The translations under genes and the position numbers were made by a program. This document shows, in pieces, positions 1-64,000 of a stretch of 64,000 nucleotides of DNA. The notes under the pieces are model-generated. The model did not search any database and had not been told where the DNA came from. It saw only the letters and a list, made by a program, of their open reading frames with translations. Numbering within the stretch: position 1 is the stretch's first letter; every line of letters starts with the position of its first letter. Source of the stretch: Paramylibacter ulvae (GTDB taxonomy: Bacteria > Pseudomonadota > Alphaproteobacteria > Rhodobacterales > Rhodobacteraceae). Location of the stretch: NCBI RefSeq assembly GCF_014652655.1, contig NZ_BMZF01000008.1:62001-126000 (forward strand), read 5' to 3'.

Positions 1-998
1 CGAAATGCAAATTCTGTCATGCGATCCCCAGCGCGAGCCGATTGTGCCAATCTGTGCATCTGATCCAAGGGGATGAAATTCGCGGGGATAACATCGGTGG
101 GTGCTTCGAATGCGGTGCGCAAAATACCGTAAAATCCCGCATAGGTTTCCAAACATCCATTTGCGCCACATCGGCACAATGGCCCCTGTGCGATATGGGG
201 CATGTGCCCAAATGATGGCGCTGAAAGCTCTATTTCTTTGTGTTGGTTCACCCGCGCAACACCAAGCCCAATATTGTCAGACAGCCAAACAACCGCATGT
301 CGATCGCCCGCCGTAACGGTATCGTTTTGCACCGCACGTCTCATGACATTATGTGCAACATAACAAATTTCGTTGTGTAGCTTAACCTCTGCGTGCCAGT
401 CATCGTGCAACAATTCGCGAAAGTTTATTTTTTGATTGCCAAAAACAGGCGACCAAAGAAGCGATTGTTCTTGCGTGTCCACCTCGCCTTTGGTGGTAAT
501 GGAAATGACTTTTATTTGGCTTTGTTTGATCTCCGATCGTGCGACAAAATCAGCGAGCTGTTTTTTGATCATTTGGCCGAATTTGACCGCATCGGTTTGC
601 GTGTTGTCGCGGCCAAAAACCTGTCGGTCTTTTAATGTGTTTTTGTAATCCAATAGCGAAAATTCGATGCGTTCCGCGGAAATGCGCAGCACTACAAAAT
701 ACGCGAAATTGGCACATGGTGTGAATGAAATTCGTGGGCGTCCGCGTCCGCTGGCAGGTGATTGTTCGACCTTTTCCAACACGCCTTCTTCTAAAAATTC
801 ACCGGTGATTACCGATACGGTTCCCGATGCCAAACCTGTTTTTTCAGCGATGACCGTATGTGACAATGGTCCAAATTCACGCAATGAATTCAATACCATG
901 GCACGATTGTTATGGCGCAAACCCTCGGTTGTTATCGCGGTTTGTATAAATGACATTTGCTTGCGCCCTTGCGGTTTTTCGGTGTGCATGTTCGACAT
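1..998 (-). CDS. xylR: ROK-family transcriptional regulator, xylR-like (C-terminus cut by window edge)
   Basis: The minus strand is open from 998 to the left edge, about 332 codons. Residues 30-75 form a winged helix-turn-helix (NNRAMVLNSLREFGPLSH, then an SGTVS recognition helix), followed by the SGRGRPR hinge usual in ROK repressors. Residues 275-282 carry the ROK zinc motif CRCGANGC. The sugar-kinase phosphate motifs are degenerate, which fits a regulator rather than a kinase. It diverges from xylFHG, so the likely role is xylose-responsive repression of the transport and catabolic operons. An alternative in-frame ATG lies at 989. The missing 3' end prevents a full check. The xylR assignment rests on family plus context. 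Confidence 0.85.
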   Translation of the reverse strand, partial: MSNMHTEKPQGRKQMSFIQTAITTEGLRHNNRAMVLNSLREFGPLSHTVIAEKTGLASGTVSVITGEFLEEGVLEKVEQSPASGRGRPRISFTPCANFAYFVVLRISAERIEFSLLDYKNTLKDRQVFGRDNTQTDAVKFGQMIKKQLADFVARSEIKQSQIKVISITTKGEVDTQEQSLLWSPVFGNQKINFRELLHDDWHAEVKLHNEICYVAHNVMRRAVQNDTVTAGDRHAVVWLSDNIGLGVARVNQHKEIELSAPSFGHMPHIAQGPLCRCGANGCLETYAGFYGILRTAFEAPTDVIPANFIPLDQMHRLAQSARAGDRMTEFAF

Positions 999-1002
999 CT
1001 TA

Positions 1003-1019
1003 TTGCCGTTGAACGGCAA
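1003..1019. promoter_or_regulatory. Perfect inverted repeat next to xylR start
   Basis: TTGCCGTT and AACGGCAA form an 8-bp inverted repeat around a single G, five bases upstream of the xylR start codon. Its position over the xylR leader suggests an operator (autoregulation or a global sugar regulator) or a short 5' hairpin. No regulator is assigned. Confidence 0.45.
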
Positions 1020-1047
1020 AGTTGCAATCTTTTTCTCGACTCACGAG

Positions 1048-1077
1048 TTGACCTGCTCACGCTTTCGTGTTTATTTT
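1048..1077 (+). promoter_or_regulatory. Candidate xylF promoter
   Basis: TTGACC at 1048-1053 and TATTTT at 1072-1077, spaced by 18 bp, resemble a sigma-70 promoter reading toward xylF. The -10 hexamer coincides with the left arm of the inverted repeat at 1072-1098. This is pattern inference only. Confidence 0.4.
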
Positions 1078-1098
1078 TCTCGACTATTGTGAAAAATA
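1072..1098. promoter_or_regulatory. Candidate XylR operator in the xylF promoter
   Basis: Arms TATTTTTC (1072-1079) and GAAAAATA (1091-1098) are a perfect 8-bp inverted repeat with an 11-nt spacer that begins TCGACT. ROK repressors commonly bind AT-rich inverted repeats of this spacing. It overlaps the proposed -10, as expected for repression. A second TTTTTCTCGACT half-site lies at about 1030-1041. Confidence 0.5.
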
Positions 1099-1158
1099 GA
1101 ATCGCAGTAGAAAATCGGCGGACAGGTTCCGCAAATTTTAAGTTCTTGGGAGGAACAT

Positions 1159-2190
1159 ATGAAAAAGTTTATCACAGCGGCGCTTGCCGCGTCCGTTGCT
1201 GTATCTGCACTTGCGACAAGCGCAAACGCAGAAGGTAAAAAAATTGGCGTTTCTTGGTCTAACTTCCAAGAAGAACGCTGGAAAACCGACGAAGCCGCAA
1301 TGAAAGCAGCGATTGAAGCAAACGGTGACGCCTATATTTCGGCGGATGCTCAGCTATCTGCCGCGAAACAACTTACAGATGTTGAAAGCCTGATCGCGCA
1401 AGGCGCGGATGCGTTGATTATCCTGTCAGTTGATTCAGGTTCCGTTGGTTCTGCCGTGGACAAAGCCGCAGCCGAAGGTATCCCTGTTTTGGGCTATGAC
1501 CGATTGATCGAAGACCAGCGGGCATTTTACCTGACTTTCGACAACAAAGAAGTTGGCCGCGTGATTGCACGTTCCATCGTCGCTGCTGTGCCAGAAGGAA
1601 ACTATGCCATCATCAAAGGTGACAAGGGCGATCCAAACGCATTGTTCCTGCTTGAGGGCATGATGGATGTAATTGGCGCCGATGTTGAAGCTGGCAAAAT
1701 TAAAATTGTTGGTGAAGCATTCACGGATGGCTGGAAGCCTGACAATGCACAGAAAAACATGGAACAAATTCTGACGGCAAACGACAATAACGTTGATGCG
1801 GTTCTGTCTGAAAATGACGGCATGGCGGGTGGTGCAATTGCTGCACTTGCTGCGCAGGGTATGAACATTCCTGTATCTGGCCAAGACGGTGATCATGCTG
1901 CGTTGAACCGTGTTGCACGCGGTACGCAAAACACATCCGTCTGGAAAGACGCACGTGAATTGGGCAAGGCTGCGGGTTCAATCGCCGCGATGCTGGCCGA
2001 TGGCAAAGCGGGTTCGGAAATTCCTGGTGCTGTAAAATGGTCTGGCGGTTCAAAGGGCGTTGAAATGGATGCGATTTTCCTTGCACCTACTCCGATCGAC
2101 AAATCCAATATATCAGTTGTGATCGATGCAGGTCATATCGCCAAAGACAAAGTGTGCGAAGGCGCAATGGACGGCGTTGACGGCTGCTAA
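1159..2190 (+). CDS. xylF: D-xylose ABC transporter, periplasmic substrate-binding protein
   Basis: This 343-residue protein has an N-terminal signal peptide (MKKFITAALAASVAVSALA, cleavage near TSANA). It continues as a type I sugar-binding protein with the XylF pattern: IGVSWSNFQEERWKTDEAA, then ALIILSVDSGSV, PVLGYDRLI and ENDGMAGGAIAAL. It captures xylose in the periplasm and delivers it to XylHG. The start is set by GGGAGGA at 1148-1154, five bases before the ATG. It is first in the xylFHG operon, and a hairpin follows that could keep its mRNA more abundant than xylHG. Confidence 0.95.
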   Translation: MKKFITAALAASVAVSALATSANAEGKKIGVSWSNFQEERWKTDEAAMKAAIEANGDAYISADAQLSAAKQLTDVESLIAQGADALIILSVDSGSVGSAVDKAAAEGIPVLGYDRLIEDQRAFYLTFDNKEVGRVIARSIVAAVPEGNYAIIKGDKGDPNALFLLEGMMDVIGADVEAGKIKIVGEAFTDGWKPDNAQKNMEQILTANDNNVDAVLSENDGMAGGAIAALAAQGMNIPVSGQDGDHAALNRVARGTQNTSVWKDARELGKAAGSIAAMLADGKAGSEIPGAVKWSGGSKGVEMDAIFLAPTPIDKSNISVVIDAGHIAKDKVCEGAMDGVDGC

Positions 2191-2207
2191 TCACAGTGTA
2201 GAAAATT

Positions 2208-2235
2208 AAACCGCGTCTCGGATTTGGCGCGGTTT
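2208..2235 (+). terminator. Intercistronic hairpin between xylF and xylH
   Basis: AAACCGCG (2208-2215) pairs perfectly with CGCGGTTT (2228-2235) across a 12-nt loop. It has no long T-run, so it is more likely a partial terminator or 3' mRNA stabiliser that raises the binding-protein to permease ratio than a full stop. Confidence 0.6.
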
Positions 2236-2274
2236 ATTCACATCATCTGATAAAATTTGAAAGCGGAGCAGGTT

Positions 2275-3597
2275 TTGAACTCTCTAAATAATTCTGTCGG
2301 CGCAGATAAGGTCGAAAACGAAGGTATATTCACCCGTTTTCTCCGCGCCACCGAAATCGATGCGCGATTGTTGGGGATGATTGCTGCCCTGATTATGATC
2401 TGGGTTGGATTTCATTTATACGGCCTATTGGTGAATGGATTTGGCGCGTTTTTGACGCCGCGAAATCTGTGGAACCTGTCGGTGCAAACGGCTTCGGTTG
2501 CGGTGATGGCAACGGGTATGGTTTTGGTCATCGTCACGCGCCATATTGATCTGTCCGTGGGTTCGATCCTTGGCTTTTCGGCAACAGCAATGGCGATCAT
2601 GCAGGTTTGGATTTTGCCCGAAATTTTGGGTCTTGGGCATCCTCTGATCTGGGTTATTACAGTGATTTTCGGCCTGATGGTTGGTTGCGCGATTGGTGCG
2701 ATACATGGGTATCTGATCGCCTATCTGGGTATCCCTGCGTTTATCGTAACACTTGGCGGTTTGCTGGTGTGGCGTGGTGCAACGTTTTTATTGGCACGGG
2801 GTGAAACAATTGCACCTGTGGACGCAACATTCACCAAATTAGGTGGCGGGCCATATGGCGCAATCGGTGCAACCGGCAGTTGGATTGTTGGATTGCTCGC
2901 ATGTTTGGCACTGCTTGGTCTTCTTTGGCAAGGGCGGCGCAAACGGGTTCAGTTTAACTTCCCTCAACGCCCGATTTGGGCCGAAACATTTTTGGCCATT
3001 GCGGGCTGTGCGATCATCGTTGGCATCGTTATGTTGGTCAACGCATATTACTGGCCCAAAGGCATCGTGCGCCAATATGCAGAGGCGAATAATATCGATA
3101 CGCCTGTATCTGAAATTTTCATCAGCCATGGTTTCGCAATACCAGTTTTAATTATGTTGGCTGTGGGTGTCATGATGACATTCTTAACTACGCGCACACG
3201 ATTTGGTCGTTACGTGTTTGCCATTGGTGGCAATCCAGAGGCGGCGGAATTGGCAGGGATCAAAACGCGCTGGGTCACGGTGAAAATCTTTGCTTTGATG
3301 GGCACATTATGTGGCCTTTCCGCGGTGATTGCATCGGCAAGACTTGGTTCAGCATCGATTAGCCTTGGCACCTTGGACGAGCTTTACGTGATTGCGGCGG
3401 CCGTGATTGGTGGCACATCCTTTGCCGGTGGTGTTGGCACGATTTACGGCGCAATTCTGGGTGCTTTGCTGATGCAATCATTGCAAGCGGGCATGGTGTT
3501 AATAGGGTTTGATGCGGCAATGCAGCAAATGGTCGTGGGTTCAGTTTTGGTTTTCGCCGTCTGGATCGACACAATGTATCGCCGTCGTGCGAAGTAA
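2275..3597 (+). CDS. xylH: D-xylose ABC transporter permease
   Basis: This is a polytopic inner-membrane permease of the ribose/xylose (BPD_transp_2) family with about ten hydrophobic segments. It carries the conserved motifs TGMVLVIVTRHIDLSVGSILGF, IPAFIVTLGG and GRYVFAIGGNPEAAELAGI, the cytoplasmic loop that contacts the ATPase. It passes xylose across the membrane with XylF and XylG. The TTG at 2275 is preferred because GGAG sits six bases upstream (2265-2268). An earlier in-frame TTG at 2257 lacks a ribosome site. The product is 440 residues. Confidence 0.93.
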   Translation: MNSLNNSVGADKVENEGIFTRFLRATEIDARLLGMIAALIMIWVGFHLYGLLVNGFGAFLTPRNLWNLSVQTASVAVMATGMVLVIVTRHIDLSVGSILGFSATAMAIMQVWILPEILGLGHPLIWVITVIFGLMVGCAIGAIHGYLIAYLGIPAFIVTLGGLLVWRGATFLLARGETIAPVDATFTKLGGGPYGAIGATGSWIVGLLACLALLGLLWQGRRKRVQFNFPQRPIWAETFLAIAGCAIIVGIVMLVNAYYWPKGIVRQYAEANNIDTPVSEIFISHGFAIPVLIMLAVGVMMTFLTTRTRFGRYVFAIGGNPEAAELAGIKTRWVTVKIFALMGTLCGLSAVIASARLGSASISLGTLDELYVIAAAVIGGTSFAGGVGTIYGAILGALLMQSLQAGMVLIGFDAAMQQMVVGSVLVFAVWIDTMYRRRAK

Positions 3598-3604
3598 GGA
3601 TTGA

Positions 3605-4399
3605 ATGATGTCAAACTCTGAAAACCAAACACCACTTGTTGAAATCAAAGATCTGTCAATTGCATTTGGCGGGATCAAGGCGGTTGATCATGCATCACTT
3701 GATTTGTTTCCTGGCGAAGTTGTCGCGATTCTGGGTCATAACGGTGCGGGTAAATCGACGCTGATTAAGATCCTATCGGGAGCGTATAAACGCGATGGCG
3801 GCGAAATTTTTGTGAATGGTGAAAAGGCGGACATTAACAATCCGCGCGATGCGAAAAAATACGGCATTGAAACCATTTATCAAACGCTCGCGGTTGCCGA
3901 TAATGTGGATGCGGCGGCGAACCTTTATCTGGGGCGGGAAATCCTCACCAGTTATGGCACGCTTGATGACACAGCAATGGAGGCCGAAGCACGCAAAGTT
4001 ATGGGGCGTCTTAACCCCAACTTTCAACGGTTCAAAGAACCGGTATCAAAACTGTCTGGCGGGCAACGCCAATCGGTTGCGATTGCGCGCGCGATTTTGT
4101 TTAACGCCAAAATCCTGATCATGGATGAACCGACCGCCGCACTTGGCCCCCAAGAAACGGAACAAGTTGGGCAATTGATCCATCAGTTGAAAAAAGATGG
4201 TATTGGTATTTTCCTGATCAGCCACGACATCCACGATGTGTTTGATCTGGCTGATCGTGTTGCTGTCATGAAAAACGGTAAAATGGTTGGTTATGCCAAA
4301 ACCACGGATGTCACCAAAGATGAAGTTTTAGGCATGATCATCCTTGGTAAATGCCCCGATGGTGCGATCCCAGGACCTGGTGCAATGCAAGAGGCATAA
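3605..4399 (+). CDS. xylG: D-xylose ABC transporter ATP-binding protein (single-domain form)
   Basis: This 264-residue ABC ATPase has Walker [10 protein letters not shown] (44-52), signature LSGGQ (150-154), Walker B ILIMDE (170-175) and the H-loop SHDIHDVF. It energises the XylFH importer. Enterobacterial XylG is a tandem-domain protein of about 510 residues. The single-domain version seen here is the form usual in alphaproteobacteria, so this is not a truncation. AAGGA lies just before the ATG, and a second ATG follows at 3608. It is the last gene of xylFHG and ends at a strong hairpin. Confidence 0.93.
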
Positions 4400-4403
4400 T
4401 GGA

Positions 4404-4425
4404 GGGGGCGGGTTTTCCCGCCCTA
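4404..4425. terminator. Bidirectional terminator between xylG and glk
   Basis: GGGCGGG (4406-4412) and CCCGCCC (4417-4423) form a perfect 7-bp stem with a TTTT loop between two convergent operons. A run of T (4431-4435) lies beyond it on the plus strand. It overlaps the first bases of the glk stop codon. Confidence 0.7.
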
Positions 4426-5391
4426 CCCTGTTTTTCCCAATGCGTTGGCTGCACCGATCAATCCAAACCGCGTGTTTTGATACAGGTAAATAGATGTATT
4501 TTCGCGTGCTTTACTGAACCGCCCACCATTGTTGAATGCATCAATAAACCCTTGATCCAATAACCAAGGGTTTGCGGCAATCACCCCACCCGCAATAAAC
4601 ACACCACCGGTTGCCGACATGGCAAGCGATAGATCCCCCGCAACAAACCCCAGGTGTTTTTGAAAAATCTTTGCGGTTTTTATCGCGGCTTCATCGGATT
4701 TATTCTGTGCGGCTTTCAAAATATCTTTGGGTGTATTTAATGCGGCCTCGCATTTCATCACCGCGCAAACCGCCTGATAAAGGTATGGTAATCCCGTGCC
4801 GCTTAAAAATGCCTCGGCCTCGAAATGCAAACCATCCTTAACCATTTGGGTTTCTGGCCAAATTGTTTTAAACGCGTCAAACACAGTTGTTTCAAATGCA
4901 TCCGTGGGTGCAATGCGCACATGCCCGCCTTCGCCGGGGACGGCAAAATAACCTGATCCAGTTAATATCAACATGCCAACGCCCAACCCCGTGCCGGGTC
5001 CGATAATTAGTCGGTTACCCGTCGGAATTTCATCCTCGCCTTGGATTGTTGAAACGTCGTTTTGCGTCACAGTTGCCAGCGACCAAGCGGCGGCGGCAAA
5101 ATCATTGATGAACGCAACATCTTTGGTTTTACAAAGATCCTGAACAGATGTGATTTTGATCTGTTGATCGGCATTGGTCAGCTTGACTTGTCCATTGGAA
5201 ATCGTCCCAGCTGCGGCAAGCACGACACGATTTGGGGTGGAACCAATGTCATCCAGATACAAATTCATCGCATCCAACAGGCCGTGTTCTCCCTTGGTTG
5301 GAAATGTCCGCTCGCGCGTGATTTCATCATCGTCAACTTGTGCAAATCGCGCATTTGTGCCACCGATATCGGCGATTAAATCCCAGCTCAT
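4423..5391 (-). CDS. glk: Glucokinase (Glk family)
   Basis: The 322-residue protein has the bacterial glucokinase fold rather than the ROK type: ADIGGTNARFA phosphate loop near residue 7, AAAGTISNGQ, FINDFAAAAW, IGPGTGLGVGML, GEGGHVRIAP and ATGGVFIAGGV. It phosphorylates glucose to glucose 6-phosphate, the substrate of Zwf encoded nearby. It is the last gene of the xylB-xylA-mro-glk operon, 12 bp after mro. Its presence implies the operon handles glucose as well as xylose. Confidence 0.92.
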   Translation of the reverse strand: MSWDLIADIGGTNARFAQVDDDEITRERTFPTKGEHGLLDAMNLYLDDIGSTPNRVVLAAAGTISNGQVKLTNADQQIKITSVQDLCKTKDVAFINDFAAAAWSLATVTQNDVSTIQGEDEIPTGNRLIIGPGTGLGVGMLILTGSGYFAVPGEGGHVRIAPTDAFETTVFDAFKTIWPETQMVKDGLHFEAEAFLSGTGLPYLYQAVCAVMKCEAALNTPKDILKAAQNKSDEAAIKTAKIFQKHLGFVAGDLSLAMSATGGVFIAGGVIAANPWLLDQGFIDAFNNGGRFSKARENTSIYLYQNTRFGLIGAANALGKTG

Positions 5392-5403
5392 GTCATTTAC
5401 CCA

Positions 5404-6330
5404 TTATGTCGGCTTTGAAAAAGCCAGCGTTGTTTTTTGACTATAGGGCAAATCTGGTGAATGGATACAAGATTGAAATGTCGGTTGATTCAAACAATCA
5501 GGGAAATATTGCGGTTCCAAACACAGGGCATCATATGGTGAAAACGGTGGGCTTAACCCGTGGCCTGTGTAAACCTGTAATCCGGGTTGATCGGTGTAGA
5601 TTTCCATTTTGCTATGTTCGCCAATAAAAACCGCACTGGGCTCGTCATTGTGTCGGAGAACAAAATTATGATCTATCTTCGAACGGGTTAATTCGTTGAA
5701 ATAGGTATCTGACATTGGTGAAATGATACCCGTTGGGATCAATGTATCGTCAACCTCGCATCGCCCTGTAGCGTTAACCTGTAACGTATGATCGGATAAT
5801 TTACCGCCAAGATTGTAATAATTATGTTGCGCCAAATTTATCGGTGTTTCACCACTTGGTAGCGCATCCAGTTCATAGGCAAGCGTGGAATCCTTCAATG
5901 TGATCTTAAGTGAAACATCGACAGTTTCGGGATATCCAGCATCCAAATGTGGCGAGTGCAGGCGCAGTTGTATTGCATTGTCGTGGCTGTCTTTTTCCAA
6001 ATCCCAAACACGGCGTCCAAACCCAGTTGCACCACCATGCAAATGGTGCGCCCCGTTGTTGCATTCCAATTGATAGGGTTTTCCGTTTAGCGAAAAAGCG
6101 CCATATGCCGTGCGATTTGCCACCCGCCCCGCAATAACACCCATGTGGTTTTGATCCGCGACATAGCCTTGTAAATCGGCGTACCCTAAAATCAGGTTTT
6201 GCCCCTGTCGTTGCAACGATTTTGTCGTGGCGCCAAAACTTAGAACCTGAACCATCATCGTGTCGGATTTTAATGTGGCGCACCAAACAGGCGCGCCATC
6301 TATGTCACCAAATTTATCGACCTGCACCAT
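5404..6330 (-). CDS. mro: Aldose 1-epimerase (mutarotase)
   Basis: This 308-residue GalM-family beta-sandwich enzyme contains GRVANRTAYGAFSLNGKPYQLECNNG with the catalytic histidine region HHLHGG (about residues 93-98), LAQHNYYNLGG and the late YTGHGLSPP segment. It interconverts alpha and beta aldopyranoses before isomerisation or phosphorylation. The xylA stop and this start share one base (TAATG arrangement), indicating translational coupling. galM is the equivalent name in other bacteria. Confidence 0.9.
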   Translation of the reverse strand: MVQVDKFGDIDGAPVWCATLKSDTMMVQVLSFGATTKSLQRQGQNLILGYADLQGYVADQNHMGVIAGRVANRTAYGAFSLNGKPYQLECNNGAHHLHGGATGFGRRVWDLEKDSHDNAIQLRLHSPHLDAGYPETVDVSLKITLKDSTLAYELDALPSGETPINLAQHNYYNLGGKLSDHTLQVNATGRCEVDDTLIPTGIISPMSDTYFNELTRSKIDHNFVLRHNDEPSAVFIGEHSKMEIYTDQPGLQVYTGHGLSPPFSPYDALCLEPQYFPDCLNQPTFQSCIHSPDLPYSQKTTLAFSKPT

Positions 6331-7646
6331 TACACGAAACGGTTAACGACGTTTTCCAGATATTCTTGGCGGCCAGATTTTGGCGATGGGTTGATATCGC
6401 TGTCGCGCACCAATTTTTCGATTTGATCAAGGGATAATTTACCCGCTTTCAAATCTTGGCCTTGGGGTGTGTTCCACCCCGCATAGCGCGACTGAAGCTC
6501 GCGATCCAACGTGCCATCCTCGATCATTGCAGCGGCCGCTTTTAACCCACGCGCACAAACATCCATGCCACCAATATGACCCATCAACAGATCATCCGCA
6601 TCAATGGATTGGCGGCGCAGTTTTGCATCAAAATTTGTGCCACCTGATGTGAAACCACCGCCCTGAAGGATATGGTAATATGCCAGTGCAACCTCTGGCA
6701 CGTTGTTTGGGAATTGATCCGTATCCCAGCCCGATTGGTAATCATTGCGGTTCATGTCGATGGATCCAAAAATCCCCAGTGATTGTGCCAGTGCGATTTC
6801 ATGTTCGAAACTATGCCCTGCCAAAATCGCATGACCTTGTTCAAGGTTCATCTGAACTTCGCCTTCCAACCCATGTTTTTTCAAGAAACCATAAACTGTG
6901 CCAACGTCGTAATCGTATTGATGCTTGGTTGGTTCTTGTGGTTTTGGTTCCACCAAAATCGCGCCTTTGAAACCGATCTTGTGTTTGTATTCGACAACCA
7001 GATTCAGCATCCGCCCCAATTGATCCAGCTCGCGTGTCAAATCGGTATTGAGCAAGGTTTCATACCCCTCGCGCCCCCCCCAAAGAACGTAGTTTTCACC
7101 ATTCAAACGTTGCGTTGCATCCATACAGGTTTTGATGGTCGCCGCCGAAAATGCGAACACATCTGGGTCTGGATTGGTGGCTGCACCGCCCATGAAACGG
7201 CGATCAGAAAACAAATTTGCTGTTCCCCACAACAATTTCATTCCTGTTTCATCCATCTTTTGTTCGAACACATCGACGATGGCATTTAGATTGTCGGTAT
7301 TCTCGGCGAAATTACGACCCTCTGGGCGTACATCCGCATCGTGAAAACAATAATATGGCGCGCCAAGTGCGGTAAACATTTCAAATGCAATGTCGGCCTT
7401 AACCTTGGCGGCATCCATGGCGTTTGAAATGCGATCAGGAAACCATGGGCGATCAAAAGTTTGTCCGCCAAACGGATCACCACCTGGCCATGCAAAGCTG
7501 TGCCAATATGCGATGGCAAAACGCAGATGATCCTCCATGCGTTTTCCCATAACGATTTCGTTTGGGTCATAATGGCTAAATGCCAATGGATCGGTATTAT
7601 CGCTTCCCTTAAATGGGATTTTATCGATGCTGAAAAATGATGTCAT
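6330..7646 (-). CDS. xylA: Xylose isomerase
   Basis: The 438-residue protein is a full-length group II xylose isomerase. Signatures include [28 protein letters not shown] with the catalytic His, [34 protein letters not shown] and NMEQ-like [19 protein letters not shown] with GSIDMNRND metal ligands. It converts D-xylose to D-xylulose in the cytoplasm. Its start overlaps the xylB stop by four bases (ATGA), and it has an AAGGAAG ribosome site. Confidence 0.96.
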
Positions 7647-9091
7647 GATGCTTCCTTGATAAGAGGGTATAGTTTTTTGAACCGCTGATACGCGGCTTCG
7701 TATTCTGATTGTAATTTTTTATTGGGTGAAACGTGTTTGGCGATTGCAGGGGGGACAAGTGTTGTTTCAACATCGGCTCCATCGCCAATCATTGCCAAAC
7801 GTGCCGCGCCGAGCGCTGCACCGAAATCACCCTTGTCTGGCAATGCCAAGCGAAGGTTTAAAATCGTGGCCAGTGTTTCTATCCAAAACTCAGATTTTGA
7901 GCCCCCGCCAATGGCCAATATTTCGTGCAATTCTGTGCCCGTTGATTTCAACGCCTCTAAACAATCTCGCAATGCGAATGATACGCCTTCCATCACGGAC
8001 TGACATAAATCGGCGGGTGTGGTGTTTGATTTCAACCCGATGAAAGCACCGCCAATATCCGCATCATTGTGGGGCGTCCGTTCACCGGTGAGGTATGGCA
8101 AAAACGTAATTTTGCTGGGCCCTGAAATCGGCCCCGCGCAAAGTTTTGACAATTGAGCGGGTGTTGTATTCAATGTATTCGCGAGCCAGTTCAAACTGTT
8201 GGTGGCAGATAACATTACCGCCATTTGATACCAACGCTCAGGGACAGCATGACAAAACGTATGAACCGCGGTTTCGGGCGCTGGATGGTATCCGTTTTTG
8301 GCTGCGAGCAATACGCCAGATGTTCCCAAGGATACGAAACCTTGTCCCTCTTGCGCGGCGCCCACACCACAGGCGGCAACGGCATTATCGGCGCCTCCTG
8401 CAATGACTTTCACATCCTGATTAAACCCACATTCGTGGGCAATCGTTGGATCAATAATACCTGCGATTTGTGACCCTTCGATCAGATCGGGCATTTGATC
8501 CATGCGCATTCCGCTGGCGTTTAATAACGTTTCAGACCAATCCCGAGCACCCACATCAAGCCAGCTTGAGCCCGCGGCATCAGACATATCGGTGACGTAT
8601 CGTTTTGTTAGCCAGTGTAACAAGAAGTCCTTTGGTAATATCACCTTGTGAATGCGATCATACAAATCTGGTTCATGCTTTTGCATCCACATCAATTTTG
8701 GTGCGGTAAACCCTGGGAACACGATATTGCCCGAAATTTTGCGAAAGTTTGGATCGGCGTCCAATTGTTTTGCCTCTGCTTCGCTGCGCATATCATTCCA
8801 CAAAATACATGGGCGCAAAGGTTTGCCAGATGTATCAACAACAACCGCGCCATGCATGTGACCTGACATGCTGATCGCGCGAATGTTTTGAAATGCTGCA
8901 CCATGATTGTTGTCTAACTCAGTGAATACTTTTAGACAGGCAATGACCCACTCGTTTGGGTCTTGCTCAGACCAATTGGGATGTGGTTGGCTGACGTCAT
9001 ATTGGGCATGGGCAGTCGCAACAGCCGCACCATTTTCATCGACAATAAGTGCCTTTAGCCCCGACGTGCCTAAATCCAATCCAAGATACAT
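7643..9091 (-). CDS. xylB: Xylulokinase
   Basis: The 482-residue FGGY-family kinase has [19 protein letters not shown] at the N-terminus, [11 protein letters not shown] with WNDMR substrate residues, [14 protein letters not shown], and [17 protein letters not shown] in the C-terminal domain. It phosphorylates D-xylulose to xylulose 5-phosphate for the pentose phosphate pathway. It is first in the xylB-xylA-mro-glk operon and diverges from the dehydrogenase gene. The shared promoter region contains a CTTTT-N11-AAAAG repeat. Confidence 0.95.
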
Positions 9092-9145
9092 TTTAATTCC
9101 TCCCCCACTTCAATCACAGAAAAATTCGGCCGTTTCAAGAATTTT

Positions 9146-9166
9146 CTTTTGTCTCGAAATAAAAAG
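9146..9166. promoter_or_regulatory. Candidate XylR operator upstream of xylB
   Basis: CTTTT (9146-9150) and AAAAG (9162-9166) are inverted with an 11-nt spacer containing TCTCGA. The same 11-nt spacing and TCTCGA core occur in the xylF promoter repeat. The repeat is short, so confidence is limited. Its place between two divergent sugar genes supports it. Confidence 0.35.
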
Positions 9167-9204
9167 CGTTAGATTTGCATTTATACTGTTGGGAGGATCA
9201 TAAA

Positions 9205-10191
9205 ATGTTTCGTTGGGGCGTGTTATCAACCGCAAAAATCGCACGGGAACATTTGATTCCTGCCATGCAAGAATCGACAAATGGAATTGTTGCTGGCATT
9301 GCCAGCCGTTCGGTTGATCGTGCACAAGAAATCGCATCGCGTTTTGCAATTCCCACTGTGTTTGAAAATTATGACGATCTGATTGCCAGTTCAGATATTG
9401 ATGGTGTGTATATTCCATTGCCCACATCACAACACAGCGAATGGGCCATCAAAGCAGCGCGTGCAGGTAAACATGTTTTGTGTGAAAAACCGATCGTGCT
9501 AAATGCCAAAGAAATTGATGATATTATCCAAGCCCGTGATCAATCTGGTGTATTGGTTTCCGAAGCATTCATGGTGACATACCATCCACAATGGCTAAAA
9601 GTACGCGCATTATTGAACGATGGTGCAATTGGTAAACTGCGCCATGTTCAAGGGGCGTTTTCATATTTCAACATTGACCCAAACAACATGCGCAATGTCG
9701 CAAACTTGGGTGGCGGTGCCCTGCCCGATATTGGTGTTTATCCAACTGTGACCACGCGATTTGTAACGGAACAAGAACCTGTGCGATTGCGCGCAGAAAT
9801 TGATTTTTCAAAAGAATTCGGTACAGATACTTTTGCAAATGTAACGGCGGAGTTTCCTGATTTTTCCATGTCATTTTATGTGTCAACGCAACTGGCGATG
9901 CGCCAAGAAATGACATTTCACGGTGACAAGGGGCGCATTCATTTGCAGGCACCGTTTAATGCGGGGCTATATGATTTGGCGCGGGTCAATGTGTTTGATA
10001 ACGCAACAGATTCCGAAACCAGTTTCAAATTTTCTGCCGTTCGCCAATACGTCACCGAAGTAGAAGCATTCGTGAATGCCGTGCATGATCGCACCCTGCC
10101 TCATTTCACGCTGGAAAACAGCCGTAAAAACCAAGCATTCATTGACGCGATTTATCGCGCGGGTAAATCAGGGGACTGGGAAACGGTTTAA
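9205..10191 (+). CDS. Gfo/Idh/MocA family NAD(P)-dependent oxidoreductase
   Basis: This 328-residue protein has an N-terminal Rossmann domain (WGVLSTAKIAREHLIPA) and the family motif HVLCEKPIVLNAKE, with the catalytic Lys in EKP. A C-terminal alpha/beta domain includes GGGALPDIGVYP. The nearest functional type by context is NADP-dependent D-xylose 1-dehydrogenase, though glucose or another aldose is possible. The ATG at 9205 is chosen because GGGAGGA sits at 9191-9197. It diverges from xylB, and its stop overlaps the eda stop by four bases. Confidence 0.85.
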   Translation: MFRWGVLSTAKIAREHLIPAMQESTNGIVAGIASRSVDRAQEIASRFAIPTVFENYDDLIASSDIDGVYIPLPTSQHSEWAIKAARAGKHVLCEKPIVLNAKEIDDIIQARDQSGVLVSEAFMVTYHPQWLKVRALLNDGAIGKLRHVQGAFSYFNIDPNNMRNVANLGGGALPDIGVYPTVTTRFVTEQEPVRLRAEIDFSKEFGTDTFANVTAEFPDFSMSFYVSTQLAMRQEMTFHGDKGRIHLQAPFNAGLYDLARVNVFDNATDSETSFKFSAVRQYVTEVEAFVNAVHDRTLPHFTLENSRKNQAFIDAIYRAGKSGDWETV

Positions 10192-10841
10192 GCGTGCAAT
10201 TTTGTTGCCGCGGCTGATGCCAGTTCTTGCACCTTGGCCCAATCTTTTGCTTTGATCGCATCACTTGGGGCAACCCATGATCCACCAACACAGCGTACAT
10301 TTGGCAAATCAAGATAGGTTTGCGCATTGCTTAATGATACGCCACCAGTTGGGCAAAATGAAATTTGGGGCAATGGTGACGCAAGGGATTTTAATAACGG
10401 TGCGCCCCCTGCGGCCTCTGCAGGGAAAAACTTTTGCATGGTGTAACCACGTTCCAACAACCGCATTGCTTCTGTTGCGGATGCGGCACCTGCCAATAAT
10501 GGCAAGCCTTCTGCTTCGCAAGCATCAATAAGGATATCGGTGGCGCCCGGGGATACGCCAAATTTTGCGCCCGCGGCAACCGCATTTTTCACATCTTGGG
10601 GTGTGATCAATGTGCCAGCGCCAACAACACCGCAGTCTAATTCGGACATTGCCTTGATTGCATCAAGTGCGCACTCGCTGCGCAATGTGACCTCTAACAC
10701 AGGTAATCCACCCGCGATCAGCGCATTGCCCAGATCGGCGGCGGTTGTGATGTCTTCGACGATCAGAACAGGAACCACAGGAGCCAGTTCGCAAATCTCA
10801 ACCGTGCGTTTGCTTGCGTCTTGTGCGGAAATACGTGCCAT
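10188..10841 (-). CDS. eda: 2-dehydro-3-deoxy-6-phosphogluconate aldolase (KDPG aldolase)
   Basis: The 217-residue class I aldolase shows PVVPVLIVEDITTAADLGNALIAGGLPVLEVTLRS with the catalytic Glu, VGAGTLITPQDV, and the Schiff-base Lys in YTMQKFFPAEAAGG, then FCPTGGVSLSNA. It splits KDPG into pyruvate and glyceraldehyde 3-phosphate, the last specific step of the Entner-Doudoroff pathway. It is the last gene of gap-zwf-edd-eda, 11 bp after edd. Confidence 0.95.
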   Translation of the reverse strand: MARISAQDASKRTVEICELAPVVPVLIVEDITTAADLGNALIAGGLPVLEVTLRSECALDAIKAMSELDCGVVGAGTLITPQDVKNAVAAGAKFGVSPGATDILIDACEAEGLPLLAGAASATEAMRLLERGYTMQKFFPAEAAGGAPLLKSLASPLPQISFCPTGGVSLSNAQTYLDLPNVRCVGGSWVAPSDAIKAKDWAKVQELASAAATKLHA

Positions 10842-10852
10842 TGGGATGTCCT

Positions 10853-12661
10853 TTAGAAATTGAAGATTGTGGCACCCGTTTGCGCAGGGCCAACATTTTT
10901 ACGGAATATATCAAACAGTTCGCGTCCCAATCCAGCATTATTATCCGATAAATCGGGGTGACTGATTTCGCGCTTAAATATGTCGGTGTCTTGGGCATCA
11001 AGCGTGCCATTGACTGCATCCACCGTCACGATATCGCCATCGTTAAGATAGGCCAGTGGACCGTTATCTATTGCCTCTGGGCTGACGTGAATTGCGGCGG
11101 GCACTTTGCCAGATGCACCAGACATACGCCCATCGGATACCAACGCGACCTTAATTCCACGATCTTGTAGAACTGTCAGACATGGCGTTAATCCGTGCAG
11201 CTCTGGCATGCCGTTAGCCTTTGGCCCTTGGTAGCGCACGACCACGATCAAATCACTGGTGAATTCGTTGTTGCGAAACGCGTTCAGTACAGAGTGCTGA
11301 TCATGAAACACGCGCACAGGTGCGGTGATCTGGCGGCGATCTTCGGAAACGGCGGATACTTTCATCACGCCACTGCCAAGGTTGCCCTTAATATCCGAGA
11401 GGCCACCCGTTGCTTGGAACGGTTTTTCCATCGACGCGACGATCTTATCATTAAGCGAGGTTTTGATGCCATCGGCCCAGATCAATTCATCATTAATCAA
11501 TTTGGGATCTTTGGTGTATTCCTCTAATCCCTTGCCCATGATGGTTGTTGTATCGTCATGTAACAATCCACTATTTAACAACTCGGACATGACCAAGCCC
11601 AAACCACCCGCAGCGTGGAAATGATTCACATCCGCCAACCCGTTTGGATAAACGCGGGTCAATAATGGGATTGTGTGCGAAATTTCTGCGAAATCTGACC
11701 AATCAAGAATGATGCCAGATGCACGCGCCATCGCCAGCAGATGAATCAACAGATTGGTTGAACCACCCGTGGCCATCAATCCTATAATCCCGTTTACATA
11801 AGCGCGTTCGTCCAACACCTGTGAAACGGGGGTATATTGATTGCCAAGTGCGCTGATTGACATGGCTTGGCGTGTGCCCGCCTTGGTCAATGCATCGCGA
11901 AGCGGCGTGTTTGGATTAACGAAACTGGAACCAGGCAGATGAAGCCCCATAAATTCCATCAACATCTGATTGGTGTTAGCAGTGCCATAAAATGTACACG
12001 TTCCCGGCCCATGATAGCTGGCCATTTCGGCCTTCATCAATGCGGCGCGATCAACTTTGCCCTCGGCAAAATCTTTGCGCACTTTGGTTTTGTCATCGTT
12101 TGACATGCCCGTGGTCATTGGACCTGCAGGCAAGAATACCGCTGGCAAATGCCCAAACGTGGCCGCCGCGATCACCAATCCTGGTACGATTTTATCGCAA
12201 ACACCCAGATAAACAGTTGAATCGAATACGTTATGCGACAGGCCAATGCCCGTAGACATGGCAATTGCATCGCGTGAAAACAGCGACAATTCCATGCCCG
12301 TTTGGCCCTGTGTAATTCCATCACACATCGCAGGAACACCTGCTGCCACCTGAGCGGTGCCACCCGCCGCACGTGCGGTTTCTTTGATAATATCGGGGTA
12401 AAATTGGAATGGCTGATGCGCCGATAGCATATCGTTATACGCTGTAATGATCCCAAGGTTACCATTTGTTCCTTCGGCCAATGCGGCTTTATCATCGCCC
12501 ATTGGTGCGTATGCATGGGCTTGGTTGCCGCAGGACAGATGCGCGCGTTGCGGGCCGTCTTTGCGCATGTTTTCCATCCGCTCAAGATAGGCGCGACGGG
12601 TTGTTTCAGATCGTTTTACGATACGATCGGTAACTTTTGCGAGTACAGAATTCAGTGCCAT
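10853..12661 (-). CDS. edd: Phosphogluconate dehydratase
   Basis: The 602-residue IlvD/Edd-family iron-sulfur dehydratase has cluster-ligand cysteines in [30 protein letters not shown] and the [10 protein letters not shown] region, followed by [19 protein letters not shown]. It converts 6-phosphogluconate to KDPG. Length and motifs are complete. It lies 29 bp after zwf in one operon, so the glucose 6-phosphate to pyruvate branch is co-expressed. Confidence 0.95.
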
Positions 12662-12690
12662 TTTGGGTCCTTATTCCTTTGTTTCTCGGA

Positions 12691-14148
12691 TTAAACCGCG
12701 TCCAGCCGCTGCCAACGGCGATTATCACGCGCCATCAATGCAATTGCATCTTCAGGGCCTGTGCTGCCTTGGTCATAGGCGACGGGTTTGCTTGAACTTG
12801 CGTTCCATTGTTCAATGATATGATCGGTCCAGCCCCACGCGGCCTCAACCTCGTCACCGCGCATAAACAGGGTTTGGTTGCCACGAATGGCATCCATGAT
12901 CAGGCGCTCATATGCATCAATCGCCACATTATCGGGGATAATTTCGGCAAAGCTCATATCAAGCGGTACTTCGGTCAAACGCATTCCGCCAGGGCCTGGT
13001 TCCTTGACCGTCATGTGCAATGTTATCCCCTCTTCTGGTTGCAGGCGAATAACCAATTTGTTTTGGTAATCATCTGCCAGATCAGGGAAGATTGAATGCG
13101 GCACTTGTTTGAAAATCAACGTGATTTCTGACACGCGTTTTTTCAACGCCTTACCTGTGCGCAAGTAAAACGGCACACCTGCCCAACGCCAATTTGACAC
13201 TTCGGTTTTTATCGCGACATAGCTTTCAGTGCGCGACTGTGGATCGTTGACATGATCAAGATATGAACCCGTTTTATCCGATGCACGATATTGGGCGCGA
13301 ACGGTATCGCGCATATCAACAGGTGCCAGCGCGTGAATAACCTTGAGCTTTTCGTTGCGAACAGAATCCGCTTCGAAATGTGCGGGAGGTTCCATTGCCA
13401 CCAGACACAGCAATTGCATCAGATGGTTTTGGATCATGTCACGCATCGCACCGGATGTATCGTAATATTCACCTCGCCCCTCAACGGTGACAGATTCCGC
13501 AACCGTGATTTGCACGTGGTCCACATATTTTGCGTTCCACAGCGGTTCCAAAAATATATTTGCAAAGCGCAGCGCCATTAGGTTTTGTACGGTTTCTTTG
13601 CCCAGATAATGATCAATGCGATAAATTTGGCTTTCGTCGAACGCATCGCGCAGCGTTTCATTCAACGCCTTCGCGCTTGCCAAATCGGTGCCCAATGGTT
13701 TTTCGACAACCACGCGCGTTTCTGGCGTGATCAGATCAAACGCTTTCATATGTTGCGTGGTCGGTGTGATTAATGATGGGCTCACCGACAGGTAAAACGC
13801 ACGCACAGGGTTTGCGTGATCTTTCAGCGATGTCGCTAATTCATCCCACCCTGCATCCGAAAATGCGTCAATGGTTTTATACGATAACATCGCCAAAAAC
13901 CCGTCCAGATCCGCGGATTTGTAATCCGATTTAGGAACAAATTCTTGAATGGCTTCTTTGGTTAGCTTTTGAAACGCGCTGTCATCGAGATCACTGCGCG
14001 ACGCACCAATGATGCGCGAACCCATCGGCGCCTGCCCCGCCATAACACGGCGAAACAAAGCAGGCAGGATTTTACGACGCGCCAGATCACCCGTCGCACC
14101 AAAAATCACCAGATCAAAGGGATCAACAGGGATGATGGAGGAAACCAT
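12691..14148 (-). CDS. zwf: Glucose-6-phosphate 1-dehydrogenase
   Basis: The 485-residue enzyme has the nucleotide-binding FGATGDLARRKILPALF (about residues 14-30), VVVEKPLGTDL, and the active-site signature RIDHYLGKETVQNLMALRFAN. It oxidises glucose 6-phosphate to 6-phosphogluconolactone with NAD(P). The usual next gene, pgl (lactonase), is absent here, so hydrolysis must be supplied elsewhere or occur spontaneously. It starts 12 bp after the gap stop. Confidence 0.95.
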   Translation of the reverse strand: MVSSIIPVDPFDLVIFGATGDLARRKILPALFRRVMAGQAPMGSRIIGASRSDLDDSAFQKLTKEAIQEFVPKSDYKSADLDGFLAMLSYKTIDAFSDAGWDELATSLKDHANPVRAFYLSVSPSLITPTTQHMKAFDLITPETRVVVEKPLGTDLASAKALNETLRDAFDESQIYRIDHYLGKETVQNLMALRFANIFLEPLWNAKYVDHVQITVAESVTVEGRGEYYDTSGAMRDMIQNHLMQLLCLVAMEPPAHFEADSVRNEKLKVIHALAPVDMRDTVRAQYRASDKTGSYLDHVNDPQSRTESYVAIKTEVSNWRWAGVPFYLRTGKALKKRVSEITLIFKQVPHSIFPDLADDYQNKLVIRLQPEEGITLHMTVKEPGPGGMRLTEVPLDMSFAEIIPDNVAIDAYERLIMDAIRGNQTLFMRGDEVEAAWGWTDHIIEQWNASSSKPVAYDQGSTGPEDAIALMARDNRRWQRLDAV

Positions 14149-14160
14149 TCCCGTTGCCCC

Positions 14161-15162
14161 CTACAGCAATTTCGACATGGCACGCGCCGTGTCGATCATG
14201 CGGTTGGAAAAACCCCATTCGTTGTCATACCAAGACACCACACGCACCAAACCATCAGCAGTCACGGATGTTTGCGGTGCGGCATAGTTGGATGAAGTCG
14301 TTGTTGTGTTGTAGTCGATCGAAACCTTGGGCTGCGTTTCGTATGAAAGAATGCCTTTCATCGAACCCTCTGACGCTGCTTTCATTGCCGCATCGATTTG
14401 TTCGGCGGTGACGTCATTATTTGGAACGAAAGCCAAATCAACCAGTGATACATTTGGTGTTGGCACGCGAATGGCGCTACCTTCCAATTTTCCTGCAAGT
14501 TCTGGCAACACCAATGAAATTGCCTTGGCAGCACCCGTTGATGTTGGGATCATGGAAACGCTGGCGGCGCGTGCACGATAAAGATCCTTGTGATCTGTGT
14601 CATGGGTTGGTTGATCGCCAGTGAATGCGTGAACAGTTGTCATATAACCGGTTTTAATACCGCAAAGATCGTTCAAAACCTTGGCGATAGGTGCCAAACA
14701 GTTGGTCGTACAAGACGCGTTTGAAACAATCACATCGTCTGCGGTCAATGTGTCGTCGTTCACACCAAATACGATGGTTTTGTCGGCGTCTTTACCAGGT
14801 GCGGAAATCAATACGCGTTTTGCACCCGTTTTCAGAATTTCAGCGGCCTTGTCACGCGCGGTGAAAATGCCCGTACATTCCATGGCGATATCCACATCAC
14901 CCCATGGCAATTCGGCAGGGTTGCGAATTTCGGTCACGCGAATGAACTGACCATCAACCTTGATGCCGCCATCAACGACTTCGACGTCGAAACCAAAACG
15001 ACCGTGTACAGAATCAAAACGCAACAAATGCGCCATTGTTTCATTTGGCGACAGATCGTTGATCGCAACGATTTGCATGTCTTTCATACCTGATTCAAAG
15101 GCTGAACGCAGTACTGATCGTCCAATACGACCAAAACCATTTATAGCAATTTTCACTGTCAT
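14161..15162 (-). CDS. gap: Glyceraldehyde-3-phosphate dehydrogenase, type I
   Basis: The 333-residue protein has INGFGRIGRSVLRSAFE at the N-terminus, the catalytic SNASCTTNCLAPIAKVLND with the active-site Cys, and the C-terminal SWYDNEWGFSNRMIDTA. It oxidises the glyceraldehyde 3-phosphate produced by Eda. The ATG at 15162 is preferred over one five codons upstream because GGTGGA lies seven bases before it. It leads the gap-zwf-edd-eda operon and has a LacI-type palindrome in its 5' region. Confidence 0.95.
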   Translation of the reverse strand: MTVKIAINGFGRIGRSVLRSAFESGMKDMQIVAINDLSPNETMAHLLRFDSVHGRFGFDVEVVDGGIKVDGQFIRVTEIRNPAELPWGDVDIAMECTGIFTARDKAAEILKTGAKRVLISAPGKDADKTIVFGVNDDTLTADDVIVSNASCTTNCLAPIAKVLNDLCGIKTGYMTTVHAFTGDQPTHDTDHKDLYRARAASVSMIPTSTGAAKAISLVLPELAGKLEGSAIRVPTPNVSLVDLAFVPNNDVTAEQIDAAMKAASEGSMKGILSYETQPKVSIDYNTTTTSSNYAAPQTSVTADGLVRVVSWYDNEWGFSNRMIDTARAMSKLL

Positions 15163-15194
15163 TTTTCTATCCACCATATTTTAAAGGCACAAAG

Positions 15195-15210
15195 CCGTTA
15201 GCGCTAACGG
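15195..15210. promoter_or_regulatory. LacI-family operator upstream of gap
   Basis: CCGTTAGCGCTAACGG is a perfect 16-bp palindrome with the central CG step typical of LacI/GalR operators. It lies 33 bp upstream of the gap start and 85 bp upstream of the divergent LacI-family gene. It is placed just downstream of a TTGATT-N17-TATTTC promoter candidate, a repressing position. Confidence 0.8.
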
Positions 15211-15215
15211 TTTTG

Positions 15216-15244
15216 GAAATAAAACGAAACCAATTCAAAATCAA
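15216..15244 (-). promoter_or_regulatory. Candidate promoter of gap-zwf-edd-eda
   Basis: On the minus strand TTGATT (complement of 15239-15244) and TATTTC (complement of 15216-15221) are 17 bp apart. The -10 match is weak. Transcription would start inside or next to the palindrome at 15195-15210. Confidence 0.35.
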
Positions 15245-15294
15245 CCTTTATCTTCGCTGGTGACAAAGATGACAAAACTGATAATGTTTGCGCG

Positions 15295-16299
15295 ATGACA
15301 CACAAACTTACACTCAAAGACATTGCTGCCGCTGCTGGTGTCAGCGAAATGACCGCGTCACGTGCGCTGCGCAATGCAGCGGATGTATCCCAAAAAACCC
15401 GTGAACGGGTAGAAGCGGCTGCGGCTGAACTCGGCTATGTGCGTAATAAAATTGCGGGTGCTTTGGCATCGAACAAGGTTGACTTGGTGGGTGTCGTCAT
15501 CCCATCCGTCAAAAGCTATGTTTTTTCGGAAGTGCTGGACGGTATTTCGTCCGCGCTCGCCCCAACAAAATTACGTCCTGTGTTTGGATTATCCAATTAT
15601 GATTTAAAATCCGAACAAGAAGTGATCAGCGAAATGTTGTCTTGGCGCCCCAGTGGTTTGATTGTTGCAGGATTAGAACATAACGATACTGCACGCAAAA
15701 TTTTGGAAAACACCAAAACGCCGATTGTGGAAATCATGGATGTTGATGGCGATGCCATTGATATGTGCGTAGGTATTTCACATTACAAAGCGGGATATCA
15801 AATGGCGCAAACCATTGTTGAACGTGGTCACAAAAATATCGGCTTTATCGGCACCAAAATGGAATCCGATTTTCGCGCAGAAAAGCGGTTGAATGGATTC
15901 GTGACATGTTTGGCTGAAAACAATATCAGCTTGATGGATCAAGAACTTTATCGTTCTGGGTCGTCAGTGCAAAAGGGCAAAGAATTCACCAAGGCTTTGT
16001 TGGAACGCAGCCCTGCATTGGATTGCATATATTGTTCAACAGATGTTACCGCTGTGGGTGCGTTCATGCATTGTTGGGAAAACAATATTTCAATTCCGGA
16101 TCAATTATCCCTGGCAGGGTTCAACGATCTGACACTTGCGCATGGTCTGCCGCAACGCCTTGCCACAACCAATTCCATGCGGTTCGAAATTGGGCAAAAA
16201 GCGGCAGAAATGATTTTGGAATGCAATGCGCCTGATGGTTACGCAGGCCCCAAGATCGTTGAATTATCGCCACAGGTACAATTGGGCGACAGCCTCTAA
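15295..16299 (+). CDS. LacI-family transcriptional regulator of the Entner-Doudoroff operon
   Basis: The 334-residue regulator has a LacI helix-turn-helix and hinge (LTLKDIAAAAGVSEMTASRALRNAADVSQKTRERV, then KIAGALASNK) and a periplasmic-binding-protein-like effector domain. The sequence resembles GntR-type gluconate regulators (MTASRALRN, RPSGLIVAG-like WRPSGLIVAG). It diverges from gap with a perfect LacI palindrome between them, so it most likely controls gap-zwf-edd-eda. The effector is unknown; gluconate or a 6-phosphosugar is plausible. It lacks a strong ribosome site. Confidence 0.88.
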   Translation: MTHKLTLKDIAAAAGVSEMTASRALRNAADVSQKTRERVEAAAAELGYVRNKIAGALASNKVDLVGVVIPSVKSYVFSEVLDGISSALAPTKLRPVFGLSNYDLKSEQEVISEMLSWRPSGLIVAGLEHNDTARKILENTKTPIVEIMDVDGDAIDMCVGISHYKAGYQMAQTIVERGHKNIGFIGTKMESDFRAEKRLNGFVTCLAENNISLMDQELYRSGSSVQKGKEFTKALLERSPALDCIYCSTDVTAVGAFMHCWENNISIPDQLSLAGFNDLTLAHGLPQRLATTNSMRFEIGQKAAEMILECNAPDGYAGPKIVELSPQVQLGDSL

Positions 16300-16994
16300 T
16301 TCGCGAATTCCAGAATTTTTTGAATAACCAGTTCTGGCCGTTCTACCATTGCGTCATGCAAACAATCGAACACGTCCGTATCCCAGCCATCTTGCCCGTT
16401 GTAAATTTCATAAAATCCATGAAATGCAGATGGTGTATTTTGTTTGCACAATAAATACATTTTGCGCGCGGTAGTTGGATTTTCAGACAATGTAATCCCG
16501 TCTGCGAAACAGCGAATGGGATGGGGCGTGGTCATTTTCTTTAACCACGCGATGTCATTCGCATCCTTTGACCATTTCGCAAATGCTGTTGGCGCAATGG
16601 TGAAATTTTCGTGCGTCGCTGCGGTAACGTCCTGTGTGCGTACCTTTGATCCCAATTCAATTGGAGATTGCCCGTTCTTCGTTGGTACGAAAGCATCAAG
16701 ATAAATCATGGATGCTATTTGATCGCCCAATTGGTCGGCAACGCCAGTGATGACAAATCCGCCGTATGAATGCCCAACAAGCATGATGTTATCCATTTCC
16801 GCGTAATGGATTTCTTGAATGATATCTGTAACATGCGTATCAACATTAATGTTGTCGCTCGCCAAATGTTGCCGCGCACCCAACCCTGTAAGGGTGGGTG
16901 TAATCACGCGATGACCAGCGGCACGCAGTTGTGGCGCAACACGTTGCCAACACCAACCGCCATGCCATGCGCCATGAACCAAAACGATATCCAT
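16296..16994 (-). CDS. Alpha/beta-fold hydrolase
   Basis: The 232-residue protein has the oxyanion segment VHGAWHGGWCW near residue 5, the nucleophile elbow GHSYGG (Ser near residue 73), and a late acid/histidine region. It resembles esterase/salicylate-esterase-like hydrolases. The substrate is unknown. The ATG at 16994 has AAGGA seven bases upstream; a longer frame to 17033 has none. It is the last gene in a run with the TRAP transporter operon and ends four bases into the LacI gene. Confidence 0.8.
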   Translation of the reverse strand: MDIVLVHGAWHGGWCWQRVAPQLRAAGHRVITPTLTGLGARQHLASDNINVDTHVTDIIQEIHYAEMDNIMLVGHSYGGFVITGVADQLGDQIASMIYLDAFVPTKNGQSPIELGSKVRTQDVTAATHENFTIAPTAFAKWSKDANDIAWLKKMTTPHPIRCFADGITLSENPTTARKMYLLCKQNTPSAFHGFYEIYNGQDGWDTDVFDCLHDAMVERPELVIQKILEFAN

Positions 16995-17004
16995 TTTGTG
17001 ATCC

Positions 17005-17613
17005 TTAGGTTGCGTTTCGTGCAACAATCGCAATACGCACTACCGTAATCAATGCAAAAGCACTGGCAAGGCTGATTTCTTCGCCCAGATGGGGAACGCT
17101 AAACAAATAAAGTGCGGCACCAATGAGTGACAAGGTCGCGTAAAAATCTGATTTCAAAATCGTTGGCGTGACACCGCATAATACATCGCGCAACATCCCG
17201 CCACCAACACCTGTAATCCCACCCAAGATCGCCGCCATAATGGGATTGATCCCCGCATTGAGCGCAACTTTGACACCAACGAGAGTAAATAGCGCTAGCC
17301 CAACCGCATCGAAATAGGACAACAGGCGAAACCGCTGCCCTTGCCCGCCCTGCATGCGCGCCACCATAAGGTATGTGATAATACCAACAGGAACCGCTGT
17401 GCAAAGGTAAGTAATATCGCGAAGCCAAAATACTGGGGTAGCCCCAATCAGAATGTCGCGAATTGTACCGCCACCCACGGCGGTGATCACGGCCAAAAAC
17501 GTGGCACCGAACAGATCAAAATCAAATCGAACGGCCTGTGTCGCGGCAGATGCGGCCATGACTGCCGTGGCGGGAATCGTCAAAATGACAATGATTGAAT
17601 TGAGATCAAACAT
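17005..17613 (-). CDS. TRIC-type/YicG family membrane protein
   Basis: The 202-residue protein has about seven hydrophobic helices and two homologous glycine-rich repeats: FLAVITAVGGGTIRDILIG in the first half and GGITGVGGGMLRDVLCG in the second. This is the hallmark of the UPF0126/TRIC family, bacterial homologues of trimeric intracellular cation channels, some annotated as glycine transporters. It follows dctM by 24 bp and may be co-transcribed. Confidence 0.85.
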   Translation of the reverse strand: MFDLNSIIVILTIPATAVMAASAATQAVRFDFDLFGATFLAVITAVGGGTIRDILIGATPVFWLRDITYLCTAVPVGIITYLMVARMQGGQGQRFRLLSYFDAVGLALFTLVGVKVALNAGINPIMAAILGGITGVGGGMLRDVLCGVTPTILKSDFYATLSLIGAALYLFSVPHLGEEISLASAFALITVVRIAIVARNAT

Positions 17614-17637
17614 AATTTTCGCGCCACGGCCTGTCAG

Positions 17638-19032
17638 TTAGTTATTGATCACCTCTGGCCCCATAACGGCGTTTGGCAATACGGTTGATATCCACGGGAT
17701 ATAGGTGATCATGATCAAGAACAAGAACATGATGGCCAAGAATGGCAGTGCGGCGCGAACCACACCCATCATTGACATCCCCGCAACACCCGCGGTCACA
17801 AACAGGTTCAAACCAACGGGGGGCGTTATCATTCCGATTTCCATATTCACAACCATGATGATACCCAAATGGATCGGGTCAATGCCCAGTTCCATCGCGA
17901 TGGGAAATACCAACGGTGCGACGATAACCAGCAAACCCGATGGTTCCATAAACTGTCCACCGATCAGCAAAATTACATTCACCACGATTAAGAACATCAC
18001 AGGTCCAAATCCATATGCTAACATGGTGCTGGTGATTTGTTGTGGGATTTGTTCATCCGTGATGACGTGCTTTAGGATCAACGCATTGGCAATCACGAAC
18101 ATCAATGTCACCACCAAACGACCCGCATCAAACAATGTTCTGCGTGTGTCTTCGTGCCAGAACGCAGTGATCAAACTTTGCGGTTTCTGAAAAATATTAC
18201 GGCGTTCTTGTCCATCGCGCGCGGCCAATGGCCCCATGTCGCGATAGATAAAACAGGCCACGATGAATGCATAAACCGATGCGACGGCTGCGGCCTCGGT
18301 CGGGGTGAAAATCGCAGATGTCACACCGGGGATACCGTAAATTCCGATCATGATAATCGCGATCAACATCAAGCCCCAGAATGCTTCGCGTAGGGATTGG
18401 AACACTTCGCCCCAACCTGCCCATTCACCCGATGGCATGTTTTTTATGCGCGCCATCACATAAATGCCGATCATCAACATTGTACCTGCCAATAATCCAG
18501 GGATCACACCAGCCAAGAACATGCGGCCAACTGAAACTTCAACGGCGGCGGCGTAAACCACCATCACGATGGATGGTGGGATCAAAATGCCAAGCGTGCC
18601 CGCATTACAAATAACGCCAGCGGCGAATTCTTTGGTGTAACCCACTTGGCGCATGGCGGCGATCACGATGGAACCAATGGCCACCACAGTTGCAGGGGAT
18701 GAACCCGAAAGGGCAGCGAAAATCATACAGGCCAGAACAGATGCAATCGCCAGACCACCACGAAAATGGCCAACGAGAGCGATTGAAAAACGGATGATCC
18801 GTTTGGCAACACCACCCGTGGACATAAAGGACGATGCCAATATGAAAAACGGAATGGCGAGCAATGTTGAATGGCCCTCGAATGCCTCGAACAAGGTTTG
18901 CGCGATGGATGCGGTGGAACTATCCGAAAAGGTTAACAAAAACAAAATGGACGACAGGCCAAGCGATACCGCAATCGGCACACCAATCAACATCAGGCCG
19001 ATCACCATCACAAAGAGAATAAGGATTTCCAT
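17638..19032 (-). CDS. dctM: TRAP transporter large permease subunit
   Basis: The 464-residue polytopic protein matches DctM, with motifs IPFFILASSFMSTGGVAKRI, LSGSSPATVVAIGSIVIAAMRQVGY, AGVICNAGTLGILIPPS and GMITPPVGLNLFV. It forms the main transport path with DctQ and uses a sodium or proton gradient. It starts two bases after dctQ ends. C4-dicarboxylate specificity is likely from the adjacent DctBD but is not proven. Confidence 0.93.
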   Translation of the reverse strand: MEILILFVMVIGLMLIGVPIAVSLGLSSILFLLTFSDSSTASIAQTLFEAFEGHSTLLAIPFFILASSFMSTGGVAKRIIRFSIALVGHFRGGLAIASVLACMIFAALSGSSPATVVAIGSIVIAAMRQVGYTKEFAAGVICNAGTLGILIPPSIVMVVYAAAVEVSVGRMFLAGVIPGLLAGTMLMIGIYVMARIKNMPSGEWAGWGEVFQSLREAFWGLMLIAIIMIGIYGIPGVTSAIFTPTEAAAVASVYAFIVACFIYRDMGPLAARDGQERRNIFQKPQSLITAFWHEDTRRTLFDAGRLVVTLMFVIANALILKHVITDEQIPQQITSTMLAYGFGPVMFLIVVNVILLIGGQFMEPSGLLVIVAPLVFPIAMELGIDPIHLGIIMVVNMEIGMITPPVGLNLFVTAGVAGMSMMGVVRAALPFLAIMFLFLIMITYIPWISTVLPNAVMGPEVINN

Positions 19033-19034
19033 GA

Positions 19035-19709
19035 TTACATCGCCTCTTCTTGTTCTTTAAGGCGTTTTGCCGCCTCTTCTACGTCGTCTTCGGCCTCGTG
19101 GCTGACGATCATCATGTCGATTTTACCCGTCCATACGGCCCATCCCGCTTGTAAAAAGCGAAACAGTAACAAAGCCATGGACACCGGTAGCACCAGATAC
19201 GGCACGACCTTTGGCAATTTTTCATAAGCGTCCCCGTCGTTAAAAACGTCAGACAACCAATTTAGAAAAAACGGCACGGGGATATCTTGGGTTTCATACC
19301 AACCCCGTCCACGCGTGGTTTCATCAAACCCTAGTGGGAACCAGCGCCCTTCGGTTGGATACAGATTTGCAAACGGCGCCCAATAATCCCAAGCACCTTT
19401 CAACAAGAAAAAAGCATAGGCGATACATGCCACGGCTGAAATCAACGCCAAAATGCGTCTTATGCGTGACCCTGCCATATTGATAATGGCATCCACACCC
19501 AAATGCGCTGATTTTTTAACTGCATATGATGCGCCCAGCAATACCAGCCAAGCGAACATGAATACGGTCAACTCGAGCGCGTAAAATATATTGGAATTGA
19601 AAACATAACGGGCGACAACATTGGCAAATGTCATCAACGTCATCATGCCCAATAAAAACGCAATTAGGTTTTCTTCCAGACGATCCGTCCAGCGTTTGGC
19701 AAATGTCAT
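19035..19709 (-). CDS. dctQ: TRAP transporter small permease subunit
   Basis: The 224-residue protein has four membrane segments with the DctQ pattern (LIAFLLGMMTLMTFANVVARYVFN, then FAWLVLLGASYAVKKSAHLGVD). A periplasmic insert between helices three and four (residues about 105-150) and a charged C-terminal tail make it slightly longer than most. It pairs with DctM. Confidence 0.9.
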   Translation of the reverse strand: MTFAKRWTDRLEENLIAFLLGMMTLMTFANVVARYVFNSNIFYALELTVFMFAWLVLLGASYAVKKSAHLGVDAIINMAGSRIRRILALISAVACIAYAFFLLKGAWDYWAPFANLYPTEGRWFPLGFDETTRGRGWYETQDIPVPFFLNWLSDVFNDGDAYEKLPKVVPYLVLPVSMALLLFRFLQAGWAVWTGKIDMMIVSHEAEDDVEEAAKRLKEQEEAM

Positions 19710-19739
19710 TGCCGCCTCCCCAATTTTGGATAAAGAAAT

Positions 19740-19764
19740 GCCGCTGCCCCGATGGGACAGCGGC
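19740..19764 (-). terminator. Hairpin between dctP and dctQ
   Basis: GCCGCTG (19740-19746) and CAGCGGC (19758-19764) form a 7-bp stem, extended inside by CCC/GGG pairs. It sits directly after the substrate-binding protein gene, where partial termination or mRNA protection would favour DctP over the permeases. Confidence 0.65.
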
Positions 19765-19774
19765 GATATGATGT

Positions 19775-20779
19775 TTAGTTAGACATCATGTTGATTTTTT
19801 GCGCGGCTTCAATGTTGTCTGTGCCAACGTCGCCTTCGAATTTCGCCCAAACGGGTTTCATCGCATCAACCCATGCTTGGCGTTGTTCTGCTGTCAATTC
19901 GCGCACAACACCACCCGCAGCAATAACAGATTCTTTTGCTGCTTGGTTTACCGCAGTGGATTCTTTGTTACGTGTTTCGGTCACTTCGTGAACGATTGTC
20001 AGGAATTGATCGCGCACATCAGCGTCCAAACCATTCAACCAGTCTATATTTGTCACCAACAGGTAATCCAAAATACCGTGATCCGTTTCGGTTGTGCCGT
20101 CCTGAACCTCGAAGAATTTTTTACCATAGATGTTTGACCATGTATTTTCTTGGCCATCTACAACACCCTGTTGCAAGCCGCCGTATACTTCGGAAAATGC
20201 CATTTTCTGTGGGCTTGCACCCATGGCTTCCATTTGGGCAACCAATACATCAGATGATTGCACGCGGAATTTCAAACCGTTTGCATCTGTTGGAACCAAC
20301 AATGGTTTGTTTGCTGACATTTGCTTCATGCCGTTGTGCCAGTAACCCAAACCTTGCAGACCGCGTTTTTGCATGCTGTCCAACATGGCTTGGCCCGCGT
20401 CGGAGGCTTGGAATGCTTCTACTGCGGTGATGTCTTTGAACATGAATGGCAGGTCGAAAATGCGGAATTGTTTGGTGAATTTTTCAAATTTTGACAATGA
20501 AGGCGCGGCCAGTTGTACGTCACCTTGTAGCATTGCTTCCAAAACTTTGTCATCGTTATACAATGTTGAATTTGGGAAAACCTCCATACAGGCTTTGCCA
20601 TTCATTTCATCGTTCACGCGCTGTTCCAACAAAGACGCTGCAATCCCTTTTGGGTGTTTGTCTGTGTTTGTTACGTGGCTGAATTTGATTACCACTTCGC
20701 CTTCGTCACATGCTGCAAATGCAACACCTGGAACCAAAGCAACCGCTGCAACACATGCAGCTTTCAAAAAAGTTTTCAT
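19775..20779 (-). CDS. dctP: TRAP transporter substrate-binding protein, DctP family
   Basis: The 334-residue protein has a signal peptide (MKTFLKAACVAAVALVPGVAFA) and the DctP fold: IKFSHVTNTDKHPKGIAA, DLPFMFKD, and the conserved substrate-carboxylate arginine in LKFRVQSSDV, then GGLQQGVVDGQENTWSNIY. It binds a carboxylate, probably a C4-dicarboxylate, in the periplasm. A GGGAGGC ribosome site precedes the ATG. It leads dctPQM and diverges from dctBD. Confidence 0.93.
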   Translation of the reverse strand: MKTFLKAACVAAVALVPGVAFAACDEGEVVIKFSHVTNTDKHPKGIAASLLEQRVNDEMNGKACMEVFPNSTLYNDDKVLEAMLQGDVQLAAPSLSKFEKFTKQFRIFDLPFMFKDITAVEAFQASDAGQAMLDSMQKRGLQGLGYWHNGMKQMSANKPLLVPTDANGLKFRVQSSDVLVAQMEAMGASPQKMAFSEVYGGLQQGVVDGQENTWSNIYGKKFFEVQDGTTETDHGILDYLLVTNIDWLNGLDADVRDQFLTIVHEVTETRNKESTAVNQAAKESVIAAGGVVRELTAEQRQAWVDAMKPVWAKFEGDVGTDNIEAAQKINMMSN

Positions 20780-20919
20780 AATAGCCTCCCAAAGCTTACG
20801 GATGATCCGTGTAGGGTTAAAACTAAAGTGTTGTTTAAATCTTTAGGCAAACAAAAAATTGATATTTATTATTTTCGTTATTTTTCAATATCTTGGTATA
20901 TATGATTTTGGTAAATTTC

Positions 20920-20947
20920 AAAAATGTGCGAACAACCGCACATTTTT
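20920..20947. promoter_or_regulatory. Long inverted repeat between dctP and dctB
   Basis: AAAAATGTGCG and CGCACATTTTT form a perfect 11-bp inverted repeat with an AACAAC spacer. It lies 140 bp upstream of dctP and about 66 bp upstream of the preferred dctB start. It could be the DctD binding site, or a hairpin terminator with T-runs on both strands. Confidence 0.5.
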
Positions 20948-21013
20948 AATATCTGTTTGAAACCGTTTGTCATATGGTTGGAACATATAAATTTAGCGAG
21001 ATTCGCCCCGCCA

Positions 21014-22759
21014 ATGTTCCACATTTTGCATCGAAAATATTTAATACTCTATGCGGTGCTGGCCGTGGCGATTGTGTTGGCAACATTTTGGTTTGAAACG
21101 CGCAGCGGGCTTAACCAATTGGCAAAAACGGGTGGGGTGCGGTTGGAACAATCACGGGATCGATTATTGGGACAACTGACCAGTTTTCGCCAGCTTCCAA
21201 ATGTATTGGCACGTCATCCACAAATTATTGCCACTGTGAAAACCCGCGCAAACCTGCCAGAGGCGCGTTCGTTTTTGTTAAACACCAGCCTGTCCACGGG
21301 GGTGGAGGACATTTATCTGTTGGATGATACAGGCCAGATTATAATCACGTCAAACATCACCGAGCCAGATCATTATGATACGGCCATGTTTCATAACCGC
21401 GCCGATATACGTGCCGCGTTTAATGGTCGGCTTGGGTTTTTTCATGCGATTGATCCGATTGATCAATCCCGCGATTTCTTTTTCGCGCGGCGCATTGATT
21501 TTGATGGTGTTTATGGGCGCGGTGTGGTTGTGGTGCAGGTGGATATCGCCAGCTTGGAATTTGACTGGCAGATCGACGAAGATGTAATTGCATTCTTTGA
21601 TGAAAACGAGGTCGCATTTGTGACCAATCGACAAAACGTATCAATGCGACGATTGTCACCTGTAACGTCTCCGCTCTTGCGTGCGGAATACTACCCGCAA
21701 TCGGCAACACGGCCGTTTTTTGATTATTCGGTGCGTCAAAAATTTGGACATGATTTGTGGTGGTTTGATGATGATAGCGGATCTGCATCAGAAAAATTGA
21801 TGGTGTCACGTTTTGTGCCCCAAATTGATCTTACCTTGCGAGTGTTCATGAAAACCCAAAACACCAAGGCCGCGGCGTTGTTACAAACACAACTGGTTGC
21901 CGCCATGTTGGCGATGATCGGGTTGGGCTTTTGGGCATTATCCCAACGCCGCAAACGGCTGGCGGATCGTTTGGCAATCGAAGAGGCTGCAAATGCTCGA
22001 TTGGAGGCACGCGTTGAGGATCGCACAAAACAATTGCGCGAAACCCAAGCGCAGTTGATCCAAGCGGGTAAGCTCACAGCACTTGGCCAGATGTCCGCAA
22101 GTATCAGCCACGAGTTGAACCAACCAATGGCGGCCATTCAAAATTTTGCGCAAAACGGAACCAAACTTTTGAAAATGGATCGCGCCACGGATGCTGCACA
22201 AAACTTTGATCATATCAAAGGACAGGTTGATCGGATGAGCCGCATTATCAAAAGCTTGCGTGCATTTGCGCGCAAAGAAAAGGAAACCATCGCACCCGTC
22301 GATGTCCAATCTGTGATCCGTGACACCGTGGATTTGTTGTCGCAACGTTGTGACGATGAAAATGTCACGCTGCATTTTCAATCGTACCCATCGCCGATCA
22401 TGGTGATGGGGGGGCATGTGCGTTTGCAACAGGTGTTTATTAACCTGCTGAACAACGCATTTGATGCGGTGCTTGATCAATCTGACAAACAGGTGTGGAT
22501 CACGATTAATACCTTACCTGAAATTGTCCAAATTATCGTTGCGGATTCTGGCAAAGGTTTTGCTGATGAAACGCGCGTGTTTGAACCGTTTTATTCCACC
22601 AAAGATGTCGGCGCGAGCAAGGGAATGGGGCTGGGTTTGTCGATATCATATGGCATCATTGGAAGCTTTGGTGGCGAGCTAACCTGTCAAAATGGGGCGA
22701 ATGGTGGTGCAGAATTTTGTGTAAAATTGAAAAGCGCAGCGCAAGGATCAACACCATGA
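21014..22759 (+). CDS. dctB: C4-dicarboxylate sensor histidine kinase
   Basis: DctB-type kinase of about 581 residues: N-terminal membrane segment (YLILYAVLAVAIVLATFWF), a periplasmic double-PAS sensor region (GVEDIYLLDDTGQIIITSN), a second membrane helix, and a cytoplasmic coiled coil. The H-box is SASISHELNQPMAAIQNFAQN; N, G1 and G2 boxes are INLLNNAFDAV, DSGKGF and GMGLGLSISYGI. The upstream ATG at 20924 overlaps the 11-bp inverted repeat and has no ribosome site, so the ATG at 21014 is preferred, also without a clear one. It overlaps dctD by four bases. Confidence 0.88.
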   Translation: MFHILHRKYLILYAVLAVAIVLATFWFETRSGLNQLAKTGGVRLEQSRDRLLGQLTSFRQLPNVLARHPQIIATVKTRANLPEARSFLLNTSLSTGVEDIYLLDDTGQIIITSNITEPDHYDTAMFHNRADIRAAFNGRLGFFHAIDPIDQSRDFFFARRIDFDGVYGRGVVVVQVDIASLEFDWQIDEDVIAFFDENEVAFVTNRQNVSMRRLSPVTSPLLRAEYYPQSATRPFFDYSVRQKFGHDLWWFDDDSGSASEKLMVSRFVPQIDLTLRVFMKTQNTKAAALLQTQLVAAMLAMIGLGFWALSQRRKRLADRLAIEEAANARLEARVEDRTKQLRETQAQLIQAGKLTALGQMSASISHELNQPMAAIQNFAQNGTKLLKMDRATDAAQNFDHIKGQVDRMSRIIKSLRAFARKEKETIAPVDVQSVIRDTVDLLSQRCDDENVTLHFQSYPSPIMVMGGHVRLQQVFINLLNNAFDAVLDQSDKQVWITINTLPEIVQIIVADSGKGFADETRVFEPFYSTKDVGASKGMGLGLSISYGIIGSFGGELTCQNGANGGAEFCVKLKSAAQGSTP

Positions 22760-23991
22760 AGCCCCAAGTGATATTGATCGAAGACGATGATGCCTTGCGC
22801 ATGTCGCTGGCGCAAACGCTGGATATCGAAGGGATCACGGTTATTCAGGCCGATGGTTTGGCCCAGGCAAAACGTGCAATTCGTGCAAATTTTGCGGGTG
22901 TGATTTTGTCCGATATTCGAATGCCTCATTATGACGGGTTTGATGTGTTGGCGCATGTCAAAGACACCGATCCAGATTTGCCCGTGGTGTTATTGACGGG
23001 CGAGGCTGACGTGCCCATGGCGCTGCGCGCGATGAAAGAGGGTGCATATGATTTCTTGGAAAAACCCTGTGCCACAGAAACTTTGTTAAAGGTTTTGTAT
23101 CGTGCAATTTCGCATCGCAGTTTGATCACACAAACGCGCAGCTTGGAACAAAAAATCCGCCACAGCGACGCGGCATCGGTTCATTTTCCAGGGAAAACAC
23201 CTGCGTCAAGGAACCTGCGATCCAACCTGCGCCGCGTAGCCCCCCTACCCGTTCATGTGCATCTATACGGGCCGCGCGGGGTTGGCAAAAAGCTGGCGGC
23301 CTATACCATTCATAATCTTTCGCAAGACAGAGACGTCAATCTGGCAATCAATCTGCAAGATGCCCAAGCGGACGAAATCGCAACACTGAACGTGCCCGAT
23401 GCTCCTTGTGATTTGTCACTGAAAAATGTCGAATTGGCCAGTCCTGCACAACAGGCAGATTTGCTTGCATTGATCCATGCACATCCCAATTTGCGTGTGA
23501 TTTTATCCAGTATCCATTCAATGGACTATCTGATGAAACGTGGGTTTAGCGAAGATCTATTTTCTGCCTTGAATCTGGTTGAAATCAACGTTCCCACCTT
23601 GAAACGGCGCCGCGATGATTTGCCAGTGTTGTTTGAGGGTTTTGCCCGCCACACGGCGCGCGCATTAAACACCGACATGCCCCAAGTTCCCCAAAGCGTA
23701 TATGCAAATGTGATGGCAAAGGAATGGAATGGTAATTTGCCGGAATTACGTAATTATGCCCGCACGATTGTGCTGGGATTAAGTGTTCGCAAACACACGC
23801 CTCAGGAATTGACACTTGCCCAACAAATGGATGCGTTTGAAAAATTGGTGCTGTCTGAAACGCTAAAACGTAACAAAGGCAAGGCGGTTGATACCGCCAA
23901 ATCGTTGGGACTACCCCGCAAAACGTTTTACGATCGCTTGGCGCGTTACGATTTGCGGCCAAAAGATTTCAAACAAACGGATCCACAATAG
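22756..23991 (+). CDS. dctD: DctD-like response regulator lacking the sigma-54 contact motif
   Basis: The 411-residue regulator has an N-terminal receiver domain (LIEDDDAL, phospho-acceptor Asp in ILSDIRMPHYDGF, Lys in FLEKPC), a central AAA+-like domain and a C-terminal Fis-type helix-turn-helix (NKGKAVDTAKSLGLPRKTFYDRLARY). Walker A is altered to GPRGVGKK, and no GAFTGA loop is found where sigma-54 activators have it. It therefore probably acts with sigma-70, or as a repressor. The start is set by the ATGA overlap with dctB and AAGGA upstream. It likely controls dctPQM. Confidence 0.87.
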   Translation: MKPQVILIEDDDALRMSLAQTLDIEGITVIQADGLAQAKRAIRANFAGVILSDIRMPHYDGFDVLAHVKDTDPDLPVVLLTGEADVPMALRAMKEGAYDFLEKPCATETLLKVLYRAISHRSLITQTRSLEQKIRHSDAASVHFPGKTPASRNLRSNLRRVAPLPVHVHLYGPRGVGKKLAAYTIHNLSQDRDVNLAINLQDAQADEIATLNVPDAPCDLSLKNVELASPAQQADLLALIHAHPNLRVILSSIHSMDYLMKRGFSEDLFSALNLVEINVPTLKRRRDDLPVLFEGFARHTARALNTDMPQVPQSVYANVMAKEWNGNLPELRNYARTIVLGLSVRKHTPQELTLAQQMDAFEKLVLSETLKRNKGKAVDTAKSLGLPRKTFYDRLARYDLRPKDFKQTDPQ

Positions 23992-24051
23992 ACTTGCGTC
24001 TGTTGGGGGGATTCTTAAACTGTTTTAAACCGTCCAAGCAAAGCAGAGACC

Positions 24052-24960
24052 ATGCATCAATACGTTTTTTCTGGCTTACGGGTGTCCTCTGAATTTAAGT
24101 TCACGATCGCTGATTGCGAACCATTTGATGGTTCGCCAGATGTTACAATTCGTTTTGTCCAATATCTGGAAAAACCATTACATCCGATTTTTGCCGATGA
24201 AATCGTGACGGCCGCGCCAAATGATGTCTGGTTTTGTGCATCAGGCGACTTGGCTTATCGCGTAAAAGATGGGAGCGAGATTTTGATCCAACGGGGCGAA
24301 AACGTGCCCGATGCTGATGTGAATTTATATCTGGTAGGTACGGGTTTTGGGGTATTGTGCTTGCAACGTGATCTGATCCCATTTCATTGCTCTGCGGTGG
24401 AATACAATGGTCACGCGGTGGCGTTCAGCGGTGAATCTGGCGTTGGGAAATCAACGCTTGCGGCGGCGTTGTCACAACTTGGTTATGGGCACGTATGCGA
24501 TGATGTGTGCATCGCAAATTCCGCGCAAACACCGATGCGTGTTCAACCGATGCCAAAGGGATTAAAGCTTTGGGATGATGCGGCGGCACAGCTTAATATT
24601 GCACAGGGTGCGCGTGTGTCCGCCGACCTAGATTTTCACAAATCCTATGTCAACGTGGATCGCGCGGATCAAACGGGTGGATTGATGTTCAATCGCATCT
24701 ATATTTTGGACAATGATATTGCGCCCGAATTTTCAATTCATGAATTGAAAGGTGCGGAAAAACACGCCGAGTTGCGCCGCGCAATTTATCGCGAAGAATG
24801 GCTTCATTTTTTGCAAGAACCGCGCAAAACATTTGATCTGGTCTCAACCCTTGCGAGCAAGGTAGCGGTGTTTGCATTCAAACGTCCCGATGATTTGTCG
24901 CGTATCAAAGAAAGCGCAAAATTTCTGGCGCTGCATTTTGATGATGGGGATGCTGAATGA
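24052..24960 (+). CDS. HPr-kinase-like protein, putative lasso-peptide tailoring kinase
   Basis: The 302-residue protein has an HprK-type P-loop AFSGESGVGKSTLAAAL (loop residues 127-135) and the paired aspartates CDDVCIA (150-151) that act in phosphotransfer in HPr kinases. It lacks the N-terminal domain of bifunctional HprK/P, and no HPr or PTS gene is nearby. Homologous kinases in paeninodin-type lasso clusters phosphorylate the C-terminal serine of the precursor. The precursor here also ends in Ser. It overlaps the ATP-grasp gene by four bases. Substrate assignment is inference. Confidence 0.8.
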   Translation: MHQYVFSGLRVSSEFKFTIADCEPFDGSPDVTIRFVQYLEKPLHPIFADEIVTAAPNDVWFCASGDLAYRVKDGSEILIQRGENVPDADVNLYLVGTGFGVLCLQRDLIPFHCSAVEYNGHAVAFSGESGVGKSTLAAALSQLGYGHVCDDVCIANSAQTPMRVQPMPKGLKLWDDAAAQLNIAQGARVSADLDFHKSYVNVDRADQTGGLMFNRIYILDNDIAPEFSIHELKGAEKHAELRRAIYREEWLHFLQEPRKTFDLVSTLASKVAVFAFKRPDDLSRIKESAKFLALHFDDGDAE

Positions 24961-26186
24961 ACCGATCACGGGTTCAAAAACGCTGGCGACAATTGCGCAA
25001 AAAACTGGTGCAAAACCACCCCGATGGATTGATTGATTTTTCAAGAGTATTGCGCTGGTCAGCGAGCGAAAAATTTTATCCCCACGTCGAGATTTCGCAG
25101 ATGTTTCGGGCACGATTTTCAATGATCACTACCTTTGCAATGTGGGTTTTACAGATTTGGTATGGCCTGCGTTGGGTGTTATTTGATGCATGGTTCAGCA
25201 TTTTTCGCGCGATAAATGATTATGCAGATCATAGCGACATGGCGCGATCTGCACAATTTTGGCGTTTGGTGAAATATACATTCAGTTACGCGATCCCCGC
25301 GTCGGATTTGTATGAAAATGGCCTGATGACGCCTAACGCACCCGTGTTGGATTATGTATTTAGCACCGAAACCCAAGGATATCATTTGCAGCAAAATCGC
25401 AATCATTTTGATGCGCAAAGTGCCCGTGATTTACTTGCAGATAAATCGCGATTTGGCGATGAGATGGGCAAAATGGGCGTTCCCGTACCCAATACAATGT
25501 CTGTTGAACAAGCGACGCAACAAACCTTGGCAAATATGTTCCCCGCTCAAATAGATCGCATTTTTGTAAAACTGCGCAGCGCTAACGCAGGTTTTGCCGC
25601 GTTCAGTGCAACGAAAACTGCAAACGGTTTAACAGGGCAGAATTATCGGGGTGCTCCTTTGCTCCGGGCCGAGGATGTGGAACTGGCGTGGAAACACATT
25701 TTATCATTTGGTGATGTGATTATTCAGCCATTCATTTCAAATCATGCAACCCTTGCGTCACTGTCCAATACCAACACCGCTGTCACGCTGCGCCTTGTGA
25801 CTAAGTTTAATGTTAATTCCCCCCTGCCCGTTGCCGCACGGCTGGAAATCCCCGTTTGGGATTTGGAACTTGATGGCCAAATTAGCTATGTATTGTTCCC
25901 GATCAACTTGAAAACGGGTGCGTTGGAACCATCACCTAAACGTGGAATATATGGCCATGCCTTTGATACATTGATTGATGATATTTTCGCAAAATGTCCG
26001 CCGATCGTACCGTGTTGGGATGAAATTGCATCCTATTCGATACGTGCCCATCATCGCAAATTCGATCTCTATGCCATCGCGTGGGATTGGGTTATCACCG
26101 ACGATGGCCCGTTGTTATTAGAGGGCAACTCTGGGTTTGGGTTGGATACTCAACAAATGCAAAACGGTGGGTTATTGGCAGATTAA
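24957..26186 (+). CDS. Sugar-transfer-associated ATP-grasp domain protein
   Basis: The 409-residue protein resembles the ATP-grasp family linked to sugar transfer and polysaccharide loci. The core begins near residue 150 (LLADKSRFGDEMGKMGVPVPNTM), with the ATP-binding Lys in RIFVKLRSANAGFAAF. Metal-binding acidic residues lie in LLLEGNSGFGLD near the C-terminus. A hydrophobic stretch sits at about 57-85. Such enzymes usually join a carboxylate to an amine or hydroxyl. Coupled to the kinase gene, it may modify the lasso peptide or a glycan; no direct evidence distinguishes these. Confidence 0.75.
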   Translation: MNRSRVQKRWRQLRKKLVQNHPDGLIDFSRVLRWSASEKFYPHVEISQMFRARFSMITTFAMWVLQIWYGLRWVLFDAWFSIFRAINDYADHSDMARSAQFWRLVKYTFSYAIPASDLYENGLMTPNAPVLDYVFSTETQGYHLQQNRNHFDAQSARDLLADKSRFGDEMGKMGVPVPNTMSVEQATQQTLANMFPAQIDRIFVKLRSANAGFAAFSATKTANGLTGQNYRGAPLLRAEDVELAWKHILSFGDVIIQPFISNHATLASLSNTNTAVTLRLVTKFNVNSPLPVAARLEIPVWDLELDGQISYVLFPINLKTGALEPSPKRGIYGHAFDTLIDDIFAKCPPIVPCWDEIASYSIRAHHRKFDLYAIAWDWVITDDGPLLLEGNSGFGLDTQQMQNGGLLAD

Positions 26187-28060
26187 TCCTGATGGCACCA
26201 AAGATTTAGACTGTACAGGTTATGCACCCGTTCCCAATAAAATGTATCCTCTTCGTCAACCTCACCATTCATGCGTTTACTTGCGGCATCGATTTGTTGG
26301 GACAGGCGTTTAACATTTACCAATTTCACCAGATCAGGGTGCAAATCATCCAATAATTCACGCGCCATTTCATTGTAACACTGTGTTTTTGCATTGCGAA
26401 TATCACGGGTCATGATGGGTTTTCCCATATGTTTGGAATTTTGCCAAACAATGGAAGCGGGTAAAATATCATCGACCGCGCGGCGATGCAGATAACGCCA
26501 AACGCGTTTTGGCCCCACCTTTTCAATGCTGGGTGTGCGCAAATAGTTTTCAACGATCCTTACATCCCAAAGAGGCCAGCGATATTCAATCCCATAGGCA
26601 TTTCCAAAAAGTGTATGGTCATGCATCCGTGCATCAATAAAAGGTTGGGTTAATGTGCCATTCACAATCTCGCTGTTGATTGAATGATGGTTCAACACAT
26701 CAAACCATTCCGCCCGTTGTGTGGCTTCTAAATCGTATTGATCAACGATATCTTGATCGAGCAAATGAGTATCTATTTCATATTGCGCATCCGCCTCGAT
26801 ATTCGTTTGCTGATTTTTGTCGCGCCCATTGAGTAATATTTGCGCGATAAAACGAAACGGCTTTTTCAAAAAATGCCCCGGAATGAATTGCCATAATCCG
26901 CGATAATCGCGCCGTTGAATATATTCGACACTGATAAGCTCGCCATAGTTGGTGGCAACCTCGTCCCCTCCAAATCCAGTGAACATGGTTTTAATATTGT
27001 ATTTTTGCGCGGCGGTTGCGAGCAAAGACAATGAAATTTCGCAGCCATAACATGCGGGAAACCCAAGCACGGCTAAATCCTGTGTGATGGTTTCAATTGG
27101 ATCATCGTTTGTGGGCGATTCCATATGGGCGTTTTTGATACCCACCAATGCGTTCATGTCTTGAATGCATTGTTCTTCGCGACTGGCGGATATTCTGCTG
27201 AAACTGATCATTCCGTCGGGAACGGGTTTGGTCATCTGTTTTGCCAACAGCGCGATAATACTGGTTGAATCCAACCCGCCGCTGTTTTCAACGCCCATCG
27301 GATGGGTGTTGTCGATGCGGCTGGCGATTGCGGCCTCTAATGCATTGCGATGTGCTGTGACATTTTTTGGATCGCGTTGTGTGACCACCGTGGTCGCTTC
27401 ATCCCAATCACTCAGGTCTATTTTTGCGATTGTTTTATCGGCATTAATGACAACAACATGCCCAGGTGCCACTTTGATAACTGTTTCAAAGGCGGTTTTT
27501 TCGTGATGCATTGGGGCGAACGGGCTTAGGATAAATTTGGCCATCCATTCGTGGCTGCGTTGCAATTGAAATGGCACCAGTTTGCGCAGGGTTGGAATAC
27601 TGTTGGCAAAACAAATGCCATCATCATGGGGCGCGTAATAAATTGGTTTTGCACCAAATATATCTCTTGCAAAGATCAGATGATTTTCGCGCGGATCATA
27701 AATGGCGATGGCAAAATCGCCTTGAAAATTTTCCGCAAATTTTACGCCCCATTTTTGATAGGCCGCTAAAACAATCGCAGCATTATGTGGGTTCGCTTTG
27801 ATGGCAAGTTTTTGTAACACCGTATCGCGATTATCAATGCGCCCCCAAAAACAAACAACGATGCCGGTGGTGGAACACACAAATGGCAAGGTTTCGCGCC
27901 CATCGGGCAGATGGGTTTGTTCAACCACGAAACCATTTGTAAATTGGGTGATCCCAGAATTGGCAGGGTCTGCAAATGGCGACAACGTTGCGATGATTGC
28001 GTCAAGGTTTGATAAATCTTGTGCCACTGGTGTGTGAAATGAAATGTGACCAGCGAACAT
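26183..28060 (-). CDS. Asparagine-synthetase-like lasso peptide cyclase (C protein)
   Basis: The 625-residue protein has an N-terminal class II amidotransferase-like domain starting MFAG, so the nucleophilic Cys2 of true asparagine synthetases is missing. The C-terminal synthetase domain has the ATP-pyrophosphatase loop SGGLDS at 260-265. Lasso cyclases use this domain to adenylate an Asp/Glu side chain and close the macrolactam with the core N-terminus. AAGGA sits six bases before the ATG. It follows the precursor gene, with a terminator hairpin between, and is convergent with the ATP-grasp gene. Confidence 0.85.
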   Translation of the reverse strand: MFAGHISFHTPVAQDLSNLDAIIATLSPFADPANSGITQFTNGFVVEQTHLPDGRETLPFVCSTTGIVVCFWGRIDNRDTVLQKLAIKANPHNAAIVLAAYQKWGVKFAENFQGDFAIAIYDPRENHLIFARDIFGAKPIYYAPHDDGICFANSIPTLRKLVPFQLQRSHEWMAKFILSPFAPMHHEKTAFETVIKVAPGHVVVINADKTIAKIDLSDWDEATTVVTQRDPKNVTAHRNALEAAIASRIDNTHPMGVENSGGLDSTSIIALLAKQMTKPVPDGMISFSRISASREEQCIQDMNALVGIKNAHMESPTNDDPIETITQDLAVLGFPACYGCEISLSLLATAAQKYNIKTMFTGFGGDEVATNYGELISVEYIQRRDYRGLWQFIPGHFLKKPFRFIAQILLNGRDKNQQTNIEADAQYEIDTHLLDQDIVDQYDLEATQRAEWFDVLNHHSINSEIVNGTLTQPFIDARMHDHTLFGNAYGIEYRWPLWDVRIVENYLRTPSIEKVGPKRVWRYLHRRAVDDILPASIVWQNSKHMGKPIMTRDIRNAKTQCYNEMARELLDDLHPDLVKLVNVKRLSQQIDAASKRMNGEVDEEDTFYWERVHNLYSLNLWCHQD

Positions 28061-28098
28061 TGTTATTCCTTTGACAAGCCTTCAAAACCAAACACCAC

Positions 28099-28127
28099 AA
28101 ACAAAAACAGAGCCATGATGGCTCTGT
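28099..28127 (-). terminator. Intrinsic terminator between the precursor and cyclase genes
   Basis: On the minus strand ACAGAGCC and GGCTCTGT form a perfect 8-bp stem (plus-strand 28107-28114 and 28120-28127) with a 5-nt loop, followed by TTTTTG. It lies 26 bp after the precursor stop. Partial read-through would give excess precursor over cyclase, a common arrangement in peptide clusters. Confidence 0.8.
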
Positions 28128-28153
28128 CAATTCATTCACAGTGGAATGTGATA

Positions 28154-28273
28154 TTAGCTGGCAATCGCATTGTTTTGCATGCCCATGTTTTCCATCATCG
28201 CGCTACCTTTGTCTTGCGCCGTTTTCTGCGCTGACAGGTTGGTCAAAACGGGTTTTGTATATGTTGTCTTCAT
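28154..28273 (-). CDS. Lasso-peptide-type precursor (A peptide)
   Basis: A 39-residue peptide starts at 28273 with GGAGA nine bases upstream. The leader contains YTKP at residues 5-8 followed by VL, matching the YxxP-x-L motif recognised by PqqD-like B1 proteins, and T18, a candidate for the conserved Thr at -2. If cleavage follows A19, the core is 20 residues from Q20 to S39, with E28 at core position 9, the right place for ring closure. Gln at position 1 is unusual. It ends in Ser, the residue phosphorylated in paeninodin. The frame can be read longer upstream, but only this start has a ribosome site. Confidence 0.75.
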   Translation of the reverse strand: MKTTYTKPVLTNLSAQKTAQDKGSAMMENMGMQNNAIAS

Positions 28274-28294
28274 TGTAATTCTCCAATACATGCG

Positions 28295-28308
28295 ACGCGG
28301 TATCGCGT
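28295..28308 (-). promoter_or_regulatory. GC-rich hairpin in the precursor 5' UTR
   Basis: ACGCG and CGCGT pair across a 4-nt loop, 22 bases upstream of the precursor start codon and just before its ribosome site. It may stabilise the leader mRNA. The role is not established. Confidence 0.35.
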
Positions 28309-28334
28309 AATAATTTATTAAAATTTGGTTAAAG

Positions 28335-28363
28335 ATATATGGGGTACAATGGTTCATTGTCAA
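28335..28363 (-). promoter_or_regulatory. Predicted strong promoter of the lasso precursor
   Basis: On the minus strand a consensus -35 TTGACA (complement of 28358-28363) is followed after 17 bp by ATATAT (complement of 28335-28340); TATATC one base later is an alternative. Transcription would begin about 50 bases upstream of the precursor ATG. It is among the best sigma-70 matches seen in the window. Confidence 0.6.
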
Positions 28364-28527
28364 CATGCCAAGCCGCCAAACAAGCGCTATCCCGCGCTTT
28401 CAACCACAGGTAGAACCGTTATTTTTAAGGCGTTTTGCGAATTGACGAGGCGATCACAGTTTAATAGTCGAACCTGATAGTATAGCGTGAAGCAAAGACA
28501 TTTAATTTGAATAACGGATTAAGGGTA

Positions 28528-28809
28528 ATGACGATTGAAAACAAACGATTTTTCCGCAATCAAGACATCCTCGCAACCACAATGGATGGCGAGGTCGTGA
28601 TGATGAGCGTTGATGATGGAACTTATTATAGCCTCTCAAGCGGTGTTGGGGCGATGGTATGGGAATTGTTGGAAACGCCCAAATCAATTGGCGAACTGGT
28701 TGCAGGAATACAACAGGAGTTCGAAGTCAGCACCAAAGAGTGCGAATCAGACGTGCGCGACCTGTTGAAATCGCTGCAAAAACAAAAACTCGTGGACCAA
28801 GAGGCATAG
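28528..28809 (+). CDS. PqqD-like leader-peptide recognition protein (B1)
   Basis: The 93-residue protein has the PqqD/RRE fold: a beta-strand block (ATTMDGEVVMMSVDDGTYYSLSSGVGAMVWELL) followed by helices (SIGELVAGIQQEFEVSTKECESDVRDLLKSLQKQ). Such proteins bind the leader of the precursor and present it to the protease and cyclase. The ATG at 28528 is preferred over a TTG seven codons earlier, with AAGGG very close upstream. It diverges from the precursor and is two bases from B2. Confidence 0.85.
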   Translation: MTIENKRFFRNQDILATTMDGEVVMMSVDDGTYYSLSSGVGAMVWELLETPKSIGELVAGIQQEFEVSTKECESDVRDLLKSLQKQKLVDQEA

Positions 28810-28811
28810 CC

Positions 28812-29306
28812 GTGAAACCCCTTCGAAATGCAGCGCGAAAATTGCGGTCTGTGTTTCGGCTGACACCATTCGTGGTGATCTGGTTTCCGTTTTCATGGAT
28901 CATGATGGGGCTGTGTCGGTTGGCAATTATTACGGTTACATTTCGCAGCCTCTCGCGGTTTTTCGGAGCGTTGCATGGCGTTGAACCTGTGGTTCCAATG
29001 TTAAACAAAAAACAGAAACATCGCGCATTTCAAATTGCCAAATTGATATCCATCACCGCGCGAAATACCCCGTGGGAATCCAATTGTTTCCCACAAGCCT
29101 TGGTCGCGCGAATTATGCTGGGAATTTACCGTATTCCATATGCGCTTTATTTTGGGGTGAAACGTGATGGCACATCGCGCGAATTATTGGCGCATGCTTG
29201 GGTTTGTTCGGGGATATGCGCGGTATCTGGGGGTGATGATTCATTTGATGAATACACGGTTGTGGGATGTTATGGCGCACAATCTTGGCACGCGGTGACG
29301 CCATGA
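28812..29306 (+). CDS. Transglutaminase-like lasso leader peptidase (B2)
   Basis: The 164-residue protein starts at a GTG two bases after B1, with AAGAGG upstream. After a hydrophobic segment (residues about 17-45) it has the lasso B2 cysteine-protease pattern: NCFPQALVARIML with candidate nucleophile Cys92, and LLAHAWVCSG with His128, then an acidic cluster DDSFDEY. It should cleave the leader while B1 holds it. The ATGA overlap with the ABC gene indicates coupled translation. Confidence 0.82.
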   Translation: MKPLRNAARKLRSVFRLTPFVVIWFPFSWIMMGLCRLAIITVTFRSLSRFFGALHGVEPVVPMLNKKQKHRAFQIAKLISITARNTPWESNCFPQALVARIMLGIYRIPYALYFGVKRDGTSRELLAHAWVCSGICAVSGGDDSFDEYTVVGCYGAQSWHAVTP

Positions 29307-31066
29307 AACAAATGCGCGAATTTCTTCAATTGATCTGGCGTCATTCACGCGCGAAAACGGTTTTGTTATTCGCGCTCAATCTGATGTCCAGCGTGACCGA
29401 GGGCATCGGGCTTCTCCTGTTGGTTCCGCTTTTGGCGCATCTACAAACCGACCAACCTATATTGGGTGGGGTGTCGCGCTGGATTGAAAAACTTGGTTTG
29501 CCGCAATCATTATCTGGTTTGCTGGGTTTGTTTTTCGCATTGGTCGTTTTGCGCAGTGTGATCAGTTATGCACGCACGATGGTGTGGCAGGATTTCCAAT
29601 TGAACCTCATCGATACCATTCGTGTAAACAGCTTTAACGCCCTACTCCATGCCAATTGGAATTGGATTTCGAATTTGAAAAAGTCCGATCATTCGAATTT
29701 TTTGATAAACGAAGTTGATCGCATTGACGACGGCGTCACCTATACGATGGATTTTTGCACTGGGTTGGCGGCGGTGCTGGCCTATATTGTTGTTGCGGCG
29801 AGCCTGTCATTTCAGATGGCCATTGTTGCCCTGTTGGTCGGCGCAAGCGTGATGTTTTTCATGCGTGCCCAGCACCGCCGTGCACGCGATCTGGGCGAAA
29901 ACTTGGGTGATGCCTACGAGGATATGCAACAGGTCGTCGAAGAAGGGTTATCCAGTATCAAATTAACCAAGATTTTGGGGAACGAAGATCGCCACCGCAA
30001 TATGATGGCAGATATTTTGGCACGCCTGCGCACGCAACAACTCGCCTTTTCCAAAACCAATGCGGCCGCGGGTGCGGTTTTTCAAATTGTCATCGCGCTC
30101 GTGCTGGTTGGGTTTTTGTGGGTTGGGGTGAAAATATTGGAACTCCCGTTGCCCAACCTGTTGATCTTGGTGTTGATCTTGGCGCGGCTTGCGCCAATGT
30201 TGCGCAGCATGCAAAATCAATTGAACCAGATCTTGCACGCATGGCCTGCCTTGCGAAATTTGGATGAAATCACGCAAATGGCAGCAACGCACCGTGATGT
30301 TTTGCCAGAAACAATTCAAAAAATTGATTTACAAGATTGCATCACGCTCAACGGTGTTGGGTTTACTTACCAATCGCGAAAATCAGCGTCACTCAATGAC
30401 ATCACGCTGCAGTTTCCTGCGCGAAAAACCACCGCTATCATTGGTGCGTCGGGTGCGGGTAAATCAACACTTGCGGATATTTTGATGGGATTATTGGCAC
30501 CTGATCACGGGGAAATGCGAGTGGACGGGGAATTGATCACAGACCAACATCGCGTAAACTGGCGCCATTCACTCGCCTATGTCCCACAAGAGGTATTCTT
30601 GTTCCACGACACCATTCGCAACAATTTGCTATGGGCGAACGTGGGGGCAGATGACGCCGCCCTGAAACAGGCCTTGCAACGTTCAGCGGCGCAATTTGTG
30701 TTTGATCTTGATGATGGATTGGATACGGTTGTGGGGGATGCAGGGCTACGTCTTTCGGGTGGTGAACGCCAGCGTATCGCACTTGCGCGGGCCATGTTGC
30801 AAAACCCATCTGTGTTGATCTTGGACGAAGCCACAAGTGCCTTGGACACCAAAAACGAAATGCTAATCCGCCAATCGTTGGATCAAATTCATGGCGATAT
30901 GACGGTGATTGTCATTGGGCATCGTTTGCCCACCTTGGAAAACGCAGATCAGGTGGTCGTGCTACATGATGGGCAGGTAAATGCGGTGGGCACTTGGGCC
31001 GCACTGTCACAAAATCCCGATGCTCAAATTCCAAATGAATTCAAAAGGGACGATGCGAAAAAATGA
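29303..31066 (+). CDS. ABC transporter, fused permease/ATPase (lasso exporter, D)
   Basis: The 587-residue half-transporter has about six N-terminal membrane helices and a C-terminal ATPase with Walker A GASGAGKST, signature LSGGERQRIALARAML, Walker B SVLILDEATSALD and switch His in IVIGHRLPTLE. It would function as a homodimer exporting the mature peptide and providing immunity, as McjD does. The start is the ATG inside the B2 stop overlap. It overlaps the methyltransferase by four bases. Confidence 0.87.
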   Translation: MKQMREFLQLIWRHSRAKTVLLFALNLMSSVTEGIGLLLLVPLLAHLQTDQPILGGVSRWIEKLGLPQSLSGLLGLFFALVVLRSVISYARTMVWQDFQLNLIDTIRVNSFNALLHANWNWISNLKKSDHSNFLINEVDRIDDGVTYTMDFCTGLAAVLAYIVVAASLSFQMAIVALLVGASVMFFMRAQHRRARDLGENLGDAYEDMQQVVEEGLSSIKLTKILGNEDRHRNMMADILARLRTQQLAFSKTNAAAGAVFQIVIALVLVGFLWVGVKILELPLPNLLILVLILARLAPMLRSMQNQLNQILHAWPALRNLDEITQMAATHRDVLPETIQKIDLQDCITLNGVGFTYQSRKSASLNDITLQFPARKTTAIIGASGAGKSTLADILMGLLAPDHGEMRVDGELITDQHRVNWRHSLAYVPQEVFLFHDTIRNNLLWANVGADDAALKQALQRSAAQFVFDLDDGLDTVVGDAGLRLSGGERQRIALARAMLQNPSVLILDEATSALDTKNEMLIRQSLDQIHGDMTVIVIGHRLPTLENADQVVVLHDGQVNAVGTWAALSQNPDAQIPNEFKRDDAKK

Positions 31067-32466
31067 TCGAAAATTCCCAAGGCTATTTTACCAGCGACAT
31101 TTATGTCCCAACATTTAGCGCCAGCGTTGATCCGCGCCTGATTTCATCCAAGGCACGGTTTTTTGGATATGAATGCGCATCGAGCGTGGCACCCTTTACA
31201 TATGGCGATTTTGGCTGTGGTTTGGGCACAGATATCATCATGTTGGCCTATGCCCTGCCCCATGGACAGTTTTTTGGGTTTGATATGAATGGTGATCATA
31301 TCAAGGTGGCGCGCCAATTGGCCAACGAATTGGGTTTAACCAATATCACATTTATCAACAAACCGTTCGATCAGATTACTGGTGATGACGTCCCCCCCCT
31401 TGATTTCGCGATTTCGCGCGGGGTGATTAGCTGGATATCCCACAGCGTTCGCGGCGAATTGATCGCTGCGATTTCGCGTTGTTTGTGTGATACGGGCATC
31501 GTTTCAATTGAATATCAAACCAAGCCAGGCGCGTTACAAGAAACTGGATTTCGCAAAGTTTTGGGCGAAATGTTGGCACGTGGTGATAGCCCAAAAACCG
31601 CATTTCACTTGATATCAGAAAACTTTAAAGACGCACCGCATTATGATCCAAGCGAGGATAACAAAAACCAAGACCGTTTGCGTTATCTCTGTCATGAATT
31701 TGTATCGGCGCATTGGACCCCCGTTTATCCATCAGAAATGGCCGATGATTTTGGCAAGATGGGTATGGGGCTTTGCGGTCCGTTTGAGGGGCAGCAAGTT
31801 TTAATCAACAAATTGCAATCCTCAAATGCGCATCGCGATCATTTATTCATAGAGGATTTTGTCACCTGCCGTGATGGCACAGGTGGGCGTACAGATCTGT
31901 TTTCAAAAATGGCGGCCAAGGTGAATGCCCCGCGTCCATCCATTGACCAAGAAGTCGGTATTTTTCGCCTCCCCTTTCCGATCTCCATCGGTGAAAAGAA
32001 TAAATCGCGCATCGCACAAAATGCGTTTTCACCAAGCTTGGCCAGCAAACCATTGAATCGTCTGCTTCCTGCGGGATTGGACGGCGATGCCAAGGGGCTG
32101 TTTTTCATGGCCTTTAACAAGTCGGGAAATTTGCTGACCAGTACGAATGTCGCGCCAATCACTTGCGATGGGGAATTTCGCGTGATCCATCCAAGCGTGA
32201 AACGACAATTTACATTGGATGAAAATATCGCGTGGCATAAATGCGCGATTGTGGTTCCGGAAACCGCTTTGTTATTAATCGCGCCGCGTTCAATTTACGC
32301 AATCCTGTCGCATTTTGATGGAGTGCCCCAAACCGAATGGCCGGATCGATTGAAAAAACTGATCCCAAAATTAAAGAAAAAGAAGGCCAAGCGTATCGTC
32401 AAAATTTGGCGAGAACACTGGGCGCCTGTGCTGGCTGCACATGGTGTGATTGCACCGCTGGATTAA
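31063..32466 (+). CDS. SAM-dependent methyltransferase with C-terminal regulatory-type domain
   Basis: The 467-residue protein has a Rossmann methyltransferase with motif I GDFGCGLGTD (48-57) and FFGFDMNGDH, then a long C-terminal half resembling the regulatory domain of rickettsial-type protein lysine methyltransferases. It ends in a lysine-rich segment KKLIPKLKKKKAKRIVKIWREHW. Being the fourth gene of the coupled B1-B2-D operon, it may methylate the lasso product or a protein partner. The target is unknown. Its stop overlaps the convergent phosphatase stop. Confidence 0.75.
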   Translation: MIENSQGYFTSDIYVPTFSASVDPRLISSKARFFGYECASSVAPFTYGDFGCGLGTDIIMLAYALPHGQFFGFDMNGDHIKVARQLANELGLTNITFINKPFDQITGDDVPPLDFAISRGVISWISHSVRGELIAAISRCLCDTGIVSIEYQTKPGALQETGFRKVLGEMLARGDSPKTAFHLISENFKDAPHYDPSEDNKNQDRLRYLCHEFVSAHWTPVYPSEMADDFGKMGMGLCGPFEGQQVLINKLQSSNAHRDHLFIEDFVTCRDGTGGRTDLFSKMAAKVNAPRPSIDQEVGIFRLPFPISIGEKNKSRIAQNAFSPSLASKPLNRLLPAGLDGDAKGLFFMAFNKSGNLLTSTNVAPITCDGEFRVIHPSVKRQFTLDENIAWHKCAIVVPETALLLIAPRSIYAILSHFDGVPQTEWPDRLKKLIPKLKKKKAKRIVKIWREHWAPVLAAHGVIAPLD

Positions 32467-33218
32467 TATTTGACGCTGAAAAACTGTGCCTGATCATCAC
32501 GGATTAAAACGGCGGTTAACGTGCCTGTGGCATAGGCACCCGTATCAATGCCGATCCGCCCGTTTTCGATTTTTGGGTCGTTCAAGATCGTATGACCATA
32601 AATAAACCATTGCCCATCGCGGCGGGTTTTTTGATGAAACTCGTCCAGCCCCCACAATAAAATCCGTGCGTTTTGATCATCTGGCGCGCGATTGGGATCG
32701 GCGGCGGCATGAACAACATGAACATTGCCAGAATGGTGAATTGTAGGCAGATCACGTATCCAGCTTTCTTGGCCAGCGGGCATGGCCGATGCCAACTTAT
32801 CGCGTGCGGCTAACAATTCTTGTTCAGATGCGCGCTCGCTTATGCCGCGAATGCCAAAACTTTCCATTGTTTGCAGCCCTCCGAACGTTAACCATCGCGG
32901 CCCACGTTCGGTGGGGCGGTCCAAAAAATCGAGCATCATTTTTTCATGATTACCCATCAAACATATCGCACCATTTTGGCATTCGCTTTGCACAATATCC
33001 AAAACGGCGGCGCTGTTGGGGCCACGATCCACCAGGTCACCAACGAAAATAAGCTGGGCATCGTCAGGGCGCTTGGCCAACAGTTGGTTCAACAATACAT
33101 CACATCCATGCACATCACCGATCACGAACAAGGGTTCATCAGATTGGATAGCCGCATCAAACGCAGGCTGAACGCTGGGCGCCGATTTTTGCCCGAAAAG
33201 TTTTTTCAAGAATGACAT
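32463..33218 (-). CDS. Metallophosphoesterase, serine/threonine phosphatase or ApaH-like
   Basis: The 251-residue protein carries calcineurin-type metal motifs: VIGDVHGC (D-x-H), FVGDLVDRGPNS, LMGNHEKM, and a late YGHTIL with IGIDTGAY. Members dephosphorylate phosphoproteins or diadenosine polyphosphates. It lies 18 bp downstream of the Wzc-like kinase in one operon. A role in reversing phosphorylation linked to polysaccharide assembly is possible, although calcineurin-type enzymes usually act on Ser/Thr. Confidence 0.85.
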   Translation of the reverse strand: MSFLKKLFGQKSAPSVQPAFDAAIQSDEPLFVIGDVHGCDVLLNQLLAKRPDDAQLIFVGDLVDRGPNSAAVLDIVQSECQNGAICLMGNHEKMMLDFLDRPTERGPRWLTFGGLQTMESFGIRGISERASEQELLAARDKLASAMPAGQESWIRDLPTIHHSGNVHVVHAAADPNRAPDDQNARILLWGLDEFHQKTRRDGQWFIYGHTILNDPKIENGRIGIDTGAYATGTLTAVLIRDDQAQFFSVKY

Positions 33219-33236
33219 ATAGTTCGCAGGTTCTGT

Positions 33237-35408
33237 TTAATTGGAATGATATGAATCGCCATATCCATATGCGTAACCATATCCGCCAGCATATCCATAT
33301 TGCCGGATTTTTTTCAAATCCAACATGGTCATAACCAAACCGTCCACTTCCAACCCCACGCTGCCAAACATGGACAGGCCAGTTTTCACCTCGGTCTTGG
33401 ACGTTTTGTCCCAACGTACAGAATAAATAATTGAATCTGCATGTTGGCCGATCACACGTGCATCTGGCACGGCTAAAACGGGTGGTGTATCGATGATGAT
33501 ATAGTCGTATTCGTCGCGCAGCATTTTCAACAGATCAATGAACTTTTGCGACGAAAAAATATCGGCAGCGTTGGCGGTGGATCGTTCCCCCAACAAAATA
33601 TCAACGCCCATGCCTTCGGGGCGAATAACCGCGTCTTGTAACGTTGCCTCGCCCGTCATCACAGCGATAAACCCAACGGATTTTTCGATGTCAAAATATT
33701 CCGCGAATACGCGTTTGCGAATATCGCCTTCTAACACCAACACGCGTTTGCCAAGCCCGGCCATATTTTGAGCAAGTGTCAGCGAAACTGTTGTTTTACC
33801 CTCTGCAGGTGTGGAGGATGTGGTCATGATCACTTGCGGTGGGTTGTCGATGTCAGACAACAAAATCGAGGTTCGCAAATTGCGCACCGCTTCGGCAAAA
33901 TTCGATGTTGGGTTTGTCGCGGCGTAGTTTAATACCTTGCGCCGAGTATTTGCCTTGATCTGTGGTAATGTTCCAAGCACGTTATGGGCGGTAAAGCTTT
34001 CCAAAACTTCTGGTGAACGGAATGTGTTGTTCATCAGTTCGCGCAACAACATTGCACCAACGCCAGCCAAGCCGCCAAGGATCAGTGCCATCATCATGAT
34101 CGAGGCTTTGCGCGGGGCAGATGCGCGTTGGGGTGTTGCTGGTGACAACAAGCGCGCTGTTGGGGACAACAATCCTTGTTGAACCGTGATCTCTTTGAGA
34201 CGTGATAAAAAGCTTTCGTAAAGCAGGCTGTTGGCCTCTGCCTCGCGGCGCAATTGCTGTAATTGCACTAAATCATCAGATTGTTCTTCGACTTGCAATT
34301 TGAATGTGTTTTCGGAATTGGACAGCGCACTCATTTGCTGTGTCAGCCGCGCCATATCGGTTTTCGCCTGCGCCATGACTTGATCAAGGCGGGTTTGGAA
34401 GGCATCGGGCGTAACCTGATTATTGCTGATCATATCAGCCAAGCGGGTTAGGCGTGAATCGCCCGCAACATCTGCGATGGAGGTGTAATCGTTGGAACCT
34501 GCCAGCAATTCGATGCTTTGAACCTTGGCGCGTGTTGCGTCATGTGTTTCTTGCAAATCTGTGATCCGCTGACGCATATCCTTTAATTGTCGGGTCAAAA
34601 GCGCGAGGTTTTCAGGGCTTACAAATTGTGTGCCATCGTTGAATTCTTTGATCCGCACCTCTGATGATTCAAGCTCTACTTTTAATTCAGCGGCTTTTTG
34701 GCTTAACCATTTGCTGGCTTTTTCGGTGACTTCGAATTTTTCATCAACGGCATCTTGGATATAGATATCGGCCAAGGCATTGGCCATGCGCACGGATTCA
34801 GCAGGATTATCCGTGTCCGCGCCGATTTCAAAAATATAGGTTTCGGAAATGTTGGACACACGAAACACATCAAGTGCATTGTCGATGACTTTGTTTAGAA
34901 CTTCGGCTTCGCTAATGGGTTCATCATCACCGCCTTCTTCGTCATCGTTAGAAACAAAGATTGATCGGATCATACCGCGGATATTAATTTGCGGTAGCCA
35001 TGATTCATCTGGTTCCATTTCGGCCAATTCCTCGGCCAGATACGAATTGTAATTTGGATCTTCCAGAAGGTTTAATTTAGCAACCAGTTTGGCAATCATA
35101 TTGCGCGATTGGATAACTTCCATTTCGGTATTGATCTGGCTTTCATCGCCCCACCCACCAGACAAAATACTGTCTGCAACCACGCTTTGAATATCAACAA
35201 TGTTTTCTTGTGATGTTTCCATCTTGAGCGTGGCGGTTGCGGGATAGATCGGTTCGGCCACACGAAACGCGTACCAGCCGCCTATGAAAAATCCGATTGT
35301 CGCAGCCAATCCAATCCAAAATTTGCCGCGCCAGAGCACTGAAAAAATCGCAAAAAGATCAATTTCATCGTCTTGCGATGCATCAGGAATATTTACTGCT
35401 CTTTGCAT
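33237..35408 (-). CDS. Polysaccharide co-polymerase with tyrosine autokinase domain (Wzc-like)
   Basis: The 723-residue protein has an N-terminal Wzz domain between two membrane helices (about residues 30-50 and 430-455), a long periplasmic coiled-coil region, and a BY-kinase domain. The kinase has Walker A' SSTPAEGKTTVSLTLAQNMA, Walker A'' VLVLEGDIRKR and Walker B IIIDTPPVL. The C-terminal tail is a tyrosine cluster (about eight Tyr in 20 residues), the autophosphorylation site typical of Wzc. It controls chain length and export of exopolysaccharide. No low-molecular-weight Tyr phosphatase (Wzb) is seen nearby. Confidence 0.93.
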   Translation of the reverse strand: MQRAVNIPDASQDDEIDLFAIFSVLWRGKFWIGLAATIGFFIGGWYAFRVAEPIYPATATLKMETSQENIVDIQSVVADSILSGGWGDESQINTEMEVIQSRNMIAKLVAKLNLLEDPNYNSYLAEELAEMEPDESWLPQINIRGMIRSIFVSNDDEEGGDDEPISEAEVLNKVIDNALDVFRVSNISETYIFEIGADTDNPAESVRMANALADIYIQDAVDEKFEVTEKASKWLSQKAAELKVELESSEVRIKEFNDGTQFVSPENLALLTRQLKDMRQRITDLQETHDATRAKVQSIELLAGSNDYTSIADVAGDSRLTRLADMISNNQVTPDAFQTRLDQVMAQAKTDMARLTQQMSALSNSENTFKLQVEEQSDDLVQLQQLRREAEANSLLYESFLSRLKEITVQQGLLSPTARLLSPATPQRASAPRKASIMMMALILGGLAGVGAMLLRELMNNTFRSPEVLESFTAHNVLGTLPQIKANTRRKVLNYAATNPTSNFAEAVRNLRTSILLSDIDNPPQVIMTTSSTPAEGKTTVSLTLAQNMAGLGKRVLVLEGDIRKRVFAEYFDIEKSVGFIAVMTGEATLQDAVIRPEGMGVDILLGERSTANAADIFSSQKFIDLLKMLRDEYDYIIIDTPPVLAVPDARVIGQHADSIIYSVRWDKTSKTEVKTGLSMFGSVGLEVDGLVMTMLDLKKIRQYGYAGGYGYAYGYGDSYHSN

Positions 35409-35587
35409 AATTGATCGTCACTCTTCAATTTATCGCTTGGTGGGCGAATAATACTTGGGGTCATTAATAAATAGCTATAGAACCTATCCATCGGCTTACT
35501 ATACATATTCAAACGATTTTAAAAGGTTTATGACACGCGTAGTACCGGAATTGGCGCGGTTAGCTTGGAAACATTAAACGGCGTAAA

Positions 35588-36727
35588 ATGAATAAATTTA
35601 ATTTACTTCTCCAGCTGGCACAGGTGTTAATCGAAGGGTATCGCCAACACCCAGATACTGCCACGCAACGCGCAGCACTTGATGTCATCATCGCACATTG
35701 GGATGATGTGTATGACCTTGCCATCCAAAATCGCGTGTGGACAAATTTGATTTCCGTTTTGGTCGAAAACCCATCGTTATTTGCCGCCCTGCCTGACATC
35801 CAAAAGCAAGACATCAAGCTCGCTTATTTCGACAACTGGGCGCAAAACAAACGCATTGTTATGCAAATCAAACAGATCGCGGATCGTTTTAACGCGCCTG
35901 CCAAACCCACACTTTTCATGATCAAAGGTGGGGTGCGATTGTTTGATGACCTGTACCCGACATTGGCGCATCGTTTTATGGCCGATATTGATCTTTATTT
36001 CGAAGATAACGCCGCAGTGTTGGAATTTGCCGCACTTGATTATTTTTCACCCGATGAACAGCGGTTTGATTTGGCGGCGAATGACGATGAATATTTGGCC
36101 ACGCATAAGGTGCGCAATCACCATCTGCCCCCTGTAATTTCACCATCACAGCCTGTGCATGTCGAACTGCATCAATCGTGGGTGCATCTGCGTGCGGTTC
36201 AATATTGTCGGGCGACAACGGCATTGGATGCGGTTGCGATCAACGGCTTGGATGCCATACGCACCCCCGCCCCCGTGGATCAGCTGATACTCAATATTTT
36301 GCATAGCCAATATGGTGATCTATATACCGATTACAGCAGCTTTCGGTTGCGCAATGTCCTGGAAGGTTATTTGTTATATCAACGTCTTAACTCCGTTGAT
36401 CGCGCCACGCTGGTTGCGCATTTTGAAAATATCGGTCGTAAGCGTGATTGGATTTTCTGGACATATCTGTGCCAAGTTTATTTCCAAGCACCAGAATTTC
36501 AAACGGCACCCCCAATGAGCGAGCGGGTGAAATATTTTTTCCATAGACAATTTAATCAAAGTGCCACGTATAACGCGCTGGTGTATTCTGGGCATTTCTT
36601 ATGGCGGTTCTTGCGCCACGGCATTTGGCGCAAAGAAGAACGCGCACGTTTGATGCGCAATTTGTTTGATGGCGAAAAACGTGGGCGTCTTATGTCCAAA
36701 TTGAAACGTTCGATTGGGTGGGAATAA
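35588..36727 (+). CDS. Nucleotidyltransferase-fold protein (PF14907-like)
   Basis: The 379-residue protein has the nucleotidyltransferase-like core FMIKGGVRLFDDLYPTLAHRFMADIDLYF, with the acidic pair D133/D135, then a helical C-terminus. It matches uncharacterised nucleotidyltransferases often encoded with lasso-peptide or polysaccharide genes. It diverges from wzc and abuts the convergent epimerase gene with no gap. It could be a displaced tailoring gene of the lasso cluster 3 kb away, or an EPS function. The activity is unknown. Confidence 0.72.
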   Translation: MNKFNLLLQLAQVLIEGYRQHPDTATQRAALDVIIAHWDDVYDLAIQNRVWTNLISVLVENPSLFAALPDIQKQDIKLAYFDNWAQNKRIVMQIKQIADRFNAPAKPTLFMIKGGVRLFDDLYPTLAHRFMADIDLYFEDNAAVLEFAALDYFSPDEQRFDLAANDDEYLATHKVRNHHLPPVISPSQPVHVELHQSWVHLRAVQYCRATTALDAVAINGLDAIRTPAPVDQLILNILHSQYGDLYTDYSSFRLRNVLEGYLLYQRLNSVDRATLVAHFENIGRKRDWIFWTYLCQVYFQAPEFQTAPPMSERVKYFFHRQFNQSATYNALVYSGHFLWRFLRHGIWRKEERARLMRNLFDGEKRGRLMSKLKRSIGWE

Positions 36728-38596
36728 TCAGTTATTGCTCGCGATGGGTGCTTGATACCCATCCACCCAGCGCGTCACTAATTCACGCGCGGCAACGCGG
36801 TCTTCTGTTTCAAATGCAGTGTTCAGATCTTTGACCATATTGGCGACTTCAATTTCAGAAAGCTGACCCTCTTGCGCGCGCAAAATTTTAGGATGCGGCG
36901 TGGTCAACATGTCATTGCCGATCAACAACTCTTCGTACAGCTTTTCACCGGGGCGCAGACCCACAACTGCGATTTCGATATCGCCAGTTGGGGTATCTTC
37001 GTCGCGCACCGTTCGTCCTGACAGTTCGATCATCATGCGCGCCATATCGATGATTTTCATTGGCTTGCCCATGTCCAAAACGAATACATCGCCGCCACGC
37101 GCGAAACACCCGCACAGTAACACCAATCGTGCGGCTTCGCTGATTGTCATGAAAAACCGTGTAACGTCGTTGTGGGTAACGGTTACGGGGCCGCCTGCCT
37201 CGATTTGTTTTCGAAACAGTGGGATCACTGATCCCGATGATCCTAAAACATTGCCAAACCGTACCATTGAAAACAGTGTTGTTTTGCTGCGCAGCGCGAT
37301 GTCTTGAACAACCAATTCAGCCATGCGTTTCGATGCACCCATGATATTGGTTGGCCGCACGGCCTTGTCCGTAGAAATCAAAACAAAACGGTCAATTTTG
37401 GCACGTAGCGCGGCGGTGGCCATAACGCGCGTACCCATAACATTGTTCATCAGGCCTGAAATTTCATTCGCTTCGACCATTGGTACGTGTTTATAGGCAG
37501 CGGCATGCATTACGATATTCACATCATGCGATTTCAATGTGCTGATTGCTTGGTTTTCGTCCAGCACCGAACCCAATACGGGGATTAACGGGATACCTTT
37601 TTCACGCGCAATTGCATTTAGTTCGGCCTCAATCGCATAAAGATTGTATTCGGCGTGATCCATCAAGATCAAAGATTTGATGTCACAGGCGATCAATTGG
37701 CGGCAAAGTTCGGAGCCAATCGATCCCCCCGCCCCCGTGATTAAAACGTTTTTATCTGCGTAAGTTTCCGCAACAACGGGTAAATTCAAATCAACCTTTT
37801 CGCGGCCCAGCAAGTCATTGGGCGACACGGGGCGTAATTTTTCCAACAATCCATCACCGTCAATCATTTCGTCAAATGACGGCAGAACGCGCACCTCGCA
37901 ATCCAGTGTGTTCAACGATGTTAACAGATCACTTCGCAGTTTGCCCTGAACCGATGGCAGGGCCACAACAATACGATCGACGCGTAATTTTTTTAACAAT
38001 CCAGGCATGTCATTTGTGGGATAGACGTATTGCCCAGCAATAATGATGCCATGAATCGCCGCATTGTCATCGGCAAAGCCAACAATGCGATGTTTGTTTT
38101 GTTGGCGCATTGCAAACGCAAGCTGTGTGCCCGCGCTGCCTGCACCATAAATCAACACGCGCTTGCTATCAGTGTCGCGATCATTCGCAAAAGAAAGATA
38201 GTTTTGCGCAAAGATGCGTGTGCCAACACTGCCAACAAAGAACAAAATGCCAAACAAAATTGGGATTGTGCGCGGCATAGTATTATCGGTCATCATATTT
38301 AGCGCAGTACACACAGCGGCCAAATATAATGTGCATTTAGCAGTGCGGATAATCGCACTACTTTCAAATGTGCCTAGTTTAAATCGGTGTAGCCGATTGG
38401 CGATAATAACCACGGGGGCCACGCAAATAAAGGCCGCCAATGTGGGGCCGGCCTCTATCAATTTTTCAAACGGGGTAAAATCGCTCAGGCGCAATGCATA
38501 CGCAACATAAAGCGCAATCGGAACAATGGCGGTATCAACCAACAGCAAAATGAGCGTTTTTTGAAATCGCGGTAAATTGGTAAGGGTCTTATACAT
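36728..38596 (-). CDS. Membrane-bound nucleoside-diphosphate-sugar epimerase/dehydratase (WbpM/CapD-like)
   Basis: The 622-residue protein has four N-terminal membrane helices, a first Rossmann domain (VLIYGAGSAGTQLAFAM), and a C-terminal catalytic domain with the NAD motif NVLITGAGGSIGSELCRQL and STDKAVRPTNIMGASKR. In the SDR active site Met replaces the usual Tyr, as in WbpM-type 4,6-dehydratases. It likely makes a UDP-4-keto-6-deoxy-HexNAc for initiating an EPS or LPS repeat unit. Confidence 0.9.
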   Translation of the reverse strand: MYKTLTNLPRFQKTLILLLVDTAIVPIALYVAYALRLSDFTPFEKLIEAGPTLAAFICVAPVVIIANRLHRFKLGTFESSAIIRTAKCTLYLAAVCTALNMMTDNTMPRTIPILFGILFFVGSVGTRIFAQNYLSFANDRDTDSKRVLIYGAGSAGTQLAFAMRQQNKHRIVGFADDNAAIHGIIIAGQYVYPTNDMPGLLKKLRVDRIVVALPSVQGKLRSDLLTSLNTLDCEVRVLPSFDEMIDGDGLLEKLRPVSPNDLLGREKVDLNLPVVAETYADKNVLITGAGGSIGSELCRQLIACDIKSLILMDHAEYNLYAIEAELNAIAREKGIPLIPVLGSVLDENQAISTLKSHDVNIVMHAAAYKHVPMVEANEISGLMNNVMGTRVMATAALRAKIDRFVLISTDKAVRPTNIMGASKRMAELVVQDIALRSKTTLFSMVRFGNVLGSSGSVIPLFRKQIEAGGPVTVTHNDVTRFFMTISEAARLVLLCGCFARGGDVFVLDMGKPMKIIDMARMMIELSGRTVRDEDTPTGDIEIAVVGLRPGEKLYEELLIGNDMLTTPHPKILRAQEGQLSEIEVANMVKDLNTAFETEDRVAARELVTRWVDGYQAPIASNN

Positions 38597-38720
38597 ATGG
38601 TTTTAAACCACCTTCACAAAATTTAACCATCGTCGCCACGCGGTCTATGGTTAAAGAGTAACAAATTTATTCAATATTTAGTTAAAATTGAGACATTAAG
38701 AAAATTTAGGCGAACAAACG

Positions 38721-40055
38721 CTAATTGCTATTTGCGCCCAATGTTGCGGTGATGAGCGATGGCGTGATCTGTGTGACAACGCGGTTCCACACGGTCACAG
38801 GTTGTTCGGAAACGAATATCATATCGTTTGGGCGCAGCTCAAAAACTGTGGCCGTCAACATATCAGCGGCGTTTTTCGCATTCAAATGATACGCAGTACG
38901 TGCGCCAAATTCGCGTGGATCATTGGATCGACGCAAGACGTAAATCTCGCTCAGGTCGGCTTCTCTCGTGACCAGACCATCCTTGTGATACAGCGCATCT
39001 GCAAGGCTTGCAGTTTGTTCGAACGGCAGGGCAAACCGCACCTGCGTTTTCACTTCGCCAAGCAAATATGCGTATTGGCGTTTAACCGCACCCAATTCCA
39101 AACGATCTTTGAAATTGTTTTGCTGTTCATCGATTTGACGTTGGCGGATGTTAAATTGTGTGTTCAGCTCTGCCAGCGCCTGTGCGCGATCTGCGCGTCG
39201 TTGGCTGGTCAACTGAATTTGTTCTTCGAAATATGTGCGCGCTTGGGTCAATTCGTATTCGGTATCGACAAATACGCTGTCTTTGTCATCCAAACGCACC
39301 CGCCCTGCGTTGGTGTAAACATCACGAGCGGGGATTTGATATAAACGCCCATCGCGATAAATTCGGATGGTTGTGTAATCCAAATCTGGCGCGTTTATGC
39401 CACCAGCCATTTGCAATGCTTCTTCTAAATACAACGGTTTTGGCGTGATCGGCGCGATGGTGGGGTTGCGAACCGCCCCGCCAATGGAGGCGCGTTGCGA
39501 ATTGAATTCTGCGACTTCCAGCGAAAATGCAGGTTCGATATTTTTGGTGACAAGGATGTCAAATACGGCGGCTTCTGCCTCTTCCAAGGTGAGACCCGCC
39601 AATTGTATGCGCCCCACATCGGGGATCGCAATCGAACCATCGCCTTGCACCGTGTAACCTTGGCGGCGGTTTGTGGCGGCCAACAAGCCTGACAATTCTT
39701 CCACGGTGGAACCACCCGCGCGTGTTGCCAATAAAATAACATCGGCAACGCCAATGCGATATGGGCCGCTGTCTTGGCTTGGTGGCAGTAATGCTTGTGA
39801 TTGTGCAGGGCGCACACTGTTATCCGCACTTGGAATTGGCAAACGGCTATTTACATTCGGGCGCGAAGCACCTGCAACGCTGTTGAATGCCGCTGGTAAA
39901 CGTGACGGGGTGTATGGGCTTAAATTTGCCTCGTATGCCGACTGTTCGGTCATTCGGACGACGCGAACATTGTCATCCTTTGCAACCTTGGGTGAAGTGT
40001 AAATTGAACCACATGCCGACAGAACCAACGTTCCTACCAAAGCGAGATATTTCAT
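38721..40055 (-). CDS. Outer-membrane polysaccharide export lipoprotein (Wza-like)
   Basis: The 444-residue protein begins with a lipoprotein signal peptide and lipobox (MKYLALVGTLVLSAC, lipid Cys at 15). It has a poly-export domain (YRIGVADVILLATRAGG, GSIAIPDVGRIQLAGLTLEEAE) followed by SLBB-type repeats (RASIGGAVRNPTIAPI, VYTNAGRVRLDDKDSVFV). It would form the export pore paired with the Wzc-like protein. The ATG at 40055 with GGGA upstream fits the signal peptide better than the longer frame from 40085. No Wzx, Wzy or glycosyltransferase gene lies nearby. Confidence 0.88.
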   Translation of the reverse strand: MKYLALVGTLVLSACGSIYTSPKVAKDDNVRVVRMTEQSAYEANLSPYTPSRLPAAFNSVAGASRPNVNSRLPIPSADNSVRPAQSQALLPPSQDSGPYRIGVADVILLATRAGGSTVEELSGLLAATNRRQGYTVQGDGSIAIPDVGRIQLAGLTLEEAEAAVFDILVTKNIEPAFSLEVAEFNSQRASIGGAVRNPTIAPITPKPLYLEEALQMAGGINAPDLDYTTIRIYRDGRLYQIPARDVYTNAGRVRLDDKDSVFVDTEYELTQARTYFEEQIQLTSQRRADRAQALAELNTQFNIRQRQIDEQQNNFKDRLELGAVKRQYAYLLGEVKTQVRFALPFEQTASLADALYHKDGLVTREADLSEIYVLRRSNDPREFGARTAYHLNAKNAADMLTATVFELRPNDMIFVSEQPVTVWNRVVTQITPSLITATLGANSN

Positions 40056-40329
40056 AACTGCGGTTCCCAACAAAATGCCTGTCACTAATTTTGCTTCTTC
40101 TACTGATTATCAAAAATTTTACAAGAAAATAACCCTGTGGAGCGACTTTGGGCAATGTCAGTCGTGTTTGATACCAATTCGTGTGGTATTTATAAATCGT
40201 TGGTGTGTTAAATGCTCGATAACCCGCTTTTTATGTATTGCTGGGGTGCCCCAAGATTGACTCTGAATCACAATTTGGCCTAAACAATAGAAAATTGATT
40301 GTAGTTACTAAATTATTCGGAGTTTCGAT

Positions 40330-40611
40330 ATGTTCTCTCGCACTGTATCTTTGACATGTGCCGCTGTTTTAATCAGCGCGACGTCAACTTTTGCCCAAGG
40401 TAAACCCGTTTGTGATGATGTTGCCAACGCTGAACCTGGTGTAAACTGTGTTCTTGTAAATAACGCAAGCAGTGGTGATTTAACAACGGCTGGTGGGCCA
40501 ATTCTGGGCATTCTGCTTCTGTTGGGTTTAACTGGCGGCGGTGGTGGCGGCACAACTGGAACAACTGGAACCACAGGCACGACTGGTACGTCTGGCACTG
40601 GCGGCACCTAA
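40330..40611 (+). CDS. Small secreted Gly/Thr-rich repeat protein
   Basis: The 93-residue protein has GGAG seven bases upstream and a clear signal peptide (MFSRTVSLTCAAVLISATSTFA, then QGKP). Two Cys (C28, C40) could form a disulfide. A hydrophobic segment GGPILGILLLLGLTGGGGGG lies near 55-74. The C-terminus is a TTG tripeptide repeat ending TSGTGGT. It is not a recognised family. It sits next to the wza-like gene and ends at a strong terminator, so it is probably well expressed and may be an envelope or matrix component. Confidence 0.7.
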   Translation: MFSRTVSLTCAAVLISATSTFAQGKPVCDDVANAEPGVNCVLVNNASSGDLTTAGGPILGILLLLGLTGGGGGGTTGTTGTTGTTGTSGTGGT

Positions 40612-40673
40612 TCCAATCAAAATTATATCAAGGTTCAGCAATGTGTAGCTGAATAATCTTGTGTATCTATCAA

Positions 40674-40706
40674 AATGGCTTTGACCAACTGGTCAGAGCC
40701 ATTTTT
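40674..40706 (+). terminator. Strong intrinsic terminator after the small Gly/Thr-rich gene
   Basis: AATGGCTTTGACC pairs with GGTCAGAGCCATT over 13 bp (one G-U pair) with a 4-nt loop, followed by six T (40702-40707). The convergent SRPBCC gene ends 75 bp further. Confidence 0.9.
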
Positions 40707-40780
40707 TATGCGATACAGTGGTCTCGAATATATTGTAGATCTGGCTCTATGAACAATTCAAACCAAGCGATCAAACCGCG

Positions 40781-41287
40781 TTAAGAGCTGACATTGTGAT
40801 GCGCGATATGATTGGCCAATTTGCAAAGCGTTTGCCCGCCATATTCAACTGCGCCAAACCCGATAACCGTTGATCGGCGTTGTGGCGTGGGATGCATCTG
40901 GCGCAACGTGACAACCGTTTTTCCGTTGTCCTGTTCATCAAACGTAACAAGCAATCTATAACAATCTGGATCGTCATCAATGTCCGCCCCGTGTTTCGCC
41001 TCGATCAAACTCGGGGCTTCTATGCGTAAAAACTCCATTCGATTGGTAAAGCGAGTGCCATCCGATGCGACCATGTCAAATCGCCAGAACCCGCCTGGTT
41101 GGATATCAATTTCATGGGTTTCGATACGCAATCCATCGGGTCCGAACCATTGCACGATTTGTGTTGGATCGGCCCATGCGCCAAATACCGTATTGCGATC
41201 TGCATTGATGACACGCGCGATAACCACTTCACGATCCAAGGGCCAAGATGCCCAATCCGAGGTGTCTTTCTTGATTTGATCATTCAT
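40781..41287 (-). CDS. SRPBCC (AHSA1-type) domain protein
   Basis: The 168-residue protein matches the START-like AHSA1 family: VVIARVINADRNTVFGAWADPTQIVQWFGPDG, then GGFWRFDMVASDGT, and a final helix after TVVTLRQMHP. Such proteins bind hydrophobic ligands and are commonly paired with ArsR regulators. It is the third gene of the ArsR-SRPBCC-SRPBCC operon. The ligand is unknown. Confidence 0.88.
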   Translation of the reverse strand: MNDQIKKDTSDWASWPLDREVVIARVINADRNTVFGAWADPTQIVQWFGPDGLRIETHEIDIQPGGFWRFDMVASDGTRFTNRMEFLRIEAPSLIEAKHGADIDDDPDCYRLLVTFDEQDNGKTVVTLRQMHPTPQRRSTVIGFGAVEYGGQTLCKLANHIAHHNVSS

Positions 41288-41322
41288 TTGATCTCTCTTT
41301 CTTCACCAATTTGCATACATGA

Positions 41323-41790
41323 TTAACCAAGCGATTTTGCGTATTCTTCCAACTGGCTTGCGACCGTTCCCCAACCGTCAAAAAAACCCATATCTTCGTG
41401 GGATTGCCGAGCTTTAGGTGAGCGATGGCGTGCGGTGGCGGTATATGTGGTTGCACCCTTTCCATAATCTTCAAATTCAATAATTGCGGTCATGAACGGG
41501 TCGGCTGCGGGTTTCCATCCTTCGCTGTATGTGTCGGTGAAAACCAGTCGTTTTTTATCGACAACCTCTAAAAATACGCCATCGTTTTCCATGATATTCC
41601 CATCAACATTGAAAGTGGTGTTGAATTTGCCACCCACGCGCAGATCAATTTCACATTTATCAATCGCGTGCGGTTTGGGGATGAAAAAATTCTTGATGTG
41701 AAGCGGGGTTGTCCAACATTCCCACAAAATGGATCGTGGCGCATTGATGGTGCGGGTGAACGTTAGGTCGGTTTCTGGGTCAAGGATCAT
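41323..41790 (-). CDS. SRPBCC (AHSA1-type) domain protein
   Basis: The 155-residue protein begins with LTFTRTINAPRSILWECWTTPLHIKNFFIPKP and has RVGGKFNTTFNVDGN, the AHSA1 pattern, ending with WGTVASQLEEYAKSL. It is a paralogue of the next gene and overlaps the ArsR-type regulator by 11 bp, showing translational coupling. The ligand is unknown. Confidence 0.88.
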   Translation of the reverse strand: MILDPETDLTFTRTINAPRSILWECWTTPLHIKNFFIPKPHAIDKCEIDLRVGGKFNTTFNVDGNIMENDGVFLEVVDKKRLVFTDTYSEGWKPAADPFMTAIIEFEDYGKGATTYTATARHRSPKARQSHEDMGFFDGWGTVASQLEEYAKSLG

Positions 41791-42127
41791 TTTTGCGTTC
41801 CTTCACAAGTTTCGTAACATAGTCATCAAGCTGATCAAGCCGCCCTTCCCAAATTTCGCTTTGTTCAGATAACCAATCTCTGGCCGGCATGAACGCATCT
41901 GGACTGAGCGCGCAAATCCGCGTGCGGCCCTGTTTTTCTGATGTAATCAGATGCGCCGCTTCCAGCTTTTTGAGGTGCTCCATAAACGACGGCAGCGCCA
42001 TATCATGGGGTGCCGCCAATTCGCTGACGGATGCCGCACCACGTGCCAGACGTTGCAAGATCATGCGGCGCGTTGGATCACCAAGTGCCGCAAAAGAAAG
42101 GTCGAGGGTTGAATCAAACTTAGCCAT
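41780..42127 (-). CDS. ArsR-family transcriptional regulator
   Basis: The protein of about 115 residues is a winged-helix ArsR/SmtB-fold regulator: LDLSFAALGDPTRRMILQRLARGAASVSELAAPHDMALPSFMEHLKKLEAAHLITSEKQGRTR. It lacks a metal-binding CxC motif in the recognition helix, so it is of the non-metal subgroup usually paired with SRPBCC proteins. An in-frame GTG five codons upstream (42142) is possible. AGGG lies close before the chosen ATG. Confidence 0.87.
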   Translation of the reverse strand: MAKFDSTLDLSFAALGDPTRRMILQRLARGAASVSELAAPHDMALPSFMEHLKKLEAAHLITSEKQGRTRICALSPDAFMPARDWLSEQSEIWEGRLDQLDDYVTKLVKERKNDP

Positions 42128-42215
42128 ATCCCTAACTATCACGCGCTTTGGTGCGAGTCAATAACATTAAGGTTATGACCTAACTATACTCAAGCTCTCC
42201 CCCGCATCCAATGTT

Positions 42216-42686
42216 TCAACATGCGCCTTCGGGCCAAACCTCGATCAAATCGTCATAATCAAAATGCGCCGTTGTCACCCAGTTGTAGTAATGAAAACTG
42301 GATCGGAATTATTTCTGTAGCGGCATTGGCAACTGACGGGTAAGCCATTCGGTTGCTTGGTATTGTGGAACGATCCCCAATGTGCTGGCGGCATGGGGCG
42401 AAAACACTGCGTTTATAGTGTAACACGCATTTGGCATGCTAAACGCGGCAAAGGCATCTGCCGATATCATATTGCCATCAATAACAATGCGCTTTCCTTC
42501 GGCGCGCCATTGATTGTATCGCAGAAATGTTTGGTTCACCGAACCACCATCCCCGCCCTTTAGTAACACCACATCGCGCCCCACATCGGCGCGGGTTGTG
42601 GCGCATCCTGAAATTGCTGCCATCAAACAGACAGCCGTCATTATTCGAAGACCTGAACGCAGGCCCCCATTATCATAGGTTTGCAT
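42216..42686 (-). pseudogene. Lipoprotein gene with apparent in-frame nonsense codon
   Basis: From 42686 (GAGGG upstream) a 125-residue lipoprotein is read to TAA at 42309-42311, with lipobox MAAISGC. The same frame then stays open for 30 more codons to TGA at 42216-42218. The extension looks protein-like (HYYNWVTTAHFDYDDLIEVWP, ending in Cys). The body (VVLLKGGDGGSVNQTFLRYNQWRAEGKRIVIDGNMISADAF, then FSPHAAS) vaguely resembles periplasmic proteins with a ClpP/crotonase-like fold, but the usual Ser-Ala-Cys segment is altered. It may be a decayed gene, or the short form may be functional. Confidence 0.55.
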
Positions 42687-42755
42687 AATTTTACCCTCAC
42701 TTTTCACCCAAGATCAGGATGGCAACGGGTGGTTAGTGAGCGGTAAACGATATGC

Positions 42756-42781
42756 AAAAAGCCAACCGAAATGGCTGGCTT
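42756..42781 (-). terminator. Intrinsic terminator after the TAXI TRAP operon
   Basis: On the minus strand AAGCCA and TGGCTT pair (plus-strand 42776-42781 and 42759-42764), followed by TTTTT. It lies 44 bp after the permease stop. Confidence 0.7.
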
Positions 42782-42824
42782 AATGATTAAGATTTAGTTT
42801 TGTTTTATCTGAAATCGTGCAGGG

Positions 42825-44999
42825 TTACGCGGTTTCTGCCCCCTGCCTTGCACGGCGATGCGACAGAACACCCACGGCCATAACCAAGGCCGCACCGATG
42901 ATGTTATAGATCAGGTGGAGCGGATAAAACGCCCCCACCGCCCCCACAATCAACATGATGATGAACAGAATATTCAATGGCCCTTCGGCGTAATTTTGGA
43001 TCAATGCGTTAAACGCATAAATGCCAAACAGCGCAAAAATACCGATCTGCATCACCTGCATGAAATCACCCGAAATAAGAGGTGTATATGCGAACATCAA
43101 CGGAACGATATATAACCCCTTGGCGATTTTCCAAGATTGGAAACCAGTCGCCATTGGTTTTGATCCTGCAATGCCCGCGGCAGTGAATGCCGCCAAACAC
43201 ACGGGCGGGGTGACGTTGCTGTCTTGGCTGAGCCAGAAAATGATCAGATGCGCGGTTAACAGAAACACGGTCTGAACCTCTGGTGCGATCATCAATGGGC
43301 GCAATGTTATGGCGACCTCAAACGGGATGGCATCCATCAATTCGCCCGCGGCCTGTGGCGTTAACCCGGTGGCCAGATCGGCAACATGGGGGCTATCGAC
43401 CAGCGCAAACATCGCCAGCTTCATCGGGTCGCTGACCCCTGCCACCAATTGTTCGGTGATTAAACCGTCGGCCATGATCCCCGCCAATGCAGGTGCTGTC
43501 AGGATGGCCAAAATGATATAGGCCGCCGTCACAGGCAACCCCATGCCCAACACCAATGACGCCAGTGCGATCAACAGAATGGCAATCACCAATGATCCTT
43601 GTGACCATTGCGCGATCATCAATGAAAATCCGTTGCCCACACCGCTGGTGACAATCGCGTTATTCATGATGCCAATTGCAACCAACAAAATACCCGTCAT
43701 GATTGATGACTTAATCCCGATCAAAAACGCATCGGTAATGCGGCGATGATCCATCAGGATGGGTTGAAAATTTGCACGGTTCAAGATCTTGGCAACAATC
43801 CATGTCCCCCATGAAACAATCACCAATGCGGCAATCGCCCATGATGCGGCGTAACTGGGCGTAACGCCCGACATCAACAGCCAGATCATGACTGTTAATG
43901 GCAGAATAAATGTTAACCCACCTGATACTAGTTTGCCGTAATCAATCGCCAAATCTTGGCCATCGCCCACGTTGTATTTCACCGCCTCGATGCGCACGAT
44001 AAATGCAACCGACAGGAAATATAAAACTGCCGGCATGATCGATACGGTGACAATGGTGGAATAGGGAATGGATGTATAACTGGCCATCACAAACGCCCCT
44101 GCCCCCATGATCGGTGGCATCAATTGCCCACCGGTGGATGATGCGGCCTCAACCCCAGCAGCAAAACGGGCGCGAAATCCGTTTGATTTCATCAAGGGAA
44201 TGGTGATCACCCCTGTGGAAGCGGTATTGGCAATGGCGGACCCGCTGATAGTACCAGTAAGCGCGGATGATAAAACGGCGACAAATGCCGCGCCACCACG
44301 AATGCGCCCTGCCACCATCTTGGACAGTTCGATCACAAAGTCAGACGCACCCGATGCAACCAAAAAACCACCAAAAATCATGAATAACGTAATGTTGGTC
44401 GATGAAATGCTGGCCAAGATGCCAAACATGCCCTCGTCGTTAAACATGGTGCGAAACATCACATCGTTTAACGGCAGGCTGGCCGCGCGAAATACACCGG
44501 GCAGATAACCACCCAGAAACAGAATGTAGGACAGCGACAGGATCACCAAAATCGGAATGACCCAGCCCGAAACACGTCGCGATAAATCAAGCGCTGCGAA
44601 AATCAGGATAAACCCGGCAATCCAATCCAATGCTTGGAATTGCCATGCCTGCCCCGTCACCGCCAAGGTGCGTTCATAAAGCGCATCCTCTATCCCCGCC
44701 ATCCAAAGCGCGGATGCAGCAACAATCAGGCCGTAAACAATATCAATTGCCAATGTTGTTGGCGTGTTTTTATACCCCGAAAACGGGCTGTGAATGACAG
44801 ATGCTAAAAACGCAAAGCCTGCGAAATGGATTGCGTTTTGCCACAACCCTGGTTCGATCAGCCAGATATTGGTTAGGATATGCCAGACGCCGAACATGAC
44901 AGCAAAGGCGGCAATAACAATGCTTGTTTTGCTTTCAAATGCGCCATCAATGGATAGCCAATGACCCCGCCCAATAATCTCGTGTTCGTTTTCTTCCAT
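42825..44999 (-). CDS. TAXI-type TRAP transporter fused permease (4TM/12TM)
   Basis: The 724-residue polytopic protein fuses DctQ-like and DctM-like parts, as in TAXI-TRAP systems. Motifs include LSSALTGTISGSAIANTASTGVITIPLMKSNGF, SSTGGQLMPPIMGAGAFVMASYT and a repeated half with GMGLPVTAAYIILA and DSNVTPPVCLAAFTAAGIAG. It imports a carboxylate or amino-acid-like solute with the upstream binding protein. The second of two adjacent ATGs is chosen because AGGGGG lies five bases before it. Confidence 0.9.
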   Translation of the reverse strand: MEENEHEIIGRGHWLSIDGAFESKTSIVIAAFAVMFGVWHILTNIWLIEPGLWQNAIHFAGFAFLASVIHSPFSGYKNTPTTLAIDIVYGLIVAASALWMAGIEDALYERTLAVTGQAWQFQALDWIAGFILIFAALDLSRRVSGWVIPILVILSLSYILFLGGYLPGVFRAASLPLNDVMFRTMFNDEGMFGILASISSTNITLFMIFGGFLVASGASDFVIELSKMVAGRIRGGAAFVAVLSSALTGTISGSAIANTASTGVITIPLMKSNGFRARFAAGVEAASSTGGQLMPPIMGAGAFVMASYTSIPYSTIVTVSIMPAVLYFLSVAFIVRIEAVKYNVGDGQDLAIDYGKLVSGGLTFILPLTVMIWLLMSGVTPSYAASWAIAALVIVSWGTWIVAKILNRANFQPILMDHRRITDAFLIGIKSSIMTGILLVAIGIMNNAIVTSGVGNGFSLMIAQWSQGSLVIAILLIALASLVLGMGLPVTAAYIILAILTAPALAGIMADGLITEQLVAGVSDPMKLAMFALVDSPHVADLATGLTPQAAGELMDAIPFEVAITLRPLMIAPEVQTVFLLTAHLIIFWLSQDSNVTPPVCLAAFTAAGIAGSKPMATGFQSWKIAKGLYIVPLMFAYTPLISGDFMQVMQIGIFALFGIYAFNALIQNYAEGPLNILFIIMLIVGAVGAFYPLHLIYNIIGAALVMAVGVLSHRRARQGAETA

Positions 45000-45021
45000 C
45001 ATGTCCCCCTGCAAAATTGCG

Positions 45022-45050
45022 AAAAAGGGCAGCAAAGCGATGCCTTGCTA
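45022..45050 (-). terminator. Hairpin between the TAXI binding protein and permease genes
   Basis: AGCAAAGC (45031-45038) pairs with GCCTTGCT (45042-45049) over 8 bp with one G-U pair, and T5 follows on the minus strand (complement of 45022-45026). This is a probable partial terminator giving excess binding protein. Confidence 0.6.
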
Positions 45051-45074
45051 CCCCTATAACGTCTCTGATTGGAT

Positions 45075-46082
45075 TTAGTTTGCTGGCATCAAATGCGCAG
45101 GGATTTCCAAACCAACTTCTTGGTAATATTTTGCAGCACCCGCATGTAGTGGTACTGGCAAACCTGCCAGTGCTTTTTCCACGGCCATTGCCTTGGTTGC
45201 TGGGTGGATTGCTTGCAAAAAGCCAAGGTTTTCATACATGGTTTTGGTCAACAAATAAACGTGGTTTTCATCCACGGATGCGTTCACCGCCAAGAAGTTT
45301 GGCTGTGCGATTGTGTTCACGTCCTCTGCTTGGCCAGGGTATGTGCCCGCTGGAATGTTAAATGGAACCCACAATTTACGATCACCATCCATCGCCGCCA
45401 ATTGTTCTTCGGTGACGTCCAAGATTTTGAACTTACCTTCATTGGATGCCATCAATTTTGTAATAGCACCTGTTGGCACACCCGATGGAATACCCGCAGC
45501 AACCGCTTGGCCATTGGACATTGCATCCGCGGTTGGGCCGTAACCTTGATAAATCAGCTCGTAATCGCTTTCGATATCAATGCCCAAGCCCGCCATTAAA
45601 ACACCGTTTGACCCGATCGTGCCAGAGTTTTTGCTGCCCATGCCAACGGTCATACCTTTGATCGCCATCATATCGTCCATCGTACCCGATGCGGCCTTGT
45701 CAGCGGCAATTACAAACTGTTCCACATTTTGCCACAACATCGTTACCGAACGCACATTTGCCTGTGGCTCCGTAATCGGGCCTGTACCCGTTGCAGCGTA
45801 TGATCCATACAGCCCTTGCAAAATTGCAAAATCAGCGGTGCCAGAACCCATTGCTTGCACGTTGGCTGCAGAGCCCGCAGAGTTAACCGCCGTGAGGCTA
45901 AACCCTTCGCTTGGCAACAATTTGATTTTTGATAATGTTGAAATAGCTGTGCCAACAGGGTGGTACGTGCCACCAGTTGATGCGGTGTTAAGTACGTAAT
46001 CTTTGCTTTGCGCAAAAACGCTTGTGGCGCTGATCGCCAGTGTCACCACTGCGCCTGCAGCAAGTTTTGAAAACTTCGCCAT
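45075..46082 (-). CDS. TAXI-family TRAP transporter substrate-binding protein
   Basis: The 335-residue protein has a signal peptide (MAKFSKLAAGAVVTLAISATSVFA) and TAXI motifs: NTASTGGTYHPVGTAIS, NSAGSAANVQAMGSGTADFAILQG, KGMTVGMGSKNSGTIGSN and YPGQAEDVNTIAQPNFLAV. It binds solute in the periplasm. The start is the ATG behind GGAGGAAATT; a longer frame to 46163 has no support. The substrate is unknown. Confidence 0.9.
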   Translation of the reverse strand: MAKFSKLAAGAVVTLAISATSVFAQSKDYVLNTASTGGTYHPVGTAISTLSKIKLLPSEGFSLTAVNSAGSAANVQAMGSGTADFAILQGLYGSYAATGTGPITEPQANVRSVTMLWQNVEQFVIAADKAASGTMDDMMAIKGMTVGMGSKNSGTIGSNGVLMAGLGIDIESDYELIYQGYGPTADAMSNGQAVAAGIPSGVPTGAITKLMASNEGKFKILDVTEEQLAAMDGDRKLWVPFNIPAGTYPGQAEDVNTIAQPNFLAVNASVDENHVYLLTKTMYENLGFLQAIHPATKAMAVEKALAGLPVPLHAGAAKYYQEVGLEIPAHLMPAN

Positions 46083-46205
46083 AATTTCCTCCAGAAATAT
46101 TATTCTCCCAATACCTGCGCGTGCAGGTTCGGATACCTTGGAACAATTGCAGCCAGATTCCAAACTTTTATTTGTTTTCAGATGGCATTGCCTATTATTT
46201 AGCCA

Positions 46206-46412
46206 CTATCGCCGCGCGGTATAGCCAAACATCCAGCCGATAAACCCGCCCAAAACCGCACTGATGGCAACAATGCCAGAGCGGCGAAATTCAAACACAT
46301 AGGACATGAATTTCAGTTCCACCACAGCGGCATTTTGCACGCCAAATGTGATAGCCCCAAGGATCACAATTGCCAGTGAAATCCATCTGATTTGTTTGAT
46401 CAAACTACGCAT
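46206..46412 (-). CDS. LapA-domain (DUF1049-like) small membrane protein
   Basis: The 68-residue protein has two membrane helices: IRWISLAIVILGAITFGVQNAAVVELKF and SGIVAISAVLGGFIGWMFGYTARR. The QN and L-F pattern between them is typical of lipopolysaccharide assembly protein A domains. Its start overlaps the upstream gene by eight bases. The function here is unproven. Confidence 0.75.
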   Translation of the reverse strand: MRSLIKQIRWISLAIVILGAITFGVQNAAVVELKFMSYVFEFRRSGIVAISAVLGGFIGWMFGYTARR

Positions 46413-46839
46413 TTTTATCCCCCATTTCGGTTGGCATTTTCACACCGCGCCCCGCAATCATGCCAAGCTTGGTACACAGGCGCAGCACATTCCAATAACT
46501 ATCCTGAACGGCCGACTGCATCGGTTCATAGGGGTGAATATGGGGCAAAAACAAAATTTCGTCCAACGGTTGTTGTGGCGCATAATTCAACATGCCCGCC
46601 CCGTTGTTATCATCCAAACGGTCAAGCAAGATTAAATATAACGTCCCCCACATCCACGGTAGCGTGTTTAACTGCATCAACTGATTGTACACAGGTGTGC
46701 CAAGCGGGCTGTGTGCGGCAACCAAAACACTTGGTCCCACCTTGGCCCCGCCTAGTTTATATCCACAGATCTGGCCTGTGGTTGGCGATATGATATCCTG
46801 AACAAAACACGGTGCAGCATTGATTGGGCGCTGTATCAT
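46405..46839 (-). CDS. Conserved hypothetical protein, M14/AstE-like N-terminal segment
   Basis: The 144-residue protein has an excellent ribosome site (AAAGGAG six bases before the ATG). Residues 10-70 (SPTTGQICGYKLGGAKVGPSVLVAAHSPLGTPVYNQLMQLNTLPWMWGTLYLILLDRLDD) recall the start of succinylglutamate desuccinylase/aspartoacylase proteins. The zinc-binding HxxE motif is absent and the protein is far shorter. No enzymatic role is assigned. It is coupled to the LapA-like gene. Confidence 0.6.
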   Translation of the reverse strand: MIQRPINAAPCFVQDIISPTTGQICGYKLGGAKVGPSVLVAAHSPLGTPVYNQLMQLNTLPWMWGTLYLILLDRLDDNNGAGMLNYAPQQPLDEILFLPHIHPYEPMQSAVQDSYWNVLRLCTKLGMIAGRGVKMPTEMGDKNA

Positions 46840-47016
46840 GTTTTTCTCCTTTGCAATTTGATGCTTTTGCATTGGAAAAATACCGCAGATAGATCTATAT
46901 CTATAACTTTAAATAATTATGCTTGATGTGAGTATTGCTTATGTAATTGGGCTGGCGCATGAAACGGGTTTACCAAACATTTGGTTACGCTAAGCTATCC
47001 AAAACGTTGGGGGCAT

Positions 47017-48189
47017 ATGACACCGTTTCAGATTAATAACCGCGATGCGCGTTGGCTTTGGCTGACGGCCCAAGGGTTGGCCACGCCGCCCACGGGTGTG
47101 CTTGATGTGATGGGGATTATTCGCCAGCTTGGATTTGTGCAGCTTGATACAATTCGCGTGGTTGCGCGTGCGCATGATCATATCATTTGGTCGCGCAATC
47201 ATAATTACCGTGAAGTGATGCTCAATAAATACCTTCAAAAACACCGCACGATTTTTGAACATTTCACCCATGATGCATCCGTTATCCCGATGGAATACCT
47301 GCCCTATTGGCAACGCCAGTTTCGCCGCCACAAGGAACGCATTGAATCGCGCAACTATTTTGCAAATATGCTGGATGCTGATGGCCGCGATGCGATCAAA
47401 GCACGTATCGCATCCGAAGGTCCCTTGTCCACCCACGCCTTTGATACCAAGGTTAAAGATAGATCCGTGATGTGGTCGCGCCCACCCCATAAACAGGCGT
47501 TGGATTATATGTGGTATTGCGGGGAACTGTCGACATCTCACCGTGAAAATTTCGCCAAATTCTATGATTTGGCGGAGAATATTTTTCCGCCTGATTTGTA
47601 TGGTGCAAATCATTCCGATGATTATCAACTTGATTGGTTGCTGCGCAATGCACTGGATCGTTTGGGCTTTGCATCTTTTGGCGAAATTCAACGGTTTTGG
47701 GATGCCAGTAGCGCGGTTGAAACCCGCGCTTGGGCCAATGGTTCTGATTGCCACATGCCCGTCACGGTGCAATGCGCTGATGGATCCTGTGTTAATGCCA
47801 TCGCGCCCTTGGATATTGAACAGCGCATCGCAACCCTATCAAAACCTACATCGCGTTTGCGTATCCTCAATCCGTTCGATCCCGTCATCCGTGATCGTGA
47901 TCGCCTGAAACGATTGTTTGGGTTGGATTACCGCATTGAAATTTTTGTACCCGCCGCCAAACGCAAATGGGGCTATTACGTTTACCCCATCCTTGAATCA
48001 GATCGCTTTGTCGGGCGCATTGAATTAAAGGCAGATCGCAACGCGGGCTGTATCAATGTGATAAATTTTTGGCCAGAACCGCAGGTCAAATGGACAGATG
48101 CGCGTTGGCAAAAACTCCATAATGAATTGGCGCGCTTGGCGCGATTTATTGGGGTGGATGATGTGCATTGGCAACCGGGGCTGAATTAA
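47017..48189 (+). CDS. YcaQ-like winged-helix DNA glycosylase family protein
   Basis: The 390-residue protein matches the crosslink-repair DNA glycosylase YcaQ family: MGIIRQLGFVQLDTIRVVARAHDHIIWSR, HRTIFEHFTHDASVIPMEYLPYW, and LRILNPFDPVIRDRDRLKRLFGLDYRIEIFVPAAKRKWGYYVYPIL. E. coli YcaQ unhooks interstrand DNA crosslinks using a QxD-type active site, and QLD is present here near residue 36. GGGGG precedes the ATG. It stands alone between minus-strand genes. Confidence 0.87.
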   Translation: MTPFQINNRDARWLWLTAQGLATPPTGVLDVMGIIRQLGFVQLDTIRVVARAHDHIIWSRNHNYREVMLNKYLQKHRTIFEHFTHDASVIPMEYLPYWQRQFRRHKERIESRNYFANMLDADGRDAIKARIASEGPLSTHAFDTKVKDRSVMWSRPPHKQALDYMWYCGELSTSHRENFAKFYDLAENIFPPDLYGANHSDDYQLDWLLRNALDRLGFASFGEIQRFWDASSAVETRAWANGSDCHMPVTVQCADGSCVNAIAPLDIEQRIATLSKPTSRLRILNPFDPVIRDRDRLKRLFGLDYRIEIFVPAAKRKWGYYVYPILESDRFVGRIELKADRNAGCINVINFWPEPQVKWTDARWQKLHNELARLARFIGVDDVHWQPGLN

Positions 48190-48229
48190 TCGGGTATGCA
48201 ATTCTGACCCTCGCCGCATTGTCCAAAAA

Positions 48230-48514
48230 TCAATACTGTTCCCAAATTGCAATGCGATCTGATTTTAACCGTTCAAATTCACGTATCGTCATGATTTGTT
48301 TTGCCGCACTTAAATCACCATCACAAGCGCGCAAACTGCGATGCCAAACCCGCAACGCCGATCGCGGCGACCACGGCAACGCCGCCTGAGCAAGCCATGA
48401 TCGCAACGGTGCGGGCAATTGATCATAATCCGCCATTGGGTCGCCTTGTCTTTTGCGCCGCTTTAAACTTGTGCGGGTGTTGCCCCACCCCTGAACGCGG
48501 TTCATTGCGCTCAT
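48230..48514 (-). CDS. DUF6525-like small protein
   Basis: The 94-residue basic protein ([59 protein letters not shown]) matches a roseobacter family of unknown function. It overlaps the cobW stop by four bases (ATGA), so it is the third gene of the Zur-box operon. The linkage suggests a zinc-starvation role, but nothing in the sequence shows how. Confidence 0.75.
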
Positions 48515-49734
48515 TCTGCGGCCTCGTTTGCACGACGCCACATTGGGAAAGGATCTGGGAACCTACCCCAATTTTGTGGTGCGTGGATTTGTGCATCATC
48601 AATCAATGCACTGTCCAATGTGCGGGTGATCCAATCTTGATCCATCCCCGTGCCGATAAAGACCAACTCTTGGCGACGATCACCAAAGGGTTCTTGCCAA
48701 TGGCGCGCCATATACGCCACAGCATCGGAATGGGTGGGGTGCTTGTCTTTTGGTACGCTTGCCCACCATTGCCCCAATGGGCGCACGGTGCTTAACGCCC
48801 CTGCGAGCGAAAATTCTGCCAACCAATCGGGACGTGTCGCAATCCAAAAATGGCCTTTGGCGCGAATAACCCCCGCCAGTGGCCCGTTCAAAACATCGTG
48901 GATTTTTTGCGGGTGAAACGGTTTTCGCGCGCGATACACAAATGATGCCACACCGTATTCTTCGGTTTCGGGAATATGATCGGCAAAACCATACAGCTCT
49001 TTGGCCCATAATGGGTGATCCTGTGCGGTATCAAAATCAAACAGCCCTGTGTTGAAAATTTGATCTTGGGGCACCGCGCCAAAATCGGTTTCGATCAATT
49101 TCGCATCGGGGTTTAACGCGGTGATAATTTTGCGTGCAGCATCCAGTTTATGCCCCCCTGCCTCTGTGATTTTATTGAGGATAACCACATCGGCAAATTC
49201 GATTTGATCAACCAGCAAATCGACCAATGTGCGGTTGTCCTCATCACCCAAAACCTCGCCGCGATCGCGCAGGAAATCATGGCTGGAATAATCGTTCAAC
49301 AGATTGACCGTATCAACAACCGTCACCATTGTATCAAGGCGCGCCACATCCGACAGGCTCACGCCATTTTCATCGCGAAAATCAAAGGTCGCGGCCACGG
49401 GCAGTGGCTCGGAAATGCCGGTGGATTCGATCAACAGATAATCAAACCGTCCCTGTGCCGCCAAACGTTTTACCTCTTGCAACAGATCATCGCGCAGGGT
49501 GCAACAAATACAACCATTAGTCATTTCCACCAGCTTTTCATCTGTGTGGCTCAGGTCGGCACCACCGTCGCGGATGATATCCGCGTCGATGTTAACCTCT
49601 GACATGTCATTCACAATAACCGCAACACGCCGTCCATCGCGATTATTCAGCACAGCATTCAAAAGCGTTGTTTTCCCTGCCCCAAGGAAACCAGACAACA
49701 CGGTCACAGGCAGGCGTTGATCATTGGAATTCAT
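48511..49734 (-). CDS. CobW/COG0523-family GTP-dependent metallochaperone
   Basis: The 407-residue protein has the P-loop GFLGAGKTT (15-23), the metal-binding CxCC motif GCICC (Cys75, 77, 78), the GTP motifs ESTG and NKI, and a C-terminal CobW_C domain. Zur-regulated members, such as ZigA/YeiR types, use GTP to deliver zinc to client enzymes during starvation. It lies 68 bp after zinT with a hairpin between and is coupled to the DUF6525-like gene. The zinc role rests on the Zur box and zinT. Confidence 0.9.
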
Positions 49735-49762
49735 AATTTTTTGACCTTATAAAAGTGGGTTA

Positions 49763-49793
49763 TCGCGGCGCCAATTTGATGTAGACGCCGCGA
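49763..49793 (-). terminator. Hairpin between zinT and the cobW-family gene
   Basis: TCGCGGCG (49763-49770) and CGCCGCGA (49786-49793) form a perfect GC-rich 8-bp stem. It may partially terminate or protect zinT mRNA, giving more periplasmic ZinT than cytoplasmic chaperone. Confidence 0.6.
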
Positions 49794-49802
49794 CGGGTGT
49801 GA

Positions 49803-50468
49803 TTAATGCATCTGTTCGACAATTTGATCTGGCGATAAATCGGCGGGATAATACGTAGGCCAATTTGTCAATTCGCTGAGCAATGCGGTGCGATCATCGC
49901 CCCAATACAGATGGTAGTGATCGGAAATCGCAGGGGCGATGCGATGGTCGCTAAATTGGAAAAACGCTGGGGCATCGGCATCGCCAGCCACCTTTTTGAA
50001 CACATACCGCACACCGCGGCTTCCAGAGTCATATGTCAGAACCTCGTACCCGTCGTTTTCATATTGGCCTTGCACAGGACCTGTCGCGCGAAAAAATGTT
50101 GCGGTGTCGCCTTCAAACAAAATTCGGTTCACATCGGTTTCATAACCCGTGGTGTAATACGCTTTGTATTCATCGAATGTCTTGTCGCCATTTTCGGCCT
50201 TGTGGCGCATCACTTCATCCAATGACCCATCGCGCAACAGCGGGTAAACCGATTGCCAATCCCCTGCCCAATCGGACAGTTCGCGTGGCTTGATCTGATC
50301 GTCGTTAAAGAGACCTTTGTAGATGTCTTCATCATTGTGATCATGGCTGTGCTTATGATCATGTGTTTTCGTTTTTTCGGCTTTTTCTTGCGCAACAAGC
50401 GGCATGTTCACCGCAATAAGTGCACCCAGAGCAAGGGCGCAGATGTGTTTCACGCGTGTCGATTGCAT
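49803..50468 (-). CDS. zinT: ZinT-family periplasmic zinc-binding protein
   Basis: The 221-residue protein has a signal peptide (cleavage near VAQ, residue 27), a His-rich linker HDHKHSHDHND at 36-46, and the ZinT lipocalin-like domain: LSDWAGDWQSVYPLL, YYTTGYETDVNRI, FFQFSDHRIAPAISDHYHLYWGDD and WPTYYPADLS. It scavenges zinc and hands it to the ZnuABC importer, which is not in the window. A Zur box lies 44-58 bp upstream. Confidence 0.94.
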   Translation of the reverse strand: MQSTRVKHICALALGALIAVNMPLVAQEKAEKTKTHDHKHSHDHNDEDIYKGLFNDDQIKPRELSDWAGDWQSVYPLLRDGSLDEVMRHKAENGDKTFDEYKAYYTTGYETDVNRILFEGDTATFFRATGPVQGQYENDGYEVLTYDSGSRGVRYVFKKVAGDADAPAFFQFSDHRIAPAISDHYHLYWGDDRTALLSELTNWPTYYPADLSPDQIVEQMH

Positions 50469-50511
50469 TTGAATTCTCCATTGAATGGTTCGAACTATTT
50501 TTGATTCGTTA

Positions 50512-50526
50512 TGTTATATCATAACA
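50512..50526. promoter_or_regulatory. Zur box upstream of zinT
   Basis: TGTTATATCATAACA has perfect 6-bp arms (TGTTAT/ATAACA) around ATC, close to the known alphaproteobacterial Zur motif with TGTTATA and TATAACA arms. Its position upstream of zinT-cobW fits derepression when zinc is scarce. Confidence 0.88.
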
Positions 50527-50600
50527 AAAATAGCAAGTAACCCAATCATGGAAAAACAACAACGGCTGTTTTGAAATACTGCGACAATGCGCAACGTCTG

Positions 50601-51389
50601 TTATTTTACCCCTGCCACCACATTCACCACATCCACATACACCAACTGATCACCTTGAACGAACGCGGCAAGGCGTTGCTCAACATCTTCGATCAGTGCT
50701 TCTTGTTGCGATGTGGCAAGGCTTTGAAACGCGCCTGCAATTGGCATTGATCCCAGATGAAGTGGCACAAATTCGCGCGCCAATGGCACTTTGATTGCCA
50801 ATTCTTGGCGTATGACTTCAACATCCCGAAACCCTGCATCACGCAAATGCGCAATCAATTCATCCGCTGATGGCGTTTCGCGTTGGCTGCGTTGTTTGGC
50901 GGCGATTTGAGGCGAAATATGGGTTTCGACAGCGGCGCATAACGCTTGGGTATAAGGGCTATGCCCATCCCAAATTGACATCGCAATGCGCCCCGATGGG
51001 GCAAGCAGGCGATGAAATTCAGCCAATGCTGCGGGCTGATCTGGGAAATAATGATATCCATGTTGGGATATAATCGCATCAAAATCATTTGATCTGAACG
51101 CGGTGCCAACAACATCGCTCTCTATCCATTCAATATCCATATCAGGGGCAAGGGTGCGCGCCTTTTCAATCATGCCCGCGTTGATATCCAACCCAACAAA
51201 GCGCCCATCACCAACATCACGTTTGGCAATGCGTGTGGTCACACCTGTGCCACAGGCAACATCCAAAACACGTTCACCAGATTGCAGCGCAACCTGCGCT
51301 AACAATGCTTTGGCCCAGCGTTCAAACCACAATGGCACCATCGTATTTTCATAAATTTCTGGGCCGCTCCCAGTAAGCTGAAATGACAT
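50601..51389 (-). CDS. Class I SAM-dependent methyltransferase
   Basis: The 262-residue protein has motif I VLDVACGTGVTTRIAKRD, FVGLDINAGMI, the motif IV region DFDAIISQHGYHYFPD and post-motif LLAPSGRIAMSIWD. It is UbiE/Methyltransf_11-like; the substrate is unknown. The ATG at 51389 has GGGGATC seven bases upstream. It has no obvious operon partners. Confidence 0.85.
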   Translation of the reverse strand: MSFQLTGSGPEIYENTMVPLWFERWAKALLAQVALQSGERVLDVACGTGVTTRIAKRDVGDGRFVGLDINAGMIEKARTLAPDMDIEWIESDVVGTAFRSNDFDAIISQHGYHYFPDQPAALAEFHRLLAPSGRIAMSIWDGHSPYTQALCAAVETHISPQIAAKQRSQRETPSADELIAHLRDAGFRDVEVIRQELAIKVPLAREFVPLHLGSMPIAGAFQSLATSQQEALIEDVEQRLAAFVQGDQLVYVDVVNVVAGVK

Positions 51390-51487
51390 GCGTGATCCCC
51401 TATATGTGATCAACAATTCCAAAAACCTACGTTAACTGTATCATTTCCGTCAAGTTAACGCCAATTTCACCCGTATTTTCACTTGTG

Positions 51488-51512
51488 CCTATCAATTTAA
51501 TCTTTTGATAGG
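51488..51512. promoter_or_regulatory. Inverted repeat upstream of the orphan nucleotidyltransferase gene
   Basis: CCTATCAA (51488-51495) and TTGATAGG (51505-51512) are perfect 8-bp arms with a 9-nt spacer. A further GATAGG copy lies at 51541-51546, next to the start codon. This suggests an operator, possibly autoregulatory. Confidence 0.45.
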
Positions 51513-51548
51513 TATAAGTGTGCCAAGCAAAAACAGAAAGTGATAGGC

Positions 51549-52559
51549 ATGACCCCCCTCAGCAGCATCGCAACCAGTGCATATACCGATCTTGTGCGCC
51601 TGTTAAAAGACGATGCAATGTCGGGTGTCAAAGGCAAGCCAACCTTGAAAAAACGTGGCGACAAGGCATATTGGTACGCCGCGCGCCGCGTTGGGGTGGA
51701 TATGCGATTTTTCTATATCGGCGAAGACAATGACGAAATCCGCGCCCGCATTGATAGCATTGAAGAGCTGCGCAAAACCGCAAAGGAACGACAGGCAAAA
51801 CGTGCGCGTCTGGTGCGATTGCTACGGGCTGAGGGCATGACACCAACTGATCGCGCCACGGGGTCGATCCTGTCCGCGATGGCGGATGCGGGAACATTCC
51901 GTCTTGGGGGTACAATCGTTGGCACAAATGCATTTCGCCTGTACGAGGGCGAACTTGGCATTCGTCTGCCTTTGGGGGGGATGGCGAACACCGGCGATAT
52001 CGACATCGCCCAATTCGAAAAGCTGAGCGTTGCATTGCAAGATCAGGTTGAACCAGCGCTGGCCGAAACATTCTCGGCCTTGAAATTCACACCGTTGCCT
52101 GGGATGGATGCCCGCCGCACGTGGCGTTGGGAACAGGGGGGCAGCGGACAGTTGGTTGAATTCCTGACCCCGGCATTTGGTGATGAAACGGTGCGTGAAT
52201 TGCCCGCATTGGGTGTGGATGCACAGGCGTTGAACTACCTCAATTTCTTGATCGCCGAACCGATCCATGCGGCGGCGATATATCGCGCGGGTATCTTGGT
52301 ACAGGTGCCCCGCCCCGAACGCTATGCCATCCACAAATTGATTGTCGCGGATCGCCGCCGCGATGGTGATGGGAGCCTAAAATCAGCCAAGGATCGCGAA
52401 CAGGCCGCGTTTTTGATCGCAACAATGGCGCAGGATCGCCCAGATGATTTGGCCCATGCTTATGCGCAGGCCACAGAGGTTGGCCCACGATGGCGCGACC
52501 ATATCGCAAATTCGCTCAACCGAATGCCAGAGACGAAAAAAATCTTGGACAATCTGTGA
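51549..52559 (+). CDS. GSU2403-family nucleotidyltransferase-fold protein
   Basis: The 336-residue protein has a helical N-terminus (SIATSAYTDLVRLLKDD), a charged coiled-coil-like segment (RIDSIEELRKTAKERQAKRARLVRLLRAEG), then FRLGGTIVGTNAFRLYEGELGIRLP and the nucleotidyltransferase-like motif TGDIDIAQFE. It matches GSU2403-type proteins, whose role is unknown. The start is uncertain: GTG at 51540 is an alternative. No antitoxin-like partner gene is visible. Confidence 0.75.
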   Translation: MTPLSSIATSAYTDLVRLLKDDAMSGVKGKPTLKKRGDKAYWYAARRVGVDMRFFYIGEDNDEIRARIDSIEELRKTAKERQAKRARLVRLLRAEGMTPTDRATGSILSAMADAGTFRLGGTIVGTNAFRLYEGELGIRLPLGGMANTGDIDIAQFEKLSVALQDQVEPALAETFSALKFTPLPGMDARRTWRWEQGGSGQLVEFLTPAFGDETVRELPALGVDAQALNYLNFLIAEPIHAAAIYRAGILVQVPRPERYAIHKLIVADRRRDGDGSLKSAKDREQAAFLIATMAQDRPDDLAHAYAQATEVGPRWRDHIANSLNRMPETKKILDNL

Positions 52560-52568
52560 TCGGATGGT

Positions 52569-53201
52569 TCAGCCACCAACCCGCAGATATTCAATTTCGG
52601 GCGATATCCATTGTTTTGATCGCGCCACGCTATTGGTGCCTGGGATGATGAAATACAGATTGTCATAGCTATATTTTTCATTGCGGCAATTTTCATCAAT
52701 CGCTATCAAACGTTGTTTTTGCGCCCCTGCCCCATATTCATCAACACCGCGATTGATGCGGATACAGCGAAACACCATGGTTTCAATTTCACGTTCACCG
52801 TTCAGGAATTTATGCACGCGTGTATGGGCATCAATGTCGCTCAATAAATTGAATGTGGTTTGGGTGAACGCCGCCAAATCTTGACCAAAGCCTTGGGTTT
52901 GCACAATTACACCAGAACGCAATGTAATCGTTTGGCGCGTGGTGGTGGTATAGCTGCGATAACCGTTGTTATCGGCAATCGCCACCATGTCGCTCTGCCC
53001 ATCGGTATTGGGGCGGCGCACACGGATCACATCGCGGTTTTTCCCGGCCAGTTGATCAATGGATTGCATGGTGTCGGGCGCTAATACTACGGGTGCAGGG
53101 CGCAATGCATCGAACCCCGTTGCCTTGGCAATTTTTTCGCCAGTGGGGCCAGAACAGGCGGTGATGAATATCAGAGCAATGATCGCAAATATCTGTTTCA
53201 T
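52569..53201 (-). CDS. yjbF: YjbF-family lipoprotein of exopolysaccharide locus
   Basis: The 210-residue protein has a lipobox (IIALIFITAC, lipid Cys at 16) and the YjbF/GfcB domain: ITLRSGVIVQTQGFGQDL, then a long beta-rich C-terminus with two Cys. YjbEFGH-type operons make an exopolysaccharide in E. coli. It overlaps the yjbH stop by four bases. Confidence 0.85.
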   Translation of the reverse strand: MKQIFAIIALIFITACSGPTGEKIAKATGFDALRPAPVVLAPDTMQSIDQLAGKNRDVIRVRRPNTDGQSDMVAIADNNGYRSYTTTTRQTITLRSGVIVQTQGFGQDLAAFTQTTFNLLSDIDAHTRVHKFLNGEREIETMVFRCIRINRGVDEYGAGAQKQRLIAIDENCRNEKYSYDNLYFIIPGTNSVARSKQWISPEIEYLRVGG

Positions 53202-55627
53202 CGCGCAAACCTTCCCCAGCTATTGCGCAGCTCTGTGCGATCAACGCCGCTGACAATAGGATATAATCGGTTTGGCACATTCACCCGCGCCCCGCCATCA
53301 CGTACGATGGGTTGGATCAACAGGTTATATTTGTTGCGATGGGGTTGCCCGGTGAACCACGACAATGGAATGGTTGCCCGCAACCCTTTGTCAAAACTGC
53401 CTTCGCCAAAATCATCAAAACCAACATCCGTCAGGGTGAAATATCCCCCAACGCGCCAGCCATTTTTGAAAACGCGATCAACCGAAAGCGTACCCCCCCA
53501 ATCACGCGCCAAATACCGCCCGACATCCAACTGGCTTTGAAATCCATTGCCCATGTTCCAATAAACGGACGCATGACCTGTCACGGTTTCATAATCGCGA
53601 AACGATAATAGCTGATCAAATTCACGTTGCTTGACCCAATTGATTTCCGCACCAACCGCAAAATCGCTTGCGACGGGTTTATATAAAATTTCTGCCGACA
53701 GGCCGCCATACATGGGTTCCAATATGCCCGCGGTGACACGCCCATAAATATCAGGCGACAGTTTGAACAAATAATCCGCAGTTAAACGATCAATGGTTGG
53801 ATCACTTTGTGCTTGGTATTTGTTCAAATCGGTGCGTACACGGGGCAGCACGGAATCTGAATCGCGGGTGGTATGGTGAATATTCCCGTAAATGCGTTTG
53901 GACACCGACCCGTTCAGGCTCAGCCCCGGCGCAATATCCAAATGCGCATACCCACGCAGGCGCAGATCAACGCGCACTGGATTGTCTGGGTCAAACAGGC
54001 TGGTCGCGATATAGGGCGCGAAACCTGCGGAAAATTTTGGGTAATATCCATCGGCAAAGGTCAGATCCCCCTGCCCCACATCGCTTGGTTCTATCTGTGC
54101 CCGCACATACGATTTCCATGCGCCATCTGAATCAAACTGCAACTGTTCCAAATCGCGCCGTTGCAGGCGTGTGGTGGATACTGGCAAACCCTGCTCTAAA
54201 ACCGTGATTTCAAATTCGCTCACGCTGTCGGGCATCACATGGGTCATCGCACGCGCCGCGCGCCCGATTGCCTGTGCGGGTGCATCGAACCGATCGTTGC
54301 GAATGCGCAGATGCGCTCGCCCTGCGTTCACGCTCAATGCTTCCACCGTAATCGCGTCGGTTTTCATCAATGCGTTCAGCTTTGATATCGCGGCTTGGTT
54401 CGCGTCATGGTCGAAACTTGCGCCATTCGCAATCGCAGGTTTGCTCAGCGCTTGCACATATGTGGCGCCCGCATCGCGCAACACCACCGTGCAATTTGCA
54501 CCACCTGCGTTATTTTCAAAAATCACCAAATCAACCACACCCGCCTGTGCATCCAATTCGCGGGCCATTGCGGGGCCGCAATTGTCGCGAATGCGCGCGA
54601 TGCGCACACCGCTCGGGGATTGAGTGATTTCGGCGGCGGGGATTGCGTCCGTGTATCCGGCCTGTGCGGATTGCCCATCAATCACATCGCCAAAAATCGC
54701 GCGGCGCTGATCGAATTGCCCATTGCGCACGCGGATTGGCAATGGTGCTTCTTCACGCCCAATGGCGCGGGGTTTGCGCGGATCGATGCTCGTGGAAAAC
54801 CGCAAGCCGACCTCGGTGCCACCAATCACATTCATCGCCAAGGTGCTACCTGATTTGAAATGATATTCTGCGGCGAAATTCAACGGGGTTTTGTGTTCAA
54901 AATATCCAACATTCGCCGCATTTTCATTTGCGTAATCATCGGAACTATATTCCGCTTTTAACACCAAACCACGCACGGCTTGTGGCGCCCATTCAACCCC
55001 TGCGAATGCGGCCGCGGGTCCACGAAACCAAACATCGGCCTGTGGGCGCCCGCTGATTTCATCAGTGGACAGGGTGCTGGGGCGGGTATCCGCGCCAAAC
55101 GGGTTTGAAAAACTGTTATAACTGCCAAGCCGCCCCCAGCCCAAACCAGCGGTCACGCGCAAATTGGGGCGTAGGGTTTTTGTGGCGGCGATATATTCGC
55201 CCGAAAAAATCCCAGTGCCTGCGAAATCTTGCAACCCAATCGCAACCGCGGGGCGATACTCACCTTCGAACATCAACTGATAGCGCAAATCAAAGCTGCG
55301 ATCATAATATTCAGGGCGTACATAACTCCCGACGCCGGGGATAAAATCAGGCACAAATGAATAGCGAAACGATCCCGCCAAACGCGGAGTGATTTGAAAT
55401 GTTGCGGTGTTGCGCAATGACTTGTTGAATAACGAACTGGTCGCGGAAATCGTGCCCTCTGGCATGGATTGCCCCGACGGCATGTCAATCAAACCCGCAT
55501 TGCCATAATTATTGAGCGTGACAGGTGCGCCTGATTGTGCGCTGGCCATGGGTGCGATTGTTAGCGCGGCAAACATGGTCGCGAAATGCGACAAGCTGGG
55601 AAAGGATTTTGTGATAAAGCGGCGCAA
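53198..55627 (-). CDS. yjbH: YjbH-family outer-membrane protein
   Basis: The 809-residue protein has a signal peptide (cleavage near MASAQ) and the YjbH domain starting NNYGNAGLIDMPSGQSMPEGTISATSS, followed by many amphipathic beta strands (GLQDFAGTGIFSGEYIAATK, AGVEWAPQAVRGLVLKAEY). It probably forms an outer-membrane barrel for polysaccharide. It is first in the yjbH-yjbF operon and diverges from repA across 355 bp. Confidence 0.9.
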   Translation of the reverse strand: MRRFITKSFPSLSHFATMFAALTIAPMASAQSGAPVTLNNYGNAGLIDMPSGQSMPEGTISATSSLFNKSLRNTATFQITPRLAGSFRYSFVPDFIPGVGSYVRPEYYDRSFDLRYQLMFEGEYRPAVAIGLQDFAGTGIFSGEYIAATKTLRPNLRVTAGLGWGRLGSYNSFSNPFGADTRPSTLSTDEISGRPQADVWFRGPAAAFAGVEWAPQAVRGLVLKAEYSSDDYANENAANVGYFEHKTPLNFAAEYHFKSGSTLAMNVIGGTEVGLRFSTSIDPRKPRAIGREEAPLPIRVRNGQFDQRRAIFGDVIDGQSAQAGYTDAIPAAEITQSPSGVRIARIRDNCGPAMARELDAQAGVVDLVIFENNAGGANCTVVLRDAGATYVQALSKPAIANGASFDHDANQAAISKLNALMKTDAITVEALSVNAGRAHLRIRNDRFDAPAQAIGRAARAMTHVMPDSVSEFEITVLEQGLPVSTTRLQRRDLEQLQFDSDGAWKSYVRAQIEPSDVGQGDLTFADGYYPKFSAGFAPYIATSLFDPDNPVRVDLRLRGYAHLDIAPGLSLNGSVSKRIYGNIHHTTRDSDSVLPRVRTDLNKYQAQSDPTIDRLTADYLFKLSPDIYGRVTAGILEPMYGGLSAEILYKPVASDFAVGAEINWVKQREFDQLLSFRDYETVTGHASVYWNMGNGFQSQLDVGRYLARDWGGTLSVDRVFKNGWRVGGYFTLTDVGFDDFGEGSFDKGLRATIPLSWFTGQPHRNKYNLLIQPIVRDGGARVNVPNRLYPIVSGVDRTELRNSWGRFAR

Positions 55628-55770
55628 AAGACGATCCTGTATCTAACAATCTAAATTCATAAAACATTAACTCACATCCCCATGCCTCAGATTTTGTAAA
55701 AATGCCAGTGTCTTGCGTCGATTCGCAAATAAATGGTGTGGATGGGGGGTAAATACATGTGTTTTCGCGC

Positions 55771-55786
55771 AAAATCGCGCGATTTT
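55771..55786. promoter_or_regulatory. 16-bp palindrome upstream of repA
   Basis: AAAATCGCGCGATTTT is a perfect palindrome flanked by further TTTTCGC copies on both sides. It does not match the parS consensus. It may be an operator for yjbH or repABC, or a hairpin. Confidence 0.45.
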
Positions 55787-55894
55787 CGCAAAAATAGCGC
55801 CAGATTCCCGCCAAACCACATGATATGGTGAAAAAACGCTTGCTCGAATCCCTTTTACCCTGCATTTAATTACGCTAATAAAAGAATAAAACGA

Positions 55895-55909
55895 TTGTTA
55901 CCGTAACAA
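55895..55909. promoter_or_regulatory. Candidate RepA operator
   Basis: TTGTTAC and GTAACAA are perfect 7-bp arms around one C, 74 bp upstream of repA. RepA-type ParA proteins, with RepB, repress their own operon by binding palindromes in this position in other repABC plasmids. Confidence 0.5.
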
Positions 55910-55982
55910 CGGTGATGGCAAAACGGCAGTAATTCATTCCAATAAGGCGCAAAGCCACGGAATAACAGGCAGGGACAGTGTA

Positions 55983-57161
55983 ATGGCAAAAGGCCAAACG
56001 CGCATCGATGTATTGGTCGGTGAACACGCAGAAAAATTATCCGAACGCTTACAAGCGCATCGTGAACAATTGTTTCCACCAAATGCCACCAAAGAATTGC
56101 GCAAATTCACCAGCGGCGAGGCCGCCGATTTAATCGGTGTCAAAGATGCCTATCTGCGCAAACTTGATCTGGACGGCAAAGGCCCAAGCCCCGAAATCCG
56201 TACAGGTGGGCGGCGCTATTATTCCCCACAAGACATCCAAGAATTACGTGAATTTCTGGAAAAGGGTGCAAAAACACCCGGCACATACCTGCCAGGGCGG
56301 CGCGATGGCGATCATCTTCAGGTGATCACCGTGATCAATTTCAAGGGTGGTTCGGGCAAAACCACTACATCCGCGCATCTGGCGCAAAAGGCGGCACTCG
56401 ATGGGTATCGCGTGTTGGCCGTTGATCTTGATCCACAAGCCAGTTTTTCCGCCCTTCACGGGTTTCAGCCCGAATTCGATCTGTTGGATGGGGGCACGTT
56501 ATACGATGCCATTCGTTATGATGATCCCGTCCCATTGAAAACAATCATTCGCAAAACCTATTTCCCAAATTTGGATATCATTCCGGGCAATTTGGATTTG
56601 ATGGAATTTGAACATGAAACCCCTGCCGCCTTGGCGCGCAAGGATGGCACGCTATTTTTCACCCGCGTGGACGAGGTTTTGGCATCCGTCCAAGACGATT
56701 ACGATCTGGTGGTGATTGATTGCCCACCACAGCTTGGCTTTTTGACCATGTCTGCCCTGTCGGCAGCCACCGCCGTGTTGGTCACGGTGCATCCACAGAT
56801 GTTGGATGTGATGTCGATGTGCCAGTTCTTGTTGATGACATCAAACCTCCTTGGCGTCGTCGCCGATGCGGGGGGCGATATGTCTTATGATTGGTTGCGT
56901 TATGTGGTGACGCGGTATGAACCGGGCGATGGGCCGCAAAATCAGATGGTTTCATTCATGCGCTCGATGTTTGGCGATCATGTTTTGAACCATACTGTGT
57001 TGAAATCAACGGCAATTTCCGATGCGGGGATTACCAAACAAACGCTTTACGAGGTTGAAAAAAACCAATTCACCCGCGCTACATATGAACGCGCAATGGA
57101 AAGTTTGAACGCCGTCAATGGCGAAATCGAGGATTTGATCCAGCAAGCATGGGGACGATAA
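55983..57161 (+). CDS. repA: RepABC partition ATPase RepA
   Basis: The 392-residue ParA-type ATPase has an N-terminal winged-helix region (FTSGEAADLIGVKDAYLRKLDLDGKGPSPEIRTGGRRYYSPQDIQELR) and deviant Walker A KGGSGKTT at 121-128, then LAVDLDPQASFSALHG and VVIDCPPQLGFLTMSAL. It segregates the replicon with RepB and represses repABC. repB starts one base after its stop. Confidence 0.95.
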   Translation: MAKGQTRIDVLVGEHAEKLSERLQAHREQLFPPNATKELRKFTSGEAADLIGVKDAYLRKLDLDGKGPSPEIRTGGRRYYSPQDIQELREFLEKGAKTPGTYLPGRRDGDHLQVITVINFKGGSGKTTTSAHLAQKAALDGYRVLAVDLDPQASFSALHGFQPEFDLLDGGTLYDAIRYDDPVPLKTIIRKTYFPNLDIIPGNLDLMEFEHETPAALARKDGTLFFTRVDEVLASVQDDYDLVVIDCPPQLGFLTMSALSAATAVLVTVHPQMLDVMSMCQFLLMTSNLLGVVADAGGDMSYDWLRYVVTRYEPGDGPQNQMVSFMRSMFGDHVLNHTVLKSTAISDAGITKQTLYEVEKNQFTRATYERAMESLNAVNGEIEDLIQQAWGR

Positions 57162-57162
57162 A

Positions 57163-58170
57163 ATGGCACGTAAAAATCTGTTACAAGGATTGATGGACGA
57201 CCAGCCCGCAAAAGCGGCGCCAAAGGACGACGCGCCAGATGAAACATCCAATGCTGATGCTGTCAATAAACCGGCATCGCCAACCCCTGCCCGATCACGC
57301 TATACCAAAGGTGCAATTGGTGCGGTCAGCCAATCAATTGCTGATCTCAAGTCCAGATCGGTCAGTGATATTGACCCATTCTTGATTGATGCGGGCGGTG
57401 TGCAAGACCGGCTTGATTATGTCGAAGATGAACATCATGCTTTGATGGAATCTATTCGCGATTATGGTCAGCAAGTGCCCGTGCTTGTGCGCCCTCACCC
57501 CGATGATCCCGATCGCTATCAAATCGTTTATGGCCGCCGCCGTGTGCTTGCGCTTCGTGATCTTGGCCTCAATGTTAAGGCCATGATACGTGATCTAGAT
57601 GATGATGCGTTGATCATGGCCCAGGGTCAGGAAAACACCGCACGTAAGGATCTTAGCTTTATTGAAAAGGCAAACTTTGCCCGCCAAATGCAAGACGGTG
57701 GTTATGCGCGCAAAACCATGTGCGATGCGCTTCATATCGATAAAACCGTGATTTCACGGATGTTATCCATCGTTGAACGCCTGCCTGTAGAGGTGATCGA
57801 ACGCATTGGTGCCGCACCAAATGTGGGGCGTGATCGCTGGCTTGCGCTCGCCAATGCTTTTGAGGCACGCGAATATGATGCAAACGAAGCGATTTCTGTG
57901 ATCAATTTTTCAGGTGCGGAAACCTCGGACAAACGGTTTGATGCGTTGTTTCAAATGCTCACCCGCGATCAAGGCGCAAAACAGCCGCGCAAACAGCCAA
58001 GCACCCGCACCCCTCTTAAAACCACCGAAGGTTTGCAAATTGGCGAGGCCTCTTGGGGCAATGGCAAAATGACCATGACGATGAACAACGAATTAACCGA
58101 CGGTTTTGATGAATGGTTGGTTGAACATATTTCCGAAATTCACGCGCGCTGGAAAGCGAACGCTGAATAA
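57163..58170 (+). CDS. repB: RepABC partition protein RepB (ParB-like)
   Basis: The 335-residue protein has the ParB N-terminal region (DIDPFLIDAGG, SIRDYGQQVPVLVRPHPDD, YGRRRVLALRDLG), then the helix-turn-helix YARKTMCDALHIDKTVISRMLSIVERLP. It binds the parS palindromes seen at 58296 and 59600 and loads RepA for segregation. It is coupled to repA. Confidence 0.95.
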   Translation: MARKNLLQGLMDDQPAKAAPKDDAPDETSNADAVNKPASPTPARSRYTKGAIGAVSQSIADLKSRSVSDIDPFLIDAGGVQDRLDYVEDEHHALMESIRDYGQQVPVLVRPHPDDPDRYQIVYGRRRVLALRDLGLNVKAMIRDLDDDALIMAQGQENTARKDLSFIEKANFARQMQDGGYARKTMCDALHIDKTVISRMLSIVERLPVEVIERIGAAPNVGRDRWLALANAFEAREYDANEAISVINFSGAETSDKRFDALFQMLTRDQGAKQPRKQPSTRTPLKTTEGLQIGEASWGNGKMTMTMNNELTDGFDEWLVEHISEIHARWKANAE

Positions 58171-58223
58171 ACCGAGCATTAACAAAAACAAAAAACAGGA
58201 GCACGAATTCGACGAAACCAAAG

Positions 58224-58257
58224 AAAAAGCCCATCAGAATGTAACATCCTAACAGGC
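58224..58257 (-). ncRNA. Candidate counter-transcribed RNA (ctRNA) between repB and repC
   Basis: On the minus strand GCC-x5-GGATG-TTA-CATTC-x5-GGC forms a hairpin (plus-strand 58229-58257) followed by TTTTT (complement of 58224-58228). RepABC plasmids encode a small antisense RNA at this spot that limits repC expression and sets copy number and incompatibility. The coordinates mark only the terminator hairpin. The 5' end and promoter, probably within 58258-58311, are uncertain. Confidence 0.55.
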
Positions 58258-58295
58258 CTATTCGGTGTTGTAGCATCTCCGACTTAGCGCAAATT

Positions 58296-58311
58296 GTTGA
58301 CAGCTGTCAAC
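58296..58311. promoter_or_regulatory. parS: parS centromere site 1
   Basis: GTTGACAGCTGTCAAC is a perfect 16-bp palindrome matching the repABC parS pattern of GTT and AAC ends around C-x-GC-x-G. It lies 49 bp upstream of the repC start. It contains TTGACA on both strands, so RepB binding could also affect transcription of the ctRNA or repC. Confidence 0.92.
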
Positions 58312-58359
58312 TACTGTCGATTCCGACGGGCGAAAAAGTTTTGTCTCGTGAAAAAAAAT

Positions 58360-59592
58360 ATGCAGATTATTTCAACGACGCCCTTTGGGCAGCGGCCGGT
58401 ATCGGCTGATCTGATCGAAAATCAGATGCTGGCTACGCGCGAATCCGATGTCGCGCATTTTGATAAATGGGAATTGTTTCGTGAACTATGCGTGGCACGT
58501 CTGTCCTATGGTCTATCTGATCGGGATATGGCTGTTCTGAACGCCCTGCTCAGCTTTCATCAGGGGCGCAATTTGTCCGATAATGACAATCTGGTGGTCT
58601 TTCCATCCAACAAAGCGTTGTCAGAACGCGCCCACGGCATGGCAGAAAGCACCCTACGCCGCCATTTAGCCGCGCTGACGGGCGCTGGCGTTATCTTGCG
58701 CCATGATAGCCCTAACGGCAAACGATACGCGGCCAAGGACGCCTCTGGTGATATTACCCGTGCTTTTGGCTTTAATCTACGCCCCCTGCTCATTCGTGCG
58801 ACGGAAATCACCGATCGCGCCCGCGAAACCCGCGCAGCAGCAGAAACATACCGCCGCGTACGCGAAGAATGCAGCGTGATGTTGCGCGACGCTACGAAGC
58901 TGGCTGAATACGGCGCAGAGGAATACGCAAAACACGACTGGGAGAGCATTCAGAGCCTGACCACGGAATACGCAAAGGTCTTGCGCCGCAAATTGGCGTT
59001 CGATTTACTGAACGATCTTCGCCGCAAATTGGCTGCGCTGACGGGTGTTATTCACGATATGTTGGGTATGGGCAAAACATCAAAAACAAATAAAATGAGC
59101 GGCAGCGACAACAATAATGAGCGTCACTATCAGAATTCAAATAAAGACTCTTATGATTTTGAACCTTCCTTAGATAAGGAAAAGGCGGACGGGCAGCATC
59201 CAGAAATTGAAACGCTGGATAAACATCGAGAGCGCAGCGAAAAGTTAAACCCGCAAGCACCCAAATTACCGTTACCCCTGGTTTTGAAAACATGTGGAGA
59301 AATCCAGAACTATGCCAAAGATGGGGTGAACAATTGGTATGACTTTGTCGCCACGGCGCATTTTGTTCGATCAATGATGGGGATCAGTCCTGATGCTTGG
59401 GGCAAAGCACAAATTGCGATGGGTGTGGAAAACGCGGCAATTGTTTTGGCCTGTATGTTAGAAAAAATCACCGAAATTCACAGCCCAGGTGGATATCTGC
59501 GTGCTCTTACCCAAAAAGCCGAAGACGGCGCATTTTCACCCGGACCCATGGTTATGGCCTTGTTGAATGGTGGTGATAAAAATGTTGCCTGA
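58360..59592 (+). CDS. repC: RepABC replication initiator RepC
   Basis: The 410-residue protein has the RepC N-terminal region (TTPFGQRPVSADLIENQ, ELFRELCVARLSYGLSDRDMAVLNALLSFH, VVFPSNKALSERAHGMAESTLRRHLAALTGAGVI), a winged-helix core and a C-terminal domain. It initiates replication, usually at an origin inside its own gene. ATG 58360 is preferred. A TTG at 58294 would translate the parS site, and a GTG at 58348 is another option. No strong ribosome site is visible, which fits tight control of repC. Confidence 0.93.
   Translation: MQIISTTPFGQRPVSADLIENQMLATRESDVAHFDKWELFRELCVARLSYGLSDRDMAVLNALLSFHQGRNLSDNDNLVVFPSNKALSERAHGMAESTLRRHLAALTGAGVILRHDSPNGKRYAAKDASGDITRAFGFNLRPLLIRATEITDRARETRAAAETYRRVREECSVMLRDATKLAEYGAEEYAKHDWESIQSLTTEYAKVLRRKLAFDLLNDLRRKLAALTGVIHDMLGMGKTSKTNKMSGSDNNNERHYQNSNKDSYDFEPSLDKEKADGQHPEIETLDKHRERSEKLNPQAPKLPLPLVLKTCGEIQNYAKDGVNNWYDFVATAHFVRSMMGISPDAWGKAQIAMGVENAAIVLACMLEKITEIHSPGGYLRALTQKAEDGAFSPGPMVMALLNGGDKNVA
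59060..59180. other. Probable oriV region inside repC
   Basis: This part of repC is clearly more AT-rich than its surroundings and encodes a low-complexity Asn/Lys/Ser linker (SKTNKMSGSDNNN). In characterised repABC replicons the origin lies in an AT-rich stretch inside repC. The boundaries are approximate. Confidence 0.5.
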
Positions 59593-59599
59593 TGAAAGA

Positions 59600-59615
59600 G
59601 TTGACAGCTGTCAAC
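59600..59615. promoter_or_regulatory. parS: parS centromere site 2
   Basis: A second, identical copy of GTTGACAGCTGTCAAC lies eight bases after the repC stop. The two sites bracket repC, about 1.3 kb apart. Confidence 0.92.
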
Positions 59616-59772
59616 TTTGCAATCCGTGCCAATTCTCACTGTTTAGAAGTTCTGTGATTTTTGGTTTAGGAAAATATCGGGTTTTGAACTAACAATGGGA
59701 TATGAGATTCTTATGCGCAATTTTTCTGCGCACGAACGAGCGATGAATTTAAATATTTTAAGGAATTGAATA

Positions 59773-61077
59773 ATGAAAATAGCAATGATTGGCACGGGAT
59801 ATGTGGGGTTGGTATCTGGTGTTTGCTTTTCCGATTTTGGACATGATGTCGTTTGTGTTGACAAGGATCCAAGCAAGATCGAACGTTTGAACGCTGGTGA
59901 TATCGTAATTTATGAACCCGGGCTTCGTGACATTATGGAACGATCCGTGAAATCTGGGCGATTGAAATTCACCACAGAACTCAAAGATGCGGTTTTGGAT
60001 GCCGATGCGGTTTTCATCGCTGTGGGTACACCAACGCGTCGCGGTGATGGGCATGCGGATGTAAGTTACGTGATGGCGGCGGCAAAAGAGATTGCACAGA
60101 TTGCCAAGGATTATTTGGTGGTGGTCACCAAATCCACAGTTCCCGTTGGCACCAATCGCAAGGTGAAAGAGGTGATTAAAGAAACGCGGCCAGATTTGGA
60201 ATTTGATGTGGTGTCAAACCCTGAATTCATGCGCGAGGGTGCCGCGATCGAGGATTTCATGAAACCTGATCGTGTGGTGGTTGGCGTTGAATCGGATCGC
60301 GCGGCAGGTGTGATGTCTGATATTTATCGCCCGCTTTATTTGCGTGATTTCCCAATTCTGCGGACCGATTTAGAAAGTGCGGAGATGATAAAATATGCCG
60401 CAAACGCGTTTTTGGCCACGAAAATCACATTTATCAACGAAATCGCGGCATTATGCGAAAAAACCGGTGCCGATGTGAAAAAAGTCGCGCATGGCATGGG
60501 GCTTGATGGGCGTATCGGGAACAAGTTTTTACATGCGGGTCCAGGCTATGGTGGGTCGTGTTTTCCCAAAGATACCAAGGCCTTAGCCAGAATCGGCCAA
60601 GAACATGCGGTGCCGATGCAGATCACTGAAACGGTGATCAAAGTGAATGAAGAAATCAAACGCCGAATGATCGAAAAAATTCGCGATTTGTGTGATGGTA
60701 GCTTTCGTAACAAGAAAATCGCCGTGATGGGCGTAACTTTTAAGCCAAATACCGATGATATGCGCGATGCGCCGTCGTTAACAATTGTTCCAGCCTTGGT
60801 TGGTGGTGGTGCGAATGTGCATGTGGTTGATCCACAAGGGCGCAATGAAGGCGAAGAGCTGTTACCCCATGTTGAATGGCACTTGGATGCTTATGAATGC
60901 GTCAAAGATTCAGATTTGATTGTGATCCTGACCCAATGGAACGAATTTCGCGCACTTGACCTGAGCCGTTTAGCCACAAGCATGAAGACCGCCAAGATGG
61001 CCGACCTGCGCAATATTTATAACCGCGATGACGTATTTTCTGCGGGATTTGTTGAATATGAATCAATAGGTCGCTAA
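59773..61077 (+). CDS. ugd: UDP-glucose 6-dehydrogenase
   Basis: The 434-residue protein has the NAD motif MIGTGYVGLVSGVCFSDFGHDV, VDKDPSKI, TKSTVPVGTNRKV, NPEFMREGAAIEDFMKPDR and the catalytic cysteine in HAGPGYGGSCFPKDTKAL. It oxidises UDP-glucose to UDP-glucuronate for acidic exopolysaccharide. AAGGAATTG precedes the ATG. It leads a run with capEFG. Confidence 0.95.
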   Translation: MKIAMIGTGYVGLVSGVCFSDFGHDVVCVDKDPSKIERLNAGDIVIYEPGLRDIMERSVKSGRLKFTTELKDAVLDADAVFIAVGTPTRRGDGHADVSYVMAAAKEIAQIAKDYLVVVTKSTVPVGTNRKVKEVIKETRPDLEFDVVSNPEFMREGAAIEDFMKPDRVVVGVESDRAAGVMSDIYRPLYLRDFPILRTDLESAEMIKYAANAFLATKITFINEIAALCEKTGADVKKVAHGMGLDGRIGNKFLHAGPGYGGSCFPKDTKALARIGQEHAVPMQITETVIKVNEEIKRRMIEKIRDLCDGSFRNKKIAVMGVTFKPNTDDMRDAPSLTIVPALVGGGANVHVVDPQGRNEGEELLPHVEWHLDAYECVKDSDLIVILTQWNEFRALDLSRLATSMKTAKMADLRNIYNRDDVFSAGFVEYESIGR

Positions 61078-61134
61078 AGGTACGCCCAATAGCGGGATAT
61101 TTCCGCAAATTTGAATTTATTTGGGTGTTTTTTT

Positions 61135-62175
61135 ATGGCGAATAACGCAATCGAGTCGGTTCTGATTACGGGGGGCACTGGCTCTTTCGGGAAAACCATG
61201 TTGAAACAGCTGTTGGCGGCTGATGTTCCTGAAATTCGCATATTAAGCCGAGATGAGGAAAAACAAGACGCATTGCGCAACGAATTACGCGACGCTCGGG
61301 TGAAATATTACATTGGTGATGTGCGCGATCGTGAATCTGTGGAACGTGCCAGCAAGGGTGTGCAAAATATCTTTCATGCCGCGGCATTGAAACAGGTGCC
61401 ATCATGTGAATTTTTCCCGATGCAGGCGGTGCAAACCAATATTATCGGTTCTGAAAACGTGGTGCGCGCAGCGATCAACGAAGGTGTGAAATCATTGGTG
61501 TGCCTGTCCACCGACAAGGCCGTTTTTCCCGTCAATGCCATGGGCATGTCCAAGGCGATGATGGAAAAGGTGGCACAGGCGGGTGCACGTGAAATCGGGC
61601 AGGACGCGGAGACCACCATTTCATGTGTGCGTTACGGCAATGTGATGTATTCACGCGGCTCTGCGATCCCGTTGTTTATTAAACAGATCAAGGCAGGCAA
61701 CCCGATCACGGTAACAGAACCGACCATGACCCGTTTTTTGATGCCACTGCGCGATAGTGTGGCATTGGTGAAATACGCGTTTGAACATGCCAATCAGGGT
61801 GATTTGTTTATCAAAAAAGCGCCCGCATCCACCATCATTGATTTGGTGCAAGCGTTAAAAGAATTGTTTGATGCGCCCGATCACCCCGTTGAAATCATCG
61901 GCTGGCGCCATGCGGAAAAGCTGTATGAAACATTGGCAAGTGCGCAGGAACTGGCGACATCTGATGACATGGGCGAATATTATCGTATCCACATGGATAA
62001 CCGCGATTTGAATTACAAACCCTATTTCGAAGAGGGTGATAAAACGACAGTTTCATTAGAAGATTATCATTCACACAACACGCAACAACTAAGCGTGGCA
62101 GAGGTGAAGGATTTGTTGATGACCCTTCCAGAAGTCCAAGCCGAAGTCGCCGCCCATAAAGAGGGTGTAAAATGA
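61135..62175 (+). CDS. capE: UDP-N-acetylglucosamine 4,6-dehydratase/5-epimerase (CapE/FnlA-like)
   Basis: The 346-residue SDR protein has LITGGTGSFGKTMLKQLL at the N-terminus, ALKQVPSCEFFPMQAVQTN, STDKAVFPVNAMGMSKAMMEKV with Met at the classical Tyr position, and RYGNVMYSRGSAIPLF. It performs the first step from UDP-GlcNAc to UDP-N-acetyl-L-fucosamine. The ATG at 61135 is preferred over an upstream TTG at 61111. It overlaps capF by four bases. Confidence 0.9.
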   Translation: MANNAIESVLITGGTGSFGKTMLKQLLAADVPEIRILSRDEEKQDALRNELRDARVKYYIGDVRDRESVERASKGVQNIFHAAALKQVPSCEFFPMQAVQTNIIGSENVVRAAINEGVKSLVCLSTDKAVFPVNAMGMSKAMMEKVAQAGAREIGQDAETTISCVRYGNVMYSRGSAIPLFIKQIKAGNPITVTEPTMTRFLMPLRDSVALVKYAFEHANQGDLFIKKAPASTIIDLVQALKELFDAPDHPVEIIGWRHAEKLYETLASAQELATSDDMGEYYRIHMDNRDLNYKPYFEEGDKTTVSLEDYHSHNTQQLSVAEVKDLLMTLPEVQAEVAAHKEGVK

Positions 62176-63296
62176 AGATTGTTGTCACCGGTGCTGGCGG
62201 ATTAATAGGCTGGCATGCGGGTGCGCGATTGCATGCGCAAAATTGTGCAGCGGCGTTTGGGGGCAATGATCAACCCTATGATCTGGTGCTTTTAAAACAT
62301 GCGGATTTTGACGATGATGTTGCGTTGCATGCGGCCCTGACAGGTGCCGATGCGGTGTTGCATTTTGCAGGTGTGAACCGCGCCGATAGCGATGATATTG
62401 TACGCACAGCAAACCCAGCGATTGCCACGCGTTTAGTTGCCGGTTGTCAATCGGTTGGTGCCGATCCGCATATCGTTTATGCCAATTCAACCCATGCCGC
62501 GGGCGATACACCATATGGCAATTCCAAACGTGAGGCGGGTGAAATTATCGGGGCAGGGGTGTCGCGGTATTCCAACCTGATTTTGCCCCATATTTTTGGC
62601 GAGTGCGCGCGACCATTTTATAACAATGTCACCGCAACCCTGATCCATCAAATATTGGCTGGTGAAACTCCAAGTGTGAACCCAGATGGGCGCGTGCAAT
62701 TGTTATATGCAGGTGTTGCCGCACAGGTGGCGATTGATGCGATCAAGGATGGTGTCACGGGTGATATCACACCAGAACCCCGCCCGATCAGCGTGCCCGA
62801 TTTGTTGGAAAAGCTGCAAGGGTTTCATGATCTGTATCGTGCCAATATCTATCCCGATGTGTCGGATGATTTTGATCTGGCATTGTTTAATAGTTACCGC
62901 GCAGCGAGCTATCCCGATCAATGGCCGCGCCCGTTGACATTGCATTCTGATGCGCGTGGCACATTGTTTGAGGCCGTCAAAGGTGGCGGTGGTGGGCAAA
63001 CATTCCTGTCCACAACTGAACCCGGTGTAACCCGTGGCGATCATTTCCATTTGCACAAGGTGGAACGTTTTTTGGTGGTGCAGGGCGAGGCCATCATTCG
63101 CATGCGCAAGGTGATGTCGGATGATGTTTGGGAATATCGTGTGAACGGCGATAACCCAGCACCCGTAGACATGCCAACGCTTCATACGCATTCGATTGAA
63201 AACGTCGGGCAGGGGCCGTTGCTTACGCTGTTTTGGACCCATGATTTGTTCGATCCTGCCAACCCTGATACATTTGCCGATAAGGTGCTGACATGA
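62172..63296 (+). CDS. capF: UDP-2-acetamido-2,6-dideoxy-hexulose reductase with cupin domain (CapF/FnlB-like)
   Basis: The 374-residue protein has a short Rossmann SDR domain (VVTGAGGLIGWHAGARLH, ADAVLHFAGVNRADSDDI, YGNSKREAGEII) and a C-terminal cupin (SDARGTLFEAVKGGGGGQTFLSTTEPGVTRGDHFHLHKVERFLVVQGEA, metal His cluster). In CapF the cupin epimerises C3 and the SDR reduces C4 of the CapE product. It is coupled to capE and capG by 4-bp overlaps. Confidence 0.92.
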   Translation: MKIVVTGAGGLIGWHAGARLHAQNCAAAFGGNDQPYDLVLLKHADFDDDVALHAALTGADAVLHFAGVNRADSDDIVRTANPAIATRLVAGCQSVGADPHIVYANSTHAAGDTPYGNSKREAGEIIGAGVSRYSNLILPHIFGECARPFYNNVTATLIHQILAGETPSVNPDGRVQLLYAGVAAQVAIDAIKDGVTGDITPEPRPISVPDLLEKLQGFHDLYRANIYPDVSDDFDLALFNSYRAASYPDQWPRPLTLHSDARGTLFEAVKGGGGGQTFLSTTEPGVTRGDHFHLHKVERFLVVQGEAIIRMRKVMSDDVWEYRVNGDNPAPVDMPTLHTHSIENVGQGPLLTLFWTHDLFDPANPDTFADKVLT

Positions 63297-64000
63297 CCAA
63301 ATTAAAAGTAATGACCGTATTGGGCACGCGCCCTGAAATTATCCGTCTTGCACGGGTGATGGCGCGGCTGGATGACTATGTGGATCATATCATTGTGCAC
63401 ACCGGTCAGAATTATGATTACGAGCTGAACGAAGTGTTTTTTGAGGATCTGGGCGTGCGCAAGCCTGATTATTTTCTGGGTGTTGGGGGCGGTACGCTTG
63501 GTGAAACGCTGGGCGGGATTTTGACCCAAACGGAAAAGGTTCTGGCGGATGAAAAACCCGATGCGGTTTTGATCCTTGGCGATACCAATTCCGCCATTAG
63601 CGCGATCATGGCGCGGCGCATGAAGGTGCCCGTGTATCATATGGAGGCAGGCAACCGTTCGTTTGATATGAATGTGCCAGAGGAAACCAACCGTCGTTTG
63701 GTGGATCACATCGCCGATTTCAATTTGGTTTACACCGAACATGCACGGCGTCATTTGCTGGCCGAAGGATTGCCCCATCGTCGGATCAACCTGACAGGCA
63801 GCCCGATGCGCGAAGTATTGGAACATTACCGCGATCGGATCGAAGCATCCGATGTGCTGCAACGCATTGGGTTGACAGCGGGTAAATATTTTATCGTCTC
63901 GCTTCACCGCGAGGAAAACGTGGATAATCGTGCGCGTCTTGGTTCCTTGATCGAGGCGTTGAATACCATCGCGCAGAAATACAAATTCCCCGTGATTGTG
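63293..64000 (+). CDS. capG: Non-hydrolysing UDP-GlcNAc-type 2-epimerase (CapG/FnlC-like), cut by window edge
   Basis: The 236 codons present run to the right edge without a stop. They include VLGTRPEIIRLARVM, HTGQNYDYELNEVFFEDLG, ILGDTNSAISAIMARRMKVPVYHMEAGNRSFD, VPEETNRRLVDHIADFN and VSLHREENVDN, the WecB-family catalytic signature. It converts the CapF product to UDP-N-acetyl-L-fucosamine. The start overlaps the capF stop (ATGA). Confidence 0.9.
   Translation, partial: MTKLKVMTVLGTRPEIIRLARVMARLDDYVDHIIVHTGQNYDYELNEVFFEDLGVRKPDYFLGVGGGTLGETLGGILTQTEKVLADEKPDAVLILGDTNSAISAIMARRMKVPVYHMEAGNRSFDMNVPEETNRRLVDHIADFNLVYTEHARRHLLAEGLPHRRINLTGSPMREVLEHYRDRIEASDVLQRIGLTAGKYFIVSLHREENVDNRARLGSLIEALNTIAQKYKFPVIV

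Follow-up and report, generated by a model that had tools for sequence, protein, structure and literature searches.

The DNA analysed here (the window, a stretch of 64,000 nucleotides from Paramylibacter ulvae) carries at positions 24052–32466 a lasso-peptide gene cluster, and its genes very probably make a small phosphorylated peptide of the lasso type. The known part of the cluster consists of the lasso genes and a peptide kinase, and the new part is an ATP-grasp gene, G. Judged from sequence, the product is probably a lasso peptide phosphorylated on its tail (this estimate covers lasso and phosphate jointly, and not the steps of G and M), and it would carry at least one modification beyond the ring and the tail phosphate. 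A serious candidate, to which we give somewhat less than an even chance, is a group of natural lasso peptides whose core Lys receives from the ATP-grasp enzyme a second amide at the expense of ATP, giving a new (amino)acyl decoration or a second ring (a lasso–graspetide hybrid). What the sequences compared here show directly is the gene set, the register of the precursor, the residues of the kinase and the repeated occurrence of G next to lasso genes.

All eight genes of the cluster (8/8: K, G, C, A, B1, B2, D and M) were found in this interval. K (24052–24960, plus strand) encodes an HprK-like peptide kinase of 302 aa and overlaps G (24957–26186, plus), which encodes a PF14397-type ATP-grasp ligase of 409 aa; G and C are convergent, with a 4-base overlap. 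The precursor gene A (28154–28273, minus) is followed on the same strand by a terminator-like hairpin with a T tract (28096–28128) and then by C, the macrolactam cyclase of the asparagine-synthetase type (26183–28060). B1, a PqqD-like RRE protein (28507–28809; TTG start, with an ATG 7 codons downstream), B2, a transglutaminase-like leader peptidase (28812–29306; GTG start), the ABC exporter D (29303–31066) and the class I methyltransferase M (31063–32466) are all on the plus strand. The preliminary description had proposed ATGA coupling, and such overlaps are directly visible at K–G, B2–D and D–M; it had also placed the cluster on a RepABC replicon, and repA, repB and repC (55983–59592, plus), 23 kb from the cluster, each score above their NCBIfam cut-offs. 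The cluster adjoins exopolysaccharide genes (33237–40085, minus), which lie outside it and encode a Wzc-like autokinase, a Polysacc_synt_2 protein and a Wza-like export protein. The same cluster is present on a 108-kb scaffold of Amylibacter kogurei, of the same genus as the host.

The earlier claims of a lasso-peptide cluster, of an HprK-like tailoring kinase and of more tailoring genes than usual all hold at the sequence level, the first by gene families and precursor register and the second by weak HprK-type matches with the kinase residues kept. B2 (PF13471) scores 66.8 bits against NF033537, above the curated cut-off of 33, whereas B1 falls just below the cut-off of NF033536 (78.2 versus 80 bits); in the PDB, B1 comes closest to two lasso RREs, 9x90 and TbiB1 5v1u, and both the RRE protein and the leader peptidase of a lasso cluster are present. 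The top model for C is the lasso cyclase NF033535, yet the score (195 bits) is far below the cut-off of 525; C retains the ATP loop (SGGLDS) and has no Cys at position 2, as in an asparagine-synthetase-like lasso cyclase. D is an MsbA-like exporter by family match. With C as query, 2/295 genomes of the host family (1e-60) and 2/385 of the class (1e-40) were positive, and NF033537 detected 3/33 genomes of the genus. Among plasmid records C found seven matches, all with <60% identity and none covering 80% of the query.

The 39-aa precursor A comprises a leader (residues 1–19) and the predicted core QDKGSAMMENMGMQNNAIAS. Its register fits a lasso peptide, with a YxxP-type motif (YTKP) in the leader, Thr18 at position −2, the ring residue Glu9 within the core window 7–9 expected for Asp or Glu, Lys3 and a C-terminal Ser20; the 39 residues and YxxP leader noted earlier, and the terminal Ser, were confirmed. 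The orthologue in A. kogurei lies in the same place and shares 18/19 leader and 12/20 core residues, so that the differences are mainly in the core. GGAG lies just 5′ of the ATG in both genomes, and the hairpin with its T tract 3′ of A is identical in both, in a scan that gave three such sites in 800 bases against 1.2 in shuffled sequences. Across 61 control loci, a looser rule for precursors (Y/W/F-xxP, T at −2, D/E at 7–9; the final counts below used a stricter one) gave 0.55 matches per 10 kb, 3/55 of them ending in Ser, and matches to the lasso register exceed this background. The orthologue, GGAG, hairpin and rarity of the rule in controls support A as a genuine gene at the sequence level. 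A matched no Pfam family, and elsewhere only NF033528 (E 0.096).

All matches of K to HprK-type models are weak and far below cut-off (best TIGR04352, E 3e-8, 33 versus 200 bits). An alignment of 12 chosen K proteins has R106, H112, G127, G132, K133, S134, T135, D150 and D151 invariant, and K keeps His112, a GESGVGKS P-loop and Asp150–Asp151; according to the text available of PMC9266682, lasso kinases share a His-Lys-Asp-Asp motif, here H112, K133, D150 and D151, and PadeK phosphorylates the C-terminal Ser of a linear precursor. Because K retains the residues of lasso kinases, phosphorylation of the last Ser of A is the best reading. This Ser is kept in A. kogurei, and 28/31 precursors found by a mechanical rule end in Ser.

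G is the most unusual gene of the cluster; it was passed over in the preliminary description and has relatives in other lasso clusters. It scores 50.5 bits against PF14397 (cut-off 31.4). Among the NCBIfam and Pfam models at E 0.1 it matched no graspetide ligase, only PF14397 and, weakly, STM4014, and G does not belong to a graspetide ligase family by this measure. K163, K205, Q257, R279, E389 and N391 are invariant in two alignments. The best matches of its structure model (pLDDT 79.5) are mostly carboxylate–amine ligases, with RimK, ArgX/LysX and D-Ala ligases among them. The ATP-grasp peptide ligases 8ynq, 8ynd and 3wvr, the last of which we take to be the pheganomycin ligase, have a like fold and are among the top Foldseek matches, although identities are 11–14%, TM values about 0.3–0.4, and the substrates unrelated or unknown.

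Relatives of G are present in 16 lasso loci across proteobacteria, 15 of them with K, and these loci are spread over several distinct parts of the cyclase tree; one locus with an asparagine-synthetase-like match and no K or B1 (L105) was left out of the second C tree. G directly adjoins C in L073 and L083, and lies beside C or D at other loci. At 1e-20, 6 of 398 genomes contained G, in 6/6 with lasso genes (one on a truncated contig), and a scan blind to neighbours yielded 68 loci, seven with C, K and B1, of which four lie outside the query's own rows; L072, which has none of these three genes, has a G-profile score close to that of the Halochromatium G. In the 68-row tree the eight lasso rows need two changes (0/500 shuffles as low); this tree excludes the later-found L163–L166, a third set whose profile matches span only about positions 151–394 of 416, and a single origin of G in lasso clusters does not follow from it. 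Among plasmids, one G query found only the UR115 record and two found nothing; no relative was found in the viral collection.

One mechanical rule (the motif Y/W-xxP-x-L/I/M/V, no more than 2.5 kb away from C, B1, K or B2) found a core Lys in 13/13 precursors at loci with G versus 2/18 at lasso loci without it, and a ring-position Glu with no Asp in 12/13 versus 2/18; the precursors that were counted are also those that prompted both ideas. The C-terminal Ser, in contrast, occurs in 13/13 and 15/18 (Fisher 0.25). Pairs controlled for kinship, with states entered by hand and any core Lys counted, tail included, gave for Lys about four for, none against and one tied (median p 0.125), and for Glu three for, none against and two tied (p 0.25). 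The Lys trend is post hoc, and kin-independent pairs are too few to prove it. The rule found no precursor at L070, L146, L147 and L164 (with G) or at L048, L053, L056, L058 and L059 (without G); L070 fits the looser rule (core GGKHRTPFELPDVSSYGPS) and stands outside the 13, and L058, matched in an earlier pass, outside the 18. L069, L071 and L079 duplicate L008, L054 and L046, respectively. 'Without G' refers to the surroundings of the locus: for L012, L055, L045, L051 and L052, another cluster of the genome holds a G. Within the stretch, B1 was all that L051 and L052 showed, and L045 showed B1 and C alone. At L043 a core Lys and a ring Glu occur although a search of the genome at 1e-10 gave no G; the precursor of L060, from a genome likewise without G, also carries a core Lys. 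A strict rule that G entails a core Lys at positions 1–5 holds for 10/13 precursors and fails. At three G loci the Lys lies in the tail rather than the ring. The recurrence of a core Lys with G suggests a peptide decoration not yet described.

In the pathway that we propose, B1 would bind the YTKP leader of A, K would likely phosphorylate the last Ser of the linear precursor, B2 would cleave after Ala19, C would very likely link the Gln1 amine to Glu9, and D would export the product. Gln at core position 1 is unusual for lasso peptides. With a terminator between them, A is probably expressed in excess of C. To G, by its fold a carboxylate–amine ligase, we tentatively assign the coupling of a carboxylate to the core Lys side chain, the donor probably being a small acid or an amino acid; after ring closure the side-chain amine of Lys3 would be the only amine left.

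Less likely, G acts on the C-terminus or on phosphoserine, for instance by RimK-like ligation of the terminal carboxylate to an amino acid or amine, as its structural matches to RimK, ArgX/LysX and D-Ala ligases, the Ser ending of all 13 G precursors and the presence of K at 15/16 G loci would allow; the terminal Ser, however, is nearly as common without G and fails to single it out, whereas the core Lys does. That the role of G, M and NT lies with the adjoining exopolysaccharide, and that they stand in lasso operons by chance, is rather improbable. The adjoining Wzc, Polysacc_synt_2 and Wza-like genes, the name of PF14397, which refers to sugar transfer, a Wzc match in L163 and sugar or capsule genes near L090, L145 and L146 (read by eye) favour it, but at L073 and L083 G lies directly beside C and none of those genes was seen by eye, and in the window translational coupling ties G to K and M to D.

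An intrapeptide bond formed by G from Lys to Glu9 or to the C-terminal carboxylate, giving a natural lasso–graspetide hybrid or a second ring, has a small chance. Core Lys and ring Glu both accompany G, many G precursors have no core carboxylate other than those of the ring Glu and the C-terminus, and ATP-grasp enzymes form the side-chain links of graspetides (PMC13003496, in the text available); against this, G matched no graspetide ligase model of NCBIfam or Pfam at E 0.1, Glu9 is needed by C, and ring Glu partly tracks C kinship. An equally small chance attaches to a product that is not a threaded lasso, either a linear LPP-like phosphopeptide, whose clusters, often by capsule loci, share an RRE, an HprK-like kinase, an NTP transferase and an MsbA-like exporter (PMC13381572, as far as its accessible text describes them), or an unthreaded ring. 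The tail of A (NMGMQNNAIAS), with no bulky aromatic plug, also speaks for such a product; it is opposed by a cyclase with an intact SGGLDS loop, absent from the LPP set, by the retention of Thr(−2) and Glu9, and by the lack of an SpI-type peptidase match among the cluster proteins tested.

M scores 44.9 bits against PF13847 (cut-off 27). Combined with five homologues in a profile, M aligns with the protein lysine methyltransferase PKMT1 (5dnk) over nearly its whole length (positions 15–486 of 512, E 9e-47), whereas M alone, which is shorter (467 aa), matches PKMT1 and PKMT2 (5doo) only over its N-terminal SAM part, and host and substrate differ. C-terminal O-methylation of lasso peptides by StspM is known; M being of the PKMT1/2 type, Lys N-methylation is at least as likely. 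M might methylate the peptide, perhaps also on Lys, a step that we regard as doubtful. At 1e-25, M was found in 6/289 genomes of the class, that of the window included; of the lasso loci compared, L043 alone has a weak M-like ORF, cut by the locus end. M was found beside lasso genes only in Amylibacter, which does not support it as a recurrent lasso gene.

Paeninodin-type clusters (pade, thco and syan) also have C, A, K, B1, B2, D, a C-terminal Ser and the kinase residues, as described in the accessible text of PMC9266682 and PMC5067487. The window cluster differs in its additional G and M, in its alphaproteobacterial replicon and in its leader: paeninodin RREs, said to be restricted to Bacillota, favour WxxP (PMC13381572, same part), whereas both Amylibacter precursors carry YTKP and lack the WxxP that marks, together with a Bacillota RRE clade, the paeninodin family in its strict sense. 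The pseudomycoidin (psm) cluster likewise has a kinase and a nearby nucleotidyltransferase-annotated gene, the glycosylation gene PsmN, and NT (PF14907; 35588–36727, plus), which is beside the cluster in A. kogurei also, carries the same kind of annotation. NT is 3.1 kb off, beyond a phosphoesterase and Wzc; it possibly belongs to the cluster, with a putative role on the peptide. G and M have no mention in the available part of the published psm description. The Bsf cluster of Bradymonas sediminis shares a kinase, discrete B1 and B2, a cyclase, an ABC transporter, a nucleotidyltransferase and a Gram-negative host, but BsfK phosphorylates core Ser3 and the Bsf leader has Ile(−2) (PMC10368454, accessible text), whereas A has Thr(−2), ends in Ser and lacks a Ser3. 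Albusnodin carries an acyl group on a core Lys amine, and that Lys is conserved in clusters of like architecture (PMC9266682, same text); it uses an acetyltransferase, the window cluster an ATP-grasp ligase.

In the accessible parts of three lasso-peptide papers, no amide-forming ATP-grasp step on a lasso precursor was found. A 2026 paper obtained lasso–graspetide chimeras by engineering and, in its available text, refers to modifications not seen in nature (PMC13003496); G-bearing lasso clusters may be their natural counterpart. Lasso peptides are stable scaffolds, and enzymes acting on their linear precursors are tools for variants, to which an ATP-grasp ligase would, if the assignment is true, add an amide-forming step. 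Given the Lys pattern, a single point mutant would be a direct test of what G does. Phosphopeptide clusters are linked with capsule loci in Bacilli, with a biological role given as unknown in the text available (PMC13381572), and the window cluster extends this link to an alphaproteobacterium.

On the plus strand, the region at 24052–32466 of the window holds the genes K-G (an HprK-like kinase and an ATP-grasp protein) and B1-B2-D-M (a PqqD-like RRE, a leader peptidase, an ABC exporter and a methyltransferase); on the minus strand, it holds the precursor gene A and then the cyclase gene C. All parts of the lasso gene set that the preliminary description placed at 24–33 kb are present, and B2 clears the curated threshold set for the lasso B2 family. 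B1 falls 2 bits below the cut-off of the lasso PqqD family, and the lasso cyclase model is the top match of C, yet with a score far short of the model cut-off; K is assigned as HprK-like on weak matches, G belongs to PF14397 (above cut-off), and M is a class I methyltransferase by family match. The ATGA coupling proposed earlier is seen at the K-G, B2-D and D-M junctions, and the convergent G/C pair overlaps by four bases. Judged from sequence, the locus is an intact-looking, predicted phosphorylated-lasso cluster of a type already known. Its new aspect is due to the ATP-grasp gene, which has relatives in distant lasso loci; this sets the cluster apart and is worth testing.

A cyclase search at 1e-60 in 295 family genomes recovered only the window's genome and that of one congener, Amylibacter kogurei 4G11 (G120), whose cluster lies on a scaffold of 108159 bp labelled a circular candidate. 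The window's contig (131 kb) carries repABC, in agreement with the RepABC replicon claimed previously. Gene order is identical in the two genomes from the response regulator through NT (a PF14907 nucleotidyltransferase gene), with protein identities of 76.5–93.7% (76.9% for A). The precursors, written as leader / core, are MKTTYTKPVLTNLSAQKTA / QDKGSAMMENMGMQNNAIAS in the window and MKTPYTKPVLTNLSAQKTA / QDKGMAAKEMKGMRNVGIAS in A. kogurei. The leaders share 18 of 19 residues, with five synonymous codon differences, the cores share 12 of 20, and the terminator-like hairpin 3' of A does not differ. The predicted register of A (Thr at -2, Glu at core position 9 and a final Ser) is that of a lasso precursor. 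When a loose register rule was run on 61 control loci, it gave 0.55 matches per 10 kb, and three of these 55 matches had a terminal Ser; of the 31 precursors identified by a mechanical rule, 28 have Ser as the last residue.

R106, H112, the GxGKST loop and D150-D151 are common to 12 aligned K proteins, hand-chosen from the lasso loci in hand at that stage. The review PMC9266682 gives the lasso kinase motif as His-Lys-Asp-Asp and the C-terminal Ser as the target of PadeK, ThcoK and SyanK, and PMC10368454 gives Ser3, in a precursor with Ile(-2), as the target of BsfK. The window precursor likewise has a C-terminal Ser and, in contrast to the BsfK system, lacks Ser3, so that the PadeK-type pattern would apply rather than the BsfK-type. 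With the motif residues kept in K, the C-terminal Ser stands as the predicted kinase site, as first suggested.

A scan of 84 980 species genomes with the G alignment as query yielded 68 loci, seven of which have C, K and B1 inside the stretch: those of A. kogurei, Halochromatium, an alphaproteobacterial MAG (G329), Pseudomonas asturiensis, a Hyphomicrobiales UR115 plasmid (G364), MAG UBA7691 and Methylomonas fluvii. Three of the seven (A. kogurei, G329 and G364) had served as query rows, which leaves four as new. The top six G-profile scores all fall within these lasso loci, three being the profile's own rows; a Sphingomonas arenae locus (L072), with two G-like genes and without C, K and B1, is close to the Halochromatium G in profile score. 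When the Halochromatium G was searched against 398 phylum genomes (1e-20), six were recovered, including the window's and A. kogurei, and lasso genes adjoin G in all six. A G profile search of 20 genomes picked for having lasso loci matched nine, five of them already known G carriers; in the remaining four, C and K share the stretch with a G-like gene, whose match spans no more than about 240 of the 416 positions of the profile. The distinct G loci total 16, with K in 15; the exception, L147, one of the six from the phylum search, is truncated at a contig edge, and only B1, B2 and D are visible there. G requires five changes on the cyclase tree and two on the first G tree, so that there has been more than one event of gain or loss.

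The literature search, outside which subscription papers mostly lay, yielded no report of an ATP-grasp protein as a lasso tailoring gene in passages of PMC8498205, PMC13003496 and PMC8939145, and no paper on PF14397 by id or name; the term 'ATP-grasp' is absent from PMC9266682 and PMC13381572.

An ORF whose start resembles that of a sulfotransferase (S-Y/F-P-K/R-SGNTW), named by eye, adjoins K in eight G loci (L046 10205–11044, L054 10437–11081, L073 12931–13782, L083 13026–13868, L090 12779–13627, L070 7280–8221, L165 5761–6597 and L145 1444–2457) and was not seen in Amylibacter. L145, which has two precursors, also contains a 549-aa ORF of unknown kind between two ATP-grasp genes (9342–13435). 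One alphaproteobacterial genome (G419) has 15 lasso-type PqqD matches, several near C and K.

As a single sequence, M (METHYLTRANSFERASE) resembles the protein lysine methyltransferases PKMT1 and PKMT2 in their N-terminal part; these enzymes come from Rickettsia and have OmpB as substrate. A six-row M family profile matches PKMT1 over 15–486 of 512 positions. For M, N-methylation of a Lys in the precursor is a reasonable guess. Because the core has a single Lys, M and G would compete, unless one follows the other or M has a different site of action.

Directly 5' of K are genes for a sensor kinase and a response regulator of the sigma54 type (19775–23991), behind a minus-strand gene whose product by eye resembles a TRAP-type binding protein; the sensor kinase and regulator might control the cluster, or might not. 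M converges, also with a 4-base overlap, on the next gene (32463–33218, minus strand; 86% in A. kogurei), which encodes a calcineurin-like metallophosphoesterase, possibly a phosphatase for the phosphopeptide. Exopolysaccharide genes are found at 33237–40085; they encode Wzc, a Polysacc_synt_2 protein and a Wza-like protein, and NT is among them. PMC13381572 describes lasso and linear phosphopeptide clusters near capsule loci in Bacilli and gives their role as unknown. A congener, G296, has a matching polysaccharide neighbourhood with B2 and D as the only members of the cluster set (L010 8814–11005), flanked by a Polysacc_synt_2-like ORF (by eye) and Wzc; A, C, B1 and K were not seen in this 19-kb stretch. 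Its second lasso locus, L009, has three copies of A together with B1, B2, C and K, and the sole match of the D profile there is an ORF resembling an ABC-F protein by eye. The B2-D pair at L010 may be a remnant, or may supply the exporter for L009.
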